From the IMG/VR virus record IMGVR_UViG_3300028146_000010, positions 1 through 64,000 of that record: a stretch of DNA of 64,000 nt. One strand, written 5' to 3'. The stretch is from a virus. Below, piece by piece: positions 1 through 64,000 of the stretch. Below the pieces are notes generated by a model that was given only the letters and a program-made list of their open reading frames with translations, was not told where the DNA came from and did no database searches. The stretch's first letter is position 1, and every line of letters begins with the position of its first letter. Both the position numbers and the translations under genes were made by a program.

Positions 1-518
1 GCTACGTGCTCATCGCCCTTCTCAACCTTCACGCCAACGAACAACTCACTTCGCGTTGCGGGCATTCGTGAGTAAGACTTGACTCGCGCAGGCTCACCGC
101 GCACATGGTCGTAGGGCTCTACGTCGGGTGTGACAATCGCCCCTGCGGCTATAGTCGCCCCGTGTTTGATGTGAACGCCGGGGAGAATCACAGCTCCGGC
201 CCCGATGCTCACGCCATGCTCAATTCGCGGAGGTTCAGCGATGTAGGATGAATTGCCTGCTCGGGGATGCCGATCATCCGTAAACACGACACCGGGGCCG
301 ATAAATACCCGCTGACCAACGGTGGAATTGGACGGCAGAAACACATGCGCGGATATTCGGGTGTTGTCACCGATAACCGATCCACGTCCGATTTCCGTGC
401 CGCTGCCGATTGAGCAATTCTTGCCAATCTCGACATCCGCTAGCACCGTCGCGTAATGCCAGATAGTCGTGTTTGTGCCGATGATCGCGGACTCGTCGAT
501 GAAGTTAATTGGCTGCAT
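1..518 (-). CDS. Hexapeptide-repeat acyltransferase (partial, runs off window)
   Basis: The minus-strand frame starting MQPINFIDESAIIG is open to the window edge, so the C-terminus is missing. It contains many [LIV]-G-x-x-x-x imperfect hexapeptides (ADVEIGKNCSIG, GRGSVIGDNTRIS, VSIGAGAVILPGV), the hallmark of left-handed beta-helix acyltransferases. The block FTDDRHPRA resembles the loop found in sugar N-acetyltransferases of the WbpD/WlbB type, which act on UDP-amino sugars. Its ATG overlaps the end of the upstream glycosyltransferase by 14 bp, so the two are probably cotranslated. Known family role: acetyl transfer to nucleotide sugars. The role in a phage tail-end cassette (surface glycan or virion glycan modification) is inference. 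Confidence 0.85.
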   Translation of the reverse strand, partial: MQPINFIDESAIIGTNTTIWHYATVLADVEIGKNCSIGSGTEIGRGSVIGDNTRISAHVFLPSNSTVGQRVFIGPGVVFTDDRHPRAGNSSYIAEPPRIEHGVSIGAGAVILPGVHIKHGATIAAGAIVTPDVEPYDHVRGEPARVKSYSRMPATRSELFVGVKVEKGDEHV

Positions 519-1572
519 AGACCTTCGCTCCGTTCTGTGAAACTTCCACGGTCGGCTTTATCACTTTAATCGGCATGATGTCTCGATCAAGCAAGGACTC
601 GTAAATCTCTTTCATTCCCAACGCGGTTACGCTAATATCGGCCACTTCACGTTTATCAGCACGCGGCTCTGTATCGCCCTTCAGAATCGCAATCATTCGC
701 TTGGCGATCTCTCGCTGATCGCCCTCCTCCACCCAGAACGAGCTGTACGGATTCCCTTTGTAGCTGATCGTCTTACAACCCGTGGCGTTGGCCTCAAGGC
801 TCAAACGGTTGTAATCGCCATAGCGGACTAGCCCGCACATCGCGTCCACGCTTCTGAACACATTCCTGAGTGCCGTGCCGTGAAACGCTAAAGGAGATAC
901 GTGTGCGCCATAACTGGCCCCGTTTGCGTTGATGAACGGGAAGTACCAGCGGTGTTGGTCGTTGGGTAAATAGCACGCATGAAGGCACGCCTCGGGAAGT
1001 TCTTCGTAGACGAAGGGCCATGCGATAAACAAATCCAGCGGACACTTGATCGCGTGACAGTTCTCCGCCGTAAACACGCTAGGATTGCCTGACCATTTAC
1101 CCTCGCTGGGGCCGGGACACCAAAAGTCCTTCTCCACTCCCATCTCGACGTAGTGGACTTTCGTGTTCTTATCCACCATCGTTTGAATGATGGCTTGATG
1201 CCGAGGCCATGAGCTAACTATCGCGTCGGCCTTTTTCAGCCAATGCATAAATAACATCAGTCCGTCTCCGTGGCCGTAACCATGCGCCCCGGACTCAACC
1301 GACGAATGGAAGATATGCTCGATTGTCCCGTGAACCGGAAACACGAGCTTGTATTTCTTTTTGGCAATCTTCTTTATCTCGTTTGGGAAATGGGTATGGG
1401 CCACGAAAATGTCGGCATCGGCGATAGTGTCCAGCGCCTCGGGCGAAGTCTCGTGCATGTTGACTAAATGGGAATCAAGGCCAAGCTTCTGCTCCGCGCC
1501 CACTAACGACTTGGCCGCGTTATGCATACCTGAACCGTTCCACATGGAAATGTGAGCTAGTTTGTAGCTCAT
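505..1572 (-). CDS. Glycosyltransferase, GT-B fold (GT4-like)
   Basis: A 355-residue protein with a two-domain GT-B look. The N-terminal half begins with a beta strand and a glycine-rich loop (LAHISMWNGSGMHNAAKSL, residues 5-23), a common nucleotide-sugar transferase start. The C-terminal half has NRLSLEANATGCKTISY (about 255-271), matching the E-x-x-A-x-G-x-P-type donor-binding segment of GT4 enzymes with E260 in the usual place. No signal peptide or membrane segment is seen. It lies 2 bp downstream of a repetitive tail-like protein and overlaps the acyltransferase. It may glycosylate a host surface polymer, a virion protein or a metabolite; the sequence does not decide which. Confidence 0.75.
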   Translation of the reverse strand: MSYKLAHISMWNGSGMHNAAKSLVGAEQKLGLDSHLVNMHETSPEALDTIADADIFVAHTHFPNEIKKIAKKKYKLVFPVHGTIEHIFHSSVESGAHGYGHGDGLMLFMHWLKKADAIVSSWPRHQAIIQTMVDKNTKVHYVEMGVEKDFWCPGPSEGKWSGNPSVFTAENCHAIKCPLDLFIAWPFVYEELPEACLHACYLPNDQHRWYFPFINANGASYGAHVSPLAFHGTALRNVFRSVDAMCGLVRYGDYNRLSLEANATGCKTISYKGNPYSSFWVEEGDQREIAKRMIAILKGDTEPRADKREVADISVTALGMKEIYESLLDRDIMPIKVIKPTVEVSQNGAKVYAAN

Positions 1573-1574
1573 AA

Positions 1575-2252
1575 CTACGCCGAGTTAGCCGTACTCGTGG
1601 TGATCGAAAGCTTGAGCGCCAACGACGTAATTGCGCTGTTGGTCGTGGTCGTCAAGCTGGACGTAACCACCGAATCACTCACAGCTTTGGAATCCGCCAC
1701 GGAGATGTTCAGCGAGTTCGATGCTGCCGCGCTGCTGGTGGTAGTCGTCAGACTGGATATAACCACCGAATCGCTGACGGCTTTGGAATCCGCCGTTGAG
1801 GCCCGCACACCTGCTGAACCCGCAGCGGAGGTCGCGGCAGATGTATTGATAGCATCCGACGTGGTCGCAGAGCGAGCAGTAGAAGCGTTAGTGGCCGCAC
1901 TGTCAGCCTTTGACGATGCCGTAGCAGCTTGGGTAGTAGAGAACTGTGCCGCCACCATCCACGTGCCATCGTTCTGGGTTTCCAACTCTACGGCTTCACT
2001 GGTAGCGGCGAGAGCAGTGCTGAACGTGGCTCCGGCGTTGACGATGGTGAGCGTGTTGCCCGACGTATCATCCGGGCTGATTGCCACAACCAGTCGGTGA
2101 TATGCACCACTGTCCAGATCGTCGTAGATGGTTAGCGTAAAGCCCGCGCTCGTACAGTTAGCAACGACTTGACCCACATTCGGGTCGGTCAGCGAGTAAG
2201 TCGAACTGATATTGATTGTTTGACTCTCACGAGAAATGGAATCTATTGGCAT
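1575..2252 (-). CDS. Repetitive tail-fibre-like structural protein
   Basis: 225 residues. The N-terminal ~110 residues look like a beta-rich virion domain (NISSTYSLTDPNVGQVVANC, then DDLDSGAYHRLVVAISPDD). The rest is a Ser/Thr/Ala low-complexity stalk with two copies of a ~30-residue unit containing ADSKAVSDSVV and SSLTTTT, ending in TANSA. The repeat is also visible in the DNA as two similar ~90-bp blocks. Heptad-like Ala/Ser repeats suggest a trimeric fibre stem. It is the last virion-like gene before the sugar-modifying genes and is preceded by a strong terminator-like element. Exact role unknown. Confidence 0.6.
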   Translation of the reverse strand: MPIDSISRESQTINISSTYSLTDPNVGQVVANCTSAGFTLTIYDDLDSGAYHRLVVAISPDDTSGNTLTIVNAGATFSTALAATSEAVELETQNDGTWMVAAQFSTTQAATASSKADSAATNASTARSATTSDAINTSAATSAAGSAGVRASTADSKAVSDSVVISSLTTTTSSAAASNSLNISVADSKAVSDSVVTSSLTTTTNSAITSLALKLSITTSTANSA

Positions 2253-2270
2253 CGGTGTATCTCCTGTGGT

Positions 2271-2372
2271 TGTGAAAACGAAAAGGCCGCGTCAAGTCGG
2301 TAACAAGGAATTGTCCCTGCTAACGACCTCACGCGGCCCTGCGGACATGCGCCCGCCAAGCTAAGTTGTCAA
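2271..2372 (-). terminator. Two-hairpin terminator element, copy 1
   Basis: Read on the minus strand. A 15-nt block TTGACAACTTAGCTT (2358-2372) is followed by a small hairpin GCGGGC-GCAT-GTCCGC, then a long interrupted stem opened by GGCCGCGT and closed by ACGCGGCC, with an inner GTCG/CGAC plus GCAGGGA/TCCTTGT helix, and a TTTT tract near 2280. It lies between the 152-residue gene and the repetitive fibre gene. The same 15-mer and the same architecture recur at 16739-16829. The T tract supports intrinsic termination; the conserved 5' block suggests something more. Confidence 0.7.
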
Positions 2373-2373
2373 A

Positions 2374-2832
2374 CTATCCACCAGCACCCGCAGCGGCCCC
2401 TGCTGCTCCTTGCAGTGCAGGCATGATCTTCGCGCTAAACGGCGTCTTGTAACTCCCGGTCTGTGTTCCACTGGAACCTGTCTGCACCAACGGCGGGGCA
2501 GTGAGCGCCGCCAGATACGCATTCTTCTGATAGTTCTGATTGTTCACGTCGTACTGGCCTGCACGAGACTCCTGCCCTGCGGTCTGGTCGATGCTGCGTT
2601 CGCCTGATCGTGTAATCGCATCACGCATCTGCGGGGTGGTGTAACCGCCTGCGGGGTTCAAAAACGAGCGGCGCAATTGAGACTTGGCCTCACCCGCACG
2701 GAAGCCGATGGTTGGGTCAACCTGAAAGTTGGTGCCGCGAAGGGTATCAATATCCGCACTCGACGCGCCGGGTTGTCTCCCGTACGTTGCTGTATTGGTT
2801 GAAGTGCCCTTCTGAGTTTTGGTTGAACTCAT
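2374..2832 (-). CDS. Uncharacterised virion-cluster protein
   Basis: 152 residues, not recognised. It is rich in Ser, Thr, Gln and Gly with a Gly/Ala tail (GAAGAAAGAGG). No cysteine motif, signal peptide or membrane segment is seen. Its start lies 86 bp inside the end of the GNAT gene, an unusually long overlap that suggests one of the two was extended or inserted. It sits with tail-fibre-like genes and is followed directly by the terminator element, so a small tail or ejection-associated role is plausible but unproven. Confidence 0.55.
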   Translation of the reverse strand: MSSTKTQKGTSTNTATYGRQPGASSADIDTLRGTNFQVDPTIGFRAGEAKSQLRRSFLNPAGGYTTPQMRDAITRSGERSIDQTAGQESRAGQYDVNNQNYQKNAYLAALTAPPLVQTGSSGTQTGSYKTPFSAKIMPALQGAAGAAAGAGG

Positions 2833-3277
2833 CTCGTGTTTTCCTCAAGCGTACCCATCGAAAGCGACCTACGCGTTCCTCGATACCATCCCTTTGGAAC
2901 CCGCAGGCTTCAGCCACGCGAATCATACCACAATGTTTATCAATCACCGCAGCAAAAACTTCCGTCGCCCCCCACTGCTCGAAAACCACCCGTTCGATGC
3001 TCATGAGGGCGACCAGTAACACGTCCATGTCGATGCGGCGCTCGCAGTCAAAATGGCATTCATAGACTCCATTGCCATCAGGCCGCAGGGTGACTAACGC
3101 CACCAGTCCGTCAGTGAATATTCCCACGCTCACCCGTCGCTTCATCAGGGCGAACCATTGGCGGAAGTGAGTCAGCGCGTCCCAGCGTCGAACGAGACAA
3201 GGATAGGAATCACGCCAGTGCCAAGCGGTGCGGTAAAGGTGCTCGTCGCGGTCAGGGTGTAGCACTCGGAGTTTCAT
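2747..3277 (-). CDS. GNAT-family N-acetyltransferase
   Basis: I choose the ATG at 3277, one base after the stop of the upstream fibre gene, over a longer frame with no usable start signal; this gives 176 residues. The order fits a GNAT fold: a central strand followed by the acetyl-CoA region, then AVIDKHCGMIRVAEACGFQ (about 117-135), matching the N/H-x-x-x-x-x-x-A-x-x-x-G-F signature near the C-terminus of many GNATs. GNAT genes of this kind are known next to tail genes in podophages. The substrate cannot be deduced. Confidence 0.7.
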   Translation of the reverse strand: MKLRVLHPDRDEHLYRTAWHWRDSYPCLVRRWDALTHFRQWFALMKRRVSVGIFTDGLVALVTLRPDGNGVYECHFDCERRIDMDVLLVALMSIERVVFEQWGATEVFAAVIDKHCGMIRVAEACGFQRDGIEERVGRFRWVRLRKTRDEFNQNSEGHFNQYSNVRETTRRVECGY

Positions 3278-3278
3278 T

Positions 3279-4079
3279 TTAGTTTTGCTTAAAAACTCGC
3301 CATCGAGCGGTCGTACTGTCATAAACCAAATCTGCCGCCTGATCTGCTGACAGCGTAATATCAGCTCCCGTAGAACACAGGAAACGATTAGTTGCAACGC
3401 TGCCAGTATTTTGATGTTTCAGAACAATGTTATTCGAGCCTGCGTTTACTATAAGATGAACCTCGCCGCTTACATTACCTGACGCTGCGCCTCGTGGCTC
3501 GAAACCGGTAACATCTCGACTGGCGTTGCTAGTCCACCTTTGACAATAAGCAGCCCCCGTATTGTAATCGTTCTGATTTGAGGTAATTTGCGCGGGAGAT
3601 AACACAGGCGATGACCACGTTGCTCCCGCGTTCGCGTTATTGCGAAGACGCAATATGCCGCCATTCGTTATAGCAGCGGCCCCGTCGTCTAGCTTGACTG
3701 CGCTACGAAAGTTTATTGAGCCAGTATTCTGAACTGTATAGTTCGCAAAATTAGCGGTGCCCCACTCATGGGTTGAGTCACCCATGTCCTGCGTACCGCT
3801 TGTGCCAATTGGTTGAAACTTCCCGTTTAGAGATAGAACGTCACTTGCTTTGTCGTAGGTAAGACCCGCATCGCCTCCGAATGCTCCAGAGTCGTTAAAT
3901 TGTACTTGCGTGTTGCTACCACCCGGTGACGTGCTCGCTGCGGTTCCGCTAGTTACGGTTGTCCCGCTGCGTTTGAGAAACTGACCATCGGTAATCCCAG
4001 CAATCGTCAGCGTGGTCGGCCCAGCAGTTTCCTCTATTTTCGTAGCTACGGGAAAGTAACTCATCAGACAATACTCCAT
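3279..4079 (-). CDS. Tail-fibre-like protein
   Basis: 266 residues. It contains the recurrent phage fibre segments TIAGITDGQFLKRSGTTVT and NTQVQFNDSGAFGGDAGLTY (the latter about residues 56-75), typical of repetitive beta-structured tail fibres. The C-terminus (DITLSADQAADLVYDSTTAR) resembles beta-helix capping regions of such proteins. It overlaps the preceding fibre-like gene by 16 bp, indicating translational coupling. It probably forms part of a fibre or tailspike built with its neighbour; receptor and activity are unknown. Confidence 0.7.
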   Translation of the reverse strand: MEYCLMSYFPVATKIEETAGPTTLTIAGITDGQFLKRSGTTVTSGTAASTSPGGSNTQVQFNDSGAFGGDAGLTYDKASDVLSLNGKFQPIGTSGTQDMGDSTHEWGTANFANYTVQNTGSINFRSAVKLDDGAAAITNGGILRLRNNANAGATWSSPVLSPAQITSNQNDYNTGAAYCQRWTSNASRDVTGFEPRGAASGNVSGEVHLIVNAGSNNIVLKHQNTGSVATNRFLCSTGADITLSADQAADLVYDSTTARWRVFKQN

Positions 4080-4735
4080 TCCGTCCCAGCATTCTTAGGG
4101 ACGATTGAAAAGGACGTGTACTGGATGAAAGTGGTTTGGGTAAGCGCACCGTCAATGGTTTGTGTTCCTGACGCATCCAGCGTTACGAGGTTGGCGGACG
4201 AATCAATCTTCTTGATGTAGTAGACCTTTTGCTTGGCCGTGGTAACGTTGTGGAGGTTGACCGTGACGGCCCCACCGCTTGCGTCTACCAGCAATACATC
4301 GTTCACATCGGTAAGCGAGTAGGGCGAATTAGCGACGGTGATGGTAGTAACATCTAAAGTGGCTGCGGTTGTTGCCGCCCATTTCAACCCGGTTGTTTGC
4401 GCTGAATCTACCGTCAACACTTGACCGTTAGTGCCTACGGGTAATCTAATTCCTAGCGTGCTGCTATGCGTGTACAAGTCACCCTTAGTAGTCAGCGGGC
4501 TAACCAGTGTGATAGTCGCGGGTGAGCTTCCAGCAAACGTAAACCCTGACGTGCCAATACCTGTGAGTTTGATTACGGGGCCAGTGACGGAGATGCCTGT
4601 ATCGACATTAATGGTGGTGATGGCCGTTGTCCCGCCGCCGCTGGAAACGGCCACAGAAATGGAAGGCAGCACACCTCCATAATTGTACCACATTTGAAAT
4701 GGGGCTAAGTCAGGATTATCCAGCTCGTTAGACAT
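4064..4735 (-). CDS. Tail-fibre-like protein
   Basis: 223 residues. SPLTTKGDLYTHSSTLGIRL and PVGTNGQVLTVDSAQTTGLK (about 94-130) are the widespread phage fibre module in which a TKGDL-Y-x-H-x segment precedes an NGQVL-T-x-D segment. The C-terminal ~70 residues (NLHNVTTAKQKVYYIKKID) look like a beta-strand cap. No Shine-Dalgarno is seen before its ATG. Its 5' end abuts the divergent promoter of an inserted HNH gene, which may have separated it from its original upstream neighbour. Confidence 0.7.
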   Translation of the reverse strand: MSNELDNPDLAPFQMWYNYGGVLPSISVAVSSGGGTTAITTINVDTGISVTGPVIKLTGIGTSGFTFAGSSPATITLVSPLTTKGDLYTHSSTLGIRLPVGTNGQVLTVDSAQTTGLKWAATTAATLDVTTITVANSPYSLTDVNDVLLVDASGGAVTVNLHNVTTAKQKVYYIKKIDSSANLVTLDASGTQTIDGALTQTTFIQYTSFSIVPKNAGTEWSIV

Positions 4736-4763
4736 ATAATTTTAGTATGGTATAATCATCGCC
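4728..4763 (+). promoter_or_regulatory. Sigma-70-type promoter of HNH gene, predicted leaderless
   Basis: TTAGAC (4728-4733), 17-bp spacer and a perfect TATAAT (4751-4756). The start codon begins 7 bp after the -10 box, so transcription should start on or next to the ATG. No Shine-Dalgarno is present. Confidence 0.75.
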
Positions 4764-5426
4764 ATGCTTAACTACTTACAAGTACCTTTTCTCAATCGGG
4801 CCTACCTGAAACTCCTCTTTAGCAAAATTGCGATCACTCCGTCTATTTCGTGGAATGGAACATCATGCTGGATTTGGACTGGCCGCACGGATAAGGGATA
4901 CGGATTTTTCCGCTATAAAGCCAGAAGCACGCGAGTTCATCGCCTAATGTTTGCATGGTTAGTTCACCCAATCCCGAGAGGTCGTCAACATGGTGAATTG
5001 GATCATCTGTGTAAGCGTCCGGCTTGCTGTAATCCTATTCACTTGGATTTCGTAACCGCCCAGATTAATTGCCTGCGAAGTAACAGTCCTGCGTCTATTA
5101 ACGCACGAAAAACTCATTGCAAGCACGGCCATCCTCTAAGTGGCGACAATCTACTACTAGAAAGCGGAGGCCGCAAGTGCCGTACGTGTAGAAATAAACG
5201 AGCCGCAGAATACCATCAAAAATATCCCGAAAAACATCGAGAAGCTTGCAACCGATGGTGCAGAAAAAACCGAGAGGCCCGTACCGAGTACCGCCGTCGC
5301 TGGCGCGCAAAGAATCCAAATTACTTCCGAGATTTAATGCGTAAAAAGCGAGCGGCAAATCCAGAGGCGTATAATCTCTACATGCGCGAATATCAAGCTC
5401 GGAAAAAAGCGGAAAGATTGACATAA
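4764..5426 (+). CDS. HNH homing-type endonuclease
   Basis: 220 residues, the only plus-strand gene in the leftward tail block. CWIWTGRTDKGYGFF (about 31-45), HRLMFAWLVHP and GELDHLCKRPACCNPIHLDF (about 76-95) form the HNH core of the phage family with an H-L-C-x-x-x-x-C-x-N-P-x-H-L signature. The zinc pair CKHGHP and CRTC follows, and a basic C-terminal tail full of Arg/Lys (RRRWRAKNPNYFRDLMRKKR) should bind DNA. Known role: freestanding homing nuclease. It carries its own promoter and sits between tail genes, as expected for a selfish insertion. Confidence 0.9.
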   Translation: MLNYLQVPFLNRAYLKLLFSKIAITPSISWNGTSCWIWTGRTDKGYGFFRYKARSTRVHRLMFAWLVHPIPRGRQHGELDHLCKRPACCNPIHLDFVTAQINCLRSNSPASINARKTHCKHGHPLSGDNLLLESGGRKCRTCRNKRAAEYHQKYPEKHREACNRWCRKNREARTEYRRRWRAKNPNYFRDLMRKKRAANPEAYNLYMREYQARKKAERLT

Positions 5427-5798
5427 TCATCGCACCCTCACCGATGTCACGACTGCATCGGGAAACTGTCCACGTATCGCTGACAGCACTTTCTCCCGCT
5501 CCACTTCTTGAAACGGTCGGCTTTGCAGGGTATGGTTCTTTATGCTGCGCAGCTTTGTGCCCTCTTCATCCACTACCGCCACCCTGCCACTTTCCACGAA
5601 GATGTCATAGCGGAAAAGGGATAGAGGTTCCGGCTCCGGCACGCCCTGCCGCTCAATGGAAATCCGCGCATCGTTACCGTAGAGTTGGCGTAACTTCTCG
5701 ACGGTCAACGGTGCAACTTCACGCGATGGCTCATCCTGCCAAGAAGTCGTCTCTAGCAGACCGCCATCCGCATTGTTGACGTGGAATCGCATTTTCAT
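5427..5798 (-). CDS. Uncharacterised small protein of tail cluster
   Basis: 123 residues, not recognised. It is soluble, acidic/basic mixed, with a proline-rich turn (QGVPEPEPLSLF) and predicted alternating beta/alpha segments; there are no cysteines. Its ATG overlaps the stop of the 338-residue tail protein by 4 bp (ATGA). Being coupled to a tail protein suggests a tail component or assembly chaperone. Confidence 0.6.
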   Translation of the reverse strand: MKMRFHVNNADGGLLETTSWQDEPSREVAPLTVEKLRQLYGNDARISIERQGVPEPEPLSLFRYDIFVESGRVAVVDEEGTKLRSIKNHTLQSRPFQEVEREKVLSAIRGQFPDAVVTSVRVR

Positions 5799-6811
5799 CG
5801 GCGAACACCTTGAACTGCTTGCTCTAACGTCAACTCATCTATTCTATCCCTAACGGACTCGCCCGTGTCATTCCCAGATAATCGAATTGTTCCGAGAACA
5901 GCGTTTGGGCAATTAATCTGAATCCGTGGCGATTGCGCTACGCTGGTAGTATCAGAGAGCGCGATTGGCCCGGTGGTGCTGTTAGTCCCATCTTCTAGGT
6001 CACTGATCACTATCGACTCGCCTACGTCGTAAGCATAAGCCCGAAGTTCAGGGTTAGTGAGCTTGCCTGTAGCCCGAAAGGCTTTATAAACCTTACTCCT
6101 TAACTCCTCGCCTGAATCCGAAACAGGCAAAGTCACATACCACGCATTCCCCGGCCCAGCGTCCACGCGCTTACTGTCTGTGCCGCTTCCTGTTGGGGGC
6201 GGTGCGGTGCAATCAGAATTGGTAGTGACTAGAAAGTTGTCAAAGTTTTTAGAGATGGTAGCGAAAAACGAGCCGCTATCACCTGTCAGCCCACAAAGCG
6301 TTCCATAGTTCTGTGGCTGGCCGGTATCATCATAGGTGCCTTGAAGCGTCGTATTGACATAAACCTTGAAAATACTATCGCAGCACGCGCATGAAATTGT
6401 GTCGTTATCGGCAAGGGTGATGCTAAGATCGAGAACAGTTGAGGTCGATCCTGCGTATGTTCGCTGAAGACGTAGTTGATTGGCGGAACCAATAAAACGA
6501 TAGTAGACCAATCGCCAAAAATAATTAGCATCAACGTAACGAAAAACAATCCCTTCACCAATGCCAAAACTTCCCGATCCGGTGGTTGGATTAACCAGCG
6601 TGACTTTCGTGACCGCATTGGTAAGCCCCGATTCAATAACTACTCGCCCATTGGCATCGCCAAAATTCCACGTCCATAACGCCGTGTTGCTGCTGATGCC
6701 GAATGCCCCCGACACCCCTGACACCTGACTCCACGTTTGGCCCGTGGGCGCGGTGCCCAGCGATGTAGGACTATCTGCCCGATTGAAGTTGTCAGAGACG
6801 ATTATTGCCAT
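5795..6811 (-). CDS. Tail protein with concanavalin/LamG-like N-terminal domain
   Basis: 338 residues. The opening IVSDNFNRADSPTSLGTA followed by W-S-x-V-S-G and repeated aromatic beta strands (RYVDANYFWRLVYYRF, about 89-104) is the pattern of secreted jelly-roll/concanavalin-like domains that bind sugars. The C-terminal 120 residues contain TDSKRVDAGPGNAWYVTLPV and KVYKAFRATGKLTNPELRAY, reminiscent of other phage tail modules. It follows the 567-residue tail protein by 3 bp. Sugar binding for host recognition is inference. Confidence 0.6.
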   Translation of the reverse strand: MAIIVSDNFNRADSPTSLGTAPTGQTWSQVSGVSGAFGISSNTALWTWNFGDANGRVVIESGLTNAVTKVTLVNPTTGSGSFGIGEGIVFRYVDANYFWRLVYYRFIGSANQLRLQRTYAGSTSTVLDLSITLADNDTISCACCDSIFKVYVNTTLQGTYDDTGQPQNYGTLCGLTGDSGSFFATISKNFDNFLVTTNSDCTAPPPTGSGTDSKRVDAGPGNAWYVTLPVSDSGEELRSKVYKAFRATGKLTNPELRAYAYDVGESIVISDLEDGTNSTTGPIALSDTTSVAQSPRIQINCPNAVLGTIRLSGNDTGESVRDRIDELTLEQAVQGVRR

Positions 6812-6814
6812 TTG

Positions 6815-8518
6815 CTATGTGCGCCTGCCTCCCACCACCAACTCCAGCCTATCACCAATCGTCGCCAGCCCACTCACTATCTGATCCTGATTATCCTCGC
6901 TATACTCACATGCACCGATCCAGTCTTGCTGGGGCAGGCCATAGAGCAGCCCCTGCGTCGTCCAGAATCCCGCGCTGTTGCGTCTCGCCCCGCAGTAGAA
7001 AAACCAGATGCCGTTGTTGTAAGGGTCGTAGCCCACGACTACATGACCGGGACTCCAACTTTGGGTGATAGCGTAGACTCGTGCCGCCCACGCGCGTTCA
7101 GCGTCAATCTCGTCGCCGTCACCCACGCTGCGACTTGGCCCACCATTGGGAAACCCGTAGATCATTCCATTGACAAACACCAATTGATCCGGCCCTGCAA
7201 ACCCATCGTGCCAAAAGGGGCGGATAAGTATCGGCACGGCATCATCGGGCGTGGCTTGGGCAATCTGGAGGTGATTAATGGTGGGTAAATAGATGCGGCC
7301 TTGACCACTTAACGCCCAGAGAATCGTTTCAGGTGGTGAGGATGAGAAGGCTAATTCCAGCGGAGCTGCTTCAATGTTATTCGGCTTACTCGGTACGATA
7401 AATGGCCCCGGTGAAGTCTGGGTAGGATTCGTCGATGCACCCTGCCCTTGGCAACTGAAATACACTGGTGCATTGTTCAAACTGACCACGCCCTCCGCGT
7501 CGGTCGGTGCATCATTGTCAAAACTCACGATCTCATTGACCACAATCTCCGCGTCCAGCCACTCGGTTGTGTACGTCCCGCCACCCGCCGACACATCCGC
7601 CGTGGTAATCATCACCCAGAAGAACCACGGGCCTTGCAGGTAGCCTAGATTAGCCCCTATCGCCGCCACATACGGCGTCACTGCTAGCCACCATGCGTCC
7701 TGACCATTAGCCGTGTCCATCGCAGGCAAGGTGAATTGAACCTTGTCGCCTGTGGCAATGGTTACATCAGCCCGAGGCGAAGGATTGTTGTACCCGCCCG
7801 TTTGGCTTCTCGCGGGCAGAATCACCGCTGAGTACGAACCTGCCTGCATCCCTTTTGTCCCGCCACCGACAGCCGCCAGCGTCGGCGCAGCAGGCGTGTT
7901 CATGCCGAGAGGAAAGTTGGTGTAGGTGTCAGTGGCCGCATCAAACAGGGCGATGGAGGGATGACGAGCCAACGTCCACGAGGCAGACAACGGCTGACCA
8001 TTCAACTGAAACACCCCCGCACCCGCGCCAATGAAACTACCTTTATCCAACGGGTCAACCCCACCCCAGCTAGACGATCCCCGCTGTGCGTTTATCGCGT
8101 ACATCCGGCTCATGCGCCAACCGATAACACCTGATGCTGAACTATCCGGCGCTCGCCACACTTCTATCTCAGTGTCACTAACAACTCGCCTTGCCACCAG
8201 CGGCCATGAGGTTGAATCGTCACTCGCAATGGCAGTTATCTTCTGTCCCAGCCGCACCTCAGAGAAGAACGCCGTACCGACACCCGTGACTGTCGTACTG
8301 TCCACGGTAAGAGTCAACGTTCCAGTCAACGCCACCATATCCAACGGCTCATTTAAGTCACCAAGCCCACTGAATGTTTCCCAGTATTGCGAAGGAGGAA
8401 GGCCGCGTAAGATGAGGTTGTTGAGACGGAAGGCAGAGTTGGATTCATCGCCCGTGAGGGCTACGGTGGGCCAGTAGGGGCCTGCCTTCACTACCCTTGG
8501 TGAGATTTTGCCGCCCAT
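6815..8518 (-). CDS. Large tail protein, possible T7 gp12-like nozzle
   Basis: 567 residues from the ATG that overlaps the preceding stop (TGATG at 8518-8522); a TTG three bases upstream is less likely. It opens with GGKISPRVVKAGPYWPTV and includes TLTVDSTTVTGVGTAFFSEV (about 94-113), a beta segment often seen in phage tail and fibre proteins. The central region is beta-rich with PTINHLQIAQATPDDAVPI and ends WIGACEYSEDNQ and LELVVGGRRT. Size and place after the gp11-like gene match a tail-tube or nozzle protein of podophages, but homology is not certain from sequence alone. Confidence 0.55.
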   Translation of the reverse strand: MGGKISPRVVKAGPYWPTVALTGDESNSAFRLNNLILRGLPPSQYWETFSGLGDLNEPLDMVALTGTLTLTVDSTTVTGVGTAFFSEVRLGQKITAIASDDSTSWPLVARRVVSDTEIEVWRAPDSSASGVIGWRMSRMYAINAQRGSSSWGGVDPLDKGSFIGAGAGVFQLNGQPLSASWTLARHPSIALFDAATDTYTNFPLGMNTPAAPTLAAVGGGTKGMQAGSYSAVILPARSQTGGYNNPSPRADVTIATGDKVQFTLPAMDTANGQDAWWLAVTPYVAAIGANLGYLQGPWFFWVMITTADVSAGGGTYTTEWLDAEIVVNEIVSFDNDAPTDAEGVVSLNNAPVYFSCQGQGASTNPTQTSPGPFIVPSKPNNIEAAPLELAFSSSPPETILWALSGQGRIYLPTINHLQIAQATPDDAVPILIRPFWHDGFAGPDQLVFVNGMIYGFPNGGPSRSVGDGDEIDAERAWAARVYAITQSWSPGHVVVGYDPYNNGIWFFYCGARRNSAGFWTTQGLLYGLPQQDWIGACEYSEDNQDQIVSGLATIGDRLELVVGGRRT

Positions 8519-9117
8519 CAAGCATCAGCCTTCGGGTTTGATTGCTTGCTAACCAGTCCACGAATCGCCACGGCTAGTGCGGTAACTAAATCACTGAATA
8601 CTTCAGCTACGACTACAACCGGATCGCTTGCACTCGCAGGCACCTCCGGCACACTGGCAATGGTCAATTCGATGTCACCCGTTAGGCCGCTCGTTGGATC
8701 GTAACTCTGATTCGGTTCAAGATAATGAAAATCATCGTCACCTTTAATCGTCCACCAAGCGTTCTGAGATTCCAGCCCATTGCGAGTCTGAGCGAAATCC
8801 TGCCAATAGGGAACAAGGGACTGATTTTGGGCCACGGTAATATCCGCCGGATCGGAAATTGACGCACCGTACTTACATTGAGTCAACGCCACGTCCGGTA
8901 CAACCCCCACACCGTTCGTGAGAGCTATCGTATGTGTTCGACGTAAGAGACTTCGCCCTTCCTCATCTGCGGCCTTCTGTAGTCCGACATTCTGAAACAC
9001 CGACTGAACCAGCGATTCCATCGTCATGTCGGCATCCAGTAATGCAGACTTCAACTGGTCTATGCCTGTCAAGGCTTGCTGTAGCGCGAGGTCGATTAGT
9101 GTTTGATAAGTTGGCAT
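8518..9117 (-). CDS. Uncharacterised tail/connector cluster protein
   Basis: 199 residues, not recognised. The first 70 residues are helical (YQTLIDLALQQALTGIDQL) and are followed by beta strands (HTIALTNGVGVVPDVALTQ). No cysteine cluster or membrane segment. It begins 1 bp after the 243-residue gene and overlaps the next gene, so it belongs to the virion operon and is probably a structural or adaptor protein. Confidence 0.6.
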   Translation of the reverse strand: MPTYQTLIDLALQQALTGIDQLKSALLDADMTMESLVQSVFQNVGLQKAADEEGRSLLRRTHTIALTNGVGVVPDVALTQCKYGASISDPADITVAQNQSLVPYWQDFAQTRNGLESQNAWWTIKGDDDFHYLEPNQSYDPTSGLTGDIELTIASVPEVPASASDPVVVVAEVFSDLVTALAVAIRGLVSKQSNPKADA

Positions 9118-9118
9118 G

Positions 9119-9850
9119 TCACGCTGCGATTAAACTTGGCCCGGCAACGGCCTGTTCACTCACCGAAGTCAGCCCTTGACGAATACTTTGCTCCACCGCA
9201 TCTGCATAACCACGAAATACATTCGCTTGGGCCATAAACTCGTCGTCACGCACCAACGCACCAATCATGTCATAGCAGATGGCGTTAGCGAGAGAATCGG
9301 GTAAGGGTAAGTCGCCATTCGCCGCCACTAACGCCGCGATGGTATCCCAGCTGAACGTGCAGACCTGAACCACCACGCCATTAGGGCGCGTGTGCGTAAT
9401 TCCATCCCCCGACATCTTGAATCCATAAACCGGAATCACCCATGCGGATGGGTTGTTTAGTCGTCGCCGTATCACCTGATCGGGATACTCCGTGCAAACA
9501 ATCGTCTGATCGTCGGCGTCCAGCACGGAACCGTAGATGCCGACGATCGGATCGCCGTTAGCACCGACTGAAGGCATAGAATCGCCGCTAGCTAAAGTGG
9601 CCGTGACAGTAAATCCGACAAATGACCGCCACGGGTGATTCCCCGTTTCAGCGATCGCATTGGCGTACCGAGCGATGGAGGCGGTTTGTTGATCTAGGTA
9701 AGCAGTGAAAGGAAATATCGTTGACTGAAAATCCGCGCTGGTTAAAGGAAGCGTGGCGTAGGTCAGTTCCAATGCTACCGCCGAAGCGCCAACCAGCGCA
9801 TTGGTTCTGACTGCTGCCTCTCGAAGTATGGTATGTAGCGCAACGCTCAC
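9119..9850 (-). CDS. Uncharacterised virion-cluster protein
   Basis: 243 residues, not recognised. An N-terminal helical region (SVALHTILREAAVRTNALVG) leads into a mixed beta domain with VIRRRLNNPSAWVIPVYGFK, and the C-terminus is helical (YADAVEQSIRQGL). Spacing is 1 bp on both sides, so it is translated with its neighbours. It may be a connector or tail-completion protein. Confidence 0.6.
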   Translation of the reverse strand: MSVALHTILREAAVRTNALVGASAVALELTYATLPLTSADFQSTIFPFTAYLDQQTASIARYANAIAETGNHPWRSFVGFTVTATLASGDSMPSVGANGDPIVGIYGSVLDADDQTIVCTEYPDQVIRRRLNNPSAWVIPVYGFKMSGDGITHTRPNGVVVQVCTFSWDTIAALVAANGDLPLPDSLANAICYDMIGALVRDDEFMAQANVFRGYADAVEQSIRQGLTSVSEQAVAGPSLIAA

Positions 9851-9851
9851 T

Positions 9852-10607
9852 TCAGCTCCAGTCGTTTACCCTGTCAAATGAACTCTGCCGAATAGTTATA
9901 TGGTCTTGAATCGTATTACGAATGTATCGCTGCCAATCGTCTTCTATGCGAGCACGATCATTCTGAAGCGCAAGGGCGATTTCCTTTCGATGGCTCATGT
10001 TGTAATTTTGATTGTCCGACCATTGGCATGAAGGCAAAACTGATTCAGCAGCCCATATTTCAATCAGAGAATGAAACTGAGAGAGCACCGGATCGGTTTC
10101 TAACGCAGCGCTACTTGCCCAGTCGCCTGAAGCAAAGGTTATTAAATACGATCCAAAAAGTTGCGGCTGTGGTAATACTCTTACCCACCGCGAACCGTCG
10201 TCTCGATAATAAAACGCCATCCTTATGGCGGTATTGGGGCTACCATCCGTGAACAGCATCGAAGCCACATTGACGGGCATACCCCAATCGAAATTTAGAT
10301 CGGCTATCTCGTAAAACTCAACATATCTTTGCGGTAGAGACGGGTTGGCGGGCCAGTAGGTGAGAACCTGAATTGGTTTCCCGTATGAATTATCCAAACT
10401 AAGAAGATAGTCGCTCGTGCCGTTGCTAACATTAAGCGTGTAATCGGGTTTTAAGGCCCACGGCTGGCCTGAGGATTCTAACTGGCTATAGAACGACTGA
10501 ACGCTGTGTTCAACGGCCTGCAAGATGCGACGCGGCGACGGCTTCTGTGCTAAGGGTTCGTCGCACAGTAACCGTGCCGCGCTGCACATGCTCTGGATTG
10601 AAGCCAC
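9852..10607 (-). CDS. Head-tail connector / tail-tubular-A-like protein
   Basis: 251 residues. The opening helix (IQSMCSAARLLCDEPLAQK), a domain with DYTLNVSNGTSDYLLSLDN (about 55-73) and a long C-terminal helical stretch (HRKEIALALQNDRARIEDDW) resemble gp11/gp4-type adaptor proteins that sit below the portal in podophages: helix bundle plus a beta insertion. It lies between capsid-proximal and tail genes, the usual place. Assignment rests on architecture and context, not a signature motif. Confidence 0.5.
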   Translation of the reverse strand: MASIQSMCSAARLLCDEPLAQKPSPRRILQAVEHSVQSFYSQLESSGQPWALKPDYTLNVSNGTSDYLLSLDNSYGKPIQVLTYWPANPSLPQRYVEFYEIADLNFDWGMPVNVASMLFTDGSPNTAIRMAFYYRDDGSRWVRVLPQPQLFGSYLITFASGDWASSAALETDPVLSQFHSLIEIWAAESVLPSCQWSDNQNYNMSHRKEIALALQNDRARIEDDWQRYIRNTIQDHITIRQSSFDRVNDWS

Positions 10608-10617
10608 GCATTACTCC

Positions 10618-11733
10618 CTACTCAGCCTTTGGGTGAAGCACTTTGCACCAGCGGCCAATGTGGAGACTCTTGGCTGAGGCTTTCATTTCCTCGCCACAGG
10701 CGTCACAGGTGAAGGTACTTGCGGTTTCGGCTGGCGTCTCACTTGGCACGTTCGCGGGAACACTTTGCGCTCCGGCTAACTTCGCTTCCAGTTCCGCGAT
10801 CCTATCCGCATCGGCCTGTCGTGCCAGCGCCAGCCGTTCATCCATCTTCCGCTCGAACAACTCCATGTCAGTAACGCTGATGGATGCGGTAGTGGCCTGT
10901 TGCTGGCTCGCGTTCAGTTGCCCAATCATCTTGGACATTTCCTGCATGGGTTGATCCTGCCTTGGGATTTCGAGTTGCTCAAGCAACATTTCGGTAATCG
11001 GTGAGTACGAATACGACCACCCACCCTGCCATTCGCCCACGTGACCAGTCTTGAGTAGCCCATGCTCCACGTTCACCATTCGCATGGCCCAGTTACGGGC
11101 GTCCGCGCACATAGTCAGACATTCGTTCTTGTACTTGCCGATGTCGATGCGGCTGTCGGTGATAACGGCAGACTTAACCTGCTCCTCTAGGCCGCGTAAC
11201 GTTGGCTCCACGCCATCACCGAACATGGCTGTTTCAATGACATCCAGAATGCCCGTACCCTCATCGTTGTGGCACTCGTCCCATTCCTTGCCAAGTAATA
11301 CCGTGAGTTCGTCGATACCCTTGCGAATTGGGTTCATGGAGTAGCGCCGCAGGACGCGCAGGCCGTCACCGGGGAACACGGGCACGAAACCAAACTTATT
11401 CTTGACCGCATCTTCGTTCAGCGGAATCCCCTGCCATGCGACGGCCTGTAGGTCGCCCAAGTGGCGCATCGGTATCGGCTCACCGCCCAGTTCCAGAATC
11501 GCCGCCCTGCCACGCGGAATAAACCCACGTCCATAGCGAATGAGGCAGGGGTTAGGCGTCTCCTCGCCCCCTACCCGCAGCCAGCTAATCTCCGCCTTGC
11601 GCTCAGGAACGATTAAGTCCAGCGGGTTCCATACCCACCGCACGACGTTCGCGCCGACTACGCGCTTATCAAAAAATCCCACTGGCCCAAAGACTTCGGG
11701 TTTGGCTTGTTGTTGCTCGAAAACTGCGCTCAT
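10618..11733 (-). CDS. Virion-cluster protein with C-terminal zinc finger
   Basis: 371 residues. The N-terminal 250 residues have no recognised motif. Residues ~255-320 are helical with Ala/Gln/Glu repeats (ELFERKMDERLALARQ), probably a coiled coil. The last 35 residues hold C-D-A-C-G followed by H-I-G-R-W-C (TFTCDACGEEMKASAKSLH), a C2HC-like finger. It comes directly after the 310-residue gene. A DNA- or RNA-contacting virion component is possible; nothing more can be said. Confidence 0.55.
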   Translation of the reverse strand: MSAVFEQQQAKPEVFGPVGFFDKRVVGANVVRWVWNPLDLIVPERKAEISWLRVGGEETPNPCLIRYGRGFIPRGRAAILELGGEPIPMRHLGDLQAVAWQGIPLNEDAVKNKFGFVPVFPGDGLRVLRRYSMNPIRKGIDELTVLLGKEWDECHNDEGTGILDVIETAMFGDGVEPTLRGLEEQVKSAVITDSRIDIGKYKNECLTMCADARNWAMRMVNVEHGLLKTGHVGEWQGGWSYSYSPITEMLLEQLEIPRQDQPMQEMSKMIGQLNASQQQATTASISVTDMELFERKMDERLALARQADADRIAELEAKLAGAQSVPANVPSETPAETASTFTCDACGEEMKASAKSLHIGRWCKVLHPKAE

Positions 11734-11744
11734 GGTTTCTCCCG

Positions 11745-12677
11745 TTATGCGTAAATTTGTACTTGTGAAGGTCGATGTGCTCGCCGTATTTCCGCCAACT
11801 CGTTCCGCTTCCTCACCTTCTCGTCCTTCATCATCTGCAAGCCCCAGACCTTTGCTTGCTGCAGCGCCACTTCGTCCAGTTCAGGACGGATATGGGGATT
11901 AGTGGCGGCTTCCTTGCTACGCAGGTGAATGGCCTTCTTCAACCATTTCAGCTCCCTACCGTCCGGTTCCTTGTATGTGCCGTAGCAAATCTCTCGTGAT
12001 TTATCCCATGCTCGCTGACAGCACTTATTCGCATGATCGGCAATTATCCCGACGTGCGGCAACATGTTGTACCAACCTTCACGCGGTACTGGCCCCCAGA
12101 CATCTTCGCTGACAGTGCGTAGGAAAGTATCCTGTGAGCAAAACCGACACGCCAACACGTGACCCTCCGACTTATCCGTATCCACCCAATGCACGAACAC
12201 TTTCCCATCATGCACCTGACTCGCATCCCACTTGGCAAACACCGTGATCAATTGATCCACGCTGAACATGCGACCGGGAGTTTTGCAGTAGCGGCACATG
12301 GCAGGTACAGGCTCAACCACCTTCAACCGATACCGTGTGGCTTCCCAGCTTACGGCCAATGCTTCTGGTTCAAACCGCTCCTCAAGTATCCAGCGAGGGG
12401 GCGAAATGTCCACGTAGTCGTCGTTGCCGATGTCGATGGATAGTGCGCGGTATTTCTGCCGCCACTCGCTCTCGGTTGCGTTTCCAAATTCGTCCCACGC
12501 GATATTCTCACGCTTCAAACATTCCCATGCCCATTTCAACTGAACAATGGAATGGCCCGATGGACTGAGGCCGACTATCCGATCAATCTTCCGCTGGTAC
12601 GCTTTCACGTCAAAGCTAGGCTGTTTGAATATCCCCGACGTGGCCCACTTCGTTTGATCGTTGTAAATTTCCAGCAT
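11745..12677 (-). CDS. Uncharacterised protein with C-x-x-C pairs
   Basis: 310 residues, not recognised. Cysteine pairs MCRYCKTPG (about 129-137) and LACRFCSQD (about 175-183) suggest one zinc site within a beta-rich region; the C-terminus is basic and helical (KDEKVRKRNELAEIRRAHR). The ATG lies 62 bp inside the end of the HNH gene, so the homing gene appears to have inserted immediately before it and shares its 3' end. Confidence 0.55.
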   Translation of the reverse strand: MLEIYNDQTKWATSGIFKQPSFDVKAYQRKIDRIVGLSPSGHSIVQLKWAWECLKRENIAWDEFGNATESEWRQKYRALSIDIGNDDYVDISPPRWILEERFEPEALAVSWEATRYRLKVVEPVPAMCRYCKTPGRMFSVDQLITVFAKWDASQVHDGKVFVHWVDTDKSEGHVLACRFCSQDTFLRTVSEDVWGPVPREGWYNMLPHVGIIADHANKCCQRAWDKSREICYGTYKEPDGRELKWLKKAIHLRSKEAATNPHIRPELDEVALQQAKVWGLQMMKDEKVRKRNELAEIRRAHRPSQVQIYA

Positions 12678-13452
12678 TTAATTTCGTCGCCAGTACCGCG
12701 CCTTTACGGATCGCGCTATCGGGTCTTATGTTAGGATCACCCCAAGTGTGCGGACACGACCCCAGACTGCCCTTTGCACAGTTACAGTTGTAGCACAAGA
12801 TTTGGTAGTCAGGAGATACCGCATCGCTGGCGAGTCTCGTCCAGATTCGATTTCCCTGATCTGATTTGCGCTCCTGCGCTCCATCATCATTAACATGATC
12901 CAATGTTAGAAAGTAAAACCGAGACTCGCCACAACAGGCGCACTTGTTACCATACTTAGCAATAACCTTTCGGCGCTTTTCTTCCGTCTTATTGCGACCG
13001 CGAATAATGCACTTGTGGCAAGTAAGAATTGTCCACTCGTCCGGGAGATGAAACCCGCAACTAACGCATTGTCGCCTCTCGATTCTGAGATAGCGCAGTC
13101 GAAGTTCCCTTGCTCTTTTAGCCACTTGATGTTCAGCGCATCGGCGCGAACGCGGCGCGTGTGGATTCTCACATAGCGTACAAAGACCGCTATCTCTGCG
13201 GCGTCGCACAAGGTTAAGCGCCCGCGAGCTTTCCTCTTTAGTGCAAGCAACGCACAGCCAGCCACCGCGAGGATTCGGCTCTGCGCATTTAGCGCACTTG
13301 CCCTGCGCCAGTAAAGCTGCACGCCTTTTAGATGCTTTTTGATTTGTAGCACTAAGACAATCTTCACAGCGTTCACGGCTCTCTTTTGGAGTTCCGCCAC
13401 AAAGCGGGCATAAGCCTTGTCTTTTACGACGTTGATAAGTATCTTTATGCAC
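12616..13452 (-). CDS. HNH endonuclease with tandem zinc fingers
   Basis: 278 residues from a GTG start; AAGGAG lies 12 bp upstream. Four C-x-x-C units occur about every 38 residues: C15/C18 with C29/C32, C53/C56 with C67/C70, C91/C94 with C105, C129/C132 with C145/C148. The nuclease follows: CACCGES (171-177), LDHVNDDG (184-191) and YQILCYNCNCAKG (216-228), the typical D-H ... N-C-N core with a final CPH. Known role: homing endonuclease; the finger array would extend target recognition. It sits between the capsid-decoration-like gene and connector genes and overlaps the next gene by 62 bp. Confidence 0.9.
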   Translation of the reverse strand: MHKDTYQRRKRQGLCPLCGGTPKESRERCEDCLSATNQKASKRRAALLAQGKCAKCAEPNPRGGWLCVACTKEESSRALNLVRRRRDSGLCTLCENPHAPRSRRCAEHQVAKRARELRLRYLRIERRQCVSCGFHLPDEWTILTCHKCIIRGRNKTEEKRRKVIAKYGNKCACCGESRFYFLTLDHVNDDGAQERKSDQGNRIWTRLASDAVSPDYQILCYNCNCAKGSLGSCPHTWGDPNIRPDSAIRKGAVLATKLNAGNLQRSNEVGHVGDIQTA

Positions 13453-13570
13453 GTTGGATCAATTCTCCTTAACCGTAGATTGATTCGACCATGCGCCGAG
13501 ACTGTGATAGCAGTCGTCGGCGCTTTCTCGTTGGTCGAATTATACATCTTCACGTGCATGGTTACTAGAC

Positions 13571-13906
13571 TTAACTAGCAGTTTGCGCTCCAATAATCAC
13601 CCACTTATTCGCGCTGGCCGGGCCATAGCGAATGCAGTAGGCGGTACAACTAGACGTGCCAAGCGTATACGTTGCGCCGTTGGCTATGATCGTAATTGCA
13701 CTTCTCGCGGTGGCCCCATCCTGTGCGGTGATGACAACCGGTGAATTACTCGTCGCTGCGAGCGTGAACGCTATCGTATTCCCGCCAGCAATGACTACGT
13801 TGGTAACGGAATCAATGGTTTGGCTAGTTGTCGGGTTGATGACCACGCAACCAACCGAACCAATGCCATCGCTGACGATGAAAGGATTAGTGATATTGTT
13901 TCCCAT
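13571..13906 (-). CDS. Small virion-like protein, possible capsid decoration
   Basis: 111 residues, predicted all-beta, rich in Thr/Ala/Ile with alternating hydrophobics (VVIAGGNTIAFTLAATSNS). It lies 14 bp after the capsid gene. Position directly after the capsid gene and a small beta domain fit a decoration or head-fibre protein; no diagnostic motif is seen. Confidence 0.6.
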   Translation of the reverse strand: MGNNITNPFIVSDGIGSVGCVVINPTTSQTIDSVTNVVIAGGNTIAFTLAATSNSPVVITAQDGATARSAITIIANGATYTLGTSSCTAYCIRYGPASANKWVIIGAQTAS

Positions 13907-13920
13907 GTTTCATTTCCTCC

Positions 13921-15198
13921 TTACAGCCCAGCGGTGATCTGAGTTGCGTACCCGAGTTGAGCGCGTTTGATGAAAGCGGAGCCACGGCCACTGAGGGTCG
14001 CAGGGTTGCCTTTCCATCCCACAGCAGATTGCCAGTTATCGCTTCCGGTCTGGTTTGCGCCCAGCAACATACGAGACTCAAGTCCATCGCGGTTATATTT
14101 TCCGTACGGTTTCATCTCGTAGATTTTGTAGTCGGAAGTCTTCAGGAAATACACCCGATCCTCGTCCATGTCGCTGTCGCAGATAAAACGAGTATCGCCA
14201 TCGGTGTAGTCACCCTGCACGCCCTTCATGGTGTCGCTGCCAGCATCTTCGCGGAGATAGTAGCCAAGGTTGTAGCCCTGCTTGCGAACGGTGGAGTATT
14301 GGCCCCACGTGATGAATGCGGTCAGGTTGTTCTTGGCATCGGTGGCATTGTTACGGGTTTGGAGCAACGCTTTCGCGTTCTCAATGGCTGCCGGGGTAAG
14401 CAACGCACCTGCGAGGTCAACCACGGGGGCATTGAGGTCGGTGTAAACGCTGGTGTCCAGCCCTTGCAACACACGGTTCTGGTCGCTGTCGAGCCAGCCA
14501 ATACCACGCATGGCAAGCTGATAGCTGCCCTGAATGACGATGGGGTCGCCGGATGAAATGGTGCCACTCAGCACATTCACCGTCGCAGACGACGTACCTG
14601 CGGTGGTCACGACAAACGTGCCCCGCACCGCACCCGTTGAAGCGTTGATGCCTTGATACGTCTCGCCTTCCCACAGCCACATGGTGCCTTTGGTCTGACC
14701 GGGGGTAGTGGCAGCGGTTGTGGTGCCTGCAAGGGATTGTGAACCCAGCGCAGTTGTGGTGGTTGCCGAGTACGCCACCGCGCCATTACCAGTGCCATAG
14801 AAATACTGGTTCATGCGCTTGCGAAACGTCTCGGTGTACTGCACCATCACCTGATCGTAGGATTGAACGTTATCTTCCGTGTCGTTCTCCATTGATTCGA
14901 TGGTGCTGCCTGCCCAAATCATCGGCCATGCGCTCATGGTCGGATAGACCCACATGCTCACGGTCTGCGGCCCGTTGGCCTGATTGAAGTCTGAATTATC
15001 CGGCGTGAACCATGTCATGCCAGTCGGACGGCGTGCGTAGTCGGGAAGGCGATAGCCCTTTTCGGTAAGTTTCGGTTTATCCACCGCCTTACCAAATGCC
15101 CTCATGCCCGGATCATTGTTCTCGTAGAACATCCGAACATCCTTCTCTACCGCTTGCCGCTTGAGATCGGTAATTTCACTGAATTGAACTGCTCCCAT
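13921..15198 (-). CDS. Major capsid protein (HK97-like fold, inferred)
   Basis: 425 residues. Size, the position after the scaffold-like gene and portal, and composition fit a phage coat protein. The segment TEDNVQSYDQVMVQYTETF (about 106-124) reads like a spine helix, NLTAFITWGQYSTVRKQGY (about 288-306) resembles the A-domain region, and GDTRFICDSDMDEDRVYFLK (about 329-348) the C-terminal A-domain strand pattern of podophage coats. A Thr/Ala-rich insertion around 145-210 could be a surface domain. The protein builds the icosahedral shell. Confidence 0.8.
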   Translation of the reverse strand: MGAVQFSEITDLKRQAVEKDVRMFYENNDPGMRAFGKAVDKPKLTEKGYRLPDYARRPTGMTWFTPDNSDFNQANGPQTVSMWVYPTMSAWPMIWAGSTIESMENDTEDNVQSYDQVMVQYTETFRKRMNQYFYGTGNGAVAYSATTTTALGSQSLAGTTTAATTPGQTKGTMWLWEGETYQGINASTGAVRGTFVVTTAGTSSATVNVLSGTISSGDPIVIQGSYQLAMRGIGWLDSDQNRVLQGLDTSVYTDLNAPVVDLAGALLTPAAIENAKALLQTRNNATDAKNNLTAFITWGQYSTVRKQGYNLGYYLREDAGSDTMKGVQGDYTDGDTRFICDSDMDEDRVYFLKTSDYKIYEMKPYGKYNRDGLESRMLLGANQTGSDNWQSAVGWKGNPATLSGRGSAFIKRAQLGYATQITAGL

Positions 15199-15208
15199 AG
15201 CGTCTCCT

Positions 15209-16729
15209 TTAGCTGAACATCGACGCGCCGTTGAGTTTGTTCGCCTTATCCAATTCCTTGTAATAGGCGTAATATTCCTGTGAGCCTACGGGATGGGGAT
15301 TGTTCATGTAGGGATTAGCATTCCCTTGTTGAGTCGCCCCTGCGCCCGCTGGCACAAAACGCGCCGTTGCCGTCGCTAACTGACCTTCCACCTGAGCCGC
15401 AGCCCCAGCCGCCCTTTGACCGCTTGATTTCGCCAGCTTCAGCGCGTAATCATTCACTTTCGCAAGGATTTGCTGCTTCGCCCCCGTATACTCTGATAAC
15501 GCTCGGGACGCTTGCAACTTGTCATTGATTCGAGTGTAATAATTGTACGCCGCACGTCGCTCCTCCCAGCGGTTTACCAAATCTGCAAATCCATTCGGTT
15601 CCACGCCTACGGCTTTTAGCTGTTTGATTGCTAAATTACGATAGACGGGATATGGACTCTGAAGATTGGCAATCACGCCGAGATTCTTTAAGTGTTCAAG
15701 TTCGTTCTGGGTTGGGTCACTTGAAAGTGTCTGCTGTGACGACACGTTTTGGTAAACGGAGTCGATGATACTTTGTGCTTCATTAGTGATGTCCTGAATC
15801 GTGGCCTCTTGAAGCTCGCGCTCGAAATCAGCTTGCGCTGTCTCTTGGGCTTTCGCTTCACGGTCACGCTGTTCCTTCTCGAATCTATCCGACGCAAGCG
15901 CACGATCAGCGTTCCGAAGGGTCTCTTCGGCCACCAGCGGCTTGGTTGGCAGTATGTCGAGCAGGTCTTCACGGCTCTCTTGAGTCAACGACTTAAAAGC
16001 GTCGTGATACTTTTCAGGAATCTTTGCTAATTGTTCACTCGTTACGACCCCCGAAGCGTGAAGCGTGTCAATGTTGCGGTAGTCGTTGACCCGATCTGGA
16101 TCGAGGCCATGAGAACGGTAGAGGTGGCGGACAAGTGTATCCACCTTTCCATTTTCGTCAGGGACGGTGTAGGCCAAAAGGTCGGCAAACAATTGATTTG
16201 CCACCCCCGGACTTTCCGAATCCACCCTGTCGAGAAACGGCTTGGTAGTGTACCTGTCCCGTTGCTCTATTCCGTTTTCAACTACCGGACTGTGCAGCAA
16301 CCCGACTAATTCATGGGCAACTTGAGCTTGTGCGGGGTCGCCAATAGCTTCCACCACGGGCTTCCACGGCTCAAATGCCTTGTACTCGTCGATTTGCGGC
16401 TTGACACCTTCGTAAGCGGTTCTGAGATTTGCGAGAGCTTGGGCATACGGCACTTTTTCAGCCGCTTGCTTTTGCAACTCCTCAAGGGTTGGTACGTCCT
16501 TTAGCGGATCGACCTCGCCTTGCGCCTCAGCCGCTTGTGCTCCTTCTTCGACGGTTACGCCGTCAGCGGTGCTTTCAGCAGAAGAAGACTCCATAGATGC
16601 TGGTGGCGGGTCAGCGGCAGCGATAACTGCGGGGTCAGGAGTAGCGACCCCTACGCCTCCACTGCCCTCACCCATTTCCATCTCAAAGAGCGGAAGCAGG
16701 AACGACAGTAGATTGAGTTTGATTTTCAT
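15209..16729 (-). CDS. Scaffold-like acidic protein
   Basis: 506 residues, strongly acidic near the N-terminus (EEGAQAAEAQGEVDPLKDV) and helical/coiled-coil over most of its length (RFEKEQRDREAKAQETAQ). The C-terminus is Ala/Gly/Gln-rich (GQRAAGAAAQVEGQLATATA) then PYMNNPHPVGSQEYYAYYKE. It precedes the capsid gene by 10 bp. These traits are those of internal scaffolding proteins, which guide prohead assembly; it is somewhat long for the type. The two-hairpin element lies just upstream. Confidence 0.65.
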   Translation of the reverse strand: MKIKLNLLSFLLPLFEMEMGEGSGGVGVATPDPAVIAAADPPPASMESSSAESTADGVTVEEGAQAAEAQGEVDPLKDVPTLEELQKQAAEKVPYAQALANLRTAYEGVKPQIDEYKAFEPWKPVVEAIGDPAQAQVAHELVGLLHSPVVENGIEQRDRYTTKPFLDRVDSESPGVANQLFADLLAYTVPDENGKVDTLVRHLYRSHGLDPDRVNDYRNIDTLHASGVVTSEQLAKIPEKYHDAFKSLTQESREDLLDILPTKPLVAEETLRNADRALASDRFEKEQRDREAKAQETAQADFERELQEATIQDITNEAQSIIDSVYQNVSSQQTLSSDPTQNELEHLKNLGVIANLQSPYPVYRNLAIKQLKAVGVEPNGFADLVNRWEERRAAYNYYTRINDKLQASRALSEYTGAKQQILAKVNDYALKLAKSSGQRAAGAAAQVEGQLATATARFVPAGAGATQQGNANPYMNNPHPVGSQEYYAYYKELDKANKLNGASMFS

Positions 16730-16738
16730 AATGTTTTA

Positions 16739-16829
16739 CGGCCCAATGAAAAAGCCGCATCGATCTAACAGCGAACTGTTAAACCCATGCGGCCCTTCCC
16801 ACATTCGCGGGATAAAGCTAAGTTGTCAA
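16739..16829 (-). terminator. Two-hairpin terminator element, copy 2
   Basis: Minus strand. The 15-mer TTGACAACTTAGCTT (16815-16829) is identical to copy 1; here its TAG is the stop codon of the 62-residue gene. It is followed by CCCGC-GAAT-GTGGG, then a stem GCCGCAT/ATGCGGC enclosing a perfect TAACAG-TTCG-CTGTTA hairpin, and TTTTT. Loop and stem bases differ from copy 1 while pairing is kept, which indicates RNA structure. It would reduce or regulate read-through into the scaffold and capsid genes. Confidence 0.75.
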
Positions 16830-17006
16830 CTCACTTGTTAATCTATTTAACTTAGCGACAGCAGAGCAGTCTCCACACACGGCCAATCGCTTACCGTTCG
16901 TCGGTAACTGCAAGATTATTTCCACCGAACGCAACTGCCTACACCCAAAACAAGTCGCCTCAACATGGTCAGCGCAGAAAATAACCTTAATCCGTTGCGC
17001 GTTCAC
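16818..17006 (-). CDS. Small zinc-ribbon-like protein
   Basis: 62 residues from GTG (GTGA overlap with the upstream gene). Cysteines occur as FCADHVEATCFGC and VCGDC, enough for one C4 or C3H zinc site. Function unknown. The stop codon lies inside the conserved 15-mer of the two-hairpin element. Confidence 0.6.
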   Translation of the reverse strand: MNAQRIKVIFCADHVEATCFGCRQLRSVEIILQLPTNGKRLAVCGDCSAVAKLNRLTSELTT

Positions 17007-17206
17007 GATACCCTCACAAACTCAGACTGTACTTCATTTCGCTGGCTTTTTACAATAGCAATCTTCTCTCGCGCTATCCGTCGCTCAAGGAAAGTCACCG
17101 TTTCACGGATGCTATGCAAAAGCTTTTCAGCTTCAGACAAATCAGAATGCCGAGCAAGGTGCTGTAGCGTCAGCTTCGTCCGTGCCATTTCTAGGCTTGA
17201 TTCCAT
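17003..17206 (-). CDS. Uncharacterised small helical protein
   Basis: 67 residues. I use the ATG at 17206 because it overlaps the preceding stop (TAATG); a longer frame would run 49 bp into the HNH gene. It is almost entirely helical and charged (SEAEKLLHSIRETVTFLERR), a probable short coiled coil. No motif recognised. Confidence 0.55.
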   Translation of the reverse strand: MESSLEMARTKLTLQHLARHSDLSEAEKLLHSIRETVTFLERRIAREKIAIVKSQRNEVQSEFVRVS

Positions 17207-17514
17207 TAGGCAGCCTTTTCGTGGCGCTCCATATGACATGGCCGACATAGCCATTCAACCAAGCGCGGGTTACTGTAATCAGGATGGTGCATTTGCGATT
17301 TATCGCTGCCACAATCAGCGCAAGGCTCTTTAATTAACTTTCCCCGTTTTAAGAGCACCGCTGAATAGCTGCGGCACCGATCTTTTACCTTTTGCGTCTC
17401 CGTGAGCGGATGGGTCTTACGCCAATTTCGTACATAAGCAGCCTTGCACTTGCGACAGTACCTATGAACCAATTCTCGCGGGCCACGGCACGCCGAACAA
17501 ATCCGTAATTTCAT
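17206..17514 (-). CDS. Small HNH-type zinc protein
   Basis: 102 residues. N-terminal C-x-x-C pairs (CSACRG, CRKC) precede PCADCGSDKSQMHHPDYSNP (about 66-85) and VEWLCRPCHMERHE. This is the compact phage HNH pattern C-x-x-C ... H-H-x-D-Y ... W-L-C-x-x-C-H. Proteins like this are either small homing nucleases or packaging-associated HNH proteins. The position directly after the portal allows the second, but the terminase-linked HNH proteins are usually beside TerL. Confidence 0.75.
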   Translation of the reverse strand: MKLRICSACRGPRELVHRYCRKCKAAYVRNWRKTHPLTETQKVKDRCRSYSAVLLKRGKLIKEPCADCGSDKSQMHHPDYSNPRLVEWLCRPCHMERHEKAA

Positions 17515-17568
17515 TCCTTAATTCTACCAGATTCGTTGTTACTGTAGAACTTTTTTTAACGGGTTCCA

Positions 17569-20241
17569 TCATTTCTTTTTCGCGGACGGCTTGGGCACCG
17601 CCTTCGGTTTTGGTTTGGCCTTCTCAATGCGAATCTTATGGTCAGCCTCTACCTTCGCCTCTTCCAATGTTTGCTTGTGAGTCTTATCGGCCATTGCCGT
17701 TTCGTGTGCTCTATCCGCCGCGTTCTGCTCAGCTTCGTGCTGCTGGGTGGATTGCTCTTGAGCGTACTGAAGCTGCGCACTGGGATCAGGCTCTGTGGAT
17801 TCTGGCTGTTGACCTTCCTGCTGAGCGTTCAATTCTAATGCGTGAGCGCCGATAGCGGCAGGGGCAGCATGAGCGGCAGCAACCGTGCCTGCGCCCATCG
17901 CCCGAGCCGACTCCTGCTCCACACTGCTTTGAAACATTCCTCTAGCTAGCAGAGAACAGGCCCGGCGCAACGGCATTGGACTGTTGATTAATTCATCCCA
18001 ATCGAGGGCTTCAGCAAACCATTTTGCCTTCTCGTCCAGTTTTAACTCTGCTTCATCAATCGGCGGATCGATAGCATCAATAAGCACTTGAGGATCAACA
18101 TCATCAGACTGCTGTACCTGCATAGCCTGCTTCATCTGATTCAGGCGCTTACGGCATAGCTCACCAACTGCGTCATAGTCATCAGTATCCAAGTCTACGT
18201 CAAACACATCTTCCAGCTCGCTGATCATCTTGGCATTGGCTTGCTGTAGCGCCGCGTATCCTTCCGCGCCGCCCAACACGCCAAAGAATTGCGTGAGATT
18301 CTTTTGCCGCGTAAACGGGCCTTTGGGCATTTCGCTGTTGCGGACGACCTCGAACACTAAATCGGCCTTCAAGTCCGCACCTGACAACTCCACGCCTTGA
18401 GTCTGTCCGTATCGCCCACTAAGCGCAAAGTAACGAGGCAGTGGAAAGTGTTGGCGGAACAAGTTGACGGTAATCTCTGCGCCACGTTTGCGAGCGTCAG
18501 CCTTAATCTGAAATATCGGCTGGTTGATGGAGTCGGCATTGCCCTGATCAATCTCTGCGGCTGTGGCCGTGGTGTTCGTTGCCGTAATTCCCGGTTCACC
18601 CTGCTGGTAGTCACTAACCATGCTGGTTTTCTGAAACATTACGTTCAGGAAGTTCTGGGCATAGTTAAAGAATTGTCCCGGCATGGCGGTGGGTTGGAAT
18701 TGGTAGATAGAGTCGGCTAGTTTACGGCCCTCCGGCAGTTTGGTTAAGTCAAACGGGATGTTAGTCCGTGGCGTGCCAATGTACTTCATCTTACTTCCCG
18801 TCCAGATTTGGTTGTCATAACCAATGGCCGGAGTGTAGGTGGATGACATGTACGAGAGAGCTTGATTGTTGAGCGTGTTGAACTGTTTTTGGATTTCCAC
18901 CGTGTCGGCTAATCCGCGACCACTACCTGTCTGCGTTTGAGTAAACCATGTGCCCGATACGATGTGATCTTTATGCCTTTCAGGGTAAATTGCCAATACC
19001 ACCGCCATGCCGTTTAGGCCCACCGCACACAGGCCATCGGGAAATACATCGGTGAGCTTACCTTTCGGCAACGTTGGCCCATCCACCGTGGCTTCATCAC
19101 CAATCAGGTTAATATCCGCATAGCAATCCGGCGACATCCAGAACTCATTGAAAGTCACCGTATCACCCTTACCGCCCTCTTCGTCTCTAGCATGGCGTTG
19201 ATTGCCATAGTTCGAGAAGCCTGACATTGCACTACCCTGATGCCCCAACGCCCTCAGTACCTCTAACCCGTGATCACGATCAGAGTCTCCTTGAGGCAGT
19301 AACACGTTTCCAAGCACGCGAGTAATAGAGCCTTTAGGAATTTCCTGATTGTACATAAACCAATCGGAGTCTTCTGGCCGTTTCGCCAAATCCCAGCGGC
19401 AAGCAGGCATGGGTAATAACTCACAGACCAGATCACCAATCTGCCGTCTCTGTTGACCCGTCATGCTGTGGATGTCGTCGCTGGCAGGTGGCGTAACACT
19501 GACAGCAGTAGATCGGCAGTTAGGACATCGCGGCTCAGCGGCTAATGGCCCATTACCACCTAACGCGCCTAACGATTCATCACCGTCGTTCATGAATTCA
19601 GTTGCCGTACCTGCGTACTCACAATCACCACATAGTCCCGCGCCCTCACCCATTGTCACCGACTTTTGCTCAAACACATCCTGCAATACCGTCATGCTGA
19701 TTTTGGCATCGTCAAGCCGATAACGGTCGATGTAAGTGCCAAATGTCATGCCCATTAGTCCTTCTTGCTGGGAAAACCAATGGTTGTAGAATTGACGTTC
19801 GTAGTAGTTGTTGATGGAGTCAGCGGACTTCGCGGCAGATGCGCAAGTGTCAAGATTGCGACCGGGACGGATGAGGATGTCAGGATTAGAACCTTCCCAT
19901 TTGGCAAGAAGGTTCTGCTTCAGATTGTTCATGACGTTTAGAGCGCGGCGATCTTCATTGCCACTGGTCATAGGAAGAACGCCCCAGCTGCCATCGTAAG
20001 GGTTGCGAGCTAAGAACTGCTTGCCGTTGATGTAAAGGGAGGTGAGTTGACCGACGTTGACTATCTCACGGAAGACGTTTTTATCCTTGCGATGGAAATG
20101 TTGAAACCTTTCCGCGAGAGCTTTAGCGATGTATGAATCTGGCCGTTTCCCGCCACGAGACAATTCCAACAACGGTTTCGTAGGCGCGAAATTCTGATAC
20201 GGAACAATCTGCGCAGGGGATGGTTGGAGTTCAGCGGCCAT
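17569..20241 (-). CDS. Portal protein, large, with inserted zinc ribbon
   Basis: 890 residues. The N-terminal region (QNLLAKWEGSNPDILIRPG, about 109-127; YYERQFYNHWFSQQEGLMG) and the helical later region match large podophage portals, the dodecameric ring through which DNA is packaged. Unusually, C204/C207 and C239/C242 (LCGDCEYAG, EPRCPNCRS) form a C4 zinc ribbon within the N-terminal part. The last ~80 residues are Gln/Glu/Ala-rich and coiled-coil-like, ending in a Lys/Pro tail (KPKPKAVPKPSAKKK). It lies between terminase and scaffold genes, as expected. Confidence 0.85.
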   Translation of the reverse strand: MAAELQPSPAQIVPYQNFAPTKPLLELSRGGKRPDSYIAKALAERFQHFHRKDKNVFREIVNVGQLTSLYINGKQFLARNPYDGSWGVLPMTSGNEDRRALNVMNNLKQNLLAKWEGSNPDILIRPGRNLDTCASAAKSADSINNYYERQFYNHWFSQQEGLMGMTFGTYIDRYRLDDAKISMTVLQDVFEQKSVTMGEGAGLCGDCEYAGTATEFMNDGDESLGALGGNGPLAAEPRCPNCRSTAVSVTPPASDDIHSMTGQQRRQIGDLVCELLPMPACRWDLAKRPEDSDWFMYNQEIPKGSITRVLGNVLLPQGDSDRDHGLEVLRALGHQGSAMSGFSNYGNQRHARDEEGGKGDTVTFNEFWMSPDCYADINLIGDEATVDGPTLPKGKLTDVFPDGLCAVGLNGMAVVLAIYPERHKDHIVSGTWFTQTQTGSGRGLADTVEIQKQFNTLNNQALSYMSSTYTPAIGYDNQIWTGSKMKYIGTPRTNIPFDLTKLPEGRKLADSIYQFQPTAMPGQFFNYAQNFLNVMFQKTSMVSDYQQGEPGITATNTTATAAEIDQGNADSINQPIFQIKADARKRGAEITVNLFRQHFPLPRYFALSGRYGQTQGVELSGADLKADLVFEVVRNSEMPKGPFTRQKNLTQFFGVLGGAEGYAALQQANAKMISELEDVFDVDLDTDDYDAVGELCRKRLNQMKQAMQVQQSDDVDPQVLIDAIDPPIDEAELKLDEKAKWFAEALDWDELINSPMPLRRACSLLARGMFQSSVEQESARAMGAGTVAAAHAAPAAIGAHALELNAQQEGQQPESTEPDPSAQLQYAQEQSTQQHEAEQNAADRAHETAMADKTHKQTLEEAKVEADHKIRIEKAKPKPKAVPKPSAKKK

Positions 20242-20243
20242 TG

Positions 20244-20564
20244 CTATTCAGGGATGCGGGCAAATATCGGAGCGCCATTAACCATGTTCTTACATGAATT
20301 TACCTCGATATTTGAACCATTCACCCGCAATACCTTCATCTCGTGATAGCGCGTTTTAGTTCGCATTCGAGGTTCAGCAAATCGCTGTGAGATGCGCCAG
20401 AGCCAATGCCAAGAATCCTCTGCATGATTATGAAACCACATTAGAACTCGCCAGATGATCCGATGATGCCACGGCCACGGATCGCGGCCTATCGGAACTT
20501 CATAAGGTGAGTAAAGCTTCCAATGTGTTTGGCCTTCAACCAGTGACGGCATTGTTACTTTCAT
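20244..20564 (-). CDS. Uncharacterised small protein
   Basis: 106 residues from the ATG overlapping the upstream stop (TGATG). It is rich in Trp and His (DPWPWHHRIIWRVLMWFHNH, about 29-48), basic, with no cysteine pair. Not recognised. It lies 2 bp before the portal gene and is translated with it. Confidence 0.5.
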   Translation of the reverse strand: MKVTMPSLVEGQTHWKLYSPYEVPIGRDPWPWHHRIIWRVLMWFHNHAEDSWHWLWRISQRFAEPRMRTKTRYHEMKVLRVNGSNIEVNSCKNMVNGAPIFARIPE

Positions 20565-20842
20565 CAAAACTCCACATCAGGCATTCCGACAGGAGGCCCG
20601 AAGTTATGCACATGACCATCTTGACAGGTTACACAGACAAGTTGATAGCAAGTAAGGCAATAGGTAGATACGAACGTAATAATAGTCGGCAGACCACAAA
20701 CCCCGCACGGTCGTATGTTTTTTGATTCAACCACACGGGCAAACGCCAAGTTGGACTCAACGTGACGCTGATGCTCAAGTAATTCATTTGATTTCATCAT
20801 TTCCTCAAGCCACGGCCATGCTTTAGGATAGGTGTTATTCAT
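20564..20842 (-). CDS. Small zinc-finger protein
   Basis: 92 residues. IRPCGVCGLPTIITF and YCLTCYQLVCVTCQDGH give three C-x-x-C units in 35 residues, consistent with one or two zinc sites. N-terminal 45 residues are helical. Start overlaps the upstream stop by 4 bp. Function unknown. Confidence 0.6.
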   Translation of the reverse strand: MNNTYPKAWPWLEEMMKSNELLEHQRHVESNLAFARVVESKNIRPCGVCGLPTIITFVSTYCLTCYQLVCVTCQDGHVHNFGPPVGMPDVEF

Positions 20843-21216
20843 TGTTCTGCTTCATACTCAATCGGCAACCCCTCACCCCGCATCTCAGCTTCCCATCGAC
20901 GTTCAGCGTCCTCTACATCATGCCCAGCCTCAACCGCGCATCGCTTGTAAAACTCTAACTTTGCGTAGTCAATTTCAGTCGGCTCATGGGTATAGCCCTT
21001 GGGGTGGCCCTTGTTGGGTTCGACCTTCGCGGGCGGCTCAGTGTCAAGCGCATACCCGCCCTGCTTGGTGACGAACCGAGAAGTTAGTTGCAGGATGGTC
21101 CAATCCTTCGCGGCCCGTTCCGCGTCCAGCCGCTTCTCTGCATCGACAGCACGCCTGAGAGCGGTGGACAACTCCCGCTCCAATCGCTTGAGTTCACGAG
21201 AAGACAGCCACGGCAT
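20839..21216 (-). CDS. Uncharacterised coiled-coil protein
   Basis: 125 residues. Residues 6-50 form an uninterrupted charged helix (RELKRLERELSTALRRAVDA); the C-terminal part is acidic (EDAERRWEAEMRGEGLPIE). No recognised domain. It starts a four-gene coupled run that ends with the portal. Confidence 0.55.
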   Translation of the reverse strand: MPWLSSRELKRLERELSTALRRAVDAEKRLDAERAAKDWTILQLTSRFVTKQGGYALDTEPPAKVEPNKGHPKGYTHEPTEIDYAKLEFYKRCAVEAGHDVEDAERRWEAEMRGEGLPIEYEAEQ

Positions 21217-21294
21217 AGATAATTATGCTGCGCATCCACCTATCCGACGCAGGAAACCAGAAAGAGACGGATGCAGCGAACGCGCAGCAAGTCC

Positions 21295-21651
21295 TCACTC
21301 TGGGGGATAAGCTGCCCCACTGACTACGTTTTGGTCGGCGTAGGTCAGGTTCACAAGCTGAGCGCCAGTAGTCAAATTAAGTATCCGAGCATCGGACAAC
21401 TCCGTTGAATACAACCCCAGCGTGATGCCAAGATTAATGCAATCCACCATCGGACGCTGATCGGCGTGCAGCAATGCACCTGCCGCCGTAACCGCGTTTT
21501 GCAACCCTTGGTTTGTGTTAGCGGCAGCGATTGTCGTGTTATTTAAGAACGCAGGTGCCGCATAAGCAGCAAGCGAACCTTTGCAAACGCCACCGATTTG
21601 TTGCGCCGATAGTTGTTGGGCATCTATGTGGAGGCCCGCAAGCTGTGCCAT
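21295..21651 (-). CDS. Uncharacterised Ala/Leu-rich small protein
   Basis: 118 residues. Good ribosome site AAGGGAG before the ATG. It is Ala-, Leu- and Asn-rich with two cysteines (GGVCKGSLAAYAAPAF; MVDCINLGITLGLYS), predicted helical. Not recognised. Between terminase and portal genes it may be a minor head protein. Confidence 0.55.
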   Translation of the reverse strand: MAQLAGLHIDAQQLSAQQIGGVCKGSLAAYAAPAFLNNTTIAAANTNQGLQNAVTAAGALLHADQRPMVDCINLGITLGLYSTELSDARILNLTTGAQLVNLTYADQNVVSGAAYPPE

Positions 21652-21666
21652 TGATTTTCTCCCTTG

Positions 21667-22050
21667 TTATGCGGCTGGGGCTGCTTTTTTAGCAACGGCT
21701 TCCGCTTCCTTGTCCTGTCGGCCCTTGATCCGAATTACTTCTTGCTCGAATCGAGCAATCGTAGAGTCACCGGGCGCGACCGAACCGCCCTTGTAAATCG
21801 CTTCAGCATGATAGACCAAGTCCCTGCGGTGGGATTCGAGGCTGTGTGCGAAATCAGCATCGCCGCCCTCAACATTGCGAACCTTATCCCATGCCTCAAC
21901 CGCCGCGACCGCACAGCCGGGAATTGCACTGTGAGCCACGGAGACTTCAGCGGTGTGAGCGGGTACGTCAACGCTGACTACGGCGTGACCGTCCTTGTCG
22001 TCTACTTTGAGGGCCGATTTGCCCTTTGGTGATTCTTTTACGTTTGTCAT
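21667..22050 (-). CDS. Uncharacterised small protein
   Basis: 127 residues. An N-terminal beta-like segment (HAVVSVDVPAHTAEVSVAHS) is followed by helical charged sequence (FEQEVIRIKGRQDKEAEAVA) with an Ala/Lys tail. Start overlaps the preceding gene by 4 bp. Not recognised. Confidence 0.55.
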   Translation of the reverse strand: MTNVKESPKGKSALKVDDKDGHAVVSVDVPAHTAEVSVAHSAIPGCAVAAVEAWDKVRNVEGGDADFAHSLESHRRDLVYHAEAIYKGGSVAPGDSTIARFEQEVIRIKGRQDKEAEAVAKKAAPAA

Positions 22051-22250
22051 GGTTTGATTTTCTCCGGTGATGGGTATCGAATTTTAGGTCGGCGCGACTT
22101 TTTCGCCTCACTCATCGCAATCGCTACCGCCTGCTTGTTAGCCTTGTCTGCGCCGAACTTTGCTGCCGTGTGGGCATAAGTGTTGCCCGTATGAAGTTCT
22201 TTGATATTAGAACTGATTGTGTTTTGCGATGAACCGGGTTTTAATGGCAT
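22047..22250 (-). CDS. Small conserved phage protein, MPLK-type
   Basis: 67 residues. MPLKPGSSQNTISSNIKEL followed by KQAVAIAMSEAKKSR is a pattern I recognise from many phage structural clusters (start MPLK-x-G-x-S, later K-Q-A-[VI]-A-I-A). Function is not established. The tail RPKIRYPSPEKIKP closely matches the tail of the gene at 22436-22678. Confidence 0.65.
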   Translation of the reverse strand: MPLKPGSSQNTISSNIKELHTGNTYAHTAAKFGADKANKQAVAIAMSEAKKSRRPKIRYPSPEKIKP

Positions 22251-22253
22251 CGA

Positions 22254-22439
22254 TCACTCCCAACGTCGCACGCGCTCACCGTTACATCGAAAGCGCGGCT
22301 TGCTTAAAATCATCGAGATACGGGTCAGCGCCACTTCGTTTTGATCCGCACCATGTCTCACTGCGTATAATAACATCTCCGGTGTAGGGAGAGGCGTTAA
22401 GGTTGAATCTGACGCTTGCCACTTTTGACCTTCAATCAT
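22254..22439 (-). CDS. Uncharacterised small protein
   Basis: 61 residues, no recognised motif; the C-terminus SKPRFRCNGERVRRWE is basic. Start overlaps the upstream gene by 4 bp. It belongs to the chain of short genes between terminase and portal. Confidence 0.5.
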   Translation of the reverse strand: MIEGQKWQASDSTLTPLPTPEMLLYAVRHGADQNEVALTRISMILSKPRFRCNGERVRRWE

Positions 22440-22678
22440 GGTTTCATCCTATCAGGTTTCGGAAACCGCATCTTTGGTCGCTTCGGTGTCTGCGACCCAC
22501 TCACCTTCAACATCTGTCTTGCTGGTGATGGCAACAACTTCGCTGGACTATGCTCACCAATCGCCATTGCTTCATCGAGGGGCTGATTCATTTGGTGCTG
22601 CATGGGTTGCGGAAATCCACCGTGACCCGCCACGGGTTGACGTTTCAATGCGCCGATGTTGCTGAAATTAACCGCCAT
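22436..22678 (-). CDS. Uncharacterised small protein with conserved C-terminal tail
   Basis: 80 residues, Pro/Met/Gln-rich, probably mostly disordered (HGGFPQPMQHQMNQPLDEAM). The last residues RPKMRFPKPDRMKP align with the tail of the 67-residue protein two genes downstream (RPKIRYPSPEKIKP), suggesting a shared binding peptide. Not otherwise recognised. Confidence 0.5.
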   Translation of the reverse strand: MAVNFSNIGALKRQPVAGHGGFPQPMQHQMNQPLDEAMAIGEHSPAKLLPSPARQMLKVSGSQTPKRPKMRFPKPDRMKP

Positions 22679-22907
22679 TGCGTTTCACGAAAGGCACGGC
22701 GGGAAGACCACGCACTAAGCTGTCAACCGCGTCGCTTAGGTTCTGTTGCAGCATTACAACGTCATCACTGTCCGACACCTGCTCGCTGAGATAAAACCGT
22801 TTCACCGCTGCGCGTAACACGGCATTTTCAAGACGCTGAACCTCGCTAGCTGCCGCTTCTATTTCCACCATCGAAGCAAATGTACGCGCAAATGGCGCGG
22901 GCGTCAA
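22668..22907 (-). CDS. Uncharacterised helical protein coupled to TerL
   Basis: 79 residues if it uses the TTG at 22907, which overlaps the TerL stop by 4 bp; an internal ATG at 22871 is the alternative, and neither has a strong ribosome site. Helical throughout (EAAASEVQRLENAVLRAAVK). Not recognised. Confidence 0.5.
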   Translation of the reverse strand: MTPAPFARTFASMVEIEAAASEVQRLENAVLRAAVKRFYLSEQVSDSDDVVMLQQNLSDAVDSLVRGLPAVPFVKRNGG

Positions 22908-24877
22908 TCTTCTTCTTGATCGTCGATGCCGATGGGGCGGTTGAACTCGTCAAACGTGACTAACTTTAGATTCGTTGCCCGACGTTTCGCTCTGGCCTGC
23001 TGGAAGTTATAAGCCATCTCCAATTCAGGGGTCAGACCGTGTTCGTAGGGCGAGCGTTTCAGTAATTCTTCGTAGCGGTAAGGTTCAGGGGTGGCGATAA
23101 CGACTTCCTCGGCTTCGGTCAGTTGATCCGCTTGAACGCCAAAGGTCGCCATCAGCCCACGGGCGCTATCGACCCAATCGTCATCAATCTTCTTTGCTCC
23201 TGCGTTACGATGCGAGTATAGCGGCATCTCAAATCGCGCCCGCGCTAATCCACCTGAATCTCTCGCGCCTGTGACGCGGAGTTTTAAGTTACCATCAATG
23301 TACAACTCGCCCTGACCATTCTCCACTACGAAATAGATTCGCGGCTTACCCATGAGTGGTTGACCTGCCTGCGGGTGTCCCGCCGGATACCGACGAAACG
23401 GATGAGGCTTAGAGCGGTCAATTTCAAGTAAGTTTTGAATCTGTGGTACACCGCTACCCTTTGCCGCTTTCCATTTGTTAAAGAATAGTTGAAGGTCACT
23501 AGGCAGATCGATTATCAACGTGTTGCGCGCCGCTGATGCTTCATGTGACATTTTGGACTGTTCGATCTGGCTCTCAACGATCCGCATCTCAGATTGAAAG
23601 GCTTTAACCGCTGCCGACACCCTGCCGGGACTAACTAGCTCCGCTTCCATTGATGGATCGTAGGGAAACTTTGGCAGCACTACCTCACCGATAACGAAGT
23701 GAGAATCATCATGCGGACAAGTCTTATCGGGCCGGGTAATGAAACACACCGACGAGGGATGTTGTCTGGTAGTCCCCCAGTCAAATCCACGACCCTTGTG
23801 CCACCGAGCCGGAATAAAGAACCCATTCTCATCCTTCATCGGCACATGCGGAAACCCTGCGGCCATCTCACTGCGGGTGATGATGTGGTAAACCTCATCC
23901 CATTCACGGAAATCCTTGTCGTCACCAACCTTAGTGACATCTTGCTGGCATTCCCTTTCAAATAAATCTTTCCCAATCTGGTTTAGAATAGATTCGCAGT
24001 AAGGAATAGGTAGCGCGGGGTCGAATGGCTCTCCTGCTGTAATCACCCAACGCTTTCCACCGCTGGGCATGTCCACTTTTTCCGCATCGTACCATTTCAT
24101 TAGCGGGTATGGCCCTTTAGGGTCATGGTCGATAAGCATGTCCGCTCGGTGATCCATAATTTGCGAAACAATAGAATCCCGATGAATTAAATTCTGGAAA
24201 ACCACATTCAGCGTGTTCGCATAACCAGCAAGAAGAATTTCGGATTTAAGCAAGTCGAGATTCTTGGCAATGACATCAGGCGACTCACCAAGGCTATCAA
24301 TGTCGTCAAACACAAGCAGGTCAAATCGCATGTCATCTTCAGACTTGAATCCACGATTTGAACCCTGCAAAGTAATTGGCACAATGGTCTGTCCTGCTTC
24401 GGTAACGAGACGATCCTGTGACCACGAGTTGAATGCATTGCGGTACTTTTGGACTCGGGGCTTTAGGTGGGGATAATCTTTAAGCAGCGCGGAATTTTCC
24501 AACTTGCGCCGAACGCCGTTAAAGTGCTGAGTAGCCTTAGCGTCTGTGCCGGAAATGTAGCCGATAGTTTGCCGACGCTTGCGAGCGAGAATGGATACCA
24601 GCCAAGTCTCCGCTGTAGTCGATTTTCCGGCCCCCCTTGGCTGACATTCTATGCGCGGGCGATAATAAACATCAGGCTGAATACCCCATCCCCAACTCCA
24701 GAAGTCGGATTGGTAACTAGTAAAGTCGCGGGTAAAGGGCTTTGGAAAATAATGCTTGACCCATGCTTGCCACCCCTCGGCCTCCAACGCCGCACCTTTG
24801 GACTGCGGGCCTGCTAACGCCAGTGCTTTGGCGACCGTTGCGGCTATGGTCAGGCCGGATAGTTTGCCGTTGGGCAT
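22904..24877 (-). CDS. Terminase large subunit
   Basis: 657 residues, the DNA-packaging motor. Walker A is QPRGAGKST (79-87, Lys85); Walker B is LLVFDDID (187-194, Asp191/Asp192); the C-terminal RNase H-like nuclease has RGFDWGTT (362-369, Asp365) and DDDWVDSARG (564-573, Asp566/Asp569). All expected catalytic positions are present and the length is usual for podophage TerL. It lies between the ejection proteins and the portal. The small subunit is far away at 42.2-42.7 kb, which is unusual. Confidence 0.93.
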   Translation of the reverse strand: MPNGKLSGLTIAATVAKALALAGPQSKGAALEAEGWQAWVKHYFPKPFTRDFTSYQSDFWSWGWGIQPDVYYRPRIECQPRGAGKSTTAETWLVSILARKRRQTIGYISGTDAKATQHFNGVRRKLENSALLKDYPHLKPRVQKYRNAFNSWSQDRLVTEAGQTIVPITLQGSNRGFKSEDDMRFDLLVFDDIDSLGESPDVIAKNLDLLKSEILLAGYANTLNVVFQNLIHRDSIVSQIMDHRADMLIDHDPKGPYPLMKWYDAEKVDMPSGGKRWVITAGEPFDPALPIPYCESILNQIGKDLFERECQQDVTKVGDDKDFREWDEVYHIITRSEMAAGFPHVPMKDENGFFIPARWHKGRGFDWGTTRQHPSSVCFITRPDKTCPHDDSHFVIGEVVLPKFPYDPSMEAELVSPGRVSAAVKAFQSEMRIVESQIEQSKMSHEASAARNTLIIDLPSDLQLFFNKWKAAKGSGVPQIQNLLEIDRSKPHPFRRYPAGHPQAGQPLMGKPRIYFVVENGQGELYIDGNLKLRVTGARDSGGLARARFEMPLYSHRNAGAKKIDDDWVDSARGLMATFGVQADQLTEAEEVVIATPEPYRYEELLKRSPYEHGLTPELEMAYNFQQARAKRRATNLKLVTFDEFNRPIGIDDQEED

Positions 24878-24880
24878 CGG

Positions 24881-25141
24881 TTAGACCACGTCACCGCCTA
24901 CACTGTTTCTCGGTATCGGTGAATCGTAAATGACAGGTTTTTTGGTTTGCTGACGATTGCGGAATTGGTTGCCAAAGTTGAAGGCTGATGCGCCGAGTTG
25001 TCCAGCATCGTTGCTCTCTTCAGGTGGCGGCTGCGAAGTAAACTGCGAGAAGGTCGGCGCGGGCATGGCAGTGGCGGTTTGCGGGTCGATGTAGGGAGCG
25101 AGTGATACGTCGGCTAGTGCGTTGCGTCGTGGTGGTGTCAT
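24881..25141 (-). CDS. Uncharacterised Pro/Gln-rich small protein
   Basis: 86 residues, rich in Pro, Gln, Asn and Ser (FSQFTSQPPPEESNDAG), probably disordered; no cysteines. It sits 3 bp before TerL and 10 bp after the giant protein. Function unknown; possibly a minor virion or packaging-associated peptide. Confidence 0.5.
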   Translation of the reverse strand: MTPPRRNALADVSLAPYIDPQTATAMPAPTFSQFTSQPPPEESNDAGQLGASAFNFGNQFRNRQQTKKPVIYDSPIPRNSVGGDVV

Positions 25142-25151
25142 TGTCGTCCCT

Positions 25152-28100
25152 CTATGGCGCTGCCGCTAGCACCGTCCGTGGCTGTCGTGGTTTCGCGGCC
25201 TTGCGTGGCTGAGTTCTGCGGTACGCATCGGCAACTTGCTCGGGAATCTTACGAATCGCCTCAGCCTTGTCCTTCTCGCTCATCTTATCATAAGCCGAGC
25301 TACTTACCAGTGCGTCTGTTTGTTGCTGGATGTTGTAATTCACGGTTCGTCGTCGTTGCTCGTATTCATCAGGCGTTTCGTCAGGTTGAATTATCACGCC
25401 CTTTACATTGACACCCAACCGCTTCATTTCATCGCTGCCTTTAGATGGTTGGTTATTGAATACAGGGCTGATATTGAACGGCACTTGCTGCCGCAATCCC
25501 GGCACGCCCATTTCCATTGCTTGAGTGAACCCTTTGGGCCTACGCCGCGCTATCTCTGTTTCCTCTTTGTCGGTAGCTTTTGCTAACTCCTGCATGATTT
25601 GCGGTTCGACCCTCGCGGCCAGCCATTTACCCATCTGCGTTGACATCGTTTCGCCGTTCTTTAGCGAACTCACAGCATCGACATACTCATTGAGAAATGG
25701 GACTTGTTGAGCGGTGCCCTTTGCGCCAGTCGCCAGCCCTGTGCGTACTCGTTGCCCCAAACTTTGATCTTTATTCTGTGCTACTTGACTCTGAATCTCA
25801 CGTTTCAGTGTGGAGGTAAATTGCGCCAACTCATTCGGCGGACTATGTAGCGCCCAATGCGGGATCGTCACAGGGCCGACCTTCACATCACCGGGTTTCA
25901 CTTCGTTCTTATCACCGGCACCGCCATAGTAGCCGCCTAGTGCCACTTTGCCTGCGCCTGCGCCGCTCAGTCCGCCTAACGCCATGTAAATTAGACCTAC
26001 AGAACCGCGTTTCAATAACCGCATGGTCTTGTCTGCGGCCTCGGGACTGAGTTTGCCCATTAAGTCAGGGTTGCGACGTTCTAACTCTTTTGCCGCTTCA
26101 ACTATCGTGGCGTCCATGTTATGCGTAGATGTCTCCGCTACCGCCCGTCGTAACCGCACTTCACTGGCAATGCCGCGAGCAATGCCACGGGGAAGTCCTA
26201 AACCATATTCACCGATAAGTTGACCAAAGAGATAATTTGACGGTACGCGCTCCACGGGTACGAATATACGGCTGACATCTTGCCCTTCCTTGCTTAACAT
26301 TCGTCGCCCACCGCGAACCATTCTACTGAACGGGTTATCGCCCAGCATCATGATTTCTTCCGCGTGCTTTGCGGCAGCGTCGTCAATCCACTGCTTCACG
26401 TCAGGATCGTTAACGTCCATTCCCTGCTTTTCCGCCCATTGACGATTCTGTACTTTAGCGCGAGCGTTTTCACCCGATCCGAGAATGTTCTTTTCGGCCA
26501 TGTGAACACGCCCCGGCACGGCAAGGACGGTTCCGGCTTTTGTAGGAATTTGAGGATAACGCTTCCCTGCTTCTAACGTGAGCGAGGTTTCGCCTGACAT
26601 TAACGCACGAGGTATGTCTTTGACACCGCGACCAATCCCACGGGCAAATTCGGCTTCTGACTCGCCACTAATTCGCTGCCCATGACGCGGGGCCATTTCG
26701 GCGGTACGGGGAAACAATTTGCGCGCACCTTCACCTGCTACTTCGCCCATGTACTGTTGGGCGGCTGACTGGCCTAATGCCGATCCAATCTTACCAATGG
26801 TACGGGTTCCGGTGAGTAGGCCAGCGCGTACACCTGCCGCTGTGTAAGCCAGCCCTTTCTGAAACACATTCTTGTTCCGCCAATCAATCACATTGCCTAA
26901 ATTATCAATCTGCGATTGCAGGATTTTCGCGTTACGTTTAGCAACGCGCACCTCGTCGGTTTCAGGCGTGACTTTCTGTTCAGGCTTAACGGCCCGCTGA
27001 CCAGTCTTCTGCATGTCGGTCAATTCAGCCTGCATGTCACGGACTTTACCCGCCCATCGCTGGCCGCTGGCCTTCTGTACGTTCAAGGTCTTCCGTGCTT
27101 CGGCTTCGTATTCCGCCCAGCTACCCGTTGCGCCGTAGAAGGATGCTTTCGGCTGCGGAGCTTCACGAGCTTTGCGCGCCGCGTCGGCTCGCATGTCAGT
27201 GACGATCTGGCGAAGTGTGGCTCGTTCTTTTTCTGCGGCTCCGATTTCAGGCGACCACAGTGACCTTGCACCTTCACGAACCTCTGGCTTGACCTTACCT
27301 GATCGAATCGCTGCCTGATTCTCAGAGATAGACTTATTGAGTTCGGTTAGCCGCCGCTCAACTGCCTTCTGGTCAGCCGCAGGATCGCTAATCAGTGCCG
27401 CCGCTTTCTCTAGCCCCGCCTGCTCGGCTTTCAGTTGCCGCAGTTCGCTGTCAGGGATGACTTGTTGCCGCCCCTGAACCTCTTTCTTGCCGCTCGCTAT
27501 CCATGACTTCAACTGCTCAATTCGATTGCGGGTGGTCTGTTTCGCCTTGTCCAGTGGAGTAGCCTGCTCGGTTTCAGGGTTATAAGGCTTCTCACCTAAC
27601 TTCACCCCTTGCTCGCGCATAGCGTCTTGGAGTTCACGAAGGGCGCGGCGCTGATCTTCGGTGGGTTTATCACGTTGTTGGCCCCGGCGTAACGGCCTGA
27701 TTCCTTTTTCCACGACATCAGCCTTGCCTGACGTGGAAGCGAGAATAGATTGAACTTCATTCAGTTTCTTTTCTACCGCGTCGGTAGTTGTTTTCTTGAT
27801 TTGTCCATAGCCTGAAATAAGGTCACTAACTTCACGCTTTGAAAGATCAGAAACGTCCTTTAAGTGAGCATGGATAGAATCAACTATGTCCCCTGCTTTT
27901 GTAACGCCATCTTCGATGTAATTACGCGCCAAGTCTCGAACTACCCGCGCCATTTCCCCTGCCTTAGCGGGATCGAACTCGCCCTTCTCACTGTGAATAA
28001 ATTCAGCAACGGATCGGGAGCCTGTAAGTTTGGCGAATTGCTGTTTTAGATCGGCGCGTTCAGTAGCTAACACCTCGCGGGTTCTCTGTCGCGCTTGGGA

Positions 28101-31100
28101 GCGCAACTTCATCTTGTATTCACGGACAAACTTATCGGTCTGAGCAAGCGACTGTTTCTCGCCTGCACCTTTTTCCAGATCGTCAATGCGTTTGTTGGCC
28201 TGCTCTAGTCGGGAAGTGAGATCGTCAACTTTCGTTTGAATGTCAGGTGGTAACTCGCGGCCTTTGTTCAACGCTTTTAGTTTAGCTGTAACCACCGCAC
28301 GGGAATAGTCACGGTTGATTAACTCACGGCGAATTGCCAGCCCGCGACCTTGTTCACTACCAGCACGATAGACCGCTTCATCGTTCGCATCGGAAGCGGC
28401 GTCTAGCTGCTTCACTTTTTGATAAGCATCGGCAATTTTCTCTTCATTGCCTGACTTTTCCGCTGCGTCCAATTCGGCTGCTGCTAATTCCTTGCCGTTG
28501 CTAATCCGCATCCGGTCGTAAAGCAATGCCATTGATTCTTTGGTAGACAGCGGACGAGGTTCTTTCACGATGCTGGCTGCGAGTGAACGCGGATCAATAT
28601 CGCCGTTCCGCACCGCCGCAACGCCTTGATCGAAACTCTCACCATGCGAGCGACGGGCTTTGACGAATTGCGGTAGACCTTGCAGTTCGCGTTCGGCTTC
28701 TACGACGGCGTGTTTAATCGACGTAGTATCAGGTAACGGCTCTGGTGTCTCTACCTTTGCAGTCGAAGGGATGCTTTTAGAGCCTCTAACTGACTCGGGC
28801 GCAATGTCAGTCCCCAACTCACTAACTGCCCTGCCTTCAATAGTCGGCCCTGCCTCACGTACCGCCCTGCCTTCCGTTTCAGGCGTGGCGGAACGCGATA
28901 CCACACTGGGTACACGTTCGCTGTCAGTAACGGGCAATGATTCGTTTGTAGTCCCTGAAATTGGTTGCTGTTCTCCACTTGATATGTCAGTCCTTGCATT
29001 TGGTTCTCCTTTAGTTTGCGCTTCTACTCCACCTAGAGGCGGTGCGATCTTTCCCGCTTTTATTAATTCTTTATATGCGGATTCGGGATGTCTGCCAGAT
29101 TCCCCCACCAGTGTTATGTTAGACGGATCAATTCTACCTTCTATATTTGCATCCTCGGCAGCGAGAGCATGGGCCGGTGATTTGACTCCGAGCGCAGATT
29201 GCTCAGGCGAAACTTTAAGATCGCCTTTCTTGATGCGAATCGCTAAAATTTGCCGACCATAGCCGGACGCCCCGTCAGGTGTAGCGGCAACGGTGACGCC
29301 CCTCGCCAATCCACGACCGGGCGCAAACTCTGCGTATTCGCCTCTATCGTATCGTTCACGAGCCAAATTAGACGGCTTCGCAGATGTATCTATACCTTCT
29401 TTTGCAAACTTTCCAGCCGTGGCTTTATCGGTCGCGTGGAAGACGTACATTGGAGTATCGTCCGGCAATTTATCAAGACGTTGCCCTGCCTCATATACAC
29501 CCTCAGTTCCGCGCTTATGCGTCTTGTAAAACTCATCTTCCGTTATGGACTCAGGTCTACCTACTTCACTCTGAGGCGAGGGAGCGGCGACTGATTCATA
29601 CACGGGAATAGTCTCGCGGTTTAGGATTTGCGCGGCGCGAATTCGATGACTGCCTTCTATTCCACCGGGGCCGATTACGATGGGTTGAAAGCGACCAGAC
29701 TCTTTAATGTCATTGGCTAGTTCTTGCGAATCCGATTCAAAGCCGGGTTTCGCTGCGGTGCGGGCATCGGGAGTCAATTCAGAAATAGGCACATCACGCA
29801 GCCGCCAACGCACATCTGTACGGTTAGCGATGTATTTTCCTTTAAAGTTTTGCAGCGACTCTAAAGCGTCTTGTTTAATCTCAAAAGGAAGTTCATCGGT
29901 TCCGAGAGTGCTAGAAACTTCCTTCTTAACGCGCCAATCCTTTTGTCCTACAAGATCGATACCTCTCTGCACGTCTTCAGGCGTGGAAGCCGTCACGGGC
30001 GCGGCTCCGGCCATCGGTGGTTCTACTTGCGGACTACTAGCAGGTTCATTCGGAGGTAGACTTGTCTCCGTTTGTGGCGTTACTGACTGAGAGACTCTGC
30101 GGTCTATTACTTTGAACGGTGCGTTCTCGGCTGCTTGTGCAGCTTCGTCAGCGACTCGGCTATCTATCGGCTGAGGCTTAGCGCGAACAGGTACGGCAAT
30201 CTGATTCCCCGCTCCTGTGCCCTTAGGTCGCTGGATAATATGTTCTGTGCCGTCTTCTGCAAGTACGCGAACCTTTCCCTTCCCTGCTCCAGACTGATCG
30301 GCTGATTCCGTGACTAATCCAAAGTCTCGGTGTTGCCAACGGTTTAACGTACTACTTGATTCAGAGCGATCAATGCGTAATGGTTCGGCTTGGGCCGTTC
30401 CCGCTACGATAGGATTCTCAGGCTGAGGTAATATGGATAATCGACCCTGAGCACCTGCAAGTCTTACGGCGTTCTCTGTGCCTTCTGGCGCGGTCTGAGG
30501 TACTTCTGTAGGCTGTGCGCCTTGAAGGTTCGCTCTAACGCGTTCGGCGCGAGCATCTGCAATCACAGGAGCAATGCTCGCCTCGGGCGGCACAACCTCT
30601 GGCGGACGTGCTCTCGTGCCTTCTGCAACCAGTCCCGGCCCTGCAACCATGCCTGCATTAATTGCACCAGATTTAAGGGCCTCGCTTACTGGTTTACCTG
30701 TCGCTAGATCTACGCCAGCGGTCGCCGCACCTACCTTACCCGCATGGGCCAACGTCCCGCGCACGCCGGGAGATGATTCAGGAATCTCAAACGCCGCGCC
30801 TTGCAATGCACCCTCAGTGACGGCAGGCACCACGGGACGGCCCATGCCCTTAGCACGTAGTCCACCGCCAGCGGCGAAGGTAGCAATCGGCGGTACGCCA
30901 ATCGACATCAATAACAGTTCCGGCGCGGAACCTGCAAAGCCTCCGAGAATATCTTGAGCCAGCTTCGATGCTTGGCCGCGATCCTTACTTTCCTCTTGTG
31001 CGGCCTGTGCGGCTGCGACGGCGCGGATTCGTAACGCATTGGCTGTCTCTTTGGCTCCAACGGTGTTTGCGCCGCCCGCCATGAACTCCGCGAGACTAGC

Positions 31101-32225
31101 AGCACCCTTTCCTTGTAATTCAGTCAACCACTTGGTCATGCTAGAGTCTTGAATCTGTTTACGATACTGCGCGACCTGATTATCAATCTCGGCTTTGTTC
31201 GCTTGTTCCCATGCGGCCTGACTTGCGGCTTGCTGTTCGGCAGACTTTTCGTTAGCGACTCGTTCGAGTACGGCTTCGTTCTCAGTGCGGCGTAGTGCGG
31301 TAGTTTTGGATTCCTCGGCTCCCGGTTCCAACCCGAGATGCTTTTCTAACGGAGTCTGTTGTGCTGAAACTTGCTGTTGAGCACGGATGATTCGAGATGT
31401 TTCAGGATCATCAATTTGCCGTAGTCCGCCAACGCCATTCGGTTGAGGCTGGCCCATGCCACTAACCGGAGCCGTGGGCGTTAATCCTTGCCCGATGGTT
31501 CCGCCGCCTCCCCATCCTTGTTGCGCACGACGGCGCATAGGAACAACTGTACCTTGCGCACGGGCCATGCCTGCACCCCTGCCGCGAGCCTCAGCCAGCA
31601 CAGCGGTCTGCGCTCGATCCATTGCCGCACCCTTAGCTTGTACGTCTTCCTCTGCGGCAGCAATCGGGTCTTTGTTTACCAGCCCACCGCTTAAAATGTC
31701 AGGCTGTTGCGTTGCGGGTTGCTGAGGTTTTACTACCAGCCCACCGCTGAGTATCGGGTCTTGTCTTGACTGTGCCGCACCCGTGGCTTTAACGTACTGC
31801 GCGGCGGTCATGTTGCCGTCAGAAATGTTTGGTATGCGACCTGTACGCTCATAGGTTTGCTTAGCTCGTGGGCCACCAAAATAATATAACCGTCGCGCTA
31901 CTGGATCGTCACCACCTTCCGCAAAGTACCGCAATCCTGCCTCAATATTCTCATCGGGATTCCTAAGATTGTACCGCCGCCCTCCAACAGTCCGAGTCGT
32001 GCCACCCCGAACATCCGGCATCACCTGACCAAATCCTTGTGCGCCCTTAGAACTATCCCGTACGTTGACGTTATGACCAGACTCGACTTGAGTAGTTTTA
32101 AGGTAATCTTCGGCAACGTCGGGAGCGATATTCGATTGCGTCGCAATGCGCCTTACGCGATCCGCAGGATCAGCGGAGCGAGGCACTAAGCCGCCAGAGA
32201 GGATGTCGTTAGGATCGTCAGGCAT
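25152..32225 (-). CDS. Giant polyvalent virion protein: lytic transglycosylase, ParB-like and ART-like domains
   Basis: 2,357 residues from the ATG at 32225, 4 bp after the upstream stop; a GTG at 32273 would add 16. Near the N-terminus TTQVESGHN, QGFGQVMPDV and AGLRYFAEGG (nt ~32095-31900) form an SLT-type transglycosylase with a catalytic Glu (codon ~32084). RDVPISELTPDAR to IEGSHRIRAAQILN (nt ~29800-29575) is a ParB-like nuclease/ATPase fold. YVFHATDKATAGKFAKEGID to YGRQILAIRI (nt ~29460-29100) looks like an ADP-ribosyltransferase-type fold. Long coiled coils follow (nt ~28600-27000), and the C-terminus has hydrophobic helices. This is the architecture of phage polyvalent proteins thought to be ejected with the DNA and to open the cell wall and counter host defences. 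Confidence 0.85.
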   Translation of the reverse strand: MPDDPNDILSGGLVPRSADPADRVRRIATQSNIAPDVAEDYLKTTQVESGHNVNVRDSSKGAQGFGQVMPDVRGGTTRTVGGRRYNLRNPDENIEAGLRYFAEGGDDPVARRLYYFGGPRAKQTYERTGRIPNISDGNMTAAQYVKATGAAQSRQDPILSGGLVVKPQQPATQQPDILSGGLVNKDPIAAAEEDVQAKGAAMDRAQTAVLAEARGRGAGMARAQGTVVPMRRRAQQGWGGGGTIGQGLTPTAPVSGMGQPQPNGVGGLRQIDDPETSRIIRAQQQVSAQQTPLEKHLGLEPGAEESKTTALRRTENEAVLERVANEKSAEQQAASQAAWEQANKAEIDNQVAQYRKQIQDSSMTKWLTELQGKGAASLAEFMAGGANTVGAKETANALRIRAVAAAQAAQEESKDRGQASKLAQDILGGFAGSAPELLLMSIGVPPIATFAAGGGLRAKGMGRPVVPAVTEGALQGAAFEIPESSPGVRGTLAHAGKVGAATAGVDLATGKPVSEALKSGAINAGMVAGPGLVAEGTRARPPEVVPPEASIAPVIADARAERVRANLQGAQPTEVPQTAPEGTENAVRLAGAQGRLSILPQPENPIVAGTAQAEPLRIDRSESSSTLNRWQHRDFGLVTESADQSGAGKGKVRVLAEDGTEHIIQRPKGTGAGNQIAVPVRAKPQPIDSRVADEAAQAAENAPFKVIDRRVSQSVTPQTETSLPPNEPASSPQVEPPMAGAAPVTASTPEDVQRGIDLVGQKDWRVKKEVSSTLGTDELPFEIKQDALESLQNFKGKYIANRTDVRWRLRDVPISELTPDARTAAKPGFESDSQELANDIKESGRFQPIVIGPGGIEGSHRIRAAQILNRETIPVYESVAAPSPQSEVGRPESITEDEFYKTHKRGTEGVYEAGQRLDKLPDDTPMYVFHATDKATAGKFAKEGIDTSAKPSNLARERYDRGEYAEFAPGRGLARGVTVAATPDGASGYGRQILAIRIKKGDLKVSPEQSALGVKSPAHALAAEDANIEGRIDPSNITLVGESGRHPESAYKELIKAGKIAPPLGGVEAQTKGEPNARTDISSGEQQPISGTTNESLPVTDSERVPSVVSRSATPETEGRAVREAGPTIEGRAVSELGTDIAPESVRGSKSIPSTAKVETPEPLPDTTSIKHAVVEAERELQGLPQFVKARRSHGESFDQGVAAVRNGDIDPRSLAASIVKEPRPLSTKESMALLYDRMRISNGKELAAAELDAAEKSGNEEKIADAYQKVKQLDAASDANDEAVYRAGSEQGRGLAIRRELINRDYSRAVVTAKLKALNKGRELPPDIQTKVDDLTSRLEQANKRIDDLEKGAGEKQSLAQTDKFVREYKMKLRSQARQRTREVLATERADLKQQFAKLTGSRSVAEFIHSEKGEFDPAKAGEMARVVRDLARNYIEDGVTKAGDIVDSIHAHLKDVSDLSKREVSDLISGYGQIKKTTTDAVEKKLNEVQSILASTSGKADVVEKGIRPLRRGQQRDKPTEDQRRALRELQDAMREQGVKLGEKPYNPETEQATPLDKAKQTTRNRIEQLKSWIASGKKEVQGRQQVIPDSELRQLKAEQAGLEKAAALISDPAADQKAVERRLTELNKSISENQAAIRSGKVKPEVREGARSLWSPEIGAAEKERATLRQIVTDMRADAARKAREAPQPKASFYGATGSWAEYEAEARKTLNVQKASGQRWAGKVRDMQAELTDMQKTGQRAVKPEQKVTPETDEVRVAKRNAKILQSQIDNLGNVIDWRNKNVFQKGLAYTAAGVRAGLLTGTRTIGKIGSALGQSAAQQYMGEVAGEGARKLFPRTAEMAPRHGQRISGESEAEFARGIGRGVKDIPRALMSGETSLTLEAGKRYPQIPTKAGTVLAVPGRVHMAEKNILGSGENARAKVQNRQWAEKQGMDVNDPDVKQWIDDAAAKHAEEIMMLGDNPFSRMVRGGRRMLSKEGQDVSRIFVPVERVPSNYLFGQLIGEYGLGLPRGIARGIASEVRLRRAVAETSTHNMDATIVEAAKELERRNPDLMGKLSPEAADKTMRLLKRGSVGLIYMALGGLSGAGAGKVALGGYYGGAGDKNEVKPGDVKVGPVTIPHWALHSPPNELAQFTSTLKREIQSQVAQNKDQSLGQRVRTGLATGAKGTAQQVPFLNEYVDAVSSLKNGETMSTQMGKWLAARVEPQIMQELAKATDKEETEIARRRPKGFTQAMEMGVPGLRQQVPFNISPVFNNQPSKGSDEMKRLGVNVKGVIIQPDETPDEYEQRRRTVNYNIQQQTDALVSSSAYDKMSEKDKAEAIRKIPEQVADAYRRTQPRKAAKPRQPRTVLAAAP

Positions 32226-32229
32226 AGCG

Positions 32230-32505
32230 TCAACATCGGAACGGTTCTCGAATTTCACAAAATGCCTTATCACGCGCTCGGGAAAGAATACTAGCCGTCA
32301 CGTCCAGCTTGGCTAACTCCTGACACGCACCGCCAGTTTCGCAATCATCATGTTGCATTGCGTACTCTTTACAGAAATCAATCGAGTCCCAGTTCTCGTC
32401 ATCCAATACGACATGCCAACAGCAACCCGCCGCATGGTTAATATAAATCTGCTTGATTAGCTCTTTCGCTTTGGGCGAAATGTTAACGCGCTTAGGTACT
32501 GACAT
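32230..32505 (-). CDS. Conserved phage hypothetical protein (AGCCxHVVLDD type)
   Basis: 91 residues. IYINHAAGCCWHVVLDDENW (about 20-39) and FCKEYAMQHDDCETGGACQE are characteristic of a small protein found in many phage genomes; I know no function. Five to seven cysteines and His could form a metal site. It overlaps the 484-residue gene by 1 bp and ends 4 bp before the giant protein's preferred ATG. Confidence 0.6.
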   Translation of the reverse strand: MSVPKRVNISPKAKELIKQIYINHAAGCCWHVVLDDENWDSIDFCKEYAMQHDDCETGGACQELAKLDVTASILSRARDKAFCEIREPFRC

Positions 32506-33959
32506 CAGGGGATCACTTGGTAACGAGCCGCTTGCGCCGCTGCGATGGCCTTCGGTAAGTCGGCCTCTTGTCCTCTATGCGCGGCTAGCCATGCGGACTT
32601 TGAGAATTGGTGAGTAGACGGTGACGGAATAGACATCGCCGCTCCCCGTGTCGGCTTCTTATTCGCCTCTCGATTCTGCTTGTCGCGTTCAGCGAAGGCT
32701 TTGTCGGCTTCACTCTTTTCGTACTCCGCATCCTTACGGGCTTGCGTGATGGCGGCTTCTAACGAGATACGACGAGGGTCGTCAGGCGATACAGCGCCCA
32801 AACCTTTAAGTTCAGATGTATATTGATTGACTTCATTTAACCGTTGACCATATTTCTGTGAATGATCATTGCCGCTACGTTCAGCGTCTTGTGCAGCCTG
32901 TTTAGCCGATTCCTTTGCGGCATCGTCTTCCTCAATCTTACCCGTGCGAGTGGACTCCGTGGCAATCAACGGCTTATCACCACGCTTCTGATCCTCGTAC
33001 TCTTTGCCGTTCCAGATGGTACGGATGGCGGTGCCAGCGGGGATGCCGTCGTATTCGCCGTCAGCGACGATGCGGGTGGATTCATGGGGCGTGGCGCTCT
33101 TGCCTGTCGCGCTCTCACTGGCTCGGTGATGCCGTTCAGTCTCGGTGATTTCCTTTAACTTGTCGGCTGCGGCCTGCTTAATCCTCTGGTCTTCCAGCCT
33201 CACCCTCGCTGCTTCTATCGCTGGCCGCGCCTGTTCACCTGCTACCTTAGCTTGTTCGCCTTCAATGCCGAGTTGCTGGCCGAGTAGGGCGGTGTGGCGC
33301 TGTAGGGCATCGTTGGCAATTTGACGGTCTATGGCAACGGGTTTGACGCCGCCGACAATCGCCCCACCACCAGCGGCTCCAATTAACTCTGCGACTGAGG
33401 CGTTGGGATGTGTCTTGGAATACTCGTTGATATTCACCAATGCACCCTTGCCAATCGACTTCAACGTATCCATGAACCCGTGGTGCATTTTAGGGGGCAG
33501 GATTTCACCGCTGGATGTCACCTTGGATGATGGGTAGTCACGTACGGCATCACGTTCGGCATCTAGCACGGTGGCTGAGCGGTCGCTGCCAGTTAGACCG
33601 CGTGTGTCCGTGCCAATGCGGACTTTAATCGGTGGCGTTTGATAAGACGCGGGGTTCACCGGCCCACCTGCGGACGTGGGATTGGATTCAGGAATGGCTG
33701 GTAATGTGCCACGAGGATGCTGACCAGCGGGTGTGGAGTTGTCAGCCAGTGGCACATCGCCCTGCGGCTTCATTAACCCGGTTAATCCATTCGCCCCGTA
33801 CGCCACTCGTGCAGGCGGCGGCGCAAGCTCGTCTACCGCCACACGTTTCGCCGCAGAGAAGTCATCCGGCAACTTACCCTGTGGCGCGGATGCGGCCATG
33901 AGGGCGAGTAAACGCTTGCGAGCGGCATCGTCGGTGGATAGGCCATCGAATAACGGCAT
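32505..33959 (-). CDS. Ejection/internal virion-like protein
   Basis: 484 residues, no catalytic motif found. The N-terminal 150 residues are Pro/Gly-rich and probably flexible; residues ~170-215 include a small apolar segment (VAELIGAAGGGAIVGGVKPV); most of the remainder is highly charged helix (KEITETERHHRASESATGK; ESAKQAAQDAERSGNDHSQK). Directly before the giant polyvalent protein, it fits the group of proteins ejected into the cell at infection. That role is inferred. Confidence 0.55.
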   Translation of the reverse strand: MPLFDGLSTDDAARKRLLALMAASAPQGKLPDDFSAAKRVAVDELAPPPARVAYGANGLTGLMKPQGDVPLADNSTPAGQHPRGTLPAIPESNPTSAGGPVNPASYQTPPIKVRIGTDTRGLTGSDRSATVLDAERDAVRDYPSSKVTSSGEILPPKMHHGFMDTLKSIGKGALVNINEYSKTHPNASVAELIGAAGGGAIVGGVKPVAIDRQIANDALQRHTALLGQQLGIEGEQAKVAGEQARPAIEAARVRLEDQRIKQAAADKLKEITETERHHRASESATGKSATPHESTRIVADGEYDGIPAGTAIRTIWNGKEYEDQKRGDKPLIATESTRTGKIEEDDAAKESAKQAAQDAERSGNDHSQKYGQRLNEVNQYTSELKGLGAVSPDDPRRISLEAAITQARKDAEYEKSEADKAFAERDKQNREANKKPTRGAAMSIPSPSTHQFSKSAWLAAHRGQEADLPKAIAAAQAARYQVIP

Positions 33960-33974
33960 GGGCGCATGGTAGCA

Positions 33975-34682
33975 CTAGGCGGGGGATTTGGGAATAGAAG
34001 ATTGCTCGGCCTTCTCTCTAGCAGATATAAGAGCCGACACAGCCCGATACAGTAATTCTGTTTTATTCTCGCAATCATCATCAACCGCCGCCCATGTTTC
34101 AGGCGTCATGCCCGCCGTGTTGGCTTTAAGCCATTGTATCGCCGCCTCAACAACCTTTCGCTCCGCATTAGCAACCGTTAAATCAAGCGCTATGGGCGCA
34201 AACTTATCCGTTCGCATTCCCTGACGAGGTTTGGATGTGGAGATTTCGTGGTTGATGCCGAGTGGGGCGACATTGTCATCGTCTATCGTTGGAATACACA
34301 TTGGCTTGCCGTCAACCATTCGGACATCTCTTGCCGCTCCCGCCCGCAAATGTCGCGCATACCTCTCGGGGATTTCGGGGTAGGGGTCGGCGGCGTCGGA
34401 CTTGTGAGACGTGCTCCGACTTAGATTGATGTTCTTGAATACGGCGCTCTTGTCCACCGATCCACCAACTCCCACATAATGCCCATCGTGCCCTGATGCC
34501 CTCAATCCCCACGATCTTACCAACTCTCTCCGCTCCAAATACCTTTGATACGCCGCCCACTTGCGATTCACCTTACGGGCGAAGTACGCGGCAGCTCGCG
34601 CTTGCAGCCAATGATTGCTAATCCACCCACACCACCATGACGATGCGCCGATTTCGTAGTCGAGGAGTTCGGGTTTGGTCAT
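33975..34682 (-). CDS. Uncharacterised 235-residue protein
   Basis: The ATG at 34682 overlaps the upstream stop (ATGA), so I prefer it to a frame starting 30 bp earlier. The N-terminus is Trp-rich (GASSWWCGWISNHWLQARAA) and basic; the C-terminal 70 residues are helical (ERKVVEAAIQWLKANTAGM). No known motif. It is coupled to a small membrane protein, so the N-terminal aromatic stretch may meet the membrane. Confidence 0.55.
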   Translation of the reverse strand: MTKPELLDYEIGASSWWCGWISNHWLQARAAAYFARKVNRKWAAYQRYLERRELVRSWGLRASGHDGHYVGVGGSVDKSAVFKNINLSRSTSHKSDAADPYPEIPERYARHLRAGAARDVRMVDGKPMCIPTIDDDNVAPLGINHEISTSKPRQGMRTDKFAPIALDLTVANAERKVVEAAIQWLKANTAGMTPETWAAVDDDCENKTELLYRAVSALISAREKAEQSSIPKSPA

Positions 34683-34861
34683 GGCTTCCTCCCCGCAATA
34701 GCAGCCGCGCACTGTTTCTTAATCTCACCGCTCAGCCAGATATGCTCGCTGAATAGAAGCAGAAAGATGGCAATAGGAATCCACCAACCAAACTTCCACG
34801 CGAGAATGCCGATGCCTGCCGACCCTGAGAGGAGTTGAATCATTGCAAACTTAAAACTCAC
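34679..34861 (-). CDS. Small membrane protein
   Basis: 60 residues with one or two hydrophobic spans (FAMIQLLSGSAGIGILAW and WWIPIAIFLLLFSEHIWL) and a basic C-terminus. Size and topology would suit a holin, but no endolysin is next to it, so this is only a possibility. Confidence 0.6.
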   Translation of the reverse strand: MSFKFAMIQLLSGSAGIGILAWKFGWWIPIAIFLLLFSEHIWLSGEIKKQCAAAIAGRKP

Positions 34862-34863
34862 TT

Positions 34864-35283
34864 TTACTCCTTCCCTGCGGTGGGGTTGGTTGGGTCGGTG
34901 GACACATCCCGCAATAATCCCGCTACTTGTTTATTCAGCCGCGCTAATTCTTCTCGCTGACGATGTATGATATCAACTAGCGTTTGATATTCTTGATGCT
35001 GCTTCCGAAAATATCGCTGATTTTCAGCGAACTTATAAGCGGCGTGGCGCAAGTAGTAGCCCAAATCCGGGTAGTTAGGACATCCGGGTTCAATCGCTGC
35101 CTTCAGGAGACGAACCTGATCATGCAATGACAATTCTGATTCACCGTCCCAATTTACCTTAGAGTGAGCATAGAATAACCGAATCCAATACTCACGATCC
35201 GTTCGTAGTTGCTGAACGCTTGGCAGGCAATCAGCATCTTCGCTCAGAACACCCGCTGTGTCGTATCTGATTTCTAAGGTCAT
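34864..35283 (-). CDS. Uncharacterised helical protein
   Basis: 139 residues. Residues ~85-125 are a likely coiled coil (EYQTLVDIIHRQREELARLN). Two cysteines, no zinc pattern. Overlaps the upstream gene by 4 bp and lies 2 bp before the membrane protein. Not recognised. Confidence 0.55.
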   Translation of the reverse strand: MTLEIRYDTAGVLSEDADCLPSVQQLRTDREYWIRLFYAHSKVNWDGESELSLHDQVRLLKAAIEPGCPNYPDLGYYLRHAAYKFAENQRYFRKQHQEYQTLVDIIHRQREELARLNKQVAGLLRDVSTDPTNPTAGKE

Positions 35284-35477
35284 TTCTCCCCTCGTCGGTC
35301 GGAAGGTGACGAACCAAGCAATCGTCTTATATCGCTAGCCGCATCACGTAACTCGTCAAACTGCGAGTGTTCGATAAAGGCTATTGAATTATCGTCCGAC
35401 TGTCCCGCAGAGGCTAAACTCTCCGCTGCTTCAAGCAGTCTTAATTGCGCTTGTCCTAATTCTGTTTGTTCAGGCAT
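35280..35477 (-). CDS. Uncharacterised small acidic protein
   Basis: 65 residues, acidic and helical (LGQAQLRLLEAAESLASAGQ), with a basic last stretch (SPSDRRGEK). It belongs to the coupled accessory chain and has no recognised motif. Confidence 0.5.
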   Translation of the reverse strand: MPEQTELGQAQLRLLEAAESLASAGQSDDNSIAFIEHSQFDELRDAASDIRRLLGSSPSDRRGEK

Positions 35478-35495
35478 AATTTTCTTCTCCCTTCC

Positions 35496-35762
35496 TCACG
35501 GCTGGCAAGGTGGTGGCGGATGGTTGGCCTCCGGTTTCAGCCCTAACACGCGAGGAGATTCACGTCGCGCAGCGCGTTCAAACCACGAAGCAATAGCCGC
35601 CGCATTTCGATCTTCGGGATCGTAGATGCAACGAAAGTGTCGAAGCATCTCAGGCGGCAATGCTTCCATGTGTTGCGGCAATCGCCCCGACTGCGAACAC
35701 GTCCAAAGTTCAAACGCGGTCAAGTCCGGCAACGGATCAAAGCTGAAATAAATTGTGTTCAC
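35496..35762 (-). CDS. Uncharacterised small protein
   Basis: 88 residues from a GTG start. It has the compact segment FDPLPDLTAFELWTCSQSGR and a conserved-looking PPEMLRHFRCIYDP; the C-terminus is Pro-rich. Not recognised. Confidence 0.5.
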   Translation of the reverse strand: MNTIYFSFDPLPDLTAFELWTCSQSGRLPQHMEALPPEMLRHFRCIYDPEDRNAAAIASWFERAARRESPRVLGLKPEANHPPPPCQP

Positions 35763-35766
35763 TTTG

Positions 35767-35973
35767 TCACTCCACCCCTCCCTTCCGCGTGCTCGTCGTC
35801 TCTGGTTTCAGCTCGTCGTAAAACTCAAACTCGATACTCTGCACTTGCGCGGAACCGCCCACAGACGCAATCTTGGTCGTTGAACGAAATTGCCGCTCTC
35901 TAAGATCGTACTTGAGCGACAACGCTCTAGCGAGAAGTTGCAGGGCTTCGTCGTACGTTATGGTGATTTTCAT
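35767..35973 (-). CDS. Uncharacterised small protein
   Basis: 68 residues. A strand-helix start (KITITYDEALQLLARALSLK) followed by a strand-rich middle. ATGA overlap with the preceding gene. Not recognised. Confidence 0.5.
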   Translation of the reverse strand: MKITITYDEALQLLARALSLKYDLRERQFRSTTKIASVGGSAQVQSIEFEFYDELKPETTSTRKGGVE

Positions 35974-36239
35974 TCCTCTCCCTTCCGCTGGTGCGGCGGC
36001 GGCCCACCCTGCTCCATTGCCGCATCCGTGTAATCCGCAGTTTCCAGCACCATCAGGCTTGCGCCACCTTCTAGTTCAGCCAACCGTTTCACGTAAACTT
36101 TAAGCAACGCCTCTTTGTTCGGATGGGTCAAATACACCGCATCCCAAAGCGCCTGAACTTCGCGCTGTAGCCGCAACGCACTTAGCCCGATATGCGCATA
36201 AACGGTAGTTGGCACTTGTACGGTTTCGTTATCGTTCAT
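35970..36239 (-). CDS. Uncharacterised small helical protein
   Basis: 89 residues, helical (IGLSALRLQREVQALWDAVY), acidic toward the C-terminus, which ends in a Gly/Pro/His tail. Coupled to the next gene by ATGA. Not recognised. Confidence 0.5.
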   Translation of the reverse strand: MNDNETVQVPTTVYAHIGLSALRLQREVQALWDAVYLTHPNKEALLKVYVKRLAELEGGASLMVLETADYTDAAMEQGGPPPHQRKGEE

Positions 36240-36262
36240 ATCCCCACTCCCCGTCTACTCCC

Positions 36263-36418
36263 TCACTCGTGATGTGGCTCAATCTCCGAAGTAGGCAATG
36301 CTCGTTTAATATCCCAAGCCAACGAATGCTCGGCGTTCTCAATCCAGCCCTTCCCGCATTCAAACCCTCGCATGAATTCGGGATCGTCACTGTCGAATGG
36401 CATTAGCAGTTCATTCAT
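36263..36418 (-). CDS. Short uncharacterised gene (51 aa)
   Basis: A short frame starting MNELLMPFDSDDPEFMRGFE with the conserved-looking G-F-E-C-G-K-G-W-I-E-N block, acidic and compact. It fills the gap between two accessory genes and has coding-like composition. No strong ribosome site is seen (GGGTTAAAC), so expression is less certain. Confidence 0.5.
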   Translation of the reverse strand: MNELLMPFDSDDPEFMRGFECGKGWIENAEHSLAWDIKRALPTSEIEPHHE

Positions 36419-36448
36419 GTTTAACCCTGCCCACCTTTCCGCCGCGAC

Positions 36449-36682
36449 TCAACCGCCGTCTGCTGCCGTAGGGGAGGTGGGTGGTCTTAGCGTCGCATTA
36501 TGCAGTTCGCAAATCTCTTCCGCATGTTTCAACCATTCTTCAAACTTCGCGTTGTCGAGTTCGGGGTACGGATACCGAGCGATGTACATCTTTTCGTCGG
36601 CCCATCCCGTCTTAATCGTGTAGCCATCCATACTGACGCGCCACTTGCACGGATCGTCTATGAAGTTTGCGCCGCTTGTCAT
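36449..36682 (-). CDS. Uncharacterised small protein
   Basis: 77 residues from the ATG at 36682, four bases after the stop of the small membrane gene. W-R-V-S-M-D-G-Y-T-I-K-T and EEWLKHAEEICELHNATL suggest a small alpha/beta fold. Not recognised. Confidence 0.5.
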   Translation of the reverse strand: MTSGANFIDDPCKWRVSMDGYTIKTGWADEKMYIARYPYPELDNAKFEEWLKHAEEICELHNATLRPPTSPTAADGG

Positions 36683-36686
36683 TTGC

Positions 36687-36800
36687 TTACCATCCAAAAT
36701 GCCGTCCGATTAGTTTTTCAACGGCCCAATTCGCCCACCAAGCACCGATAGCGATACCCGCAACCAGACCGCCGACAAAAGCAGCAATTAGCCAAATCAT
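36687..36800 (-). CDS. Single-span membrane microprotein (37 aa)
   Basis: MIWLIAAFVGGLVAGIAIG is a single hydrophobic span with glycine zipper spacing, followed by WWANWAVEKL and a short basic tail. Its ATG overlaps the upstream stop by 4 bp, which strongly supports translation. Function unknown. Confidence 0.6.
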   Translation of the reverse strand: MIWLIAAFVGGLVAGIAIGAWWANWAVEKLIGRHFGW

Positions 36801-37111
36801 GATTGATGAAACTTTCCGACTTTAGATAATTCCTCAAGCATGGATTCGCTGATGTTGTAACGCTTAATAAACTCGTTGCGCTTATGCAGGATCGCCGCAA
36901 AGTCCGCGTCGATTTCACCCCGCAAAAGCAGCAACGCATCGACCGCTCGTGCCACTTTGGTAAAGTCGTAAGGCTTTCCGCTGTATTGCCCTTTGCGCCA
37001 ATTTACCGCCTCTGCGATCACATCTTGCTCTGCGCGATGCGGCCTACATAAATCAGCCGGATTGTCAGCGTCTAGGTCGGTTCCGCATTGCTGGCACTTC
37101 CACGCGCTCAT
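36797..37111 (-). CDS. Zinc-ribbon protein with helical C-terminus
   Basis: 104 residues. KCQQCGTDLDADNPADLCRP at the N-terminus gives C-x-x-C ... C-x-x-H, a zinc site. The remainder is helical (ARAVDALLLLRGEIDADF). Overlaps both neighbours by 4 bp. Function unknown. Confidence 0.6.
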   Translation of the reverse strand: MSAWKCQQCGTDLDADNPADLCRPHRAEQDVIAEAVNWRKGQYSGKPYDFTKVARAVDALLLLRGEIDADFAAILHKRNEFIKRYNISESMLEELSKVGKFHQS

Positions 37112-37506
37112 GAATTCGTCCTCATGAACGTAAGGCAGCCAAGACCGAACGACACCGAACCCGCAGTACGATTATCAAAACGAACGCCCCACTTGAAGCC
37201 ACCGTGACGCCAAAGGCTAAAACGCCAGCGTCCGATCTTAAATCGTTTTGGCGTTCGCATCGGCGGCGCGAGAGGCGAGCACTTGTGATCCTCTTTAATC
37301 GCGCCGCACTTGCCACACGCATAAGTCGCCGCTTTGTACTCTTGAATCGCACGGTAAGCATCAGAAATTGCGACATGCAGCTTATCGTCAAGGCCGTGTT
37401 CTTCGGCGGCTTCAACTAAATCCTCAAGCGCCTCACACAGAGACTTGCAATGCTTCATCGACTTCTCGAACATTAGCATCAGAACTCGATCTGATTCTGT
37501 TGGCAT
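37108..37506 (-). CDS. Uncharacterised protein with C-x-x-C site
   Basis: 132 residues from the ATG at 37506, preceded by GGGAGAG. The N-terminal 60 residues are helical (MFEKSMKHCKSLCEALEDLV); YACGKCGAIKEDHKC (about 81-95) suggests a zinc site; the C-terminus is beta-rich with Trp/Arg (RWRFSLWRHGGFKWGVRF). Not recognised. Confidence 0.55.
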   Translation of the reverse strand: MPTESDRVLMLMFEKSMKHCKSLCEALEDLVEAAEEHGLDDKLHVAISDAYRAIQEYKAATYACGKCGAIKEDHKCSPLAPPMRTPKRFKIGRWRFSLWRHGGFKWGVRFDNRTAGSVSFGLGCLTFMRTNS

Positions 37507-37516
37507 ATTCTCTCCC

Positions 37517-37996
37517 TCAGATGCGCGTGTAACCTTCCTCAAACGCCTTCGCAGGCGAGTAGGACTTGTAGCCGTCTTTGTAGACCACGTAGTAACCGCC
37601 TGCTTGCGGGTTATGTTTCCGCATGTAACCGTCGCTTACTCCAAACGGCGCAAACCCTTCGTCGTCAGGCGTGATGATAGCCGCATCAAACACCGGACTC
37701 TCTTGTTGGCTATCAAGAATCTGTTGCAACTGTTCCACGGTCGGCACACAGCGTTCAATGGATTTGATTTTCAGTGCCCAGACTTCTTTATGGCACAAGT
37801 AACGTGGCATCTCACGAACGACGCCCGTTGAGGCTGCCGCTTGCGCTGCGTCCTGAGCCATAAACCGCCGTTGAAATTCAGCCATGCGATCCTGAACACT
37901 GATTTCTTTGAAGTAGTCAGCTTCCTCTTTCGTCAAGCCAACATCCCCCGGCCTTAACGGTCCTTCGTAAATCTCACCACTCATCGGACTTCCCAT
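37517..37996 (-). CDS. Uncharacterised protein
   Basis: 159 residues. The C-terminal ~60 residues (GVSDGYMRKHNPQAGGYYVV then YKSYSPAKAFEEGYTRI) have the form of the small phage domain in which G-G-Y-x-V-x-Y-x-D-G-Y-x-S-x-S-P-x-x-x-F recurs. Known role: none established, often in regulatory or early regions. ATG overlaps the stop of the HTH gene (TAATG). Confidence 0.6.
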   Translation of the reverse strand: MGSPMSGEIYEGPLRPGDVGLTKEEADYFKEISVQDRMAEFQRRFMAQDAAQAAASTGVVREMPRYLCHKEVWALKIKSIERCVPTVEQLQQILDSQQESPVFDAAIITPDDEGFAPFGVSDGYMRKHNPQAGGYYVVYKDGYKSYSPAKAFEEGYTRI

Positions 37997-38244
37997 TATC
38001 GTTTTCCTTTCTTGTTGCCATTCCGCAACGCCCGCTCAAACTCCTCCACTAACTCGTAATTCCAGTCCCTCCGCCCCGCCTCAAGGTCGCTGAGGTAGGA
38101 GGCCGTGACGCCCATACGTTCAGCCACGACCTTCTGGGCCACAGGGATGGCCTTACGAGCAGAGGCCAGCGATTCACCTGTGGGTAGACCGCCCGTGCCG
38201 CCACAGCGGGGGCAGGTGTTAAACTTATAGCCATTATCGCTCAT
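37996..38244 (-). CDS. XRE-type HTH protein with N-terminal zinc ribbon
   Basis: 82 residues from the ATG overlapping the upstream stop. TCPRCGGTGGLPTG is a CxxCxGxG-like zinc turn. PVAQKVVAERMGVTASYLSD and LEAGRRDWNYELVEEFERAL form a Cro/CI-type helix-turn-helix with the recognition helix around TASYLSDLE. It could repress or modulate a phage promoter. Compare the similar arrangement at 41005-41391. Confidence 0.75.
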   Translation of the reverse strand: MSDNGYKFNTCPRCGGTGGLPTGESLASARKAIPVAQKVVAERMGVTASYLSDLEAGRRDWNYELVEEFERALRNGNKKGKR

Positions 38245-38663
38245 AGATTTCTCCACCAACATACAACACGACTCCAAACTTTACGCCAAGGAGGTGCAGG
38301 TAACGCAGTGGCAAGGCGATCAAAACTTGGTGGTGGCTTCCAACCGTCAGGCGTGATTATCCAAGCCGACGTTGCCTCGGGTGGTTTCGCTGGTATCCAC
38401 GTGCCATTGCCAAGCATTATCGGTGGATCGTAATTAGCCGTCTTGATAAAGAGTTTCTGGCGCTCTTGAAATCGCATCCCCGGCGCGAAGTAGGCGCGAT
38501 CATCGTCTGCCGTGTCAGGGTTTTCGCCCTTCATCCACGCCATCAGAAACTTGTAATTCTTGAGACAACGAGGACAGAACAACAAACCGCCCTCGTCTAC
38601 TAGCGACTCATTCGGTTTGAGACAGGTTCGGCAAACGTCTTCGGTTGATGCTGGTTCACTCAT
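38241..38663 (-). CDS. Zinc-ribbon protein, unknown role
   Basis: 140 residues. VCRTCLKPNESLVDEGGLLF then CPRCLKNYKFL make a C4 ribbon (about 10-36). The C-terminal half has no known motif and ends in a Trp/Arg-rich stretch (PAPPWRKVWSRVVCWWRNL) that may touch membrane. ATGA overlap with the next gene. Confidence 0.6.
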   Translation of the reverse strand: MSEPASTEDVCRTCLKPNESLVDEGGLLFCPRCLKNYKFLMAWMKGENPDTADDDRAYFAPGMRFQERQKLFIKTANYDPPIMLGNGTWIPAKPPEATSAWIITPDGWKPPPSFDRLATALPAPPWRKVWSRVVCWWRNL

Positions 38664-39007
38664 GGCTTAACCTTTGCTTTGGCGTTACAGTCAGGGCAAT
38701 GCTGATTCCTTGCGTCCCGGTGGAACTGACAGCCGCCCTTTACCTCGCCGGAACAGTAACACCCACAAGGGCCGCGATTCCCGTACTGCTTGGTCACAGT
38801 GGCGCGACAAGTTCCATTAGTGTCGAGATTCAAGTCGTGCTCGCAGTCAGGGCAGACGGCGACGGGCTCGTTGGGCCACTCTCGATTCTCCACAGCGTTC
38901 TGGTTAGCTGTTACCACGGCCAATGCCTCCATGCAAGCCTTATTCCGACACAGTACATAGCCGGAAACCAACCAAAGAACCAGACCAGCAACGACGGCCA
39001 ATACCAT
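38660..39007 (-). CDS. Membrane-anchored cysteine-rich protein
   Basis: I use the ATG at 39007 (115 residues); a TTG at 39127 would add 40. MVLAVVAGLVLWLVSGYVLC is a clear membrane span at the N-terminus. The rest has cysteine pairs (VCPDCEHDL, GPCGCYC, GGCQFH, HCPDCNAK) that should bind two zinc ions. Topology suggests a cytoplasmic or periplasmic zinc domain tethered to the membrane. Function unknown. Confidence 0.55.
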   Translation of the reverse strand: MVLAVVAGLVLWLVSGYVLCRNKACMEALAVVTANQNAVENREWPNEPVAVCPDCEHDLNLDTNGTCRATVTKQYGNRGPCGCYCSGEVKGGCQFHRDARNQHCPDCNAKAKVKP

Positions 39008-39143
39008 CGGGTTAAAACTGTGTATTTCAGCAGAATCGGCATTGGCGCTACCGCTACAATTGCCGTGGTTAGAACAGTCAGTATGAACATCACGAATTAA
39101 CTTATCATAGAATTTGTGAAATTGCAAGGGTAGGGATGGCAGG

Positions 39144-39542
39144 TTATTTCTTGGCCGACCGTGACGTTATATTCACCGTCGCGCTGGTCTTCCCGTTGCG
39201 CCTCTCAACCTTGATCGTCCCCTGCAACGGCTTCTGTGGCGGGTTGGACTTCCATAACAGGGGCGTGATGTCGGTTGATTCGCTAGCCAGCAACTTCTTG
39301 GGTGGCTTCCGGTCGCGTTCAGGAATGTTTGCCGACCTGTCCATATGATCACGCATGACTTCCTGCGAGGCATCCATTCGTCGCTGAAGGTCGGCCACGT
39401 CGGCCAGCCCTTTACCAAACACCCCTCCCGCGCTCAGGATATGTCGCAGCGCCTTGTTGTAGGAGCCGTGAACCTCACGGGCGGCATTGAAAGCCTTCCA
39501 CGTTTCCTCGTCCAGTACGATGCCTTTGGAGATGTATTTCAA
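39144..39542 (-). CDS. Small DNA-binding-like protein (ribbon-helix-helix type)
   Basis: 132 residues. The first 40 residues, strand then two helices (GIVLDEETWKAFNAAREVHG; SYNKALRHIL), resemble ribbon-helix-helix proteins. The segment HGSYNKALRHIL is nearly repeated as HGSVNKALRVVL in the gene at 41973-42140. The remainder is charged, ending in a basic Ser/Lys tail. A repressor-type role is inferred. Confidence 0.55.
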   Translation of the reverse strand: MKYISKGIVLDEETWKAFNAAREVHGSYNKALRHILSAGGVFGKGLADVADLQRRMDASQEVMRDHMDRSANIPERDRKPPKKLLASESTDITPLLWKSNPPQKPLQGTIKVERRNGKTSATVNITSRSAKK

Positions 39543-39718
39543 AGTTCCCTCTCTAGTCGTACAACCAACATGATTGCGGCAGATGCTATAACGAGCAGCA
39601 GCCAGAACGCTAACATCTCTCGACCAGTCGGATTGGCAACGCGACTTCCAAAATTCAGAGCCACGCCCGCCATGAATATCGCTAGCGTAACAAGTACGGT
39701 TTGAAGTAGAAATTTCAT
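39539..39718 (-). CDS. Two-span membrane protein
   Basis: 59 residues from the ATG overlapping the upstream stop (ATGA). FLLQTVLVTLAIFMAGVALN and MLAFWLLLVIASAAIMLVV are two hydrophobic spans joined by a basic turn. Size fits a small holin or accessory membrane protein; no further evidence. Confidence 0.6.
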   Translation of the reverse strand: MKFLLQTVLVTLAIFMAGVALNFGSRVANPTGREMLAFWLLLVIASAAIMLVVRLEREL

Positions 39719-40539
39719 TGGATACATCTCACGGGAACGTCGTAGATGAGGCCGAGTTCCTCAAGCGACGAATCGAATAACCAGAGTTCGGCAGGGTAGG
39801 CTTTCTCGGCGCGATAACCATTCTCCGTTTCCACTACGCGGCCCCAGAGGGAGACTTGGCCGAGGACTTTAATTTCGCCGTAGGACGTTCCAATGGCAGC
39901 AACCAAGCCGTCCAATTCCTTGAACGCCCAAACGCCGCATTGACATTCCATCGCGGGCGCGGGGTGAGCAGCGGAGCGAGAGTCACACTTGGCATTCACC
40001 TGAGCTTTTGGTTCCCATATGTGCTCAGTGCCAAGCGCCTTGAGCCGATAGCCGCCATTGTTGACCACGCGCCACGCTCGCCATGCGGTGATAACTTCCA
40101 TCAAGTCGGGCATTCGCTCGGCAACTTTGTAGGGTTCCGCTTTCTTAAGAGATTCAAGTTTAGCGGCATCCACGGCGGGCGTCTTCACGATAGGCTCGCC
40201 CCATACATTTGCAACCCATGAGGGCATCGTAGGCGGCACCGCAGGAGCAGCGAACCAGTTAGACGATAACTGACGGTTTCTCAGTTCGTACATTTCCCGC
40301 TCGTATCGCTCCCGTTCGTACCGTTCACGCTCTTCTCGCTGTCGCTGCTCTTGCATGAACAGCAACGCCTCCCTGAACTCTTGCTCCTGATTCGCCGTCT
40401 TTGGATTTGCCATCACATTGTCCCTGTAATCCGGGAAGGCTATCTTAGCCAACCCACGCTTCATCGACGCCTGATCGCGTTCGCGCATCTCACGCACTTT
40501 CACCATTTCAGGTGTCTCAAATCGTTGCCGCTTCGCCAT
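39715..40539 (-). CDS. Uncharacterised protein with charged repeat
   Basis: 274 residues. The ATG at 40539 overlaps the upstream stop by 1 bp. Residues ~65-95 contain a repeated E-R-E-R-Y block (ERERYERERYEREMYE), a strongly charged helix. The C-terminal 130 residues start AWRAWRVVNNGGYRLKALGT and include ECQCGVWAF, a widespread phage/actinobacterial domain of unknown function with a C-x-C-G motif. First long gene of the leftward operon. Confidence 0.6.
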   Translation of the reverse strand: MAKRQRFETPEMVKVREMRERDQASMKRGLAKIAFPDYRDNVMANPKTANQEQEFREALLFMQEQRQREERERYERERYEREMYELRNRQLSSNWFAAPAVPPTMPSWVANVWGEPIVKTPAVDAAKLESLKKAEPYKVAERMPDLMEVITAWRAWRVVNNGGYRLKALGTEHIWEPKAQVNAKCDSRSAAHPAPAMECQCGVWAFKELDGLVAAIGTSYGEIKVLGQVSLWGRVVETENGYRAEKAYPAELWLFDSSLEELGLIYDVPVRCIQ

Positions 40540-40676
40540 CACACCTCCACAGGCTCCTCAATGGTATTCGGCCACTCCATCGGCTTCTCCGCTGGCTGCT
40601 CGCTTGGTTGTCGCAACGGCTCCGGTAGCTCCAGAGGCTCACAAATAATTACCTTGACAGGTTTACCGATTTCCAT
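40539..40676 (-). CDS. Short Pro/Glu-rich gene (45 aa), first of late operon
   Basis: MEIGKPVKVIICEPLELPEP followed by Gln/Pro/Glu-rich sequence ending EEPVEV. Ribosome site GGAGG at about 40687, 7-8 bp before the ATG. I recognise this type (start MEIGKP, then Pro/Glu repeats) as a recurrent small phage protein; function unknown. It is the first gene after promoter P1. Confidence 0.65.
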   Translation of the reverse strand: MEIGKPVKVIICEPLELPEPLRQPSEQPAEKPMEWPNTIEEPVEV

Positions 40677-40689
40677 GTTCTTTGTCCTC

Positions 40690-40727
40690 CACCCTCATCC
40701 TACACCATGCACCCTGCATTGTGTCAA
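40690..40727 (-). promoter_or_regulatory. Leftward promoter P1
   Basis: Minus strand TTGACA (40722-40727) and TAGGAT (40697-40702) 19 bp apart. The -10 context GTGTAGGATG is identical to promoter P2 at 41884-41913. The predicted start at ~40690 gives a ~13-nt leader carrying GGAGG. It is the best candidate for the head of the leftward operon. Confidence 0.65.
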
Positions 40728-41004
40728 GGACTTTCCTGGATTATTTTGGGTGGTTCGTTGGTGAGGCATTATTCGCACGGTACCTATCTGCTATGCCCCC
40801 GCCGTCAATCGCGGGTCTACCCGGTCGCTGTGACGGCTGCGACGCCCCCCCCTACTCACAATTATTTATGGTGGTGATGCGCTCCAATAAGGACCGTCCC
40901 CCGCGCTTTAGTGGGCACCTGTAAAGCACCTACGCCAGCGCGAAAGGGCACGCCACCTGCCTCACCGGGCAGGTATCTAGCAATGAGGGCGGGGAGAGGG
41001 GTCA
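40728..41004. other. Gene-poor region behind P1
   Basis: About 280 bp without a convincing gene on either strand. It holds a C8 run near 40848 and an inverted repeat CCTGCC-n6-GGCAGG near 40957-40974 with no T tract. It may act as transcription end or spacer for the leftward HTH gene; nothing clearer is visible. Confidence 0.4.
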
Positions 41005-41391
41005 CTATTCACGCGGCAGACCAAACAACGGGGCCATCTGTGCCACCGTCATGCGCTTCTTATAGATAGGTAGGATGCGTTGGTCAGCCTGTGCGGTCAG
41101 TTGAGCCAGCGCCAGCCACACATACGCTGCTGGCTCACGCTTGCCACACTCCCAGTCGCTCACCGTCTGCTTGCGTCTCAGGCCCAGTGCAAGGGCGAGT
41201 TGGCGTTGAGAGAGGTTGAGGGCGAGGCGGGCGGACTTGACGCGAGTTGCTGATGTCGTATCAAGCTCGCACTTGCAACTACACAGAGCGCGTTGATTGC
41301 TATCTGGCTGATTAGCAACGTAAGGTCTACCATGCAGACACCATCCGTTAGCGTCAACGCCATCGGCATGGTTGCATTTTACGCAACTCAT
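41005..41391 (-). CDS. XRE-type HTH regulator with N-terminal zinc ribbon
   Basis: 128 residues. Residues 3-42 carry CVKCNHADGVDANGWCLHG and CSCKCE, a zinc-binding segment. RVKSARLALNLSQRQLALAL, then RRKQTVSDWECGKREPAAY, is a Cro/CI-type helix-turn-helix. The C-terminal RMTVAQMAPLFGLPRE could be a second short helix unit. A transcription regulator of the phage is likely. Overlaps the upstream gene by 4 bp. Confidence 0.8.
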   Translation of the reverse strand: MSCVKCNHADGVDANGWCLHGRPYVANQPDSNQRALCSCKCELDTTSATRVKSARLALNLSQRQLALALGLRRKQTVSDWECGKREPAAYVWLALAQLTAQADQRILPIYKKRMTVAQMAPLFGLPRE

Positions 41392-41585
41392 TGGCTCTTT
41401 CCTCGCTTCGGAATTGAGAGGACTACGGTTACTTTAGTGCCTGCTTTTAACCCGGCGACGCGACCATCCGGCACGATATCCACGCTAACTCGCCAAATCT
41501 TAAGCTCGCCGCTATGCTGATCGTAAATCGGCTCAACGTACCGCTCAAACGTCAACGGAAGTTTATGCTTACGGTTATATCCCAT
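41388..41585 (-). CDS. Uncharacterised small protein
   Basis: 65 residues, beta-rich and basic at both ends (GYNRKHKLPLTFERYVEPI; KVTVVLSIPKRGKSQ). Start overlaps the preceding gene by 11 bp. Not recognised. Confidence 0.5.
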   Translation of the reverse strand: MGYNRKHKLPLTFERYVEPIYDQHSGELKIWRVSVDIVPDGRVAGLKAGTKVTVVLSIPKRGKSQ

Positions 41586-41838
41586 ACTCCCGAACGAGCG
41601 AACTAATCCGAGACTCTTGTGTTCCCGGCTGAAATGCTAACGGATGCTCGATTTCAACCAGCCAGCGGTCAATTAAGTCTCGCTGCGCCTTGTTCATGCG
41701 AAAGTAAGCATCGGAAACAAACCGACCATTCTCGTACTTGGCGAGATAGAGACAGTCTGCCAGCACTTGCGGCATGGTTGACCGCGCAACGTAGTCATCG
41801 GTGTAAATCTCTTCAATTGGCCGTAAGTCTGTACACAT
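41575..41838 (-). CDS. Uncharacterised small protein
   Basis: 87 residues from the ATG at 41838, preceded by GGAAGGG; an ATG at 41856 adds six residues. Predicted alpha/beta (VLADCLYLAKYENGRFVSDA; AQRDLIDRWLVEIEHPLAF). First gene of a short leftward unit behind promoter P2. Not recognised. Confidence 0.5.
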   Translation of the reverse strand: MCTDLRPIEEIYTDDYVARSTMPQVLADCLYLAKYENGRFVSDAYFRMNKAQRDLIDRWLVEIEHPLAFQPGTQESRISSLVREYGI

Positions 41839-41876
41839 AGCTTCGTGCCCTTCCATTGGCTGCGAATTGGTTAAAT

Positions 41877-41913
41877 CTCACCCATCCTACACCCGTACCG
41901 CAGAGCGTGTCAA
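41877..41913 (-). promoter_or_regulatory. Leftward promoter P2
   Basis: Minus strand TTGACA (41908-41913) and TAGGAT (41884-41889), spacer 18 bp. Shares the exact GTGTAGGATG -10 region with P1. Drives the small-gene/HTH unit ending at 41005. Confidence 0.65.
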
Positions 41914-41936
41914 TGGCAGGATTCTGCCTATTACGC

Positions 41937-41972
41937 TTGACAACCAATTACCTCTACCTATATCGTAGACCT
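41937..41972 (+). promoter_or_regulatory. Rightward promoter, predicted leaderless
   Basis: TTGACA (41937-41942), 16-bp spacer, TATATC (41959-41964); the ATG follows after 8 bp with no Shine-Dalgarno. Divergent from P2. Confidence 0.55.
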
Positions 41973-42140
41973 ATGGCTAAACCTAAAGCTAAACCGCAAC
42001 CTACACCTAGCCCTACACCTAAATACCAATCCTATACCTACAGCCTACACGTAGAGGTCGCGGCCAAGCTCGCCGCACTCGCACGGCAACACGGCAGTGT
42101 CAACAAGGCTCTGAGGGTTGTCCTAAAGGTAAAGGGTTAG
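41973..42140 (+). CDS. Small DNA-binding-like protein
   Basis: 55 residues from the ATG at 41973 (a longer upstream frame is less likely). The N-terminal 20 residues are Lys/Pro/Thr repeats (MAKPKAKPQPTPSPTPKY). LHVEVAAKLAALARQHG then SVNKALRVVLKVKG resembles a ribbon-helix-helix or short HTH and matches the end of the gene at 39144-39542. It is lone on this strand between two leftward units, as expected of a regulator. Confidence 0.6.
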   Translation: MAKPKAKPQPTPSPTPKYQSYTYSLHVEVAAKLAALARQHGSVNKALRVVLKVKG

Positions 42141-42155
42141 GTAGAGGGCTAGGTA

Positions 42156-42719
42156 CTACTGATTCCCACCATCAATCGGCGCGGCCTCAGGGTGGGTGAG
42201 ACTATCCCGTATACTTTGCTGGAATTGCTCCGGCCAAGCAGCGATGTCGGCGTATGCGGGTATCTTGCTGAGCGCTGGGTAGAGTTGCACTGCGGTTTGT
42301 GATTCGGTGAGGTTGTCGGCAATAGATGCGTCTTGGATTAGTTTCACCAATGATTGAGCTGTAGCATCGCGTTCGGTGGTGTCGGTAGACTCTACCCGAT
42401 CCACAAACAGTTTGTTGGCTTTTCCTGAGAGTTCTAACGCTTTTAACTTTCCTGCTTCGCTTACTTTCTCACAGGGAGCGCGAGCCATTGTGGACAGCTC
42501 TTCGAGTATTTCATCGGCTGAGATTTTTGCGGACATAACGTGCTTCTCGATTAAACGGATACAATTAACATTAGATAACAGCCTGTGAGCGATAACATTC
42601 GCGCTCTTGCGTTTATCTGTCCAGCCTAAGTTTAGAACCGCCTGAGTGCCGTTAAAGCCCACAGAAACGTATTCTGGGGCGAACTGGCGATAACGCTTTG
42701 ATGCTGGTCGGCCATTCAT
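42156..42719 (-). CDS. Terminase small subunit
   Basis: 187 residues. FAPEYVSVGFNGTQAVLNLG then KRKSANVIAHRLLSNVNCIR, then MSAKISADEILEELSTMAR, follow the Terminase_2 small-subunit layout: a DNA-binding helix-turn-helix (N-x-T-Q-A, then S-A-x-x-x-x-x-L-L) and a central oligomerisation helix. Recognises the packaging site and activates TerL. It is 17 kb away from TerL and next to the control region, an uncommon order. Confidence 0.8.
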   Translation of the reverse strand: MNGRPASKRYRQFAPEYVSVGFNGTQAVLNLGWTDKRKSANVIAHRLLSNVNCIRLIEKHVMSAKISADEILEELSTMARAPCEKVSEAGKLKALELSGKANKLFVDRVESTDTTERDATAQSLVKLIQDASIADNLTESQTAVQLYPALSKIPAYADIAAWPEQFQQSIRDSLTHPEAAPIDGGNQ

Positions 42720-42822
42720 TCACGCCATAACTTAGCACTGAATCGCTGAAATTGGAATAGTAGCAATTCCCTGCCAGTGAAAATAGGCAGTTTTCTGCTA
42801 TACAGAAATACAGGATCATGCC

Positions 42823-42857
42823 TTGCAAATGTCTAGACACGTGTCTATACTCTGCTC
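42823..42857 (+). promoter_or_regulatory. Promoter with perfect palindromic operator
   Basis: TTGCAA (42823-42828), 17-bp spacer, TATACT (42846-42851), with the ATG 6 bp later. Between the boxes lies the perfect 14-bp palindrome TAGACACGTGTCTA (42834-42847), overlapping the -10 box. The palindrome is placed for binding by the downstream HTH protein and would block polymerase. Leaderless start is predicted. Confidence 0.75.
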
Positions 42858-43397
42858 ATGTTTGACCAGATGCTTAAAGCGGCGCGACTTAACTTAGGAC
42901 TATCGCAAGAGGAATTGGCGCATAAGCTAAAAGTGAGCGCGCGAACTGTTTCCAGATGGGAATGTGGAGATGTGAAACCGTCAGCCCCGGCTATCGCGAT
43001 ATTCGCGGTTTATCTCAATCGAGCGCCGCAAGGTTACATGGTAGCGTTTCCAGCTTCGATTGCTCGTGAGTATAAGCGATTAAGCATAAAAGCTGGCGGA
43101 AAGATTAACAATGATGTCAAGCACGAACGATTGCCGCGTCCGAATACTTTAGGTTGTAGCGATTGTAGCAACACAGCGCGAATTTACGATCATCGAGACT
43201 ATTTGGCACCGTTAGACATAGAACCTGTTTGTGACGGCTGCAATTCACATCGAGGCATGGCAATTAATACTCTTCTCGCGCATGAAGATTATTGGCAGTC
43301 GTTTGATTGGAATGAGCCACCAGCGCAAGAGCGGCATCCGCAATGGAAAGGTCAGACAGATGCGGTGAGGAACTATCGGAAGGATGGCAGTAAGTAA
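42858..43397 (+). CDS. XRE-type HTH fused to HNH-like zinc domain
   Basis: 179 residues. Residues 4-58 (AARLNLGLSQEELAHKLKVS; ARTVSRWECGDVKPSAPAI) are a classic Cro/CI HTH. Residues ~97-140 carry CSDCSNTARIYDHRDYLAP and EPVCDGCNSHRGMAIN, the C-x-x-C ... H-x-D-Y ... C-x-x-C-N pattern of phage HNH-like domains. Whether it cuts is uncertain because the usual second catalytic His/Asn arrangement is compressed. Palindrome and promoter just upstream suggest self-control like a repressor. Confidence 0.8.
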   Translation: MFDQMLKAARLNLGLSQEELAHKLKVSARTVSRWECGDVKPSAPAIAIFAVYLNRAPQGYMVAFPASIAREYKRLSIKAGGKINNDVKHERLPRPNTLGCSDCSNTARIYDHRDYLAPLDIEPVCDGCNSHRGMAINTLLAHEDYWQSFDWNEPPAQERHPQWKGQTDAVRNYRKDGSK

Positions 43398-43435
43398 CTG
43401 CCTTGTTAGTCAAGTCACTGGTCTGGAGGGCAATA

Positions 43436-43642
43436 ATGGAAACACCAATTAGCGAAACGCTTGAAGCAATGATTGACAAGCACGGCTTGTTACACGTGCT
43501 CACGGCTTTAGAGCTAATCTGTGGCGAGAAGGCTGAACATATCAAAGTCAACTGGCAAGACAAGGTTACTGCAAAGCCGTGGGAAAGAGCATCGAATGCG
43601 CTTTATACGGCGGTCAGGAAAATTGACGATTTAGGGGTATAG
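43436..43642 (+). CDS. Small conserved phage protein
   Basis: 68 residues from the ATG preceded by GGAGGG. ALELICGEKAEHIKVNWQDK and ASNALYTAVRKIDDL form helices of a type I recall from many phage early regions (E-x-x-E-H-I-x-x-N-W-x-D). Function unknown. Confidence 0.6.
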   Translation: METPISETLEAMIDKHGLLHVLTALELICGEKAEHIKVNWQDKVTAKPWERASNALYTAVRKIDDLGV

Positions 43643-43693
43643 CAATCACGTCTTATTCCGGTTATCAACGGCCAGATGGGAGAGGGAGAGACG

Positions 43694-44125
43694 ATGGCGA
43701 AACTTACCAAACGAATGCAATCTGACCTCGCTGGTAAAGAGGCAGGGATACATCAAGCGCGGCGCGCTTACGAACTGGCGCAAACTGGATTAGACATTGA
43801 CGATCCTGATTATTACCGAAAACTTCACAACAAGGAAGGATTGATTATGGCAGGGCAGCAAACATCATATGAGCGCGGTTTTTATGACGGGTCGCGCGGC
43901 CTTACCGCTGCGTATTATCCCCAGCAAGAGGGAAATCCTCATGACGAATACCAACGTGGATTCCGAGAGGGTTCCCGCGAACGTAACAAGTTGAATAGCC
44001 GCCCGATTAATACAGCACTCAAACCTTCGTTTGAAATTGGCTGTGCCGCTCACGGCTTTAAGTTCCGCGAAGGTTGTGACGCTTGCGGCGCTGAATACCT
44101 TGACAGCCAGCTTGGCGAGTTTTGA
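43694..44125 (+). CDS. Ribosome-modulation-factor-like small protein
   Basis: 143 residues from the ATG behind GGGAGAGACG. SYERGFYDGSRGLTAAYYPQ and DEYQRGFREGSRERN (about 56-95) resemble the RMF-like phage domain (A-x-x-x-G-x-x-A ... W-x-x-G-x-x-x-G). The C-terminus HGFKFREGCDACGAEY adds a C-x-x-C site. RMF in cells dimerises ribosomes; whether this protein acts on ribosomes is inference. Confidence 0.55.
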   Translation: MAKLTKRMQSDLAGKEAGIHQARRAYELAQTGLDIDDPDYYRKLHNKEGLIMAGQQTSYERGFYDGSRGLTAAYYPQQEGNPHDEYQRGFREGSRERNKLNSRPINTALKPSFEIGCAAHGFKFREGCDACGAEYLDSQLGEF

Positions 44126-44201
44126 CCAAAAGGCTATTCAGACGATGACGCGTAACCATCCACCATCCACGGCTACGAAACGGCAGGGAGAGAAATCAAT
44201 C

Positions 44202-44471
44202 ATGGAATTACCAAGTTGGATGTATACACAGATTATCACTGATTCAAGTGTCAAGGCCGTGTGGTGCTTTTGCGGTGCACCGGCGCTTAGTTACTGCAAT
44301 GGATCGCAATTCGTCTGCGATGGTGGCGGCCACTTTGGAATGCCAATGGTGACGCTCAAGCCGCGACCGGGAGCGCAGAGATTCGTGGAGGCTGCGTGTG
44401 CGTCGGCTTTGGCTAAGGCGCGTGGCGACTCGCTGAGAAAGAAACCAAGACGGCGACGGGTGCGACCATGA
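44202..44471 (+). CDS. Uncharacterised small cysteine/basic protein
   Basis: 89 residues, preceded by GGGAGAG. WCFCGAPALSYCNGSQFVCD has four cysteines for one zinc site; the C-terminus is strongly basic (RKKPRRRRVRP) and may contact nucleic acid. Ends in ATGA overlap with the next microgene. Confidence 0.6.
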   Translation: MELPSWMYTQIITDSSVKAVWCFCGAPALSYCNGSQFVCDGGGHFGMPMVTLKPRPGAQRFVEAACASALAKARGDSLRKKPRRRRVRP

Positions 44472-44557
44472 TCGAAGCTGCCATGTTCACGATATTTCTC
44501 TACAACGTGGCGGTGAGGTTGAGGCGGTATCATGGGGAGCTATTTCAATCGAGGTAA
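44468..44557 (+). CDS. Microprotein (29 aa)
   Basis: MIEAAMFTIFLYNVAVRLRR followed by YHGELFQSR. Start overlaps the upstream stop by 4 bp. A short amphipathic or membrane-active helix with a basic end is likely. Expression supported only by coupling. Confidence 0.5.
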   Translation: MIEAAMFTIFLYNVAVRLRRYHGELFQSR

Positions 44558-44559
44558 CT

Positions 44560-44712
44560 ATGACCAAGTACAGCAAACCCAAGTGTCCCAAGTGCGGTGA
44601 GGAGCAAACTTTACGTCACCGTCTCTATTCAATCTGGCATGAGTGCAAAAAGTGTCGGCATTCATTTCAGGCTAATTGCTCGCCGCATAAGCATGGCGGT
44701 TGGCTGAGGTAG
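44560..44712 (+). CDS. Zinc-ribbon microprotein (50 aa)
   Basis: KCPKCGEEQTLRHRLYSIWH then ECKKCRHSFQ is a standard C4 zinc ribbon, followed by a His/Gly tail. It starts 2 bp after the preceding microgene. Function unknown. Confidence 0.6.
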   Translation: MTKYSKPKCPKCGEEQTLRHRLYSIWHECKKCRHSFQANCSPHKHGGWLR

Positions 44713-44738
44713 GCGGCATAAGGAAGGGGGCGACAGCC

Positions 44739-45113
44739 ATGAGTAACGATTTAGACCGTGAATCACGTACCGAGTTAATGGCGGACGTGGACGTGGCGAT
44801 GGAGTTGACTGGCGGACATGACAGCGACATCTGTACGCAAGGGACAGACGGTCGGCCATGCTGGATGTGTGAATGGGCCAATAGTGCGGAACGACGGCAA
44901 GCGCTGAAACAGTTAGCCGAGGCGGGTGTGTTCAGTGCGCGACCTTCCACTATGTCCATCCACGACCTTGCGGCGATCCGTCGCGCTATCCTGACGGTGA
45001 TTGATCGTGGAGCGTGCGTGATGAACAGAGACGACACCGACATGCTCGCCGCTGCACTGGCCTGTGGGTTGTTTGTGGCCGTGGCTGCGCTGGTGTGGTG
45101 GCTGGCGGGATGA
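44739..45113 (+). CDS. Small protein with C-terminal membrane span
   Basis: 124 residues from the ATG behind GGAAGGGGG. HDSDICTQGTDGRPCWMCEW has the only cysteine group; the C-terminus LACGLFVAVAALVWWLAG is a membrane span. Likely a tail-anchored protein. Not recognised. The next promoter follows after 10 bp. Confidence 0.6.
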   Translation: MSNDLDRESRTELMADVDVAMELTGGHDSDICTQGTDGRPCWMCEWANSAERRQALKQLAEAGVFSARPSTMSIHDLAAIRRAILTVIDRGACVMNRDDTDMLAAALACGLFVAVAALVWWLAG

Positions 45114-45122
45114 TAATCGCGC

Positions 45123-45178
45123 TTGACACTGCCTGCTAAGTAGCCCTACAATAGGCGTCTAAACGCGTCCTAACGCGT
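45123..45178 (+). promoter_or_regulatory. Sigma-70 promoter with twin AACGCGT sites
   Basis: TTGACA (45123-45128), 18-bp spacer, TACAAT (45147-45152). Two AACGCGT copies (45162-45168 and 45172-45178), exactly 10 bp apart, lie just downstream of the start point and could be an operator. Drives the next chain of genes. Confidence 0.7.
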
Positions 45179-45199
45179 ACAAGACGGGAGGGTTCACCA

Positions 45200-45355
45200 T
45201 TGCCACGCAAGCGGGTAGAGTTGAAACAACGGGAGTGCAAGAATAAGGGATGCTCGGAGCGGTTCAAGCCGACGCGTCCACATCAGGAGTATTGCTGTAC
45301 GTCATGCCGGAGAGAGGCATGGTTTGAGCGAACTTACGTTAAGCGGAAAAGGTGA
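45200..45355 (+). CDS. FCS/zinc-finger microprotein, TTG start
   Basis: 51 residues. The TTG is preceded by GGGAGGG at 7 bp spacing, and no ATG is available. ECKNKGCSERFKPTRPHQEY then CCTSCRREAWFER is the compact zinc-finger type seen in many phage and bacterial small proteins (C-x-x-C-G-x-x-F-x-P-x-R-x-x-Q-x-Y-C). Basic ends suggest nucleic-acid binding. Confidence 0.65.
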   Translation: MPRKRVELKQRECKNKGCSERFKPTRPHQEYCCTSCRREAWFERTYVKRKR

Positions 45356-45361
45356 CAAGTC

Positions 45362-45919
45362 ATGACAAAGCCAAGATTCGATGTGGGTGATACGGTTTGG
45401 TACGTGCAAAGTGGCACTAATCAGCGGTACGTCACGTGTCCTGATTGTCTGGGCCAGCGCGTTCTAACTGTAATACTCGGTGACGATTCGCAAGTGTCGG
45501 TTAGTTGTACGTGCTGTGAGCGCGGGTATTTAGGATCGCAAGGACAAGTGTTGGCTTACGATTGGCACTGTGAGGTGTTGAACGGCCCGATTGTAGGCAT
45601 GGATGTTGACCATGAGAGCGTGAAATATAAAGTTCAGGTTTGGCACGTGGAAGGTTCATATACCATCCATCCCGATGCTGTTTATGCTTCCGAGGAAGAC
45701 GCAAGGGAAGCAGCGGTCAAGGTGCTCGCTGATCATAAGGCCGACGAAGCTCACCGTTTCGCTAACGTGAAAGACCAAAAAGGCCGTCATCGCTCATGGG
45801 CATGGAACGCAACCTATCATCGCAATTGCGCAAGACGAGCGGAAAAAGAACTTGAATACCATCGGGGCCGTCTGGCCGTTGCGAAGACAAAGGCAAAGTT
45901 GCCGGAGGTTGCGCCATGA
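45362..45919 (+). CDS. Protein with DnaJ-type zinc motif
   Basis: 185 residues. Cysteine pairs CPDCLGQR (about 26-33) and CTCCERGY (about 49-56) form a ribbon. KYKVQVWHVEGSYTIHPDAV suggests a small beta-barrel; the C-terminus is helical and basic. Followed by an ATGA overlap. Function unknown. Confidence 0.55.
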   Translation: MTKPRFDVGDTVWYVQSGTNQRYVTCPDCLGQRVLTVILGDDSQVSVSCTCCERGYLGSQGQVLAYDWHCEVLNGPIVGMDVDHESVKYKVQVWHVEGSYTIHPDAVYASEEDAREAAVKVLADHKADEAHRFANVKDQKGRHRSWAWNATYHRNCARRAEKELEYHRGRLAVAKTKAKLPEVAP

Positions 45920-46623
45920 CCAAACCATCACCCCTGCGGCTGGCGGTCACACGGTACGAGCTAACCGACCCGGAAGCCGTGCTGCTTGACGGTCAAGTAC
46001 GCGACACCGTGCAATCTTTGATAGACGCTGCAAAGGCCAGACTATCAGCGATTGGCCTCTATAGCGATTTGTCCGAACGTGAGGCCGGGTTCGTTGCAGA
46101 TGTAACAACCGAAGCGCATACCCAGAAAATCCTTGCTCATGGTTGCGAATATATCCGTAGATGCCCGGTTTGCGAAAAGGACGCTGGTTATCACATTCGC
46201 ACTCGTTCATCCCGCAACGGTCGCAAAGGGCAACCAGATTTTTCCAAGCCAAAGCTATTTCCTGCGCTTGAGTTTCATCAGAGCTTTATAACTATCAAGA
46301 ATCGCGTTGCGCTTGGCTGTTGTCAGGATTGCTTTGCTCGCGTAAAGCCGTATCTGGCTGACGCGCTAAAAGACGTTAAGGCTCAAATTCCCTCGAACGT
46401 CACAGGGCATAAACCCACCTATCTGCGCATGACTTGCACAAAGTGTTCATGGATCGGGCTGGAAAGTGAAATGGGAAAACTGCCAGCCATAATGGGAAAC
46501 GGTTACTATCCCGGCAAGTGCCCTTCGTGCGGTGCCGAGAACCAGTTATTCTCAAGAAACATCGAAGCAGTTAGCCCAGTTGAATACGCAGTTGTACCAA
46601 ACAAGGAAGGACGAGACTGGTAA
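45916..46623 (+). CDS. Uncharacterised protein with three zinc sites
   Basis: 235 residues. RRCPVCEKDAGYH (about 76-88), GCCQDCFARVKPYLADALK (about 134-152) and MTCTKCSWIGLESEM with GKCPSCGAENQL (about 175-215) are three C-x-x-C-based sites. Function not recognised; RNA or DNA binding is possible. Coupled to both neighbours. Confidence 0.55.
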   Translation: MTKPSPLRLAVTRYELTDPEAVLLDGQVRDTVQSLIDAAKARLSAIGLYSDLSEREAGFVADVTTEAHTQKILAHGCEYIRRCPVCEKDAGYHIRTRSSRNGRKGQPDFSKPKLFPALEFHQSFITIKNRVALGCCQDCFARVKPYLADALKDVKAQIPSNVTGHKPTYLRMTCTKCSWIGLESEMGKLPAIMGNGYYPGKCPSCGAENQLFSRNIEAVSPVEYAVVPNKEGRDW

Positions 46624-46886
46624 TGTCTAAACCTACTAACAGACTGCGGCTGGCCGACAGCGACGACCCGACGACTCCAGCGGATATTGAACTAGCCCGA
46701 ATAGCCCAAAGTCACCGGGAATGGTGCGGGCCGAATGGTCTGGGTTGGAAACCTTATGTCGGGCCAACGGGGAAGTCAGCCAATGACGTTGATGAGATTG
46801 TGGCGCGACAGTACAGGGTGGTGGCTGACCGTCCGGTGCCGTGGGTGCGCAGAGCGTTGAGGAGGATTGTCAGATGGATCAGATAA
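46623..46886 (+). CDS. Uncharacterised small protein
   Basis: 87 residues. Start overlaps the preceding stop (TAATG). N-terminal acidic stretch (DSDDPTTPADIELARIAQSH), then a Trp/Gly turn (REWCGPNGLGWKPYVGP) and a basic helix (VPWVRRALRRIVRWIR) that may be membrane-active. Not recognised. Confidence 0.5.
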   Translation: MSKPTNRLRLADSDDPTTPADIELARIAQSHREWCGPNGLGWKPYVGPTGKSANDVDEIVARQYRVVADRPVPWVRRALRRIVRWIR

Positions 46887-47269
46887 CTAAGCCAGAAGTA
46901 AACCCTAATGCAGTATGGGATAAATCTCGATGTGACGAGCTGCAAATGCTTGAACGCCTTGTCTATGAAACGTCCATGATTAACAACGGAGGCCGCTGCT
47001 TGGAACGCATTGCCGAGTGTATCAGCATGGCGCAATCGCTTAGTTACACGGAACTCAATTCACCTATGCGGGTCAGTTTTCTGCAATTCCTAAGCAACCT
47101 TGCCATCAAAGACAGATTTTGGAGACCAACCATGACTACCCACTGGCGCAGCAATCTCACCGACTGGTACGACATCAGCGAGAGTGAACGGGATGAGCGG
47201 TGTGATGACCCCTGCCTGCCTGAACCGTGGGAACTGGAGGATGATGGCGATGATGAAACCGACGACTAG
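46874..47269 (+). CDS. Uncharacterised acidic-tail protein
   Basis: 131 residues from the ATG behind GGAGG; overlaps the previous gene by 13 bp. Helical core (LERLVYETSMINNGGRCLER) with a Trp/Asp-rich acidic tail (EPWELEDDGDDETDD). Acidic tails of this sort are common in DNA mimics and single-strand binding proteins, but nothing else supports either. Confidence 0.5.
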   Translation: MDQITKPEVNPNAVWDKSRCDELQMLERLVYETSMINNGGRCLERIAECISMAQSLSYTELNSPMRVSFLQFLSNLAIKDRFWRPTMTTHWRSNLTDWYDISESERDERCDDPCLPEPWELEDDGDDETDD

Positions 47270-47507
47270 CTTCAGAGCCTCACGGCTGACAGGTGACGTG
47301 AAGGTTTGCGTCATGCGGTTATCAAGCGAGGAGTACGCGGACGTTGCCTTTGCCGACGACGGCGCACCGCTGGCTGCACAGTTTCCCGACTACATCTATG
47401 TTCTCGGAATCAACGACATGGACAAGATATTGGAGATTGCGCCCGTACCGACCGCTGGCATGTTGGAGTTGTTTCCTGAGTTGGCAGATTGGGCGGTGAT
47501 GCCATGA
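47250..47507 (+). CDS. Uncharacterised small protein
   Basis: 85 residues if it starts at the ATG at 47250, 9 bp after GGAGG; ATGs at 47241, 47244 and 47253 are close alternatives. Alpha/beta pattern (RLTGDVKVCVMRLSSEEYAD; YIYVLGINDMDKILEIAPVP). Coupled to a 25-residue microgene by ATGA. Not recognised. Confidence 0.5.
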   Translation: MMKPTTSFRASRLTGDVKVCVMRLSSEEYADVAFADDGAPLAAQFPDYIYVLGINDMDKILEIAPVPTAGMLELFPELADWAVMP

Positions 47508-47581
47508 CGAATGCTGACCTCTACCGATTAGTCCGCAAATCTCCCTTCCGCCGCCTGCTGGATTGGCTGGTGGGATGGTGA
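47504..47581 (+). CDS. Microprotein (25 aa)
   Basis: MTNADLYRLVRKSPFRRLLD followed by WLVGW. Start overlaps the preceding stop by 4 bp. Short basic amphipathic helix, last gene before the iteron region. Confidence 0.45.
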   Translation: MTNADLYRLVRKSPFRRLLDWLVGW

Positions 47582-47595
47582 CGCGACATTAGTTA

Positions 47596-47668
47596 GTACA
47601 CACGCGCGCGTAGACACAATTTGAAATTCGTGTTTAACAAGACTAAGTAGCTGATAGATAGATAGATA
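47596..47668. repeat. Alternating purine-pyrimidine tract and GATA repeat
   Basis: A 17-bp strictly alternating purine/pyrimidine run (47596-47612), including C-G steps, could adopt Z-DNA. It is followed by GATAGATAGATAGATA (47653-47668). Both lie next to the dyad iteron array, as expected of an unwinding region. Confidence 0.6.
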
Positions 47669-47672
47669 ACGA

Positions 47673-47774
47673 TTGGACAGGGCTTGGACAATGGACGGAC
47701 AAACTTGGACAGTGTTTAACACCAAGACGGAAAAATGTCCAAGAATGTCCAAGCATTGTCTAACGCCTGTCCAA
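47673..47774. repeat. Dyad-symmetric iteron array (candidate origin or partition/control site)
   Basis: Eight heptamers related to TTGGACA. Forward copies start at 47673, 47684, 47695 (ACGGACA) and 47705. Inverted copies (TGTCCAA) start at 47736, 47746, 47757 (TGTCTAA) and 47768. Successive copies are 10-11 bp apart, so they lie on one face of the helix, and mirrored pairs all sum to 95447, so the array is exactly symmetric about 47723.5. The centre contains the small palindrome GTGTTTAACAC. The array sits just past the 3' end of the RepA-like helicase gene. Confidence 0.8.
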
Positions 47775-47785
47775 CAGCTAAGTCC

Positions 47786-48709
47786 TTAATTATCAACGCT
47801 AATTGGGTGATCCTCTGCTATTTTCAGAGGGGGACGGTCTGAGCGTTCATAAACGCCAGCGTCCAGCGGAGTGAGAACTTGATTTTTTACGCAGTCCGTC
47901 ATGGCGCGATCCCCGGTCTTTTCGCTCACGTTCAAAGCCTTCGCCCATGCGATAATTTCAGACCGCAGTACCACGCTTCCCGCGCTCAGAGCCTCGATTC
48001 TCAGTTTCAGGGCCGCGCTTGGCTTGACTGAGGCAAGGGGCACTAACACGCCGTTGTTTCCAAACACGTAGCCGTGAGTCTCAGACGCCGCATTACGGGG
48101 CAAGATTTTGACTTTGATGTTGCCTGTGGATTCTTCCAGTTGAACGGTGATGATCGTATCGGAGTACGCGCCCCACGCGACCGAGCCAAGGATTAACTCT
48201 CGGGAATGCTGAAAGCCTTCGTCCAGTTTCATCTTTGGCGAGTGGGCGATGCCGAGGATTGTTATCTTCCGTTTCGCGCACAGCGTGGCGCTCTTTTTCA
48301 ACAGTCCAGCCACGGGCGCATAGCTGTTCCCTTTGTCGCCTACCAACGTCTGATAGCCCTCCACGATAAAGAACTTGGCGTCTGGGTAGACTTTCAGGGC
48401 CGCGTCAATGACACCTGCGATGGTTGCAACAGTGGATTCTATATCCTCTTGGCAGATAGTTCGAGTGATGATGTCGGCTAGTCCTAGTCGTTCCAATGTG
48501 CGCGTGACAGATGAACGCGAGCGGTCGAGGCTGATATAGACGTAAGGAACGGGATGCGATTCGTGACCAAATACCGGATCGCCGTTCTGCCAGTCGGCTA
48601 GAGTCTGGAAAATGAGCGTGGTCTTACCTGAGCCGGACGATCCGCCAAGCAAGTGGATTTCATTCGCAGGCAGTATTCCTTCTATAAGGAACTCAGGTGA
48701 ATCAGGCAA
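47786..48709 (-). CDS. RepA/DnaB-type hexameric helicase-like ATPase
   Basis: 307 residues. LLGGSSGSGKTTLIFQTLAD has Walker A at 22-30; DAKFFIVEGYQTLVGD (about 112-127) is the Walker B region, with Glu where many RepA-like proteins have Asp. KITILGIAHSPK matches the sensor/H4 motif of RecA-like helicases of the RepA/AAA_25 group. The C-terminal ~90 residues include an HTH-like tail (LRSEIIAWAKALNVSEKTGD). Likely role: replicative helicase or origin-binding ATPase for the adjacent iterons. No separate primase or polymerase is seen. Confidence 0.75.
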   Translation of the reverse strand: MPDSPEFLIEGILPANEIHLLGGSSGSGKTTLIFQTLADWQNGDPVFGHESHPVPYVYISLDRSRSSVTRTLERLGLADIITRTICQEDIESTVATIAGVIDAALKVYPDAKFFIVEGYQTLVGDKGNSYAPVAGLLKKSATLCAKRKITILGIAHSPKMKLDEGFQHSRELILGSVAWGAYSDTIITVQLEESTGNIKVKILPRNAASETHGYVFGNNGVLVPLASVKPSAALKLRIEALSAGSVVLRSEIIAWAKALNVSEKTGDRAMTDCVKNQVLTPLDAGVYERSDRPPLKIAEDHPISVDN

Positions 48710-48712
48710 ACG

Positions 48713-49048
48713 CTACCACTCCCACGGCTTGCGCCGTCGATTCTTCCGATTATGCATAACGTTATCGGTAGGCTCATAGCGCCTGATCATGTATTGCTCT
48801 ACGATGTCCAAATCTTGAGGCTCAAGAGCAATCCACGCGACGTGACAATCGGCTAAAAACCATCCTCGCTTCTTACAGCGACGGCGCAAGGACGTAGCCT
48901 TACCGATATACATGATGCCGTATTTAGGGTGAATAAGAATGTAGACGCCTGAGCGATCCGGCAACCTGCCGCATAAGGCATCTATGACCCGCCGACTACC
49001 GAAACAAACGGGCTTGCTGAGAATCTCACGCAGCCTTTCGTTTTCCAT
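48713..49048 (-). CDS. GIY-YIG endonuclease-like protein
   Basis: 111 residues from the internal ATG at 49048 (an ATG at 49105 would overlap the HTH gene more). SGVYILIHPKYGIMYIGKA (about 34-52) is the GIY-YIG core with conserved tyrosines, followed by SLRRRCKKRG and the EQYMIRRYEP helix containing the catalytic-type Glu. The basic C-terminus (NRKNRRRKPWEW) should bind DNA. Known role: homing or structure-specific nuclease. Here it lies between the HTH and helicase genes. Confidence 0.75.
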   Translation of the reverse strand: MENERLREILSKPVCFGSRRVIDALCGRLPDRSGVYILIHPKYGIMYIGKATSLRRRCKKRGWFLADCHVAWIALEPQDLDIVEQYMIRRYEPTDNVMHNRKNRRRKPWEW

Positions 49049-49211
49049 TTTTGCGCGCTTTGTAGCGGTCGATTTGAGATTGCTTGATAAGCCACACGCC
49101 GCCAATGTTTACCGCTTCGATTCGGCCCGCAATGATTAGCTGGCGGATTCGACTGTCGGTAACGCCTAGCTGTGCGCCTGCTTCTGTGGTGGTTACACGT
49201 CCTGCAATCAT
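49026..49211 (-). CDS. Excisionase/MerR-like HTH protein
   Basis: 61 residues. VTTTEAGAQLGVTDSRIRQL then IIAGRIEAVNIGGVWLIKQS is the small excisionase (HTH_17) layout: winged helix with a G-G-x-W-x-I wing and basic tail. It leads the leftward helicase cassette with its own leaderless-type promoter. Likely a transcription or DNA-architecture factor. Confidence 0.75.
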   Translation of the reverse strand: MIAGRVTTTEAGAQLGVTDSRIRQLIIAGRIEAVNIGGVWLIKQSQIDRYKARKNGKRKAA

Positions 49212-49276
49212 GGTTGGCAGTATACTTTCATCTTCGTTAACCTGTCAACCGAAAACTTTCTCACGCAATCGTTAAC
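49212..49276 (-). promoter_or_regulatory. Leftward promoter of HTH/helicase cassette, predicted leaderless
   Basis: Minus strand TTGACA (49243-49248), 18-bp spacer, TATACT (49219-49224), ATG 7 bp later at 49211. Two CGTTAAC copies (about 49235-49241 and 49270-49276) flank the -35 side and may bind a regulator. Confidence 0.7.
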
Positions 49277-49283
49277 TTTTCTC

Positions 49284-49318
49284 TTGACACCCACTCCCCG
49301 CCGTGGTAAGTTGCTGGC
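49284..49318 (+). promoter_or_regulatory. Divergent rightward promoter
   Basis: TTGACA (49284-49289), 17-bp spacer, weak TAAGTT (49307-49312). Divergent from the cassette promoter and serves the 49339 gene, which has GAAAGGA before its ATG. Confidence 0.5.
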
Positions 49319-49338
49319 ACGATGAAAGGAACAATCGA

Positions 49339-49698
49339 ATGTATCCACGAACTAACTATGAAATGACTGAGGATGATTTGAAAGCAATCCTCGCCGCGTG
49401 CAAGCCCACGCCCGTCATGTTTCTTTCCGGTGGTACGCCGATGGGGCCGTCTCAACAGGAGAACGCTAATCGAGCATGGGCGGAACTCGGCAAACGCATG
49501 GGCTTCGATTATATGACCGTGCGGCCCGTTGCAGGTAAAAGCCAACGGTTCTTTACGGCAGTGCCTAGCGAGACGGAAGCGCAGTGCACCGAACGGCTAG
49601 CGCGTGAGGCCGAGGAAAAGCGGCAAACGGAAATCATCAAACTCCAAACCGAAATAAGTGAGCGACAGGACAAGTTGGCCGCGCTAGAAAACTTATGA
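49339..49698 (+). CDS. Uncharacterised protein with coiled-coil end
   Basis: 119 residues from the ATG behind GAAAGGA. N-terminal alpha/beta part (MTEDDLKAILAACKPTPVMF; GRPVAGKSQ-like region near 70), then a charged helix (AREAEEKRQTEIIKLQTEIS). Start of the second rightward gene chain. Not recognised. Confidence 0.55.
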   Translation: MYPRTNYEMTEDDLKAILAACKPTPVMFLSGGTPMGPSQQENANRAWAELGKRMGFDYMTVRPVAGKSQRFFTAVPSETEAQCTERLAREAEEKRQTEIIKLQTEISERQDKLAALENL

Positions 49699-49949
49699 CT
49701 AACTATAAATGGTACATCGGCACTATGAACGATGGCTTATTCATTATCGATCAGCCGCCACAGCCAGCACCAATTGACTACGCCTGCGGAATTGACCACG
49801 ACGTTAATGTTATCGCCGCGATGGGTAACGACCGCATTAGAACAGAGGCTATTGTTGCGGCGCACAATGAAACTATCGGGCGTTGCGCAAAGTGTCAAAT
49901 GCTCATTGCTTGCGAGCATGGCAATCATTACGCGGTAGAAGAAACTTAA
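49695..49949 (+). CDS. Uncharacterised small protein
   Basis: 84 residues; start overlaps the preceding stop by 4 bp. Begins YKWYIGTMNDGLFIIDQPP, later GRCAKCQMLIACEHG, a C-x-x-C ... C-x-H zinc-like site. Not recognised. Confidence 0.5.
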   Translation: MTNYKWYIGTMNDGLFIIDQPPQPAPIDYACGIDHDVNVIAAMGNDRIRTEAIVAAHNETIGRCAKCQMLIACEHGNHYAVEET

Positions 49950-50000
49950 CAGCTGCACTCCACGCCGGGCGTATGGTGGATGGCGGAAAGGGAGAACAAA

Positions 50001-50198
50001 ATGAAAAACTGTCGTGCATGTGGGATTAACATTGACGATGATGAGATTTGCGACGAGTTGGGCCTGTGCTCTCTGTGTTCTGAATTAAACGTGCTAGCTC
50101 AGGACTTTGGCTATGACGAAATCCGACGAGTGTTGCCGATGCTGGAAGAGTTAGGTAGCCGCGAGTCTGAAACTTTAGGTGAGTCGAGCGTGGCGTAA
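50001..50198 (+). CDS. Zinc-ribbon small protein
   Basis: 65 residues from the ATG behind GGGAG. NCRACGINIDDDEICDELGL then CSLCSEL gives two cysteine pairs; the rest is helical and acidic (DEIRRVLPMLEELGSRES). Function unknown. Confidence 0.6.
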   Translation: MKNCRACGINIDDDEICDELGLCSLCSELNVLAQDFGYDEIRRVLPMLEELGSRESETLGESSVA

Positions 50199-50250
50199 CC
50201 GCCGCCGCCCCTCAGCGAGCGGGGTGAAGGATGACGAACGGAGAGTTGAC

Positions 50251-50442
50251 ATGGTAAAGCAACGATTAAGAATTGGCAGTCACGTAAGACTCATTCGGAC
50301 GCCAAAAGCGGGAACGGCCAAGATCGTCAAACGTCTTAGTGATATTAGAGGCGGTGTGGTGCTGGATAGTAAGCTGGACGGTTTCCGATGTTGGAATATC
50401 CAAGACCTTGAGCGCGTGCCCCAAGACAGGAAGGTTGCATGA
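50251..50442 (+). CDS. Small SH3/KOW-like protein
   Basis: 63 residues from the ATG behind GGAGAG. IGSHVRLIRTPKAGTAKIVK then GVVLDSKLDGFRCWN reads like a short beta barrel of KOW or Tudor type. Coupled to the next gene by ATGA. Function unknown. Confidence 0.5.
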   Translation: MVKQRLRIGSHVRLIRTPKAGTAKIVKRLSDIRGGVVLDSKLDGFRCWNIQDLERVPQDRKVA

Positions 50443-50798
50443 GTGAAGTGAAGGACAGACCGCCGCAACAGCATAGTTTCGTACCGGGAACGGGTACGGC
50501 ACGAGATAGCAATGAACCCGCGTGCGCAGTGTGCTTTAACGAGGAATCGTTTATTTACCATCAACAGCTGCCGCCTAATCAGTGCGCGGACTGTCAGGCA
50601 GGCGGATATTTCCACATGGGCAAAGGCAACGTGAATTTAATTTACCTCTGCCCTCGCCACGCTGCGGTTGACGAGCTAGTAGAGGCGCTGCAACGAATTG
50701 CCAGATCGCCCGATCACTTAGGCGCGGCATTCGTCAACGATTTTGCCGTTAAGATAGCTACCGCTGCTCTTGCTGTTATTGAAAGGCAAGGACTATGA
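50439..50798 (+). CDS. Uncharacterised zinc-binding-like protein
   Basis: 119 residues. Cysteines in CAVCFNEESF, QCADCQAGGYFHMG and YLCPRHAA indicate one or two zinc sites (about 30-75). The C-terminus is helical (VDELVEALQRIARSPD). ATGA overlaps on both sides. Function unknown. Confidence 0.6.
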   Translation: MSEVKDRPPQQHSFVPGTGTARDSNEPACAVCFNEESFIYHQQLPPNQCADCQAGGYFHMGKGNVNLIYLCPRHAAVDELVEALQRIARSPDHLGAAFVNDFAVKIATAALAVIERQGL

Positions 50799-51100
50799 GT
50801 GAAGTGAAGGAAGTTGCGCCACAGCGTAAATGGTATTGGAGCGATGCTGGTTATCCCTTGCGTTTCCGAATGCCCGAAGAGGTCGAAACATGGCATCCCA
50901 GCGTTGCCTATCCGGTTAGTCAACCAGAAGGGATATTTACGCGAATCTTGTGGCCCTACGGCGCTTTGTACGACACGAAATCAGAAGCGTTAAGAGCGGC
51001 GATTGCTGCGCAAGAGAAATGCGTCGAACAAGCCACTGACAGACTGAACCGACTCCGCGCTGCTCTCGCCTCAGTTACAGAAGGGAAGGGTGGGAAGTGA
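50795..51100 (+). CDS. Uncharacterised small protein
   Basis: 101 residues. Trp/Tyr-rich N-terminus (WYWSDAGYPLRFRMPEEVE) and a helical C-terminus (EKCVEQATDRLNRLRAALAS). Chain gene with ATGA and GTGA overlaps. Not recognised. Confidence 0.5.
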   Translation: MSEVKEVAPQRKWYWSDAGYPLRFRMPEEVETWHPSVAYPVSQPEGIFTRILWPYGALYDTKSEALRAAIAAQEKCVEQATDRLNRLRAALASVTEGKGGK

Positions 51101-51294
51101 GCAGTTATTGTCCTGATTGTGGTGAGCGAGCTTGTAATCGCGGAGTCTGCTCGAACTGCCAAGAAGAATTGTATATCGCGTCATTTCAAAGCGAGTACAT
51201 CGACGAACCATTATCAGATGAATTCATGGACAAAGCCGCCGAGCAGAGAAGGTATTTGAATCAACGCGAAATGGAACGGGAGCCGAAGCAATGA
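51097..51294 (+). CDS. Zinc-ribbon small protein, GTG start
   Basis: 65 residues from GTG (GTGA overlap). YCPDCGERACNRGVCSNCQE is a C4 ribbon; the rest is acidic and helical (MDKAAEQRRYLNQREMERE). Function unknown. Confidence 0.6.
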   Translation: MSSYCPDCGERACNRGVCSNCQEELYIASFQSEYIDEPLSDEFMDKAAEQRRYLNQREMEREPKQ

Positions 51295-51572
51295 GTACAG
51301 CAATCACCCACATACACGCCGCCCTAGACCTGAGAGCGCGAGAACTGGTGGAAGCGGCCAGAATCCGCCAGCTTGAGGAATGTGAGATTTCAGCTTTAGC
51401 AAGCCTCTGCGATCCGCCAAATGCCGAAGGCTGGATAACCTCTGAATGCCACGAGTGCTTGGAAATCGAGACACTGAAAGGCTCGCAACGGGAACTGGCC
51501 GAGCATCTCTACAACGCAGGATATATGGTCTATCACAGGCAGATGATTTGCCGGGAGTGTCAGGCGCGATGA
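51291..51572 (+). CDS. Uncharacterised protein with cysteine pairs
   Basis: 93 residues. Helical start (IHAALDLRARELVEAARIRQ) then CHECLEIETLKGSQ and MICREC at the C-terminus. ATGA overlaps on both sides. Function unknown. Confidence 0.55.
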   Translation: MSTAITHIHAALDLRARELVEAARIRQLEECEISALASLCDPPNAEGWITSECHECLEIETLKGSQRELAEHLYNAGYMVYHRQMICRECQAR

Positions 51573-51748
51573 GCATACTTATCTGCAACTGCGGCGAACC
51601 CGCTACCAGCGAACGAGACGACGGAACGCCGATCTGTGACGAGTGTAGGCCGAGTCCGACCCCGTGTTCCAAGTGCGGCAGACCAACGACATTTGATCCG
51701 ACTTACGGCAATTTATGTTATCGGTGTATCAGGGCGGACAATGAGTGA
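51569..51748 (+). CDS. Double zinc-ribbon small protein
   Basis: 59 residues. CNCGEPATSERDDGTPICDE then CSKCGRPTTFDPTYGNLCYR gives two C4-type ribbons filling the whole protein. Start overlaps the preceding stop by 4 bp. Function unknown. Confidence 0.6.
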   Translation: MSILICNCGEPATSERDDGTPICDECRPSPTPCSKCGRPTTFDPTYGNLCYRCIRADNE

Positions 51749-51758
51749 GGGGTTGAGC

Positions 51759-51917
51759 ATGGAGAGTAAATCACCAGAGCAGCCGTCTTTCTTCGTTATA
51801 TTGTACTGGAGCATCTTATTCTTGAATCTACTGTTGATGACGGTTTGGGATATCAAGCCAATGCACCGAGCGATTGACCAGATCGAAAGGATGGCCCCGT
51901 GCAGTCAAACAAAGTGA
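51759..51917 (+). CDS. Single-span membrane protein
   Basis: 52 residues from the ATG with GAGGGG 6 bp upstream; an ATG at 51741 that overlaps the preceding stop is the alternative. FFVILYWSILFLNLLLMTVW is a single membrane span. Function unknown. Confidence 0.55.
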   Translation: MESKSPEQPSFFVILYWSILFLNLLLMTVWDIKPMHRAIDQIERMAPCSQTK

Positions 51918-52096
51918 ACCCGCAATCAGGTGACAAGCGCGAACTGAATCGCATCCGTCGTAACATCAACGATCCGTCTCATTACGGCAAGGTGGTTAAT
52001 GGTGTTCACACTTGGGACGTGGCTGAAATCTTCAAAGACTTTCGCGCCGTGATTCAGATAGCGCGTCGGGCGCTTAAAGCAAAGGAAACAAAGTGA
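51899..52096 (+). CDS. Uncharacterised small basic protein
   Basis: 65 residues from a GTG, overlapping the membrane gene by 19 bp. Basic, helical (RELNRIRRNINDPSHYGKVV; FRAVIQIARRALKAKETK). Not recognised. Confidence 0.5.
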   Translation: MQSNKVNPQSGDKRELNRIRRNINDPSHYGKVVNGVHTWDVAEIFKDFRAVIQIARRALKAKETK

Positions 52097-52395
52097 ACCA
52101 ATCACCAGAAGATAGTCAGGGAGGGCGACCCGTGAATGATGGCAAGTTCTATGTAATTACGCACGGCCCGTCTCAATCTTATGTTTCTACAGTTCACACT
52201 TCAGACTGTCCGATGTTTAAGCGTTTCAGACATGCGCACGTGTGGGATCGAGACCCGCGCCGTGAAGATAAGTTTAATAAATATCATAGCTGTCCGCGTT
52301 GTACGGGTAAGACTGAAAACAGGAGAGATAGGTATGACCCCTCAATCACCATCAGCCACCACACCGGCAGTGAGGGCAGCGGAGAAAGTCGTTGA
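52093..52395 (+). CDS. Uncharacterised small protein with cysteine site
   Basis: 100 residues from the coupled GTG (GTGA), or 87 from GTG at 52132, which has GGGAGGG six bases upstream. DCPMFKRFRHAHVWDRD and YHSCPRCTGKTE supply a C ... C-x-x-C site. The C-terminal 20 residues overlap the next gene by 62 bp. Not recognised. Confidence 0.5.
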   Translation: MNQSPEDSQGGRPVNDGKFYVITHGPSQSYVSTVHTSDCPMFKRFRHAHVWDRDPRREDKFNKYHSCPRCTGKTENRRDRYDPSITISHHTGSEGSGESR

Positions 52396-52561
52396 CGATA
52401 TTGATTTCAACGGGCCGTCTTCTTATTCCCTGCGCCAGCAGAAGGTAGAGCATTTTGCATCTTTGATTGATGTGGAATTTGCCGAGGTAATGGACGTGCT
52501 GCGTGAGGCGCGGAAGTCGGCCTTGATTACTAGATACGCTCGTATTCCGAATAGTTCTTGA
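52334..52561 (+). CDS. Uncharacterised small helical protein
   Basis: 75 residues from the ATG behind AGGAGAGATAGGT. Helical (RQQKVEHFASLIDVEFAEVM). Large overlap with the previous gene. Not recognised. Confidence 0.55.
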   Translation: MTPQSPSATTPAVRAAEKVVDDIDFNGPSSYSLRQQKVEHFASLIDVEFAEVMDVLREARKSALITRYARIPNSS

Positions 52562-52667
52562 ACAGAATGCCGTATGTGTAAATGGAGCGGGAGACACGCC
52601 TGAGACAGTCGGCCATAGCAGTAGCTGTTGGGTCAGCCAAGGCGCAGAGATTATTGGAGGGCGAAGA

Positions 52668-52937
52668 ATGAAACTGGAACAATTCTTAGATGAAGTTACG
52701 CCAACTCCGGTCGTTTCAATAAGGCCGGAAGACTACTATACGGTTCTAATCGAACGCAGCGGTGCGGCAGACGGAGGAAAGTTAAAGATGTCGGAAATTA
52801 AAGCACTCGCCCTTAAAGCGGAAATCCGTGATGCCGTAGAAAGCGGCGACAGCGGTGCGCTAGTTGACGTGCTAATAGAAATCGTGGATTGGATGGTCGA
52901 GTTTGAGGATGAGTTAAGAGGAGATGTCGGCCTATGA
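52668..52937 (+). CDS. Uncharacterised acidic small protein
   Basis: 89 residues from the ATG behind GGAGGGCG. YYTVLIERSGAADGGKLKMS followed by helices (LVDVLIEIVDWMVEFEDELR). Ends in ATGA with a 16-codon bridging frame. Not recognised. The 106 bp before it hold no gene. Confidence 0.5.
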   Translation: MKLEQFLDEVTPTPVVSIRPEDYYTVLIERSGAADGGKLKMSEIKALALKAEIRDAVESGDSGALVDVLIEIVDWMVEFEDELRGDVGL

Positions 52938-52984
52938 CCACCCAACCTGACCAGCGGCAATGCGTGAAGTGGAGGAAACGATGA
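52934..52984 (+). CDS. 16-codon bridging frame
   Basis: MTTQPDQRQCVKWRKR. Its ATG overlaps the preceding stop (ATGA) and its stop overlaps the next ATG (ATGA), joining two genes whose own gap would be 43 bp. Such frames can relay ribosomes; the peptide itself may have no role. Confidence 0.45.
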   Translation: MTTQPDQRQCVKWRKR

Positions 52985-53460
52985 GTAGTGAACCAAACAG
53001 CCAATTAACAGCCGAGCGCCCGGACATCTGGGATCGTGCCGTCACTCTTGCTACATCGGTAGAACCACAGCCACGGCGGGAGAGTGAACGGCAGATTCGT
53101 TGTCACAGTCCACTGTGCTCGTTTACTTATTCACCTCCTGATTGTGAGATGTGCGGCGGAACTGGTTGGCACTTCTGCAACTGTCAGAACGAAACATGGA
53201 GGATCATCAATCAGAAATGGAGAAAGGTCGCCGATGATCCATCGTTATTGACGAAGGAAGAGGCCGATCTGGTTATTGGAGCAATTCCGTTAAATGCACT
53301 GCCTCGGCAAGAAAAATGTGAACATGCTATTTCACTGACTGAAGACTACGTGGGCCTGACTAAAGATTGTCCGATACATGGCGTACAGGCTATTCGTAAT
53401 CATCCACGCAGACTCCGAGCGACGGAAAGCGAAACAGCTCTCAGCCGAGCAGGAGGATGA
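52981..53460 (+). CDS. Uncharacterised protein with DnaJ-like zinc site
   Basis: 159 residues from the ATG behind GGAGG. CHSPLCSFTYSPPDCEMCGG and TGWHFCNCQNE (about 36-65) make a CxxCxG-type site. KCEHAISLTEDYVGLTKDCP is a second possible site. Not recognised. Confidence 0.55.
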   Translation: MSSEPNSQLTAERPDIWDRAVTLATSVEPQPRRESERQIRCHSPLCSFTYSPPDCEMCGGTGWHFCNCQNETWRIINQKWRKVADDPSLLTKEEADLVIGAIPLNALPRQEKCEHAISLTEDYVGLTKDCPIHGVQAIRNHPRRLRATESETALSRAGG

Positions 53461-53464
53461 ATAA

Positions 53465-53776
53465 ATGGCCGATCTGTTAACAGAACAACTTTATGGCGAA
53501 GGGGCGTTTCGTGCCATCGGTAAATTCATCGTGCATGGAGATGGGCCGCACAAACGCAATGTTCACCTCTTCGCGGGAGTGATTGCCGGGGATGCGCCAC
53601 AAGGAGCAGACGGTAATCATCAAATGTGGGAGTGCGAAATCATCGTAATTCCTCGTCGCAAATTTCGAGACGACGGACGATTCAATGGTCATCGCATAGA
53701 CCAATTACTTACCGGGCACTTTGGCGATAGGGAGATGTGGGAACAACCGCCATATTGGGAGAAAAACGATGTCTGA
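53465..53776 (+). CDS. Uncharacterised small protein
   Basis: 103 residues. FRAIGKFIVHGDGPHKRNVH then MWECEIIVIPRRKFRDDGRF; beta-rich, His-rich. Not recognised. Confidence 0.5.
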   Translation: MADLLTEQLYGEGAFRAIGKFIVHGDGPHKRNVHLFAGVIAGDAPQGADGNHQMWECEIIVIPRRKFRDDGRFNGHRIDQLLTGHFGDREMWEQPPYWEKNDV

Positions 53777-54107
53777 AATAGACGAACTCAAAAAAGAGAT
53801 TGAGCGACTAACCAAAGTGGAAGGTCGCCAACGAAAGTTGATTGAGCGCAACCAGATACTTGAACTGGAACTTGCGCGAGTCGCCGCTCCCGTCGCCGCT
53901 AGTGAAGGGGAGGGTGAGTACATTGAGCACGAATGCTCGCATCAAACGCTAGCAGAGTGTTGTGAACTGTGCGTACAGAACGATCAGATAACCATCGCCA
54001 ATCTGTCAGGCAGAGTCGCGGAACTTGAATTGCAACTCGCCGTCGCTACCGCTTCCAATGGCAGCGAGGTTGTTCGAGACTCTGGAAAGGTGGAACAAGA
54101 TGCGTAG
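53769..54107 (+). CDS. Coiled-coil protein
   Basis: 112 residues from the ATG overlapping the preceding gene by 8 bp. EIDELKKEIERLTKVEGRQR and KLIERNQILELELARV form a strong heptad coiled coil; then HECSHQTLAECCELC and a final helix. Function unknown. Confidence 0.6.
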   Translation: MSEIDELKKEIERLTKVEGRQRKLIERNQILELELARVAAPVAASEGEGEYIEHECSHQTLAECCELCVQNDQITIANLSGRVAELELQLAVATASNGSEVVRDSGKVEQDA

Positions 54108-54237
54108 TCCAAAAGCAATCAAGCAATGCGCGGAATGGCTGAGATGCTGTCTCAGCATTGGATGGGCGAAAGCCGATCTTGATGCGCTTGAAAGTCTGTG
54201 GTGGCAGTATCACGATGAGAATGGAGAGTTGAAATAG
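54100..54237 (+). CDS. Microprotein (45 aa)
   Basis: IKQCAEWLRCCLSIGWAKAD followed by LESLWWQYHDENGELK. Starts 8 bp inside the preceding gene. Small helical hairpin likely. Function unknown. Confidence 0.55.
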   Translation: MRSPKAIKQCAEWLRCCLSIGWAKADLDALESLWWQYHDENGELK

Positions 54238-54239
54238 CA

Positions 54240-54476
54240 ATGCCTGAGCCTACCCCAGAGATACGGGAGAAGGCGGAGCAACCTGATGCGATAATTTCGC
54301 CCATACCTGACGAGCTTTGCCCGCATGTTGAGCTAGGCGAGGAAATGGTGGGCGGGTTCGTCTTTGATGCTGAGAGTCCGAAGGTGAGTGTTGGCATGTG
54401 TGCCCTGTGTCTCACTACCTGTCAAGCGGAGTTCGTGACCGCAGAGCCATTTCATCTGTACCGGAGAACACAATGA
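54240..54476 (+). CDS. Uncharacterised small protein
   Basis: 78 residues. Pro/Glu-rich start (PEPTPEIREKAEQPDAIISP), then CPHVELGEEMVGGF and MCALCLTTCQAEF, a zinc-like group. ATGA overlap with the next gene. Not recognised. Confidence 0.5.
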   Translation: MPEPTPEIREKAEQPDAIISPIPDELCPHVELGEEMVGGFVFDAESPKVSVGMCALCLTTCQAEFVTAEPFHLYRRTQ

Positions 54477-55168
54477 GCGAAGACTATGATCGGTTGAAAG
54501 CTCGCAAGGATATGCTGGCTGAAAAAAGAACAACGTGCCGCTATCGTCCCGCCTCCACTCCGGCACTGGCAGATGAGGAGATGGATGAGATACTGGCGAG
54601 ATGTGAGAAGGCGACGCCTGATCTTATTTTACCTGAAGACGGAACATCAGTGACGGCTGAGCACCTTGTGGGGCCGATTGCCGAGTTCTATATTGTGGGC
54701 GCAAACGTAGCAGATCGGGAAACGCTTATAGCCCGAGCGCAAGCCAATGCTCAGTTTTATTTTCATGCCCGCACGGACATTCCCCGCTTAGCCGCACGGG
54801 TGAGGGAAGCGGGGGCGGAGGCGCAATCCGCGTTCAACCAAGGCGCGTGCGCGATGGCAGAACAAGCGGCGCAGCATGTCAAGCGGAAAGCCGATGAATG
54901 GCGAATAGTGGCCGCTGAATATGAGCAAGCAGGACGCAGCGGAAAGGTACAGCGAGAACGTGCGCTCGTATTAGACGCTATCGTTGAGGAGATTCGATCT
55001 CTTCCCGTTGCCGCTGAACTCGCCCGCCTCACCCCAACCAGAGAAGCAGCGGAGGCGAAGGCGCGGGAAATCGTCAGTGATGTAACTAACAAGTACGGCG
55101 CGATCTATCCAACTCAAGATTTAGTTGACCGCATTGCCGCTGCGATCTCAGGAGAGGGGATGAAGTGA
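54473..55168 (+). CDS. Uncharacterised helical protein
   Basis: 231 residues, almost all helix and Ala/Glu/Arg-rich (YDRLKARKDMLAEKRTTCRY; AQHVKRKADEWRIVAAEYEQ). No catalytic motif. Longest of the rightward unknowns and coupled on both sides. A DNA-bending or structural role is possible but unproved. Confidence 0.55.
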   Translation: MSEDYDRLKARKDMLAEKRTTCRYRPASTPALADEEMDEILARCEKATPDLILPEDGTSVTAEHLVGPIAEFYIVGANVADRETLIARAQANAQFYFHARTDIPRLAARVREAGAEAQSAFNQGACAMAEQAAQHVKRKADEWRIVAAEYEQAGRSGKVQRERALVLDAIVEEIRSLPVAAELARLTPTREAAEAKAREIVSDVTNKYGAIYPTQDLVDRIAAAISGEGMK

Positions 55169-55254
55169 AAATTAAGTTCTACGACGAGGAGTTACCACGC
55201 AAGCCGAGTGAGGATCATTCCGTATGTCCTTATCGCCTGCGCATTTTGCTTTGA
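55165..55254 (+). CDS. Microprotein (29 aa), GTG start
   Basis: MKIKFYDEELPRKPSEDHSV followed by CPYRLRILL. GTGA overlap with the preceding stop. A second 19-codon frame follows with a 1-bp overlap (ATG at 55254). Evidence is coupling only. Confidence 0.4.
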   Translation: MKIKFYDEELPRKPSEDHSVCPYRLRILL

Positions 55255-55345
55255 TGCGGCAGGGAAGCATCCCTCGCGGAGTCTGCTTAGCGGGAACGCA
55301 ACGGATTGGCTGATCGCCCTTCTGAAAATAAAGTGAAATTGGGTA

Positions 55346-55382
55346 TTGACACGCTCACTCACACATGTTAATCTTTGCGCCC
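55346..55382 (+). promoter_or_regulatory. Promoter, predicted leaderless
   Basis: TTGACA (55346-55351), 17-bp spacer, TAATCT (55369-55374) preceded by a TG as in an extended -10; the ATG follows 8 bp later with no Shine-Dalgarno. Confidence 0.6.
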
Positions 55383-55529
55383 ATGACGAAACAAAGACCA
55401 CTTTGTAGTAATTGCGGCAGCGGTAATTTAGTTTACCGCGAGAGAGATAAGACCTTTCTCTGTCGGCGTTGTGGGCAACGGTTTAAGGGCGTGCAAGCGC
55501 GCACTGGAAAGAAGGCGGGGAATGGCTGA
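55383..55529 (+). CDS. Zinc-ribbon microprotein (48 aa)
   Basis: LCSNCGSGNLVYRERDKTFL then CRRCGQRFKG is a standard transposase/TFIIS-like C4 ribbon, followed by a basic Lys/Gly tail. Its product leads the recombination module and comes from a promoter with no leader. Function unknown, probably nucleic-acid binding. Confidence 0.7.
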   Translation: MTKQRPLCSNCGSGNLVYRERDKTFLCRRCGQRFKGVQARTGKKAGNG

Positions 55530-55731
55530 CTGTTTACGACCAAGCGTGGCGTTGCTATCGAAGCTGGGGTCTATCGTTATCCACTTGGACGAGGCGCTAT
55601 CAAGTGACGGCCACTACTTTGACAAGGTTTCGCTTGAACAGTTACAGAGCGATCCTGAAGTGGCTGCGTGGATTAAGTCGATGGACGCTATGGCGCTAAT
55701 ACCTAAAAAGAGAAGTGAGACGAAAAGGTAG
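55522..55731 (+). CDS. Uncharacterised small helical protein
   Basis: 69 residues from the ATG overlapping the preceding gene by 8 bp. SVALLSKLGSIVIHLDEALS and QLQSDPEVAAWIKSMDAM are helices. Not recognised. Confidence 0.55.
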   Translation: MADCLRPSVALLSKLGSIVIHLDEALSSDGHYFDKVSLEQLQSDPEVAAWIKSMDAMALIPKKRSETKR

Positions 55732-55734
55732 ATA

Positions 55735-55917
55735 ATGGCAACGGCAATGGGCCTGCTGCGGCGACTATTCCACGAACCCTGCGATGAGGTGTTGGTTGAC
55801 ATGGCCTTTGACGACCGTGGGATTTGGCTATCTTATGAATGCGCGGTTTGTCGGACGGTTCGTAAGTATTATCTGCTTGGAGAGCGGCGGGGAGAAACGA
55901 AGGTTGAAAATAAATGA
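55735..55917 (+). CDS. Uncharacterised small protein
   Basis: 60 residues. CDEVLVDMAFDDRGIWLSYE then CAVCRTVRKYYLLGERR: beta hairpin plus one C-x-x-C. Coupled to the ATPase by ATGA. Not recognised. Confidence 0.55.
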   Translation: MATAMGLLRRLFHEPCDEVLVDMAFDDRGIWLSYECAVCRTVRKYYLLGERRGETKVENK

Positions 55918-56768
55918 CAACAAAAGCACAACCAGCGGTCGAAACAGCCGACCTAGCCATCGGCCAACCACAACCCTTTGATGAGTCGCTCAAGATGGCG
56001 GCGTACGGCGTCACGGGGGGCCGCAAGACGTTACAGATTGGTCATCTAATCGAGACGTTTGGCGCTGAGAACGTCGGCATAATCAACTGCGAGCATGGGT
56101 TGGGCACCATCGGCAGCTTGACCGACAAACGCTACGTGTACGTCGCGCACAACTTGGCCGACTTGCGTGCTGCGTGGGGTTGGGCTAACGAACGGTTTAC
56201 AGGCCGCGACCAATGGGTGTGCGTGGATGGCGGGTCACGGGCGCTCGACTGGATCAACCACGCCATATTCAAGGGTGCGCAGGATGCGCTCGAAGGGTTG
56301 ATTGATAATCCGCAGCGTAACCTGCTCGACGCGGACATCCGCAAGTACGCCAGCTATGTGAGCAAGGATATGGATTTGAATAGCCAGCAGATGTGGTGGC
56401 GCACGGGGTACGAGTGCTCACAACTACTCGACGCGTTCATCAAGATCGGCAGCAACATGTACTGGACGTTTTGGGAAGATCAGACCTCCATCAGCCAGTA
56501 CGTCAAGGGTGCGCCGTGGATACCTGAGACACCGGGCAAGGGCGCGCTGAACGCGGTCAAAGGGGCGTTCGACTTCATCTTCCGGCTGGTGCCGAGCGGC
56601 GACAGTGTGACCGCCATCTTTCGCAACCCACAGGGTAATAACGCCAATTACACCAAGACGCGGGATGATTGGCGCGGCGGTGTTAAGCTGCCCGATACCA
56701 TACCGAATTTTAATCTGGGTGAACTCGTGAAGCTCATCCGTCCGACCAACAACCAACCAACCGAATAA
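55914..56768 (+). CDS. Sak4/RecA-like recombination ATPase
   Basis: 284 residues. KMAAYGVTGGRKTLQIGHLI has a P-loop G-V-T-G-G-R-K-T (32-39): the last Gly of the usual G-x4-G-K-T is Arg, a variant also seen in other phage ATPases of this group. DQWVCVDGGSRALDW (about 99-113) is Walker B with Asp105. Size, P-loop near the N-terminus and the SSB-like neighbour fit Sak4/AAA_24 single-strand annealing ATPases. It likely promotes phage recombination or replication. Confidence 0.7.
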   Translation: MTTKAQPAVETADLAIGQPQPFDESLKMAAYGVTGGRKTLQIGHLIETFGAENVGIINCEHGLGTIGSLTDKRYVYVAHNLADLRAAWGWANERFTGRDQWVCVDGGSRALDWINHAIFKGAQDALEGLIDNPQRNLLDADIRKYASYVSKDMDLNSQQMWWRTGYECSQLLDAFIKIGSNMYWTFWEDQTSISQYVKGAPWIPETPGKGALNAVKGAFDFIFRLVPSGDSVTAIFRNPQGNNANYTKTRDDWRGGVKLPDTIPNFNLGELVKLIRPTNNQPTE

Positions 56769-56782
56769 GGAGAACCGAAACG

Positions 56783-57241
56783 ATGAGTCAAGTTGACTAT
56801 AGCGCATATGATGATTTCCTGAAAGATGCTGACAAGGACAACCGGGTGGGTGACCACGAGGCGGTCATCAGCTCGATTGTGGATGACACATGGCCTTCGG
56901 GTGACGCCCGCAAGAAGGTGATGTTCACACTCAGTACGGCCAATAATGCCGTGGCCGACCTGACCATTAGCGATTTGCCGTCACCTGAGACTTTAGCCGC
57001 AGAGGGCGCGGGTTACGATGCTGGCAAGAAGAAAGCTATCGCTAGCGGCATCAACATTCGCAAACAGCTTGCGACGCATTACGGCAAGACCACGGACGAT
57101 CTGGCCGAAGGTGACGGGTTTAAGGTGAAAACCATTAAGACCCGCGTGGACGCCGAGGGTAAGGGCGGATTCATCCGAGTGATCGCCTTTCTGCCAAAAG
57201 ACCACGCCGTCAACGGCAAGAAGTCGGATATTCCCTTCTAA
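56783..57241 (+). CDS. SSB-like partner protein
   Basis: 152 residues from the ATG behind AAGGAG. VGDHEAVISSIVDDTWPSGD and ARKKVMFTLST look like OB-fold strands; the end SDIPF resembles the acidic/phenylalanine C-terminal tip through which SSBs dock other proteins. Sits directly after the Sak4-like gene, as SSB partners usually do. OB-fold assignment is inferred, not proved. Confidence 0.55.
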   Translation: MSQVDYSAYDDFLKDADKDNRVGDHEAVISSIVDDTWPSGDARKKVMFTLSTANNAVADLTISDLPSPETLAAEGAGYDAGKKKAIASGINIRKQLATHYGKTTDDLAEGDGFKVKTIKTRVDAEGKGGFIRVIAFLPKDHAVNGKKSDIPF

Positions 57242-57250
57242 GGAACGCCA

Positions 57251-58042
57251 ATGCCAATCACCGCATGGGATTGTCCTGAATGCCACCGAGCAGCGCCGCT
57301 TGACCATTACGAGTCGGGCGGTGCCTGCTCGCTGGCTGTTCACCCGGATTACGTGGCTGCGGTGCTGGCGGATAGCGCCAAGCGGGCTGATAAAGCATGG
57401 CCCACGGTAACGATGGGGCTAGGTTGTGTTCGGGCCGCAGCCATCCAGCAGGACGAGGATGTATCTATCAACCCGCTGGACGTGAACGCTATGCTGACGG
57501 GTAGCGCGTGGCACGCGGTAATGGATCGTGGGGCACCGGATAACGAGGTAGAAGTCAGCGGGCAATTAGGCGGTATGGTGGTCACGGGCACGATTGACCG
57601 CGTGCGCAAACTAGCCGATGGGCGGGTGATTATCGAAGATTGGAAACATGGCAATTGCTTCAGCCGCAAGTACGCCACGGCTGCTAAGCCGGAACATGTG
57701 GTGCAGGTGAGTTTGTATGCCGAGTTGTACGCCCAGATGTACGACATTAAGCCGAGTGCCGGGGTTGTTTGGTATCACTACACGTCATCACCCGCGCTGA
57801 TACCTCGCGCCGTGGAGCTATGGAACGTTGAGCGATGCTTAGCCCATCACCCTTACGACGCCGATTGGACGGTCGGGCAACTGCTCCGATTGGCCGATGA
57901 CTACGATAACCGTTGCGTTCCGGCCAAGTGGCAGGACTTGCCGTTGGTGGGCGCAACCATCAAGTTTGGTAACAAGACGGGTTGTGAGTATTGCTCGGTT
58001 AGAGCGATCTGCATGACCGCTGCGACGGGGGCACCGTTCTAG
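57251..58042 (+). CDS. PD-(D/E)XK nuclease, RecB/Cas4-like
   Basis: 263 residues. VTGTIDRVRKLADGRVIIED then WKHG carries Asp116 and Asp130-Trp-Lys132, the PD-(D/E)XK core; QVSLYAELY (152-160) is the Q-x-x-x-Y motif; the C-terminal CEYCSVRAIC (245-254) with C8/C11 near the N-terminus may hold an iron-sulphur or zinc site, as in Cas4/AddB-type nucleases. Likely exonuclease for recombination or replication. Confidence 0.8.
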   Translation: MPITAWDCPECHRAAPLDHYESGGACSLAVHPDYVAAVLADSAKRADKAWPTVTMGLGCVRAAAIQQDEDVSINPLDVNAMLTGSAWHAVMDRGAPDNEVEVSGQLGGMVVTGTIDRVRKLADGRVIIEDWKHGNCFSRKYATAAKPEHVVQVSLYAELYAQMYDIKPSAGVVWYHYTSSPALIPRAVELWNVERCLAHHPYDADWTVGQLLRLADDYDNRCVPAKWQDLPLVGATIKFGNKTGCEYCSVRAICMTAATGAPF

Positions 58043-58494
58043 TGGCTGACTTCCCGCGCATTGTGGTGGACACTCGTGAGCAAATACCGCTGGACTTCGG
58101 GGCCGACGTTCCAACCGTGCGCCGCAAGCTCGACAGCGGGGATTACAGTCTCGAAGGATTTGACAAGTACGTGAGTGTCGAGCGAAAGAATTGGGCGGAT
58201 GCGTGGGGGTCGATGTCGGCTGGTCGTGGGCGGTTTGAACGGTGTGTTGAGCGGCTGGCAAAGCTCGATAGAGCAGCCATCGTCATTGAATGTACGCTAG
58301 CGGGCCTGTGCGAGCGACCCATGCAAATCCAGCGGACGAACGCGGCCAGCGTGGTTGGCGGGTTTATCAGTTACAGTGCGCAGTACGCCATCCCGGTGTT
58401 CTTTTGTGGTAATCGAGAGTTTGCCGCCCGAGTGACTCTGAGATTCCTAGCCAGTTGGCATAAACACCGACGGCTGATAGCAACGCGGAGATAG
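58042..58494 (+). CDS. ERCC4/XPF-type nuclease
   Basis: 150 residues from GTG (TAGTG overlap). VDTREQIPLDFG (9-20), DSGDYSLEGF (31-40) and VERKNWADAWGSM (46-58) match the ERCC4 signature G-D-x(n)-E-R-K-x(3)-D: Gly33-Asp34, Glu47-Arg48-Lys49, Asp53. Known family role: structure-specific cutting of branched or flap DNA. It closes the recombination module and has no accompanying HhH domain. Confidence 0.85.
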   Translation: MADFPRIVVDTREQIPLDFGADVPTVRRKLDSGDYSLEGFDKYVSVERKNWADAWGSMSAGRGRFERCVERLAKLDRAAIVIECTLAGLCERPMQIQRTNAASVVGGFISYSAQYAIPVFFCGNREFAARVTLRFLASWHKHRRLIATRR

Positions 58495-58597
58495 AACGGC
58501 GGTTGGCGGACGCGCAGGCCAATCGTGCTCAGTTTCACGTAGCAGATTAATCCACCTATGACTTTGGGGAGTGGATTGCGGGGCGTGAGGCGGAAAC

Positions 58598-58810
58598 ATG
58601 CAAGCTAACAGAACTATTGTAACGCGAGTGAAAGCCGCTGTGAAAGCGGGCATTCCCGTCACTGTGGACGGCTGGCTGGTTCGTGATGCACGGATATTTG
58701 AAGGTGAAATAGAATTCGACTGGGCCGGGACGCCCGAGTCGCTATGGACTGCCGTTCAGCCGAATTTCATGGCGACCGTGGACGGGAAGTTGGTTATTGA
58801 AACGGATTAA
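58598..58810 (+). CDS. Uncharacterised small protein
   Basis: 70 residues. RTIVTRVKAAVKAGIPVTVD then IEFDWAGTPESLWTAVQPNF: alpha/beta. Not recognised. The ~100 bp before it contain an in-frame tail ERRLADAQANRAQFHVAD without a start codon, perhaps a decayed gene end. Confidence 0.5.
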   Translation: MQANRTIVTRVKAAVKAGIPVTVDGWLVRDARIFEGEIEFDWAGTPESLWTAVQPNFMATVDGKLVIETD

Positions 58811-59492
58811 GGGTTCCCCGCCCACCACCCCACGGGCCAGTCTGACTACCAGTGAGTTGCTATTGCGCACGGTCAGTCGGCGGCTTCGTTCCAAGCAAGG
58901 GGTGGTGGGTGTGGGGAATAAAGGGTCTTTGAGTTAAGTTTGCGGCGGTCATAGAGGGCGGTGGCATTGAAAATATGAGCCGACTCACCGTTGAAAGTCG
59001 GAGCGGGGATGCTACCGAGCGACCTGACTCCGCGCAAGGAGCAACGGAACTGGTGGGGTCTATCGCAAGGTAGCGTCGAAACTTATTACCAGCCGTTGCC
59101 ACTGATATTTGACGGGTTTGCTTGTGCGGCGGTGTGGATGGCACACACACATAGCGGGGTTAAGGGGACTGCGCTGGATGCGAGAACTACGGACAAGTAG
59201 CGATCAGGCCACGTCAAAGGCTCGCGAAATAGTAGCCGTATATCAACAGAGCCAGCATACAACCAAGTCGGTTTCGAGTCCGGCCCGCACAAGCAATTCA
59301 ATTTGGTAGCAAGCCAAACGGGAAGTCGGATATTTGTAGGTGGCAAACCCGTAAGCGCATCAATGTACGGCTATAGGCCGAGTGACCGACACAAGGGGTC
59401 TAAGGTGCGCGATAAAAGTCGAAACCTTCTGAGGTCTGGGGCGAACCAAGAGCAGAATCGCCTCTCTAATTTCTGATGCAAAGGAGAAACAG
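58811..59492. other. 680-bp region without a clear gene; long hairpin near its start
   Basis: No convincing gene on either strand. TTCCCCGCCCACCACCCC (58814-58831) pairs with GGGGTGGTGGGTGTGGGGAA (58899-58918) with two extra bases; inside, GACTACC pairs with GGTCAGTC. The strong stem and 67-nt loop suggest a small RNA or a replication/packaging structure. A 32-codon frame (MSRLTVESRSGDATERPD from ~58976) and a 69-codon frame (from 58991) overlap here with poor support. Confidence 0.5.
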
Positions 59493-59675
59493 ATGAGTCC
59501 CGAAACTGTAAAACAGCAACGACCCTGCTTTATGTGCAACGGTACGGGTCAAATGTGCGATATCTGCGGTGAAGCTGAAAACGTCTGCGACTGTGATGAT
59601 GAAGCGATTCTTGTGGATTGCTCGGACTGTGAAGGCTCAGGAATCGCGTCAGCAGATCGAGAGCAATTAAACTAA
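59493..59675 (+). CDS. DnaJ-type zinc microprotein (60 aa)
   Basis: Preceded by AAAGGAG. PCFMCNGTGQMCDICGE then NVCDCDDEAI and DCSDCEGSGIA: repeated CxxCxGxG motifs that bind two zinc ions in DnaJ-like domains. No J domain. Function unknown. Confidence 0.65.
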   Translation: MSPETVKQQRPCFMCNGTGQMCDICGEAENVCDCDDEAILVDCSDCEGSGIASADREQLN

Positions 59676-59688
59676 AGGAGCCACCACC

Positions 59689-59919
59689 ATGACCCCCACC
59701 GACGACGACCTCAGCCGCAAACTCTGCGGGCTGACCAATGCGGAAATTGTGGCGAGGCATCTGGCGCTGCGGGGGAGCAACGCGATGAGGTATCCACGGG
59801 CGGAGAATGCGTGCGTGCATCGGTGTAGCGCAGGAGACTGCCGTTGCTTTTTATTTCCACATGGGCCAGAGACGCCACATGAGTTCAGTTCAGGTTGTGG
59901 TTTATCCAGAAAGGAATAG
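59689..59919 (+). CDS. Uncharacterised small protein
   Basis: 76 residues, preceded by AAAGGAG. KLCGLTNAEIVARHLALRGS then CVHRCSAGDCRCFLFPHG: small cysteine/His group. Directly before the split HNH gene. Not recognised. Confidence 0.55.
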   Translation: MTPTDDDLSRKLCGLTNAEIVARHLALRGSNAMRYPRAENACVHRCSAGDCRCFLFPHGPETPHEFSSGCGLSRKE

Positions 59920-59926
59920 TAAAGGC

Positions 59927-60262
59927 GTGGCTGGAAGGAATAAATGGCAGTTACCGGAATCGGCCATTACCGCCGACGCGAGGCGACGACGAAAGTGGCT
60001 GATAACCGAAAAAGGCAAGGAGTACCTTCAGAAGCGCAAGATTGCTGGTTACAACAAAAAGTATAATGACGCCCATAGAGAAGATGCCCGCATTAGAACG
60101 GTGGCATATAGGCTGCGATTCAAGATTGAATGCTTTACGCACTACTCAAATGGGCCAAATCCTTTTTGCGCGTGTTGCGGGGAATCGGATATAGGAGTGC
60201 TTTGTTTGGATCATATTAACGGCGGAGGTAATCGACATCGGCGTGAAATAGCAAAATATTTT
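59927..60262 (+). pseudogene. HNH endonuclease, N-terminal part (truncated)
   Basis: From a GTG at 59927 (an ATG at 59879 is alternative). NKWQLPESAITADARRRRKW, FCACCGESDIGVL and LDHINGGGNRHRREIAKY are the first half of the phage HNH family; the second half with the Y-Q-I-L-C-Y-N-C-N block is missing here. The frame then runs into a transposase remnant in another frame and stops at 60322. The missing half lies at 61525-61656. Non-functional as a nuclease unless rejoined. Confidence 0.75.
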
Positions 60263-60426
60263 ACCATCACGCTAGCCCGAAACACCTTTCCAGATACGTT
60301 GACGAGTTCACCTTTCGACTGAACTTCGGCAACGTCAAAATCCATACTTTGAAACGGCTCGATTCCTTCATTGCCGCCGTTGCTAACAAACGAATCACTT
60401 ACGAAGAACTGACTGCGGAGGTCTAA
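60256..60426 (+). mobile_element. IS1595-type transposase C-terminal remnant
   Basis: An open frame reads IFYHHASPKHLSRYVDEFTF (60256-60315) then RLNFGNVKIHTLKRLDSF and ends KRITYEELTAEV-stop at 60426. This closely fits the conserved C-terminus of IS1595/ISXO2-family DDE transposases (H-H-V-S-x-K-H-L-x-R-Y-x-D-E-F-x-F-R). The rest of the gene and the terminal repeats are absent; only ~56 codons remain, joined to the HNH fragment near 60258. Confidence 0.75.
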
Positions 60427-60429
60427 ATC

Positions 60430-60522
60430 ATGCTCTTCGATTTCATCACTGTCTTTTGGTTTGGCCTCTGCATCGGCTTTGTTTTGGGCTGGTGGCGTCA
60501 CGCCGTTCGGAGGACTGTATGA
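60430..60522 (+). CDS. Single-span membrane microprotein (30 aa)
   Basis: MLFDFITVFWFGLCIGFVLG is a membrane span followed by a WWRH and an Arg-rich end. ATGA overlap with the next gene. Function unknown. Confidence 0.55.
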   Translation: MLFDFITVFWFGLCIGFVLGWWRHAVRRTV

Positions 60523-60725
60523 GTAAAAGTGTAAGCCAAAAGAATCCGGGACAACGTGGGGCAAGCGCGGTAGTTCCGTCGTGGCTCTTGGAAGAGCAGG
60601 ACGAACCGCCCCGAGAAGCGACCTGCGAATACTGCGGACGAGTTTATGAGCCTGAATCCTCCACAGCAACGCGCTCGGAGTCTTGGTGTTCCGATGTCTG
60701 CGAGGATAGGCATTGGGAAGGCTGA
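60519..60725 (+). CDS. Small zinc-finger protein
   Basis: 68 residues. ATCEYCGRVYEPESSTATRS then WCSDVCEDRHW: C-x-x-C ... C-x-x-x-C-x-x-x-H zinc finger. Start coupled by ATGA. Function unknown. Confidence 0.6.
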   Translation: MSKSVSQKNPGQRGASAVVPSWLLEEQDEPPREATCEYCGRVYEPESSTATRSESWCSDVCEDRHWEG

Positions 60726-60860
60726 ATGACGAAGAAACTAAAAACCCCAGAAGTCTTAGATCGGATCGTGGATCGGGTGTTGGCCTTTCGCCCGAAGCCA
60801 GTAACAACCAAGGCCAAAAAGCGGAAGAGAAAGGCAAAGAAAAATGCGCAACAAAAGTAG
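60726..60860 (+). CDS. Small Lys-rich protein (44 aa)
   Basis: TPEVLDRIVDRVLAFRPKPV followed by a Lys/Arg-rich end (KKRKRKAKKNAQQK). I recall this type (D-x-I-V-D-x-V-L-A-x-R-P-K-P) from many phage genomes; role unknown, probably nucleic-acid binding. Its end overlaps the next gene by 17 bp. Confidence 0.6.
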   Translation: MTKKLKTPEVLDRIVDRVLAFRPKPVTTKAKKRKRKAKKNAQQK

Positions 60861-61305
60861 AGGCGTGAAATTGCTCGCGATGATCAATCAATCTCCCTGG
60901 AATGAGCTTATCTTGCGCTCTGGGGAGCGCATTGAGTCGGGCGGCAACGTCATTAAGCACCGGGGCTTGATCCTTTTGTACACAAGTAAGTCTCGAATGG
61001 ACAGTTACGGTGCGGACGAGTTGGGCGGCTACAATGAAGACGCTCTGGCAATGAAGAATCTGCGCAACGTTGAACTCGACCCGCCGCGTGGAGTTATTGT
61101 TGGTGCTGCTATCTTGAAAAACTGTCAGGGTGAGCGGGGCGAAGTCGAATACGACATTAAAGGTGCGCGCCGGTTCCCTAAGCCCGTGGCTATTGTCAAT
61201 CGCGGCCCCGTGCGTTGGTTTTCCATAAAAGTTAACGAAGCACTTGAAAGCCAGCTCCGCGCTGTTGGAATGTGGCGTGAAGCGACCAAGGCGAATAGGG
61301 TTTAA
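60844..61305 (+). CDS. ASCH/PUA-like domain protein
   Basis: 153 residues. LLAMINQSPWNELILRSGER then IKHRGLILLYTSKS match the ASCH fold (Q-x-P-W-x-x-L-I-x-x-G-x-K ... R-G-x-x-x-I-x-x-S). Proteins of this fold bind RNA or act on nucleotides; some are amidohydrolases. A GTG eight codons in is an alternative start. Role in the phage unknown. Confidence 0.7.
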   Translation: MRNKSRGVKLLAMINQSPWNELILRSGERIESGGNVIKHRGLILLYTSKSRMDSYGADELGGYNEDALAMKNLRNVELDPPRGVIVGAAILKNCQGERGEVEYDIKGARRFPKPVAIVNRGPVRWFSIKVNEALESQLRAVGMWREATKANRV

Positions 61306-61316
61306 GTAAATAGCCG

Positions 61317-61517
61317 ATGAGCCAACAGGACTACAACGAACATTACGACGCGACCGCCGCAAAGGGTTTGTGTTGGGAAGGCGACGGGAATCCGCAATTC
61401 GTTCAAGACGTGCTCTTGCCCAACGGCGAACGAATGAAGGTCGAATCGCTGTGGTGCGTGGACTGTAAAGTCCGGCAAGGTGAAATTGTTGAGGCTGGTA
61501 GTTCATTGCTATGCTAG
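61317..61517 (+). CDS. Uncharacterised small protein
   Basis: 66 residues. Acidic, with KGLCWEGDG and ESLWCVDCKVRQGE, one C-x-x-C. Not recognised. Followed at once by the C-terminal HNH fragment. Confidence 0.5.
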   Translation: MSQQDYNEHYDATAAKGLCWEGDGNPQFVQDVLLPNGERMKVESLWCVDCKVRQGEIVEAGSSLLC

Positions 61518-61524
61518 GGAGTCA

Positions 61525-61656
61525 AGTATATAATTCCCAAACGGATGGCCCGACGGCTATCAGATTCTCTGCTACAACTGTAATAACGCAAAAGGCACGA
61601 AAAGTCACTGTCCGCATCTTGACGCTGTCAATTTATTAACCGGCTTGACGGCATAA
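61525..61656 (+). pseudogene. HNH endonuclease, C-terminal part
   Basis: A frame without a start reads NGWPDGYQILCYNCNNAKG (61540-61596), then HCPHLDAVNLL to a stop at 61656. This is the C-terminal half of the HNH family whose N-terminal half ends at 60262 (compare YQILCYNCNCAKG in the HNH at 12616-13452). The boundary near 61525-61533 reads AAGTATAT and appears to carry a small frame slip. Confidence 0.75.
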
Positions 61657-61674
61657 CACACTAAAGGAGAATCA

Positions 61675-61896
61675 ATGGGAAAGAAACGACTAACACCTAA
61701 CCAACAACTCATGGCATTCGGCGCAACGGCCGACCGTGAGGCGCTGAGTACGGCCATTGAATCGTTGCGGGCTATTTTCGATGCACGGTTCGCGGCGACA
61801 ACGATAAGACCACCGCGTAGGAAGCGGGCCGACGCTGGCACCAAGCGGGGCGAGGGGAAGGCGAATGGTGAGGCGAGCAGCGTGGAGGCGGCGTGA
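61675..61896 (+). CDS. Uncharacterised small basic protein
   Basis: 73 residues, preceded by AAAGGAG. MAFGATADREALSTAIESLR then a basic, Ala/Gly-rich tail (TIRPPRRKRADAGTKRGEG). Coupled to the next gene by TGATG. Not recognised. Confidence 0.55.
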   Translation: MGKKRLTPNQQLMAFGATADREALSTAIESLRAIFDARFAATTIRPPRRKRADAGTKRGEGKANGEASSVEAA

Positions 61897-62042
61897 TGGC
61901 TGACGGGTTGTATCGCGTGACCACCAGCTTTCTGTGCGCCGGATTCGTCATTGAATGTGGCATCGTGACCATGTGTGCGCCAATTCTACGAGTCAGCAAA
62001 CTCAAATACTGGATTTCTATCGCTGTCTGGATTGCGCCATGA
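61896..62042 (+). CDS. Conserved phage microprotein (48 aa)
   Basis: MADGLYRVTTSFLCAGFVIE then a hydrophobic C-terminal region (LKYWISIAVWIAP). I recognise this type (M-A-D-G-L-Y-R-V-T-T-x-x-L-C-A-G-F) from many phages; function unknown. Last rightward gene of this block. Confidence 0.7.
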   Translation: MADGLYRVTTSFLCAGFVIECGIVTMCAPILRVSKLKYWISIAVWIAP

Positions 62043-62050
62043 CGCAGCAA

Positions 62051-62092
62051 AAAGACCGCCAACCCTGACGGCCTTCCCACTGCTTAAAATGA
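62051..62092 (-). terminator. Intrinsic terminator
   Basis: Minus strand GGCCGTCA-GGGT-TGGCGGTC followed by TTTTT: 8-bp stem with two G-U pairs. The preceding GTGGGAAGG block matches copy 2 of the two-hairpin element. It ends the leftward unit next to the convergent end of the rightward genes. Confidence 0.75.
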
Positions 62093-62110
62093 TGGGATTC
62101 GTGACGGCGG

Positions 62111-62305
62111 CTAAGCAGGTGGTTCCGCTGGCGTACCTGCCGCTACGGCATCTGCAAGCTTCTGATCTTCAGCACCCAAAGAATCACTCAGTGCTTTCAG
62201 CTTCACCGGGTCGGTGCCTGCTTCATCCAGTTTTGTTTTGAGTCCCTGAATCAGCGTGATTGCCGATTCGATTACGTCGCTATTGGCGGCGACTTTAGTT
62301 TCCTT
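62111..62305 (-). pseudogene. Small phage protein frame lacking a start codon
   Basis: The open frame reads TKVAANSDVIESAITLIQGL then LKALSDSLGAEDQ and ends AAGTPAEPPA with TAG. This resembles a common small phage protein (I-x-L-I-x-G-L-x-x-x-L-D). GAAAGGAA lies just upstream at the usual spacing, but no ATG, GTG or TTG occurs at the expected place; three bases may have been lost. Either decayed or started from a non-standard codon. Confidence 0.55.
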
Positions 62306-62411
62306 TCAATTCTAACAAACCAGTTACTTAGGTGTTCAAGGATTGGTTCGACCACCAGCCTCGTGGCTATAGGCCGAAACCAACGGTGGAAAAATGGTTC
62401 CTTTAGGCTCA

Positions 62412-62600
62412 CTAATCCTCTGTGTCGGGTTTTTGGGTTAAGTCTCGCACCTGAACAAACTTCATTGATTCGATGAACTTATCAACCGCACGTTTGCACG
62501 ATGAACGGTTGGCATAAGCCTCGCCAGAATCAGCAACGATCTTCTTGATCTTCGCTCGCCAACGGATGCCGTCTTTTGCTTTGTAGATTTCAATCACCAT
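62412..62600 (-). CDS. DUF1508/YegP-like small protein
   Basis: 62 residues. VIEIYKAKDGIRWRAKIKKI then VADSGEAYANRSSCKRAVDK follow the short YegP/DUF1508 repeat (I-Y-K-D-x-x-G-x-x-R-W-R ... I-x-A-x-S-x-G-Y-x-x-x-x-x-C). Function not established. Overlaps the next gene by 11 bp. Confidence 0.65.
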   Translation of the reverse strand: MVIEIYKAKDGIRWRAKIKKIVADSGEAYANRSSCKRAVDKFIESMKFVQVRDLTQKPDTED

Positions 62601-62772
62601 TGGGTTCTATGCCTCGTTCCTTTCCTTTGTCAGCGTCGTATGTCACTTTGGCAAATGGCGTGAGATTAACTTCAACCGTCTGATCACCATCCCAGAAGCG
62701 CATGATGTATTCGCGCGCGTCATACTCGCCTCGAACGAGAAATTCAAAGGTTGTGGATTGTTCACCCGCCAT
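62590..62772 (-). CDS. Uncharacterised small protein
   Basis: 60 residues from the ATG at 62772 (a TTG two codons earlier is alternative). STTFEFLVRGEYDAREYIMR then VEVNLTPFAKVTYDADKGKE: beta-rich. Not recognised. Confidence 0.5.
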   Translation of the reverse strand: MAGEQSTTFEFLVRGEYDAREYIMRFWDGDQTVEVNLTPFAKVTYDADKGKERGIEPNGD

Positions 62773-62929
62773 TTTCAATTAACGCTACTTCTAAATTCGG
62801 GGAAATACTGTATTCATAGCCGGTTGGCTGAACGGCGGTAATACTCCCATCGGCCTCTTTTTGCCATAAAATATCGGCTATGCCAACTATGACAAATTGG
62901 GTGCCGGGTTCTATTTGTGAGAAGGTCAT
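62762..62929 (-). CDS. Uncharacterised small protein (55 aa)
   Basis: MTFSQIEPGTQFVIVGIADI then TAVQPTGYEYSISPNLEVAL. Start overlaps the upstream stop (TAATG), stop lies inside the next gene. Small beta fold likely. Not recognised. Confidence 0.55.
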   Translation of the reverse strand: MTFSQIEPGTQFVIVGIADILWQKEADGSITAVQPTGYEYSISPNLEVALIENGG

Positions 62930-63408
62930 TAGAACTTGCTCGCCGCAAACACCGTCTCAACCGCTGATGGACTGGTCATACGCTGAACCATCGCTTGCTC
63001 GGGTGTTGACGCCGACGCCATGAGCGTTGCCGGAACTTGCGGGACCAGCAGAGTTGCAATAGTCCGCGCCGCCACACTTGCCACTGCGAAGATGATCTTC
63101 AGCGAGGGATTTCCGCTCAATCCGACGTCGTTGGCAATCTGACTGATGAACCCTACAAGGTTTTGGAATATTGCATAGGCGCTGCTAAATTTCCCCGCCT
63201 TATACGCAGCCAGAAACTCGTTAGCTACCGTCACGGCTTTGGCAATCGTGGCCGCTGAACCGGGTAGCAAAGGGCTTAGCTCACTGAGAGCGCCCGTGAT
63301 CGTGCTTACCCAGAAGGCGATGTCTTTGACCTTGCAACTGACTTGCGTGGCGACCAGCACGCCAAGACCAGCGCCCCCGGTCAGTTTCATCATGCTTCGT
63401 CTGTTCAT
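62929..63408 (-). CDS. Signal-peptide (Tat/lipoprotein-like) protein
   Basis: 159 residues. MNRRSMMKLTGGAGLGVLVA then TQVSC has a twin-arginine pair before a hydrophobic stretch and a cysteine at position ~25, resembling a Tat or lipoprotein signal. Several apolar helices follow (AAYKAGKFSSAYAIFQNLVG; IIFAVASVAARTIATLLVP). It would act outside the cytoplasm; an immunity, superinfection or lysis-related role is inference. Confidence 0.6.
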   Translation of the reverse strand: MNRRSMMKLTGGAGLGVLVATQVSCKVKDIAFWVSTITGALSELSPLLPGSAATIAKAVTVANEFLAAYKAGKFSSAYAIFQNLVGFISQIANDVGLSGNPSLKIIFAVASVAARTIATLLVPQVPATLMASASTPEQAMVQRMTSPSAVETVFAASKF

Positions 63409-63635
63409 ATTGTCCTTTCGTGCGAGGGAAAGAGGTTTTTGAACCGGCAGATTAGATTAGGAATCCACGATCCACCATAGGCCGGAATCGTCACCATGAG
63501 TTCGCCGTCTAACCTAAGATTCAGCTTCTTGCAGATAACGTCCGCATCTTCCCAGTCAACGGCAAAGAAAGTTAGATTCCACCATGAGCCGTTGTGGTAA
63601 TAGGAGGCGAGAAACTTTGTTTTGGCTTCAGGCAA
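63405..63635 (-). CDS. Uncharacterised small protein, TTG start
   Basis: 76 residues from a TTG with AAAGGG 6-7 bp upstream; overlaps the preceding gene by 8 bp. LASYYHNGSWWNLTFFAVDW then ADVICKKLNLRLDGELMVTI: alpha/beta fold of the type common in small phage proteins. Ends in ATGA. Not recognised. Confidence 0.5.
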   Translation of the reverse strand: MPEAKTKFLASYYHNGSWWNLTFFAVDWEDADVICKKLNLRLDGELMVTIPAYGGSWIPNLICRFKNLFPSHERTI

Positions 63636-63906
63636 ATAGAACCCTTTCAGTTAATTGAAGTGCGCGGCTGTTATCCAAACTTAGATCGTGCGACCAGAAA
63701 GTTTGTTTAGGGGCAGGCAAGCAAGCGCAAGGCATCGCGCCGTATCCCCATCCGCAAGCCGGACATGAGACGTTCGCGCCGCAATCACATAGCTTAATCA
63801 TGTTGCAGGGTTCAGAAGTTCCTCGCCGCAGAAACGCATTGAACTTGCCGTATTCAGGGTGATAACAAAGCGGGCCATCACTCAGATATGCTTTACCGAC
63901 AGGCAT
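63628..63906 (-). CDS. Uncharacterised cysteine-rich protein
   Basis: 92 residues with AAAGGAG before the ATG. LCDCGANVSCPACGWGYGAM then PCACLP: five or more cysteines, one or two zinc sites. First gene of the leftward 62-64 kb unit. Function unknown. Confidence 0.55.
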   Translation of the reverse strand: MPVGKAYLSDGPLCYHPEYGKFNAFLRRGTSEPCNMIKLCDCGANVSCPACGWGYGAMPCACLPAPKQTFWSHDLSLDNSRALQLTERVLFA

Positions 63907-63959
63907 TCAGCAAGACTCCTTTGGTGGCAGACTGTACCCAGCGAGGCAGTGTGTGAACA

Positions 63960-63998
63960 TGCGGGAAGTATTCTATACCGTTGAGGGAGAGAGCACAA
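63960..63998 (-). promoter_or_regulatory. Leftward promoter at window edge
   Basis: Minus strand TTGTGC (63993-63998), 17-bp spacer, TAGAAT (63970-63975). It would give a ~54-nt leader with AAAGGAG before the 63906 gene. Confidence 0.5.
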
Positions 63999-64000
63999 GA

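Follow-up and report, generated by a model that had tools for sequence, protein, structure and literature searches.

A candidate replication-initiation module with a RepA/RecA-fold ATPase among the early genes of a phage

Described initiator systems and the phage locus

To our knowledge, it is not known for most environmental phages where and how DNA replication starts. In the SaPI Rep helicase/origin pair and at the Cch2 origin of SCCmec, as in the cassette described here, iterons lie directly downstream of the initiator helicase gene. The C-terminal domain of the SaPI Rep helicases acts on these iterons directly downstream of rep, and they have been proposed to bind in the form of two hexamers (PMC7581432); the cassette helicase ends in a predicted winged helix, which may be a DNA-binding domain of this kind. 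The helicase families differ, however, as those of SaPI and SCC elements are of the DUF927/primase C-terminal type, whereas the cassette carries a RecA-fold AAA_25/RepA-type protein instead. Also unlike a SaPI, the cassette is part of a full phage, and its first cistron is an HTH gene.

RSF1010 RepA/RepC/oriV resembles the cassette in combining a RecA-fold helicase ATPase with an iteron origin, which is a candidate origin in our case. The cassette ATPase differs in its extra predicted C-terminal winged helix and in swapped Glu and Asp residues, and neither a RepC nor a RepB homologue was recognised. The same AAA_25 superfamily is found in phage early regions, as in lactococcal phage F13, whose GP46 has proven 5'-3' helicase activity (PMC8965321), and in PMBT14 and Serbin, where a fused primase-helicase of roughly 650 aa is encoded beside DNA polymerase I; no HTH-helicase-iteron cassette was seen in PMBT14 or Serbin. 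Finally, BldC, Xis and RdfS are, like the HTH protein of the cassette, small stand-alone winged HTH proteins, and they bind repeats cooperatively head-to-tail. They differ in being regulators or excision factors with no linked helicase and iterons.

The locus was analysed in a window of 64 kb from a 72,991-bp IMG/VR phage record (G000). On the late side of this genome, structural genes (terminase, portal and others) run leftward over about 0.5-42 kb, and on the early side genes run rightward over 42.9-61 kb. The late block contains a 2373-aa ORF (25152-32273, minus strand) that has no match in PHROG at 0.001 and resembles proteins of the related phages G001-G003 only in parts, and on the opposite strand an HNH endonuclease gene (4764-5426, plus strand; phrog_826, 3e-36). 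An early protein (42858-43397, plus strand) has HTH_3 at its N terminus and, towards the C terminus, a weak match to a PHROG endonuclease family; it is a candidate repressor where late and early genes diverge.

The cassette sits in the early region, and its three genes (49211-47786) are read leftward, opposite to their rightward early neighbours. A sequence-only reading had described three leftward genes, a promoter and repeats at this place, and all of them were found within about 20 bp of where it had put them. The features are as follows (window coordinates).

47602-49292, minus strand: whole cassette, with limits taken from DNA similarity to G001 and the nuclease gene as a gap
47603-47610: GCGCGCG tract closing the origin-like region, shared with G001 and G004
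47618-47677: A+T-rich 60-bp segment, candidate unwinding element (70% A+T versus a genome mean of 47%)
47673-47711, plus strand: iteron tetrad 1, TTGGACA-type, starts at 47673, 47684, 47695 and 47705 (spacings 11, 11, 10)
47712-47722: near-palindrome GTGTTTAACAC between the tetrads, in the same place in G001
47736-47774, minus strand: iteron tetrad 2, inverted, TGTCCAA-type, starts at 47736, 47746, 47757 and 47768 (spacings 10, 11, 11)
47786-48709, minus strand: RepA/RecA-fold ATPase (AAA_25, 6.4e-16), putative replicative helicase, 307 aa, TTG start
48713-49048, minus strand: GIY-YIG nuclease (GIY_YIG_2, 2.4e-6), 111 aa, between the HTH and helicase genes
49026-49211, minus strand: winged-HTH regulator of the excisionase/BldC-type HTH_17 (Pfam HTH_17, 1.1e-8), 61 aa
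49219-49248, minus strand: leaderless-type promoter TTGACA-N18-TATACT (11/12), 7 nt upstream of the HTH ATG
49235-49240 (in the promoter spacer) and 49270-49275: two TTAACG boxes, 35 bp apart, candidate operator
49284-49312, plus strand: divergent rightward promoter candidate TTGACA-N17-TAAGTT, its -35 inside the conserved block

Judged from its anatomy, the block probably serves the phage as a self-contained replication-initiation module. The reading draws on the gene content, the array geometry, the A+T peak, the promoter spacing, the block limits and the sharing between phages, all of which were observed. By analogy, the cassette would in our best reading work like the SaPI Rep-ori pair, yet it is built on a D/E-swapped RepA/RecA-fold ATPase. 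The compact unit, with its candidate origin of strict, conserved geometry, is clonable in 1.7 kb and directly testable.

Genes, promoters and repeats of the cassette

AAA_25 was the sole Pfam match of the ATPase over the cut-off and the only AAA_25 match in the record. Apart from one doubtful case, the protein also has the only canonical P-loop in the long ORFs of G000, and DnaB_C was not detected in any of the five records (G000-G004); another replicative helicase was not found. The full-length model showed a RecA fold at moderate confidence (pLDDT 64.6). In VIA-align, RSF1010 RepA (1olo) came first with a Z of 9.7, tied with DnaB, KaiC, RadA and archaeal RecA-like ATPases, and because the full-length model is only moderate, these matches are read as the RecA fold with no ranking. 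The last 82 residues, modelled separately, gave a winged helix (pLDDT 81.5) with GntR-type matches, predicted to span residues about 230-290. Its predicted recognition helix in G004 differs from that in G000 and G001 (KTGDR versus RTCDA).

The Walker A sequence GSSGSGKT and the sensor His156 were invariant in the alignment, as expected of the RecA-fold core of RepA-type proteins. The alignment reference was L020, a distant primase-helicase with a domain that gives a match to RepA in the PDB at 4e-4. All three cassette ATPases have Asp62 and Glu117 at positions occupied by Glu and Asp in L020 (and, by way of L020, in RepA), and thus depart from the RepA-type catalytic Glu and Walker B Asp. Since D and E are swapped relative to the RepA-type proteins compared, ATPase activity is not to be presumed; a reciprocal swap could be compatible with kept activity. 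The variant active site bears on the workings of RepA-type helicases.

The HTH protein scored above the cut-off for the NCBIfam excisionase family TIGR01764 and matched Pukovnik Xis (4j2n) in a profile comparison (1e-4), and so has the HTH_17/excisionase fold. An alternative that builds on these excisionase matches is control of recombination and excision, in which the HTH protein would be an excisionase, the array the arm region of an attachment site and the block an integration module. We consider this highly improbable. Searches with PF00589 and PF00239 gave no matches in the records of G000, G001 and G004, which are possibly incomplete, while positive controls were detected; with no tyrosine or serine recombinase, these records offer no partner integrase, and the excisionase role is disfavoured. 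In addition, the helicase is conserved, and its gene is in every case followed by the array.

The leftward genes had been assigned their own leaderless-type promoter, and TTGACA-N18-TATACT bears this out, as only 7 nt separate it from the HTH ATG. Both the N18 spacer and the 7-nt distance recur in G001 and G004. The TTAACG box was observed twice versus 0.06 expected, and the 35-bp spacing is kept in G001 (5547 and 5582 of L009). The divergent promoter candidate lies below detection by the consensus scan and was read from the sequence; its -35 is conserved in G001 (TTGACA-N18-TATAAC). For autoregulation via the TTAACG boxes, the HTH protein is a good candidate.

The repeats start about 12 bp past the helicase stop and are found downstream of the helicase gene in G001 and G004 too, so that the candidate origin has the position of SaPI-type iterons. 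An iteron array had been suggested here; the repeat cluster was confirmed, but in place of a simple direct array it consists of two inverted tetrads of roughly 7-bp sites, in which four GACA units (starts 47676, 47687, 47698 and 47708), phased at 10-12 bp, face four TGTC units (47736, 47746, 47757 and 47768). With six exact copies of TGTCCAA/TTGGACA in 120 bp, this is the strongest 7-mer cluster in the 64-kb window, where other, unrelated 120-bp stretches have at most three copies of any 7-mer. The phased, inverted 4+4 pattern occurs once on the plus strand of the 64 kb, and 100 simulated first-order Markov windows did not contain it at all. Matches of the geometry scan on the minus strand are the same palindromic array, its position 16229 on that strand being the array counted from the other end.

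Tetrad spacings are 11, 11, 10 and 10, 11, 11 in G000 and 11, 11, 10 and 10, 12, 11 in G001, and in the gap between the tetrads the two phages differ by exactly 10 bp, which is about one turn of the helix. One-turn spacing, inverted tetrads and the 10-bp gap difference are consistent with a pair of opposed complexes on the same face of the DNA. The array of G004 uses another word (TTTGCAA), again with eight TGCAA sites in the same place. The A+T-rich segment has the second-highest 60-bp value in G000, tied with three other peaks, and the corresponding segment ranks second in the examined part of G001 and first in G004. A point against an origin is that no GC-skew flip was found at 47.7 kb, where the skew tracks the gene strand. 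The highest 60-bp A+T peak of the genome lies at 17500-17560, just past the portal-like gene 20241-17569.

The array occupies a gap between convergent genes, a setting that would also suit a regulatory switch or recombination-helper operon, with the repeats as operators or a bidirectional terminator and an ATPase that helps recombination. AAA_25 relatives are frequently annotated as DNA recombinase, and a Sak4-like protein and an exonuclease are encoded nearby in G000. However, no terminator-like site was found in 47.6-47.8 kb, and the terminator reading of the array is rejected; an A+T peak and an eight-site array stand beside the helicase gene in three phages; and the cassette is missing from G003, where a different repeat-bearing early gene exists. 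We regard this alternative as unlikely.

Another proposal keeps the module and changes the reader of the iterons. The HTH protein would be the iteron-binding initiator, which bends the DNA and recruits the helicase, arranged head-to-tail on phased repeats as BldC and Xis are, with labour split as between RSF1010 RepC and RepA. BldC, RdfS and lambda Xis, which are HTH_17 proteins, form head-to-tail oligomers on DNA (PMC5859096, PMC11963761). BldC does so on direct repeats, where each subunit takes up about one turn of DNA (the spacing here is 10-12 bp), and the profile match to Pukovnik Xis points in the same direction. Because BldC, RdfS and Xis can coat phased repeats, the HTH protein is a serious rival as iteron binder. 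Against it, the promoters of G000 and G001 have a different conserved box, TTAACG, as the expected HTH target, and SaPI-type helicases bind their own iterons. Moreover, the RIRQL segment is identical in the HTH proteins of G000, G001 and G004, yet the iteron word of G004 differs. The proposal is possible but rather doubtful, and its probability overlaps with that of our best reading because it is a version of the same module.

Distribution of the cassette and the optional middle gene

Three related phages (G001, G002 and G003) were obtained by a terminase search, and the comparison included a fourth phage of 42.6 kb (G004). A 425-aa structural protein (13921-15198) is 89% identical in G002, 87% in G003 and 65% in G001. 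The HTH, GIY-YIG and ATPase genes are all three missing from G002 and G003, so the cassette is not found at one place and in one order throughout the relatives. In the distant relative G001, the HTH and ATPase genes keep their order and run leftward among rightward early genes; in G004 the two are adjacent and opposite to both flanks. Identities to the G000 proteins are 69% (G001) and 52% (G004) for the ATPase, and 61% and about 37%, respectively, for the HTH protein. The two genes co-occur with a downstream eight-site array, an A+T peak and GCGCGCG in all three phages. The phage, plasmid, viral and genome collections searched yielded copies only in G001 and G004, plus the distant primase-helicase L020, and tblastn against 50,697 phage and 72,556 plasmid records detected none; that these collections give just three copies in all counts against the module reading.

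Across its 42.6 kb, the HTH and ATPase pair is the only detectable similarity of G004 to the window. As the cassette is shared with this unrelated phage and absent from nearer relatives, it has been exchanged as a module over evolutionary time, and its being the sole likeness makes it look like a swappable replication-start kit. On our best reading, it would show that whole replication modules are swapped between unrelated phages. In G003, which is without the cassette, GATAAC repeats lie inside a 292-aa early gene (L015 10461-10660, about 47.46-47.66 kb of G003), possibly another kind of origin inside an initiator gene.

In blastn, G000 and G001 were 65% identical over 47602-48697 (3e-61) and 70% over 49180-49292 (1e-8), with a further match at 49018-49073 (0.001). 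DNA similarity thus covers 47602-48697 and 49018-49292, and the flanks are at background identity; faster divergence of the flanks may be a partial cause of these sharp limits. A compact unit of regulator, helicase and candidate origin that moves as one piece had been proposed at 47596-49276, in close agreement with the limits found here (47602-49292). The HTH gene, the ATPase gene and the array do come and go together; the GIY-YIG gene does not, as it is missing from the copies in G001 and G004. A comparison of base composition and codon use with the flanks had been suggested; GC, GC3 and codon use were within the range of the neighbouring genes, and a foreign composition is rejected. A recent insertion into G000 is unsupported because the composition is ordinary, an empty site was not found and, on the same side of the cassette, G001 shares one weakly similar gene (46623-46886 versus G001 31621-31869; E 1e-6).

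The gap in G000/G001 DNA similarity is exactly the GIY-YIG gene, which is therefore optional cargo outside the core. The ORF as listed starts at TTG 49105; with the alternative ATG at 49048, the gene overlaps the end of the HTH gene by 23 nt, and this start is the likelier one because the overlap is exactly that of the replacement ORF in G001. The slot between the HTH and helicase genes holds an unrelated 59-67-aa ORF in G001 and is empty in G004, and no GIY-YIG gene was found in G001, G002, G003 or G004. On sequence comparison, the gene is a passenger. Its product matches the UvrC N-domain (1yd6, 0.005), and candidate Tyr/Tyr/Arg/Glu/Asn residues of the catalytic GIY-YIG motif are readable, as in homing endonucleases. 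The separate DNA-targeting domain of such enzymes was not recognised, GIY-YIG being the sole recognised domain in 111 aa.

These motif residues, the sporadic distribution and the sharp DNA limits would be consistent with a selfish block, GIY-YIG gene included, that spreads by nuclease homing. We find this very unlikely, as the other two copies of the unit are without the nuclease, no target-recognition domain is recognisable, no empty site was found and the composition is ordinary. The earlier suggestions that the nuclease is an integral part of the unit and aids its spread are accordingly not upheld. Odn of ICP1 is a GIY-YIG-superfamily enzyme aimed at an origin (PMC8263062). Like the protein here, it links a GIY-YIG-type nuclease with a replication-origin module; unlike this single-domain protein, it is fused to an iteron-binding domain. 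Since an origin-directed enzyme such as Odn exists, an anti-competitor role for the cassette nuclease is conceivable, though unsupported here.

Proposed initiation mechanism

From the arrangement described above, we infer DNA binding, unwinding, origin function and autoregulation along the following lines. One mRNA from the leaderless promoter would span the HTH, optional middle and ATPase genes. Acting as a ring helicase of the RepA type, the ATPase may recognise the eight iterons directly downstream of its gene through the C-terminal winged helix, with the HTH protein as the second choice of iteron reader. On two inverted tetrads with units about one DNA turn apart, two opposed complexes could assemble, open up the A+T-rich segment and leave behind a pair of helicase rings, from which the host replisome would carry out bidirectional synthesis. 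By binding the TTAACG boxes of the divergent promoters, the HTH protein would set the level of the module, and it might take part in switching to the genes read rightward. The GIY-YIG gene would be a passenger in a translation-coupled slot, in place of another small ORF.

We put forward more tentatively that the cassette represents an undescribed class of portable phage replicon. Its members would have a D/E-swapped RepA-type initiator helicase with an origin-reading winged helix, two opposed rings on inverted tetrads and an HTH-run leaderless promoter, and would be exchanged as one block with a passenger slot between otherwise unrelated phages.

The module must lean on the host because no primase was recognised and no PolA-type polymerase was found in G000, G001 or G004. 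Phage beta sliding clamps (DNA_pol3_beta) are encoded in the early regions of G001 (L009 14769-15869) and G003 (L015 6598-7695). In the early region of G002, an ORF at 2339-3340 (plus strand, in L011) resembles an IS1595-type transposase by sequence reading.

Follow-up and report, generated by a model that had tools for sequence, protein, structure and literature searches.

The motors of SaPI Rep and SCCmec Cch2 are of the AAA+ type. In both proteins, the C-terminal domain binds iterons directly downstream of the protein's own gene, and two hexamers have been proposed (PMC7581432). The locus reported here lies in a 64,000-nucleotide stretch of viral DNA (the window), and a preliminary description of this DNA had not recognised its layout from any described system. 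That judgement stands for the motor family, which differs from that of SaPI Rep and Cch2, but the position and logic of the locus match the origins of SaPI Rep and SCCmec Cch2 (PMC7581432). We infer from the sequence that an array of short repeats and an adjoining unwinding element very probably act together as a tailed-phage replication origin of the iteron type, located 3' of a helicase gene.

The array (47673-47774) comprises eight heptamers of the TTGGACA type, four per strand, of which six are exact, one carries one mismatch and one carries two. It occupies a non-coding gap between convergent genes, 12 bp beyond the helicase stop codon. The DNA elements are as follows.

47596-47612, no strand assigned: 17-bp alternating purine-pyrimidine run, CG-rich (GTACACACGCGCGCGTA), outward of the unwinding element
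47630-47669, no strand assigned: probable DNA unwinding element, from a scan for the least stable DNA, including GATA x4 (47653-47668)
47631-47639, no strand assigned: outlying copy of TGTTTAACA, 40 bp ahead of the first heptamer; the related record G001 has TTAAACA at an equal 40-bp distance
47673-47711, + strand: left half-array, with TTGGACA at 47673, TTGGACA at 47684, ACGGACA at 47695 (two mismatches, weak) and TTGGACA at 47705; kept in G001
47713-47721, no strand assigned: central palindrome TGTTTAACA, 10 bp after the fourth left site and in phase with the left half; identical in G001
47736-47774, - strand: right half-array, with TGTCCAA at 47736, TGTCCAA at 47746, TGTCTAA at 47757 (one mismatch) and TGTCCAA at 47768; kept in G001

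Start-to-start steps between heptamers are 11, 11 and 10 bp, then 31 bp across the centre, then 10, 11 and 11 bp, and the positions of mirrored heptamers sum to 95441 for all four pairs. The preliminary description, which reported two opposed groups of four sites spaced 10-11 bp apart with equal mirrored sums, was therefore correct on the layout, and overlooked the central palindrome, a ninth phased element, together with its outlying copy. Six exact heptamers fall within about 100 bp, versus a maximum of three copies of any heptamer per 110 bp in 30 Markov-1 genomes of equal length. The preliminary description held such regularity to be hard to obtain by chance. Once two phased groups are given, however, exact mirroring is not as unlikely as it seems: P is approximately 0.001 under a minimum-spacing null, but only about 1/8 when every step may be 10 or 11. 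The symmetry is partly explained by a step that is nearly constant at 10/11 bp, so that more weight falls on the phasing and on the 4+4 inversion. Multiple short repeats in helical phase, which are expected of an iteron origin, are evident both in the 10-11 bp steps and in a 10-bp indel that distinguishes G001.

An iteron origin should also adjoin an easily melted, A+T-rich unwinding element, and when separate 40-bp stretches of the 72,991-base record are ranked by stability, that from 47630 to 47669 falls within the lowest three. Both the 17-bp alternating run and the GATA x4 that had been reported near the array are present, and a CGCGCGCG run is found on the equivalent side in G001 and in locus L194 of record G024. 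Cumulative GC skew, a check proposed in the preliminary description, was rejected as an origin test since it is confounded by gene orientation. The skew minimum lies 5.6 kb from the array in the window phage, 2.3 kb in G001 and 10 kb in G024, and the minima of the window phage and G001 coincide with a switch in gene orientation.

Three genes on the strand opposite to that shown, together with one predicted protein domain, complete the locus.

47786-48709, - strand: AAA_25/RepA-like RecA-fold replicative helicase, 307 aa (Pfam AAA_25, 6.4e-16; PHROG DNA primase/helicase; model matches KaiC/RecA folds)
47834-48022, - strand: predicted winged helix-turn-helix at the C terminus of the helicase (residues 230-292; AlphaFold2 model, pLDDT ~80-91 there, order H-E-H-H-E-E)
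48713-49105, - strand: GIY-YIG nuclease-like gene, overlapping the HTH_17 gene and absent from the proteins common to the window and G001
49026-49211, - strand: excisionase-family HTH_17 (TIGR01764) protein, 61 aa, upstream of the helicase in the window, G001 and L194; a rival candidate for binding the array, with Pukovnik Xis (4J2N) as the nearest solved structure

The AAA_25 match and the KaiC/RecA-fold model are compatible with the earlier assignment of the neighbouring gene to the RepA/DnaB-type ATPases. The AlphaFold2 model of the helicase has an overall pLDDT of 64.6 and is weak outside the C-terminal winged helix, which is, judging from this model, most likely the candidate array-binding domain. 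One of four helicase C-terminal domains matches the AbiEi_4 regulator model (1.3e-4). A tblastn search of cultured phages and plasmids gave no homologue of the helicase, nor did genome contigs, and the PDB gave no sequence match to RSF1010 RepA. Its relatives are all uncultured records, which are possibly incomplete. Identity to the window helicase is 68-69% in G001, 51-52% in L194/G024 and 36% overall in locus L327 of record G025, and divergence is quicker in the C-terminal domain (54/34/20%) than over the full length (69/52/36%).

Looking for the symmetric array in relatives that carry the helicase was a test put forward in the preliminary description, and phased inverted arrays are indeed kept in G001, L194 and L327, each directly 3' of the helicase gene and two of them with changed heptamers. 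G001 (70.8 kb) has structural genes and the helicase in common with the window, with 65% DNA identity at the array region. It carries all eight sites and TGTTTAACA, with mirror sums of 66416, 66416, 66415 and 66415, and a central gap of 21 bp versus 31 bp in the window, shorter by exactly 10 bp or one helix turn. Between these two arrays, 53 of 63 positions are identical within the sites (84%) versus 13 of 29 within the linkers (45%; p 0.0003). In L194, the HTH_17 gene is followed by the helicase gene, which has eight TTTGCAA-type sites on its 3' side, with mirror sums of 11969-11971. The L327 array is built of TGGCGGR sites, of which three are forward and five inverted, with steps of 8-12 bp within groups (mostly 10-12). 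The DNA beside the array is within the least stable 0.08% in G001 and is the absolute minimum of the record in G024, and the L327 locus reaches its lowest stability right beside the array, on the opposite side from the window layout. Given that relatives keep a phased inverted array made of TTTGCAA or TGGCGGR, the plan of the array outlives the sequence of its sites. L197, whose helicase is 25% identical, has no array.

The window and G001 also encode a large protein, a probable terminase (22904-24877, - strand; 74% identical between the two), that has no match in 50,697 phage records. This phage group seems to be without a sequenced isolate.

Conserved phased arrays beside the helicase, their contact with the least stable DNA and the occurrence of TTGGACA in known initiator genes all favour the replication origin that was the first reading of this DNA. 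We consider it likely that the full explanation is an iteron origin whose mechanism is built on the helicase. As for what recognises the heptamers, we lean towards the helicase itself, because it is the only constant partner of the arrays. Its C-terminal winged helices would dock along a single face of the DNA, each turn of the helix offering a heptamer to one domain. Because the half-arrays face each other, two helicase assemblies would be placed in opposite orientation, and loading should be bidirectional. The strain of binding might then open the adjacent, easily melted 40 bp, such that each assembly could encircle one strand and the host polymerase could copy in both directions. Family A polymerases, the only family looked for, were not found in G000. 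HTH_17 would probably assist, either as a co-binding filament former or as a regulator, and the two proteins may act jointly.

A rather unlikely alternative, and the one that survives best, is an origin read by HTH_17, wherein a head-to-tail filament of this protein would coat each half-array and recruit the helicase, much as RepC serves RepA in RSF1010. Judged by fold, HTH_17 could read the sites just as plausibly as the helicase: the structures of Pukovnik Xis, BldC and RdfS match its model (pLDDT 85), and this fold family binds direct repeats one turn apart (PMC7498355, PMC11963761). The gene precedes that of the helicase in the window, G001 and L194, where the proteins score 42.2, 45.6 and 30.9 bits, respectively, against a TIGR01764 cut-off of 28.8 bits, and the G001 protein is 61% identical. 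G009, G010 and G012, each of which has an AAA_25 helicase and TTGGACA arrays, likewise contain HTH_17 matches above the cut-off. A true excisionase should have a cognate integrase in its genome, and no match to a tyrosine or serine recombinase that HTH_17 could serve was found in G000, G001 and G024, records that may be incomplete. HTH_17 was indeed the leading candidate before L327 was considered, but G025 combines the helicase and an array without any HTH_17 match, so that only three of the four records have the protein. Furthermore, the RIRQL segment of its recognition helix is identical in the TTGGACA phages and the TTTGCAA phage, while the C-terminal domain of the helicase diverges faster than the full-length protein. 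We therefore favour the helicase over HTH_17, given the record that lacks the latter and the RIRQL segment that is unchanged across the switch of heptamers.

The GIY-YIG-like gene probably lies outside the core module, because the set of proteins common to the window and G001 does not include its product and because the HTH_17 gene of L194 stands directly before the helicase gene. An origin-directed nuclease encoded by ICP1 phages has been likened to GIY-YIG enzymes (PMC8263062), and by analogy it is conceivable that the GIY-YIG-like product has an anti-competitor role at origins.

An origin recognised by its structure, or an RNA element, is very unlikely. Under this explanation, the ~100-nt inverted repeat would act as a stem-loop or cruciform, a role proposed for pRN1 and phage BIP-1, or as a terminator between the convergent genes. 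The array does fold as a long hairpin (RNA z -7.7, DNA z -6.8), and pRN1 has an essential stem-loop of ~100 nt that is likewise 3' of its rep gene (PMC4234260). However, the hairpin exists because the iterons are inverted, the mirrored linkers are barely complementary (6/11, 4/11 and 3/17), and a direct repeat at one-turn steps within each arm is superfluous for a hairpin. The RNA stem-loop or terminator was dropped on account of these non-complementary linkers and of the lack of a T-run terminator at the array.

Still more doubtful is the control site that the preliminary description had offered as an alternative, an operator for the cassette bound by an array of repressors. Apl of phage 186 does repress promoters via arrays spaced 10-11 bp (PMC7498355), but the present array is downstream of the helicase in a gap where two genes converge, a search of 47400-47900 gave no promoter-like site, and an operator leaves the linkage to the least stable DNA unexplained.

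Phased arrays are also found at parC-like and attP sites. Nevertheless, the other alternative offered earlier, a partition (centromere) site, is the least credible reading together with an integrase attachment site with excisionase sites: attP of phage 186 carries a phased array (PMC7498355), but there is no ParA-type AAA_31 partner in the four related records and no recombinase in the three noted above, all of which may be fragments.

The putative helicase-linked origin might extend well beyond these relatives. Nine further named phages with AAA_25 helicases were picked regardless of motif, and four of them carry dense, lineage-specific heptamer arrays no more than 350 bp 3' of the helicase gene: 15 copies of CGTGACA in RHph_X2_25 (L336), 11 of CTACAAA in CRP-823 (L339), eight of ATGTCCA in Vibrio phage 1256 (L340) and seven of GCGGGAC in Oekolampad (L338), versus at most five copies in 300 control segments. 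In the remaining five (Kamiyu, Virgeve, Wooper, Trine and SS3e), of which three are close relatives of one another, no array was found on the 3' side of the gene, so not every AAA_25 helicase follows the plan. The four arrays are unannotated, and these phages would be good experimental models for this type of origin. The AAA_25 primase-helicase of SS3e (L337, 496-3182) resembles that of the window in being preceded, two genes earlier, by an annotated regulator of excisionase type, but it has no 3' array. In L331 (4690-4960), ten AGTTCAC sites in both orientations lie directly 3' of a gene for an 842-aa AAA_25 primase-helicase-like protein, a distant homologue. The initial TTGGACA set was selected by motif, and the only loci chosen independently of it are L194, L327, L331 and those of the nine named phages.

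Within the motif-selected set, the metagenomic records G005, G009 and G012 have TTGGACA arrays at or just past the end of the AAA_25 helicase gene. The heptamer recurs in unrelated phages, where phased runs (at least three sites at 11-bp steps) occur in 44 of 120 pattern hits, many of which are near-copies of one lambdoid O gene, versus 0 of 120 for a scrambled heptamer, and recurrence by chance was rejected on this basis. Many of these TTGGACA runs lie mid-way along initiator genes, both those encoding Phage_rep_org_N plus DnaB_2 and the O-like genes of HK633, HK106 and mEp234. Such arrays are present in the Phage_rep_org_N initiator genes of L037 and of Streptococcus satellite phages (Javan205 and others), and the heptamer is common to satellites and full phages. 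For the initiator gene of L061, the only DNA similarity to cultured phages is a 72-bp segment with the TTGGACA array (9055-9126, matching 26257-26328 of Lactobacillus phage Lc-Nu), which suggests that this origin is conserved or exchanged separately from its gene. L045 (1619-1910) has a large intergenic TTGGACA set, with forward sites at one end, inverted sites at the opposite end and AT-rich DNA separating the two.

We tentatively raise the possibility that these loci belong to a widespread, undescribed class of tailed-phage replicon, in which an AAA_25 helicase or primase-helicase would carry its own winged-helix reader, a phased heptamer array would lie directly 3' of its gene, and reader and array would be recoded together by lineage. 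The lineage heptamers of this proposed class are TTGGACA, TTTGCAA, TGGCGGR, AGTTCAC, CGTGACA, CTACAAA, GCGGGAC and ATGTCCA. If true, an SF4-type replicative helicase would serve as its own origin-recognition protein, a job usually left to a separate initiator. To our knowledge, this ability has so far been attributed to AAA+/SF3 helicases. Origins are unknown for most uncultured phages, and if dense phased heptamers 3' of AAA_25 genes mark them, sequence should suffice to locate origins across many phages. Paired with their arrays, the C-terminal domains of these helicases would likewise form a natural data set on how DNA recognition is coded.

Among known systems, the lambdoid O and Phage_rep_org_N origins (TP901-1 and Tuc2009 type) resemble the window locus in combining iterons with AT-rich DNA and in having TTGGACA at 11-bp steps. 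Their arrays are inside the initiator gene and are one-directional or mixed, whereas that of the window is in a non-coding gap, and no Phage_rep_org_N or lambda O initiator domain was found in the proteins neighbouring it. pRN1 ORF904 and phage BIP-1 similarly have an origin 3' of a winged-helix helicase gene with inverted symmetry over ~100 bp (PMC4234260), but they employ an SF3 primase-helicase and a stem-loop where the window has iterons. BIP-1 was rejected as a hidden TTGGACA case, with no TTGGACA near the end of its rep gene. The window recalls the RepA-RepC-oriV system of RSF1010 (IncQ) through its putatively RepA-like helicase and its iterons, and three of the four related records add a small protein of DNA-binding type that is encoded separately and upstream. 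In RSF1010, however, RepC and the iterons form a separate initiator system, whereas the small protein here is an excisionase-family winged helix-turn-helix that is absent in G025, and the window helicase has a predicted winged helix-turn-helix of its own.

The locus is like those of SaPI Rep and Cch2 in having its iterons directly downstream of the helicase gene, and a C-terminal DNA-binding domain is predicted for the helicase. Unlike these proteins, the window helicase has a RecA-fold, AAA_25/RepA-like motor and does not share their AAA+-type motor family, and Cch2 has 5-nt direct repeats in place of the inverted 4+4 heptamers at helix-turn steps. The window system presumably works like the P4-type initiator helicases, from whose family its AAA_25/RecA-fold motor sets it apart.
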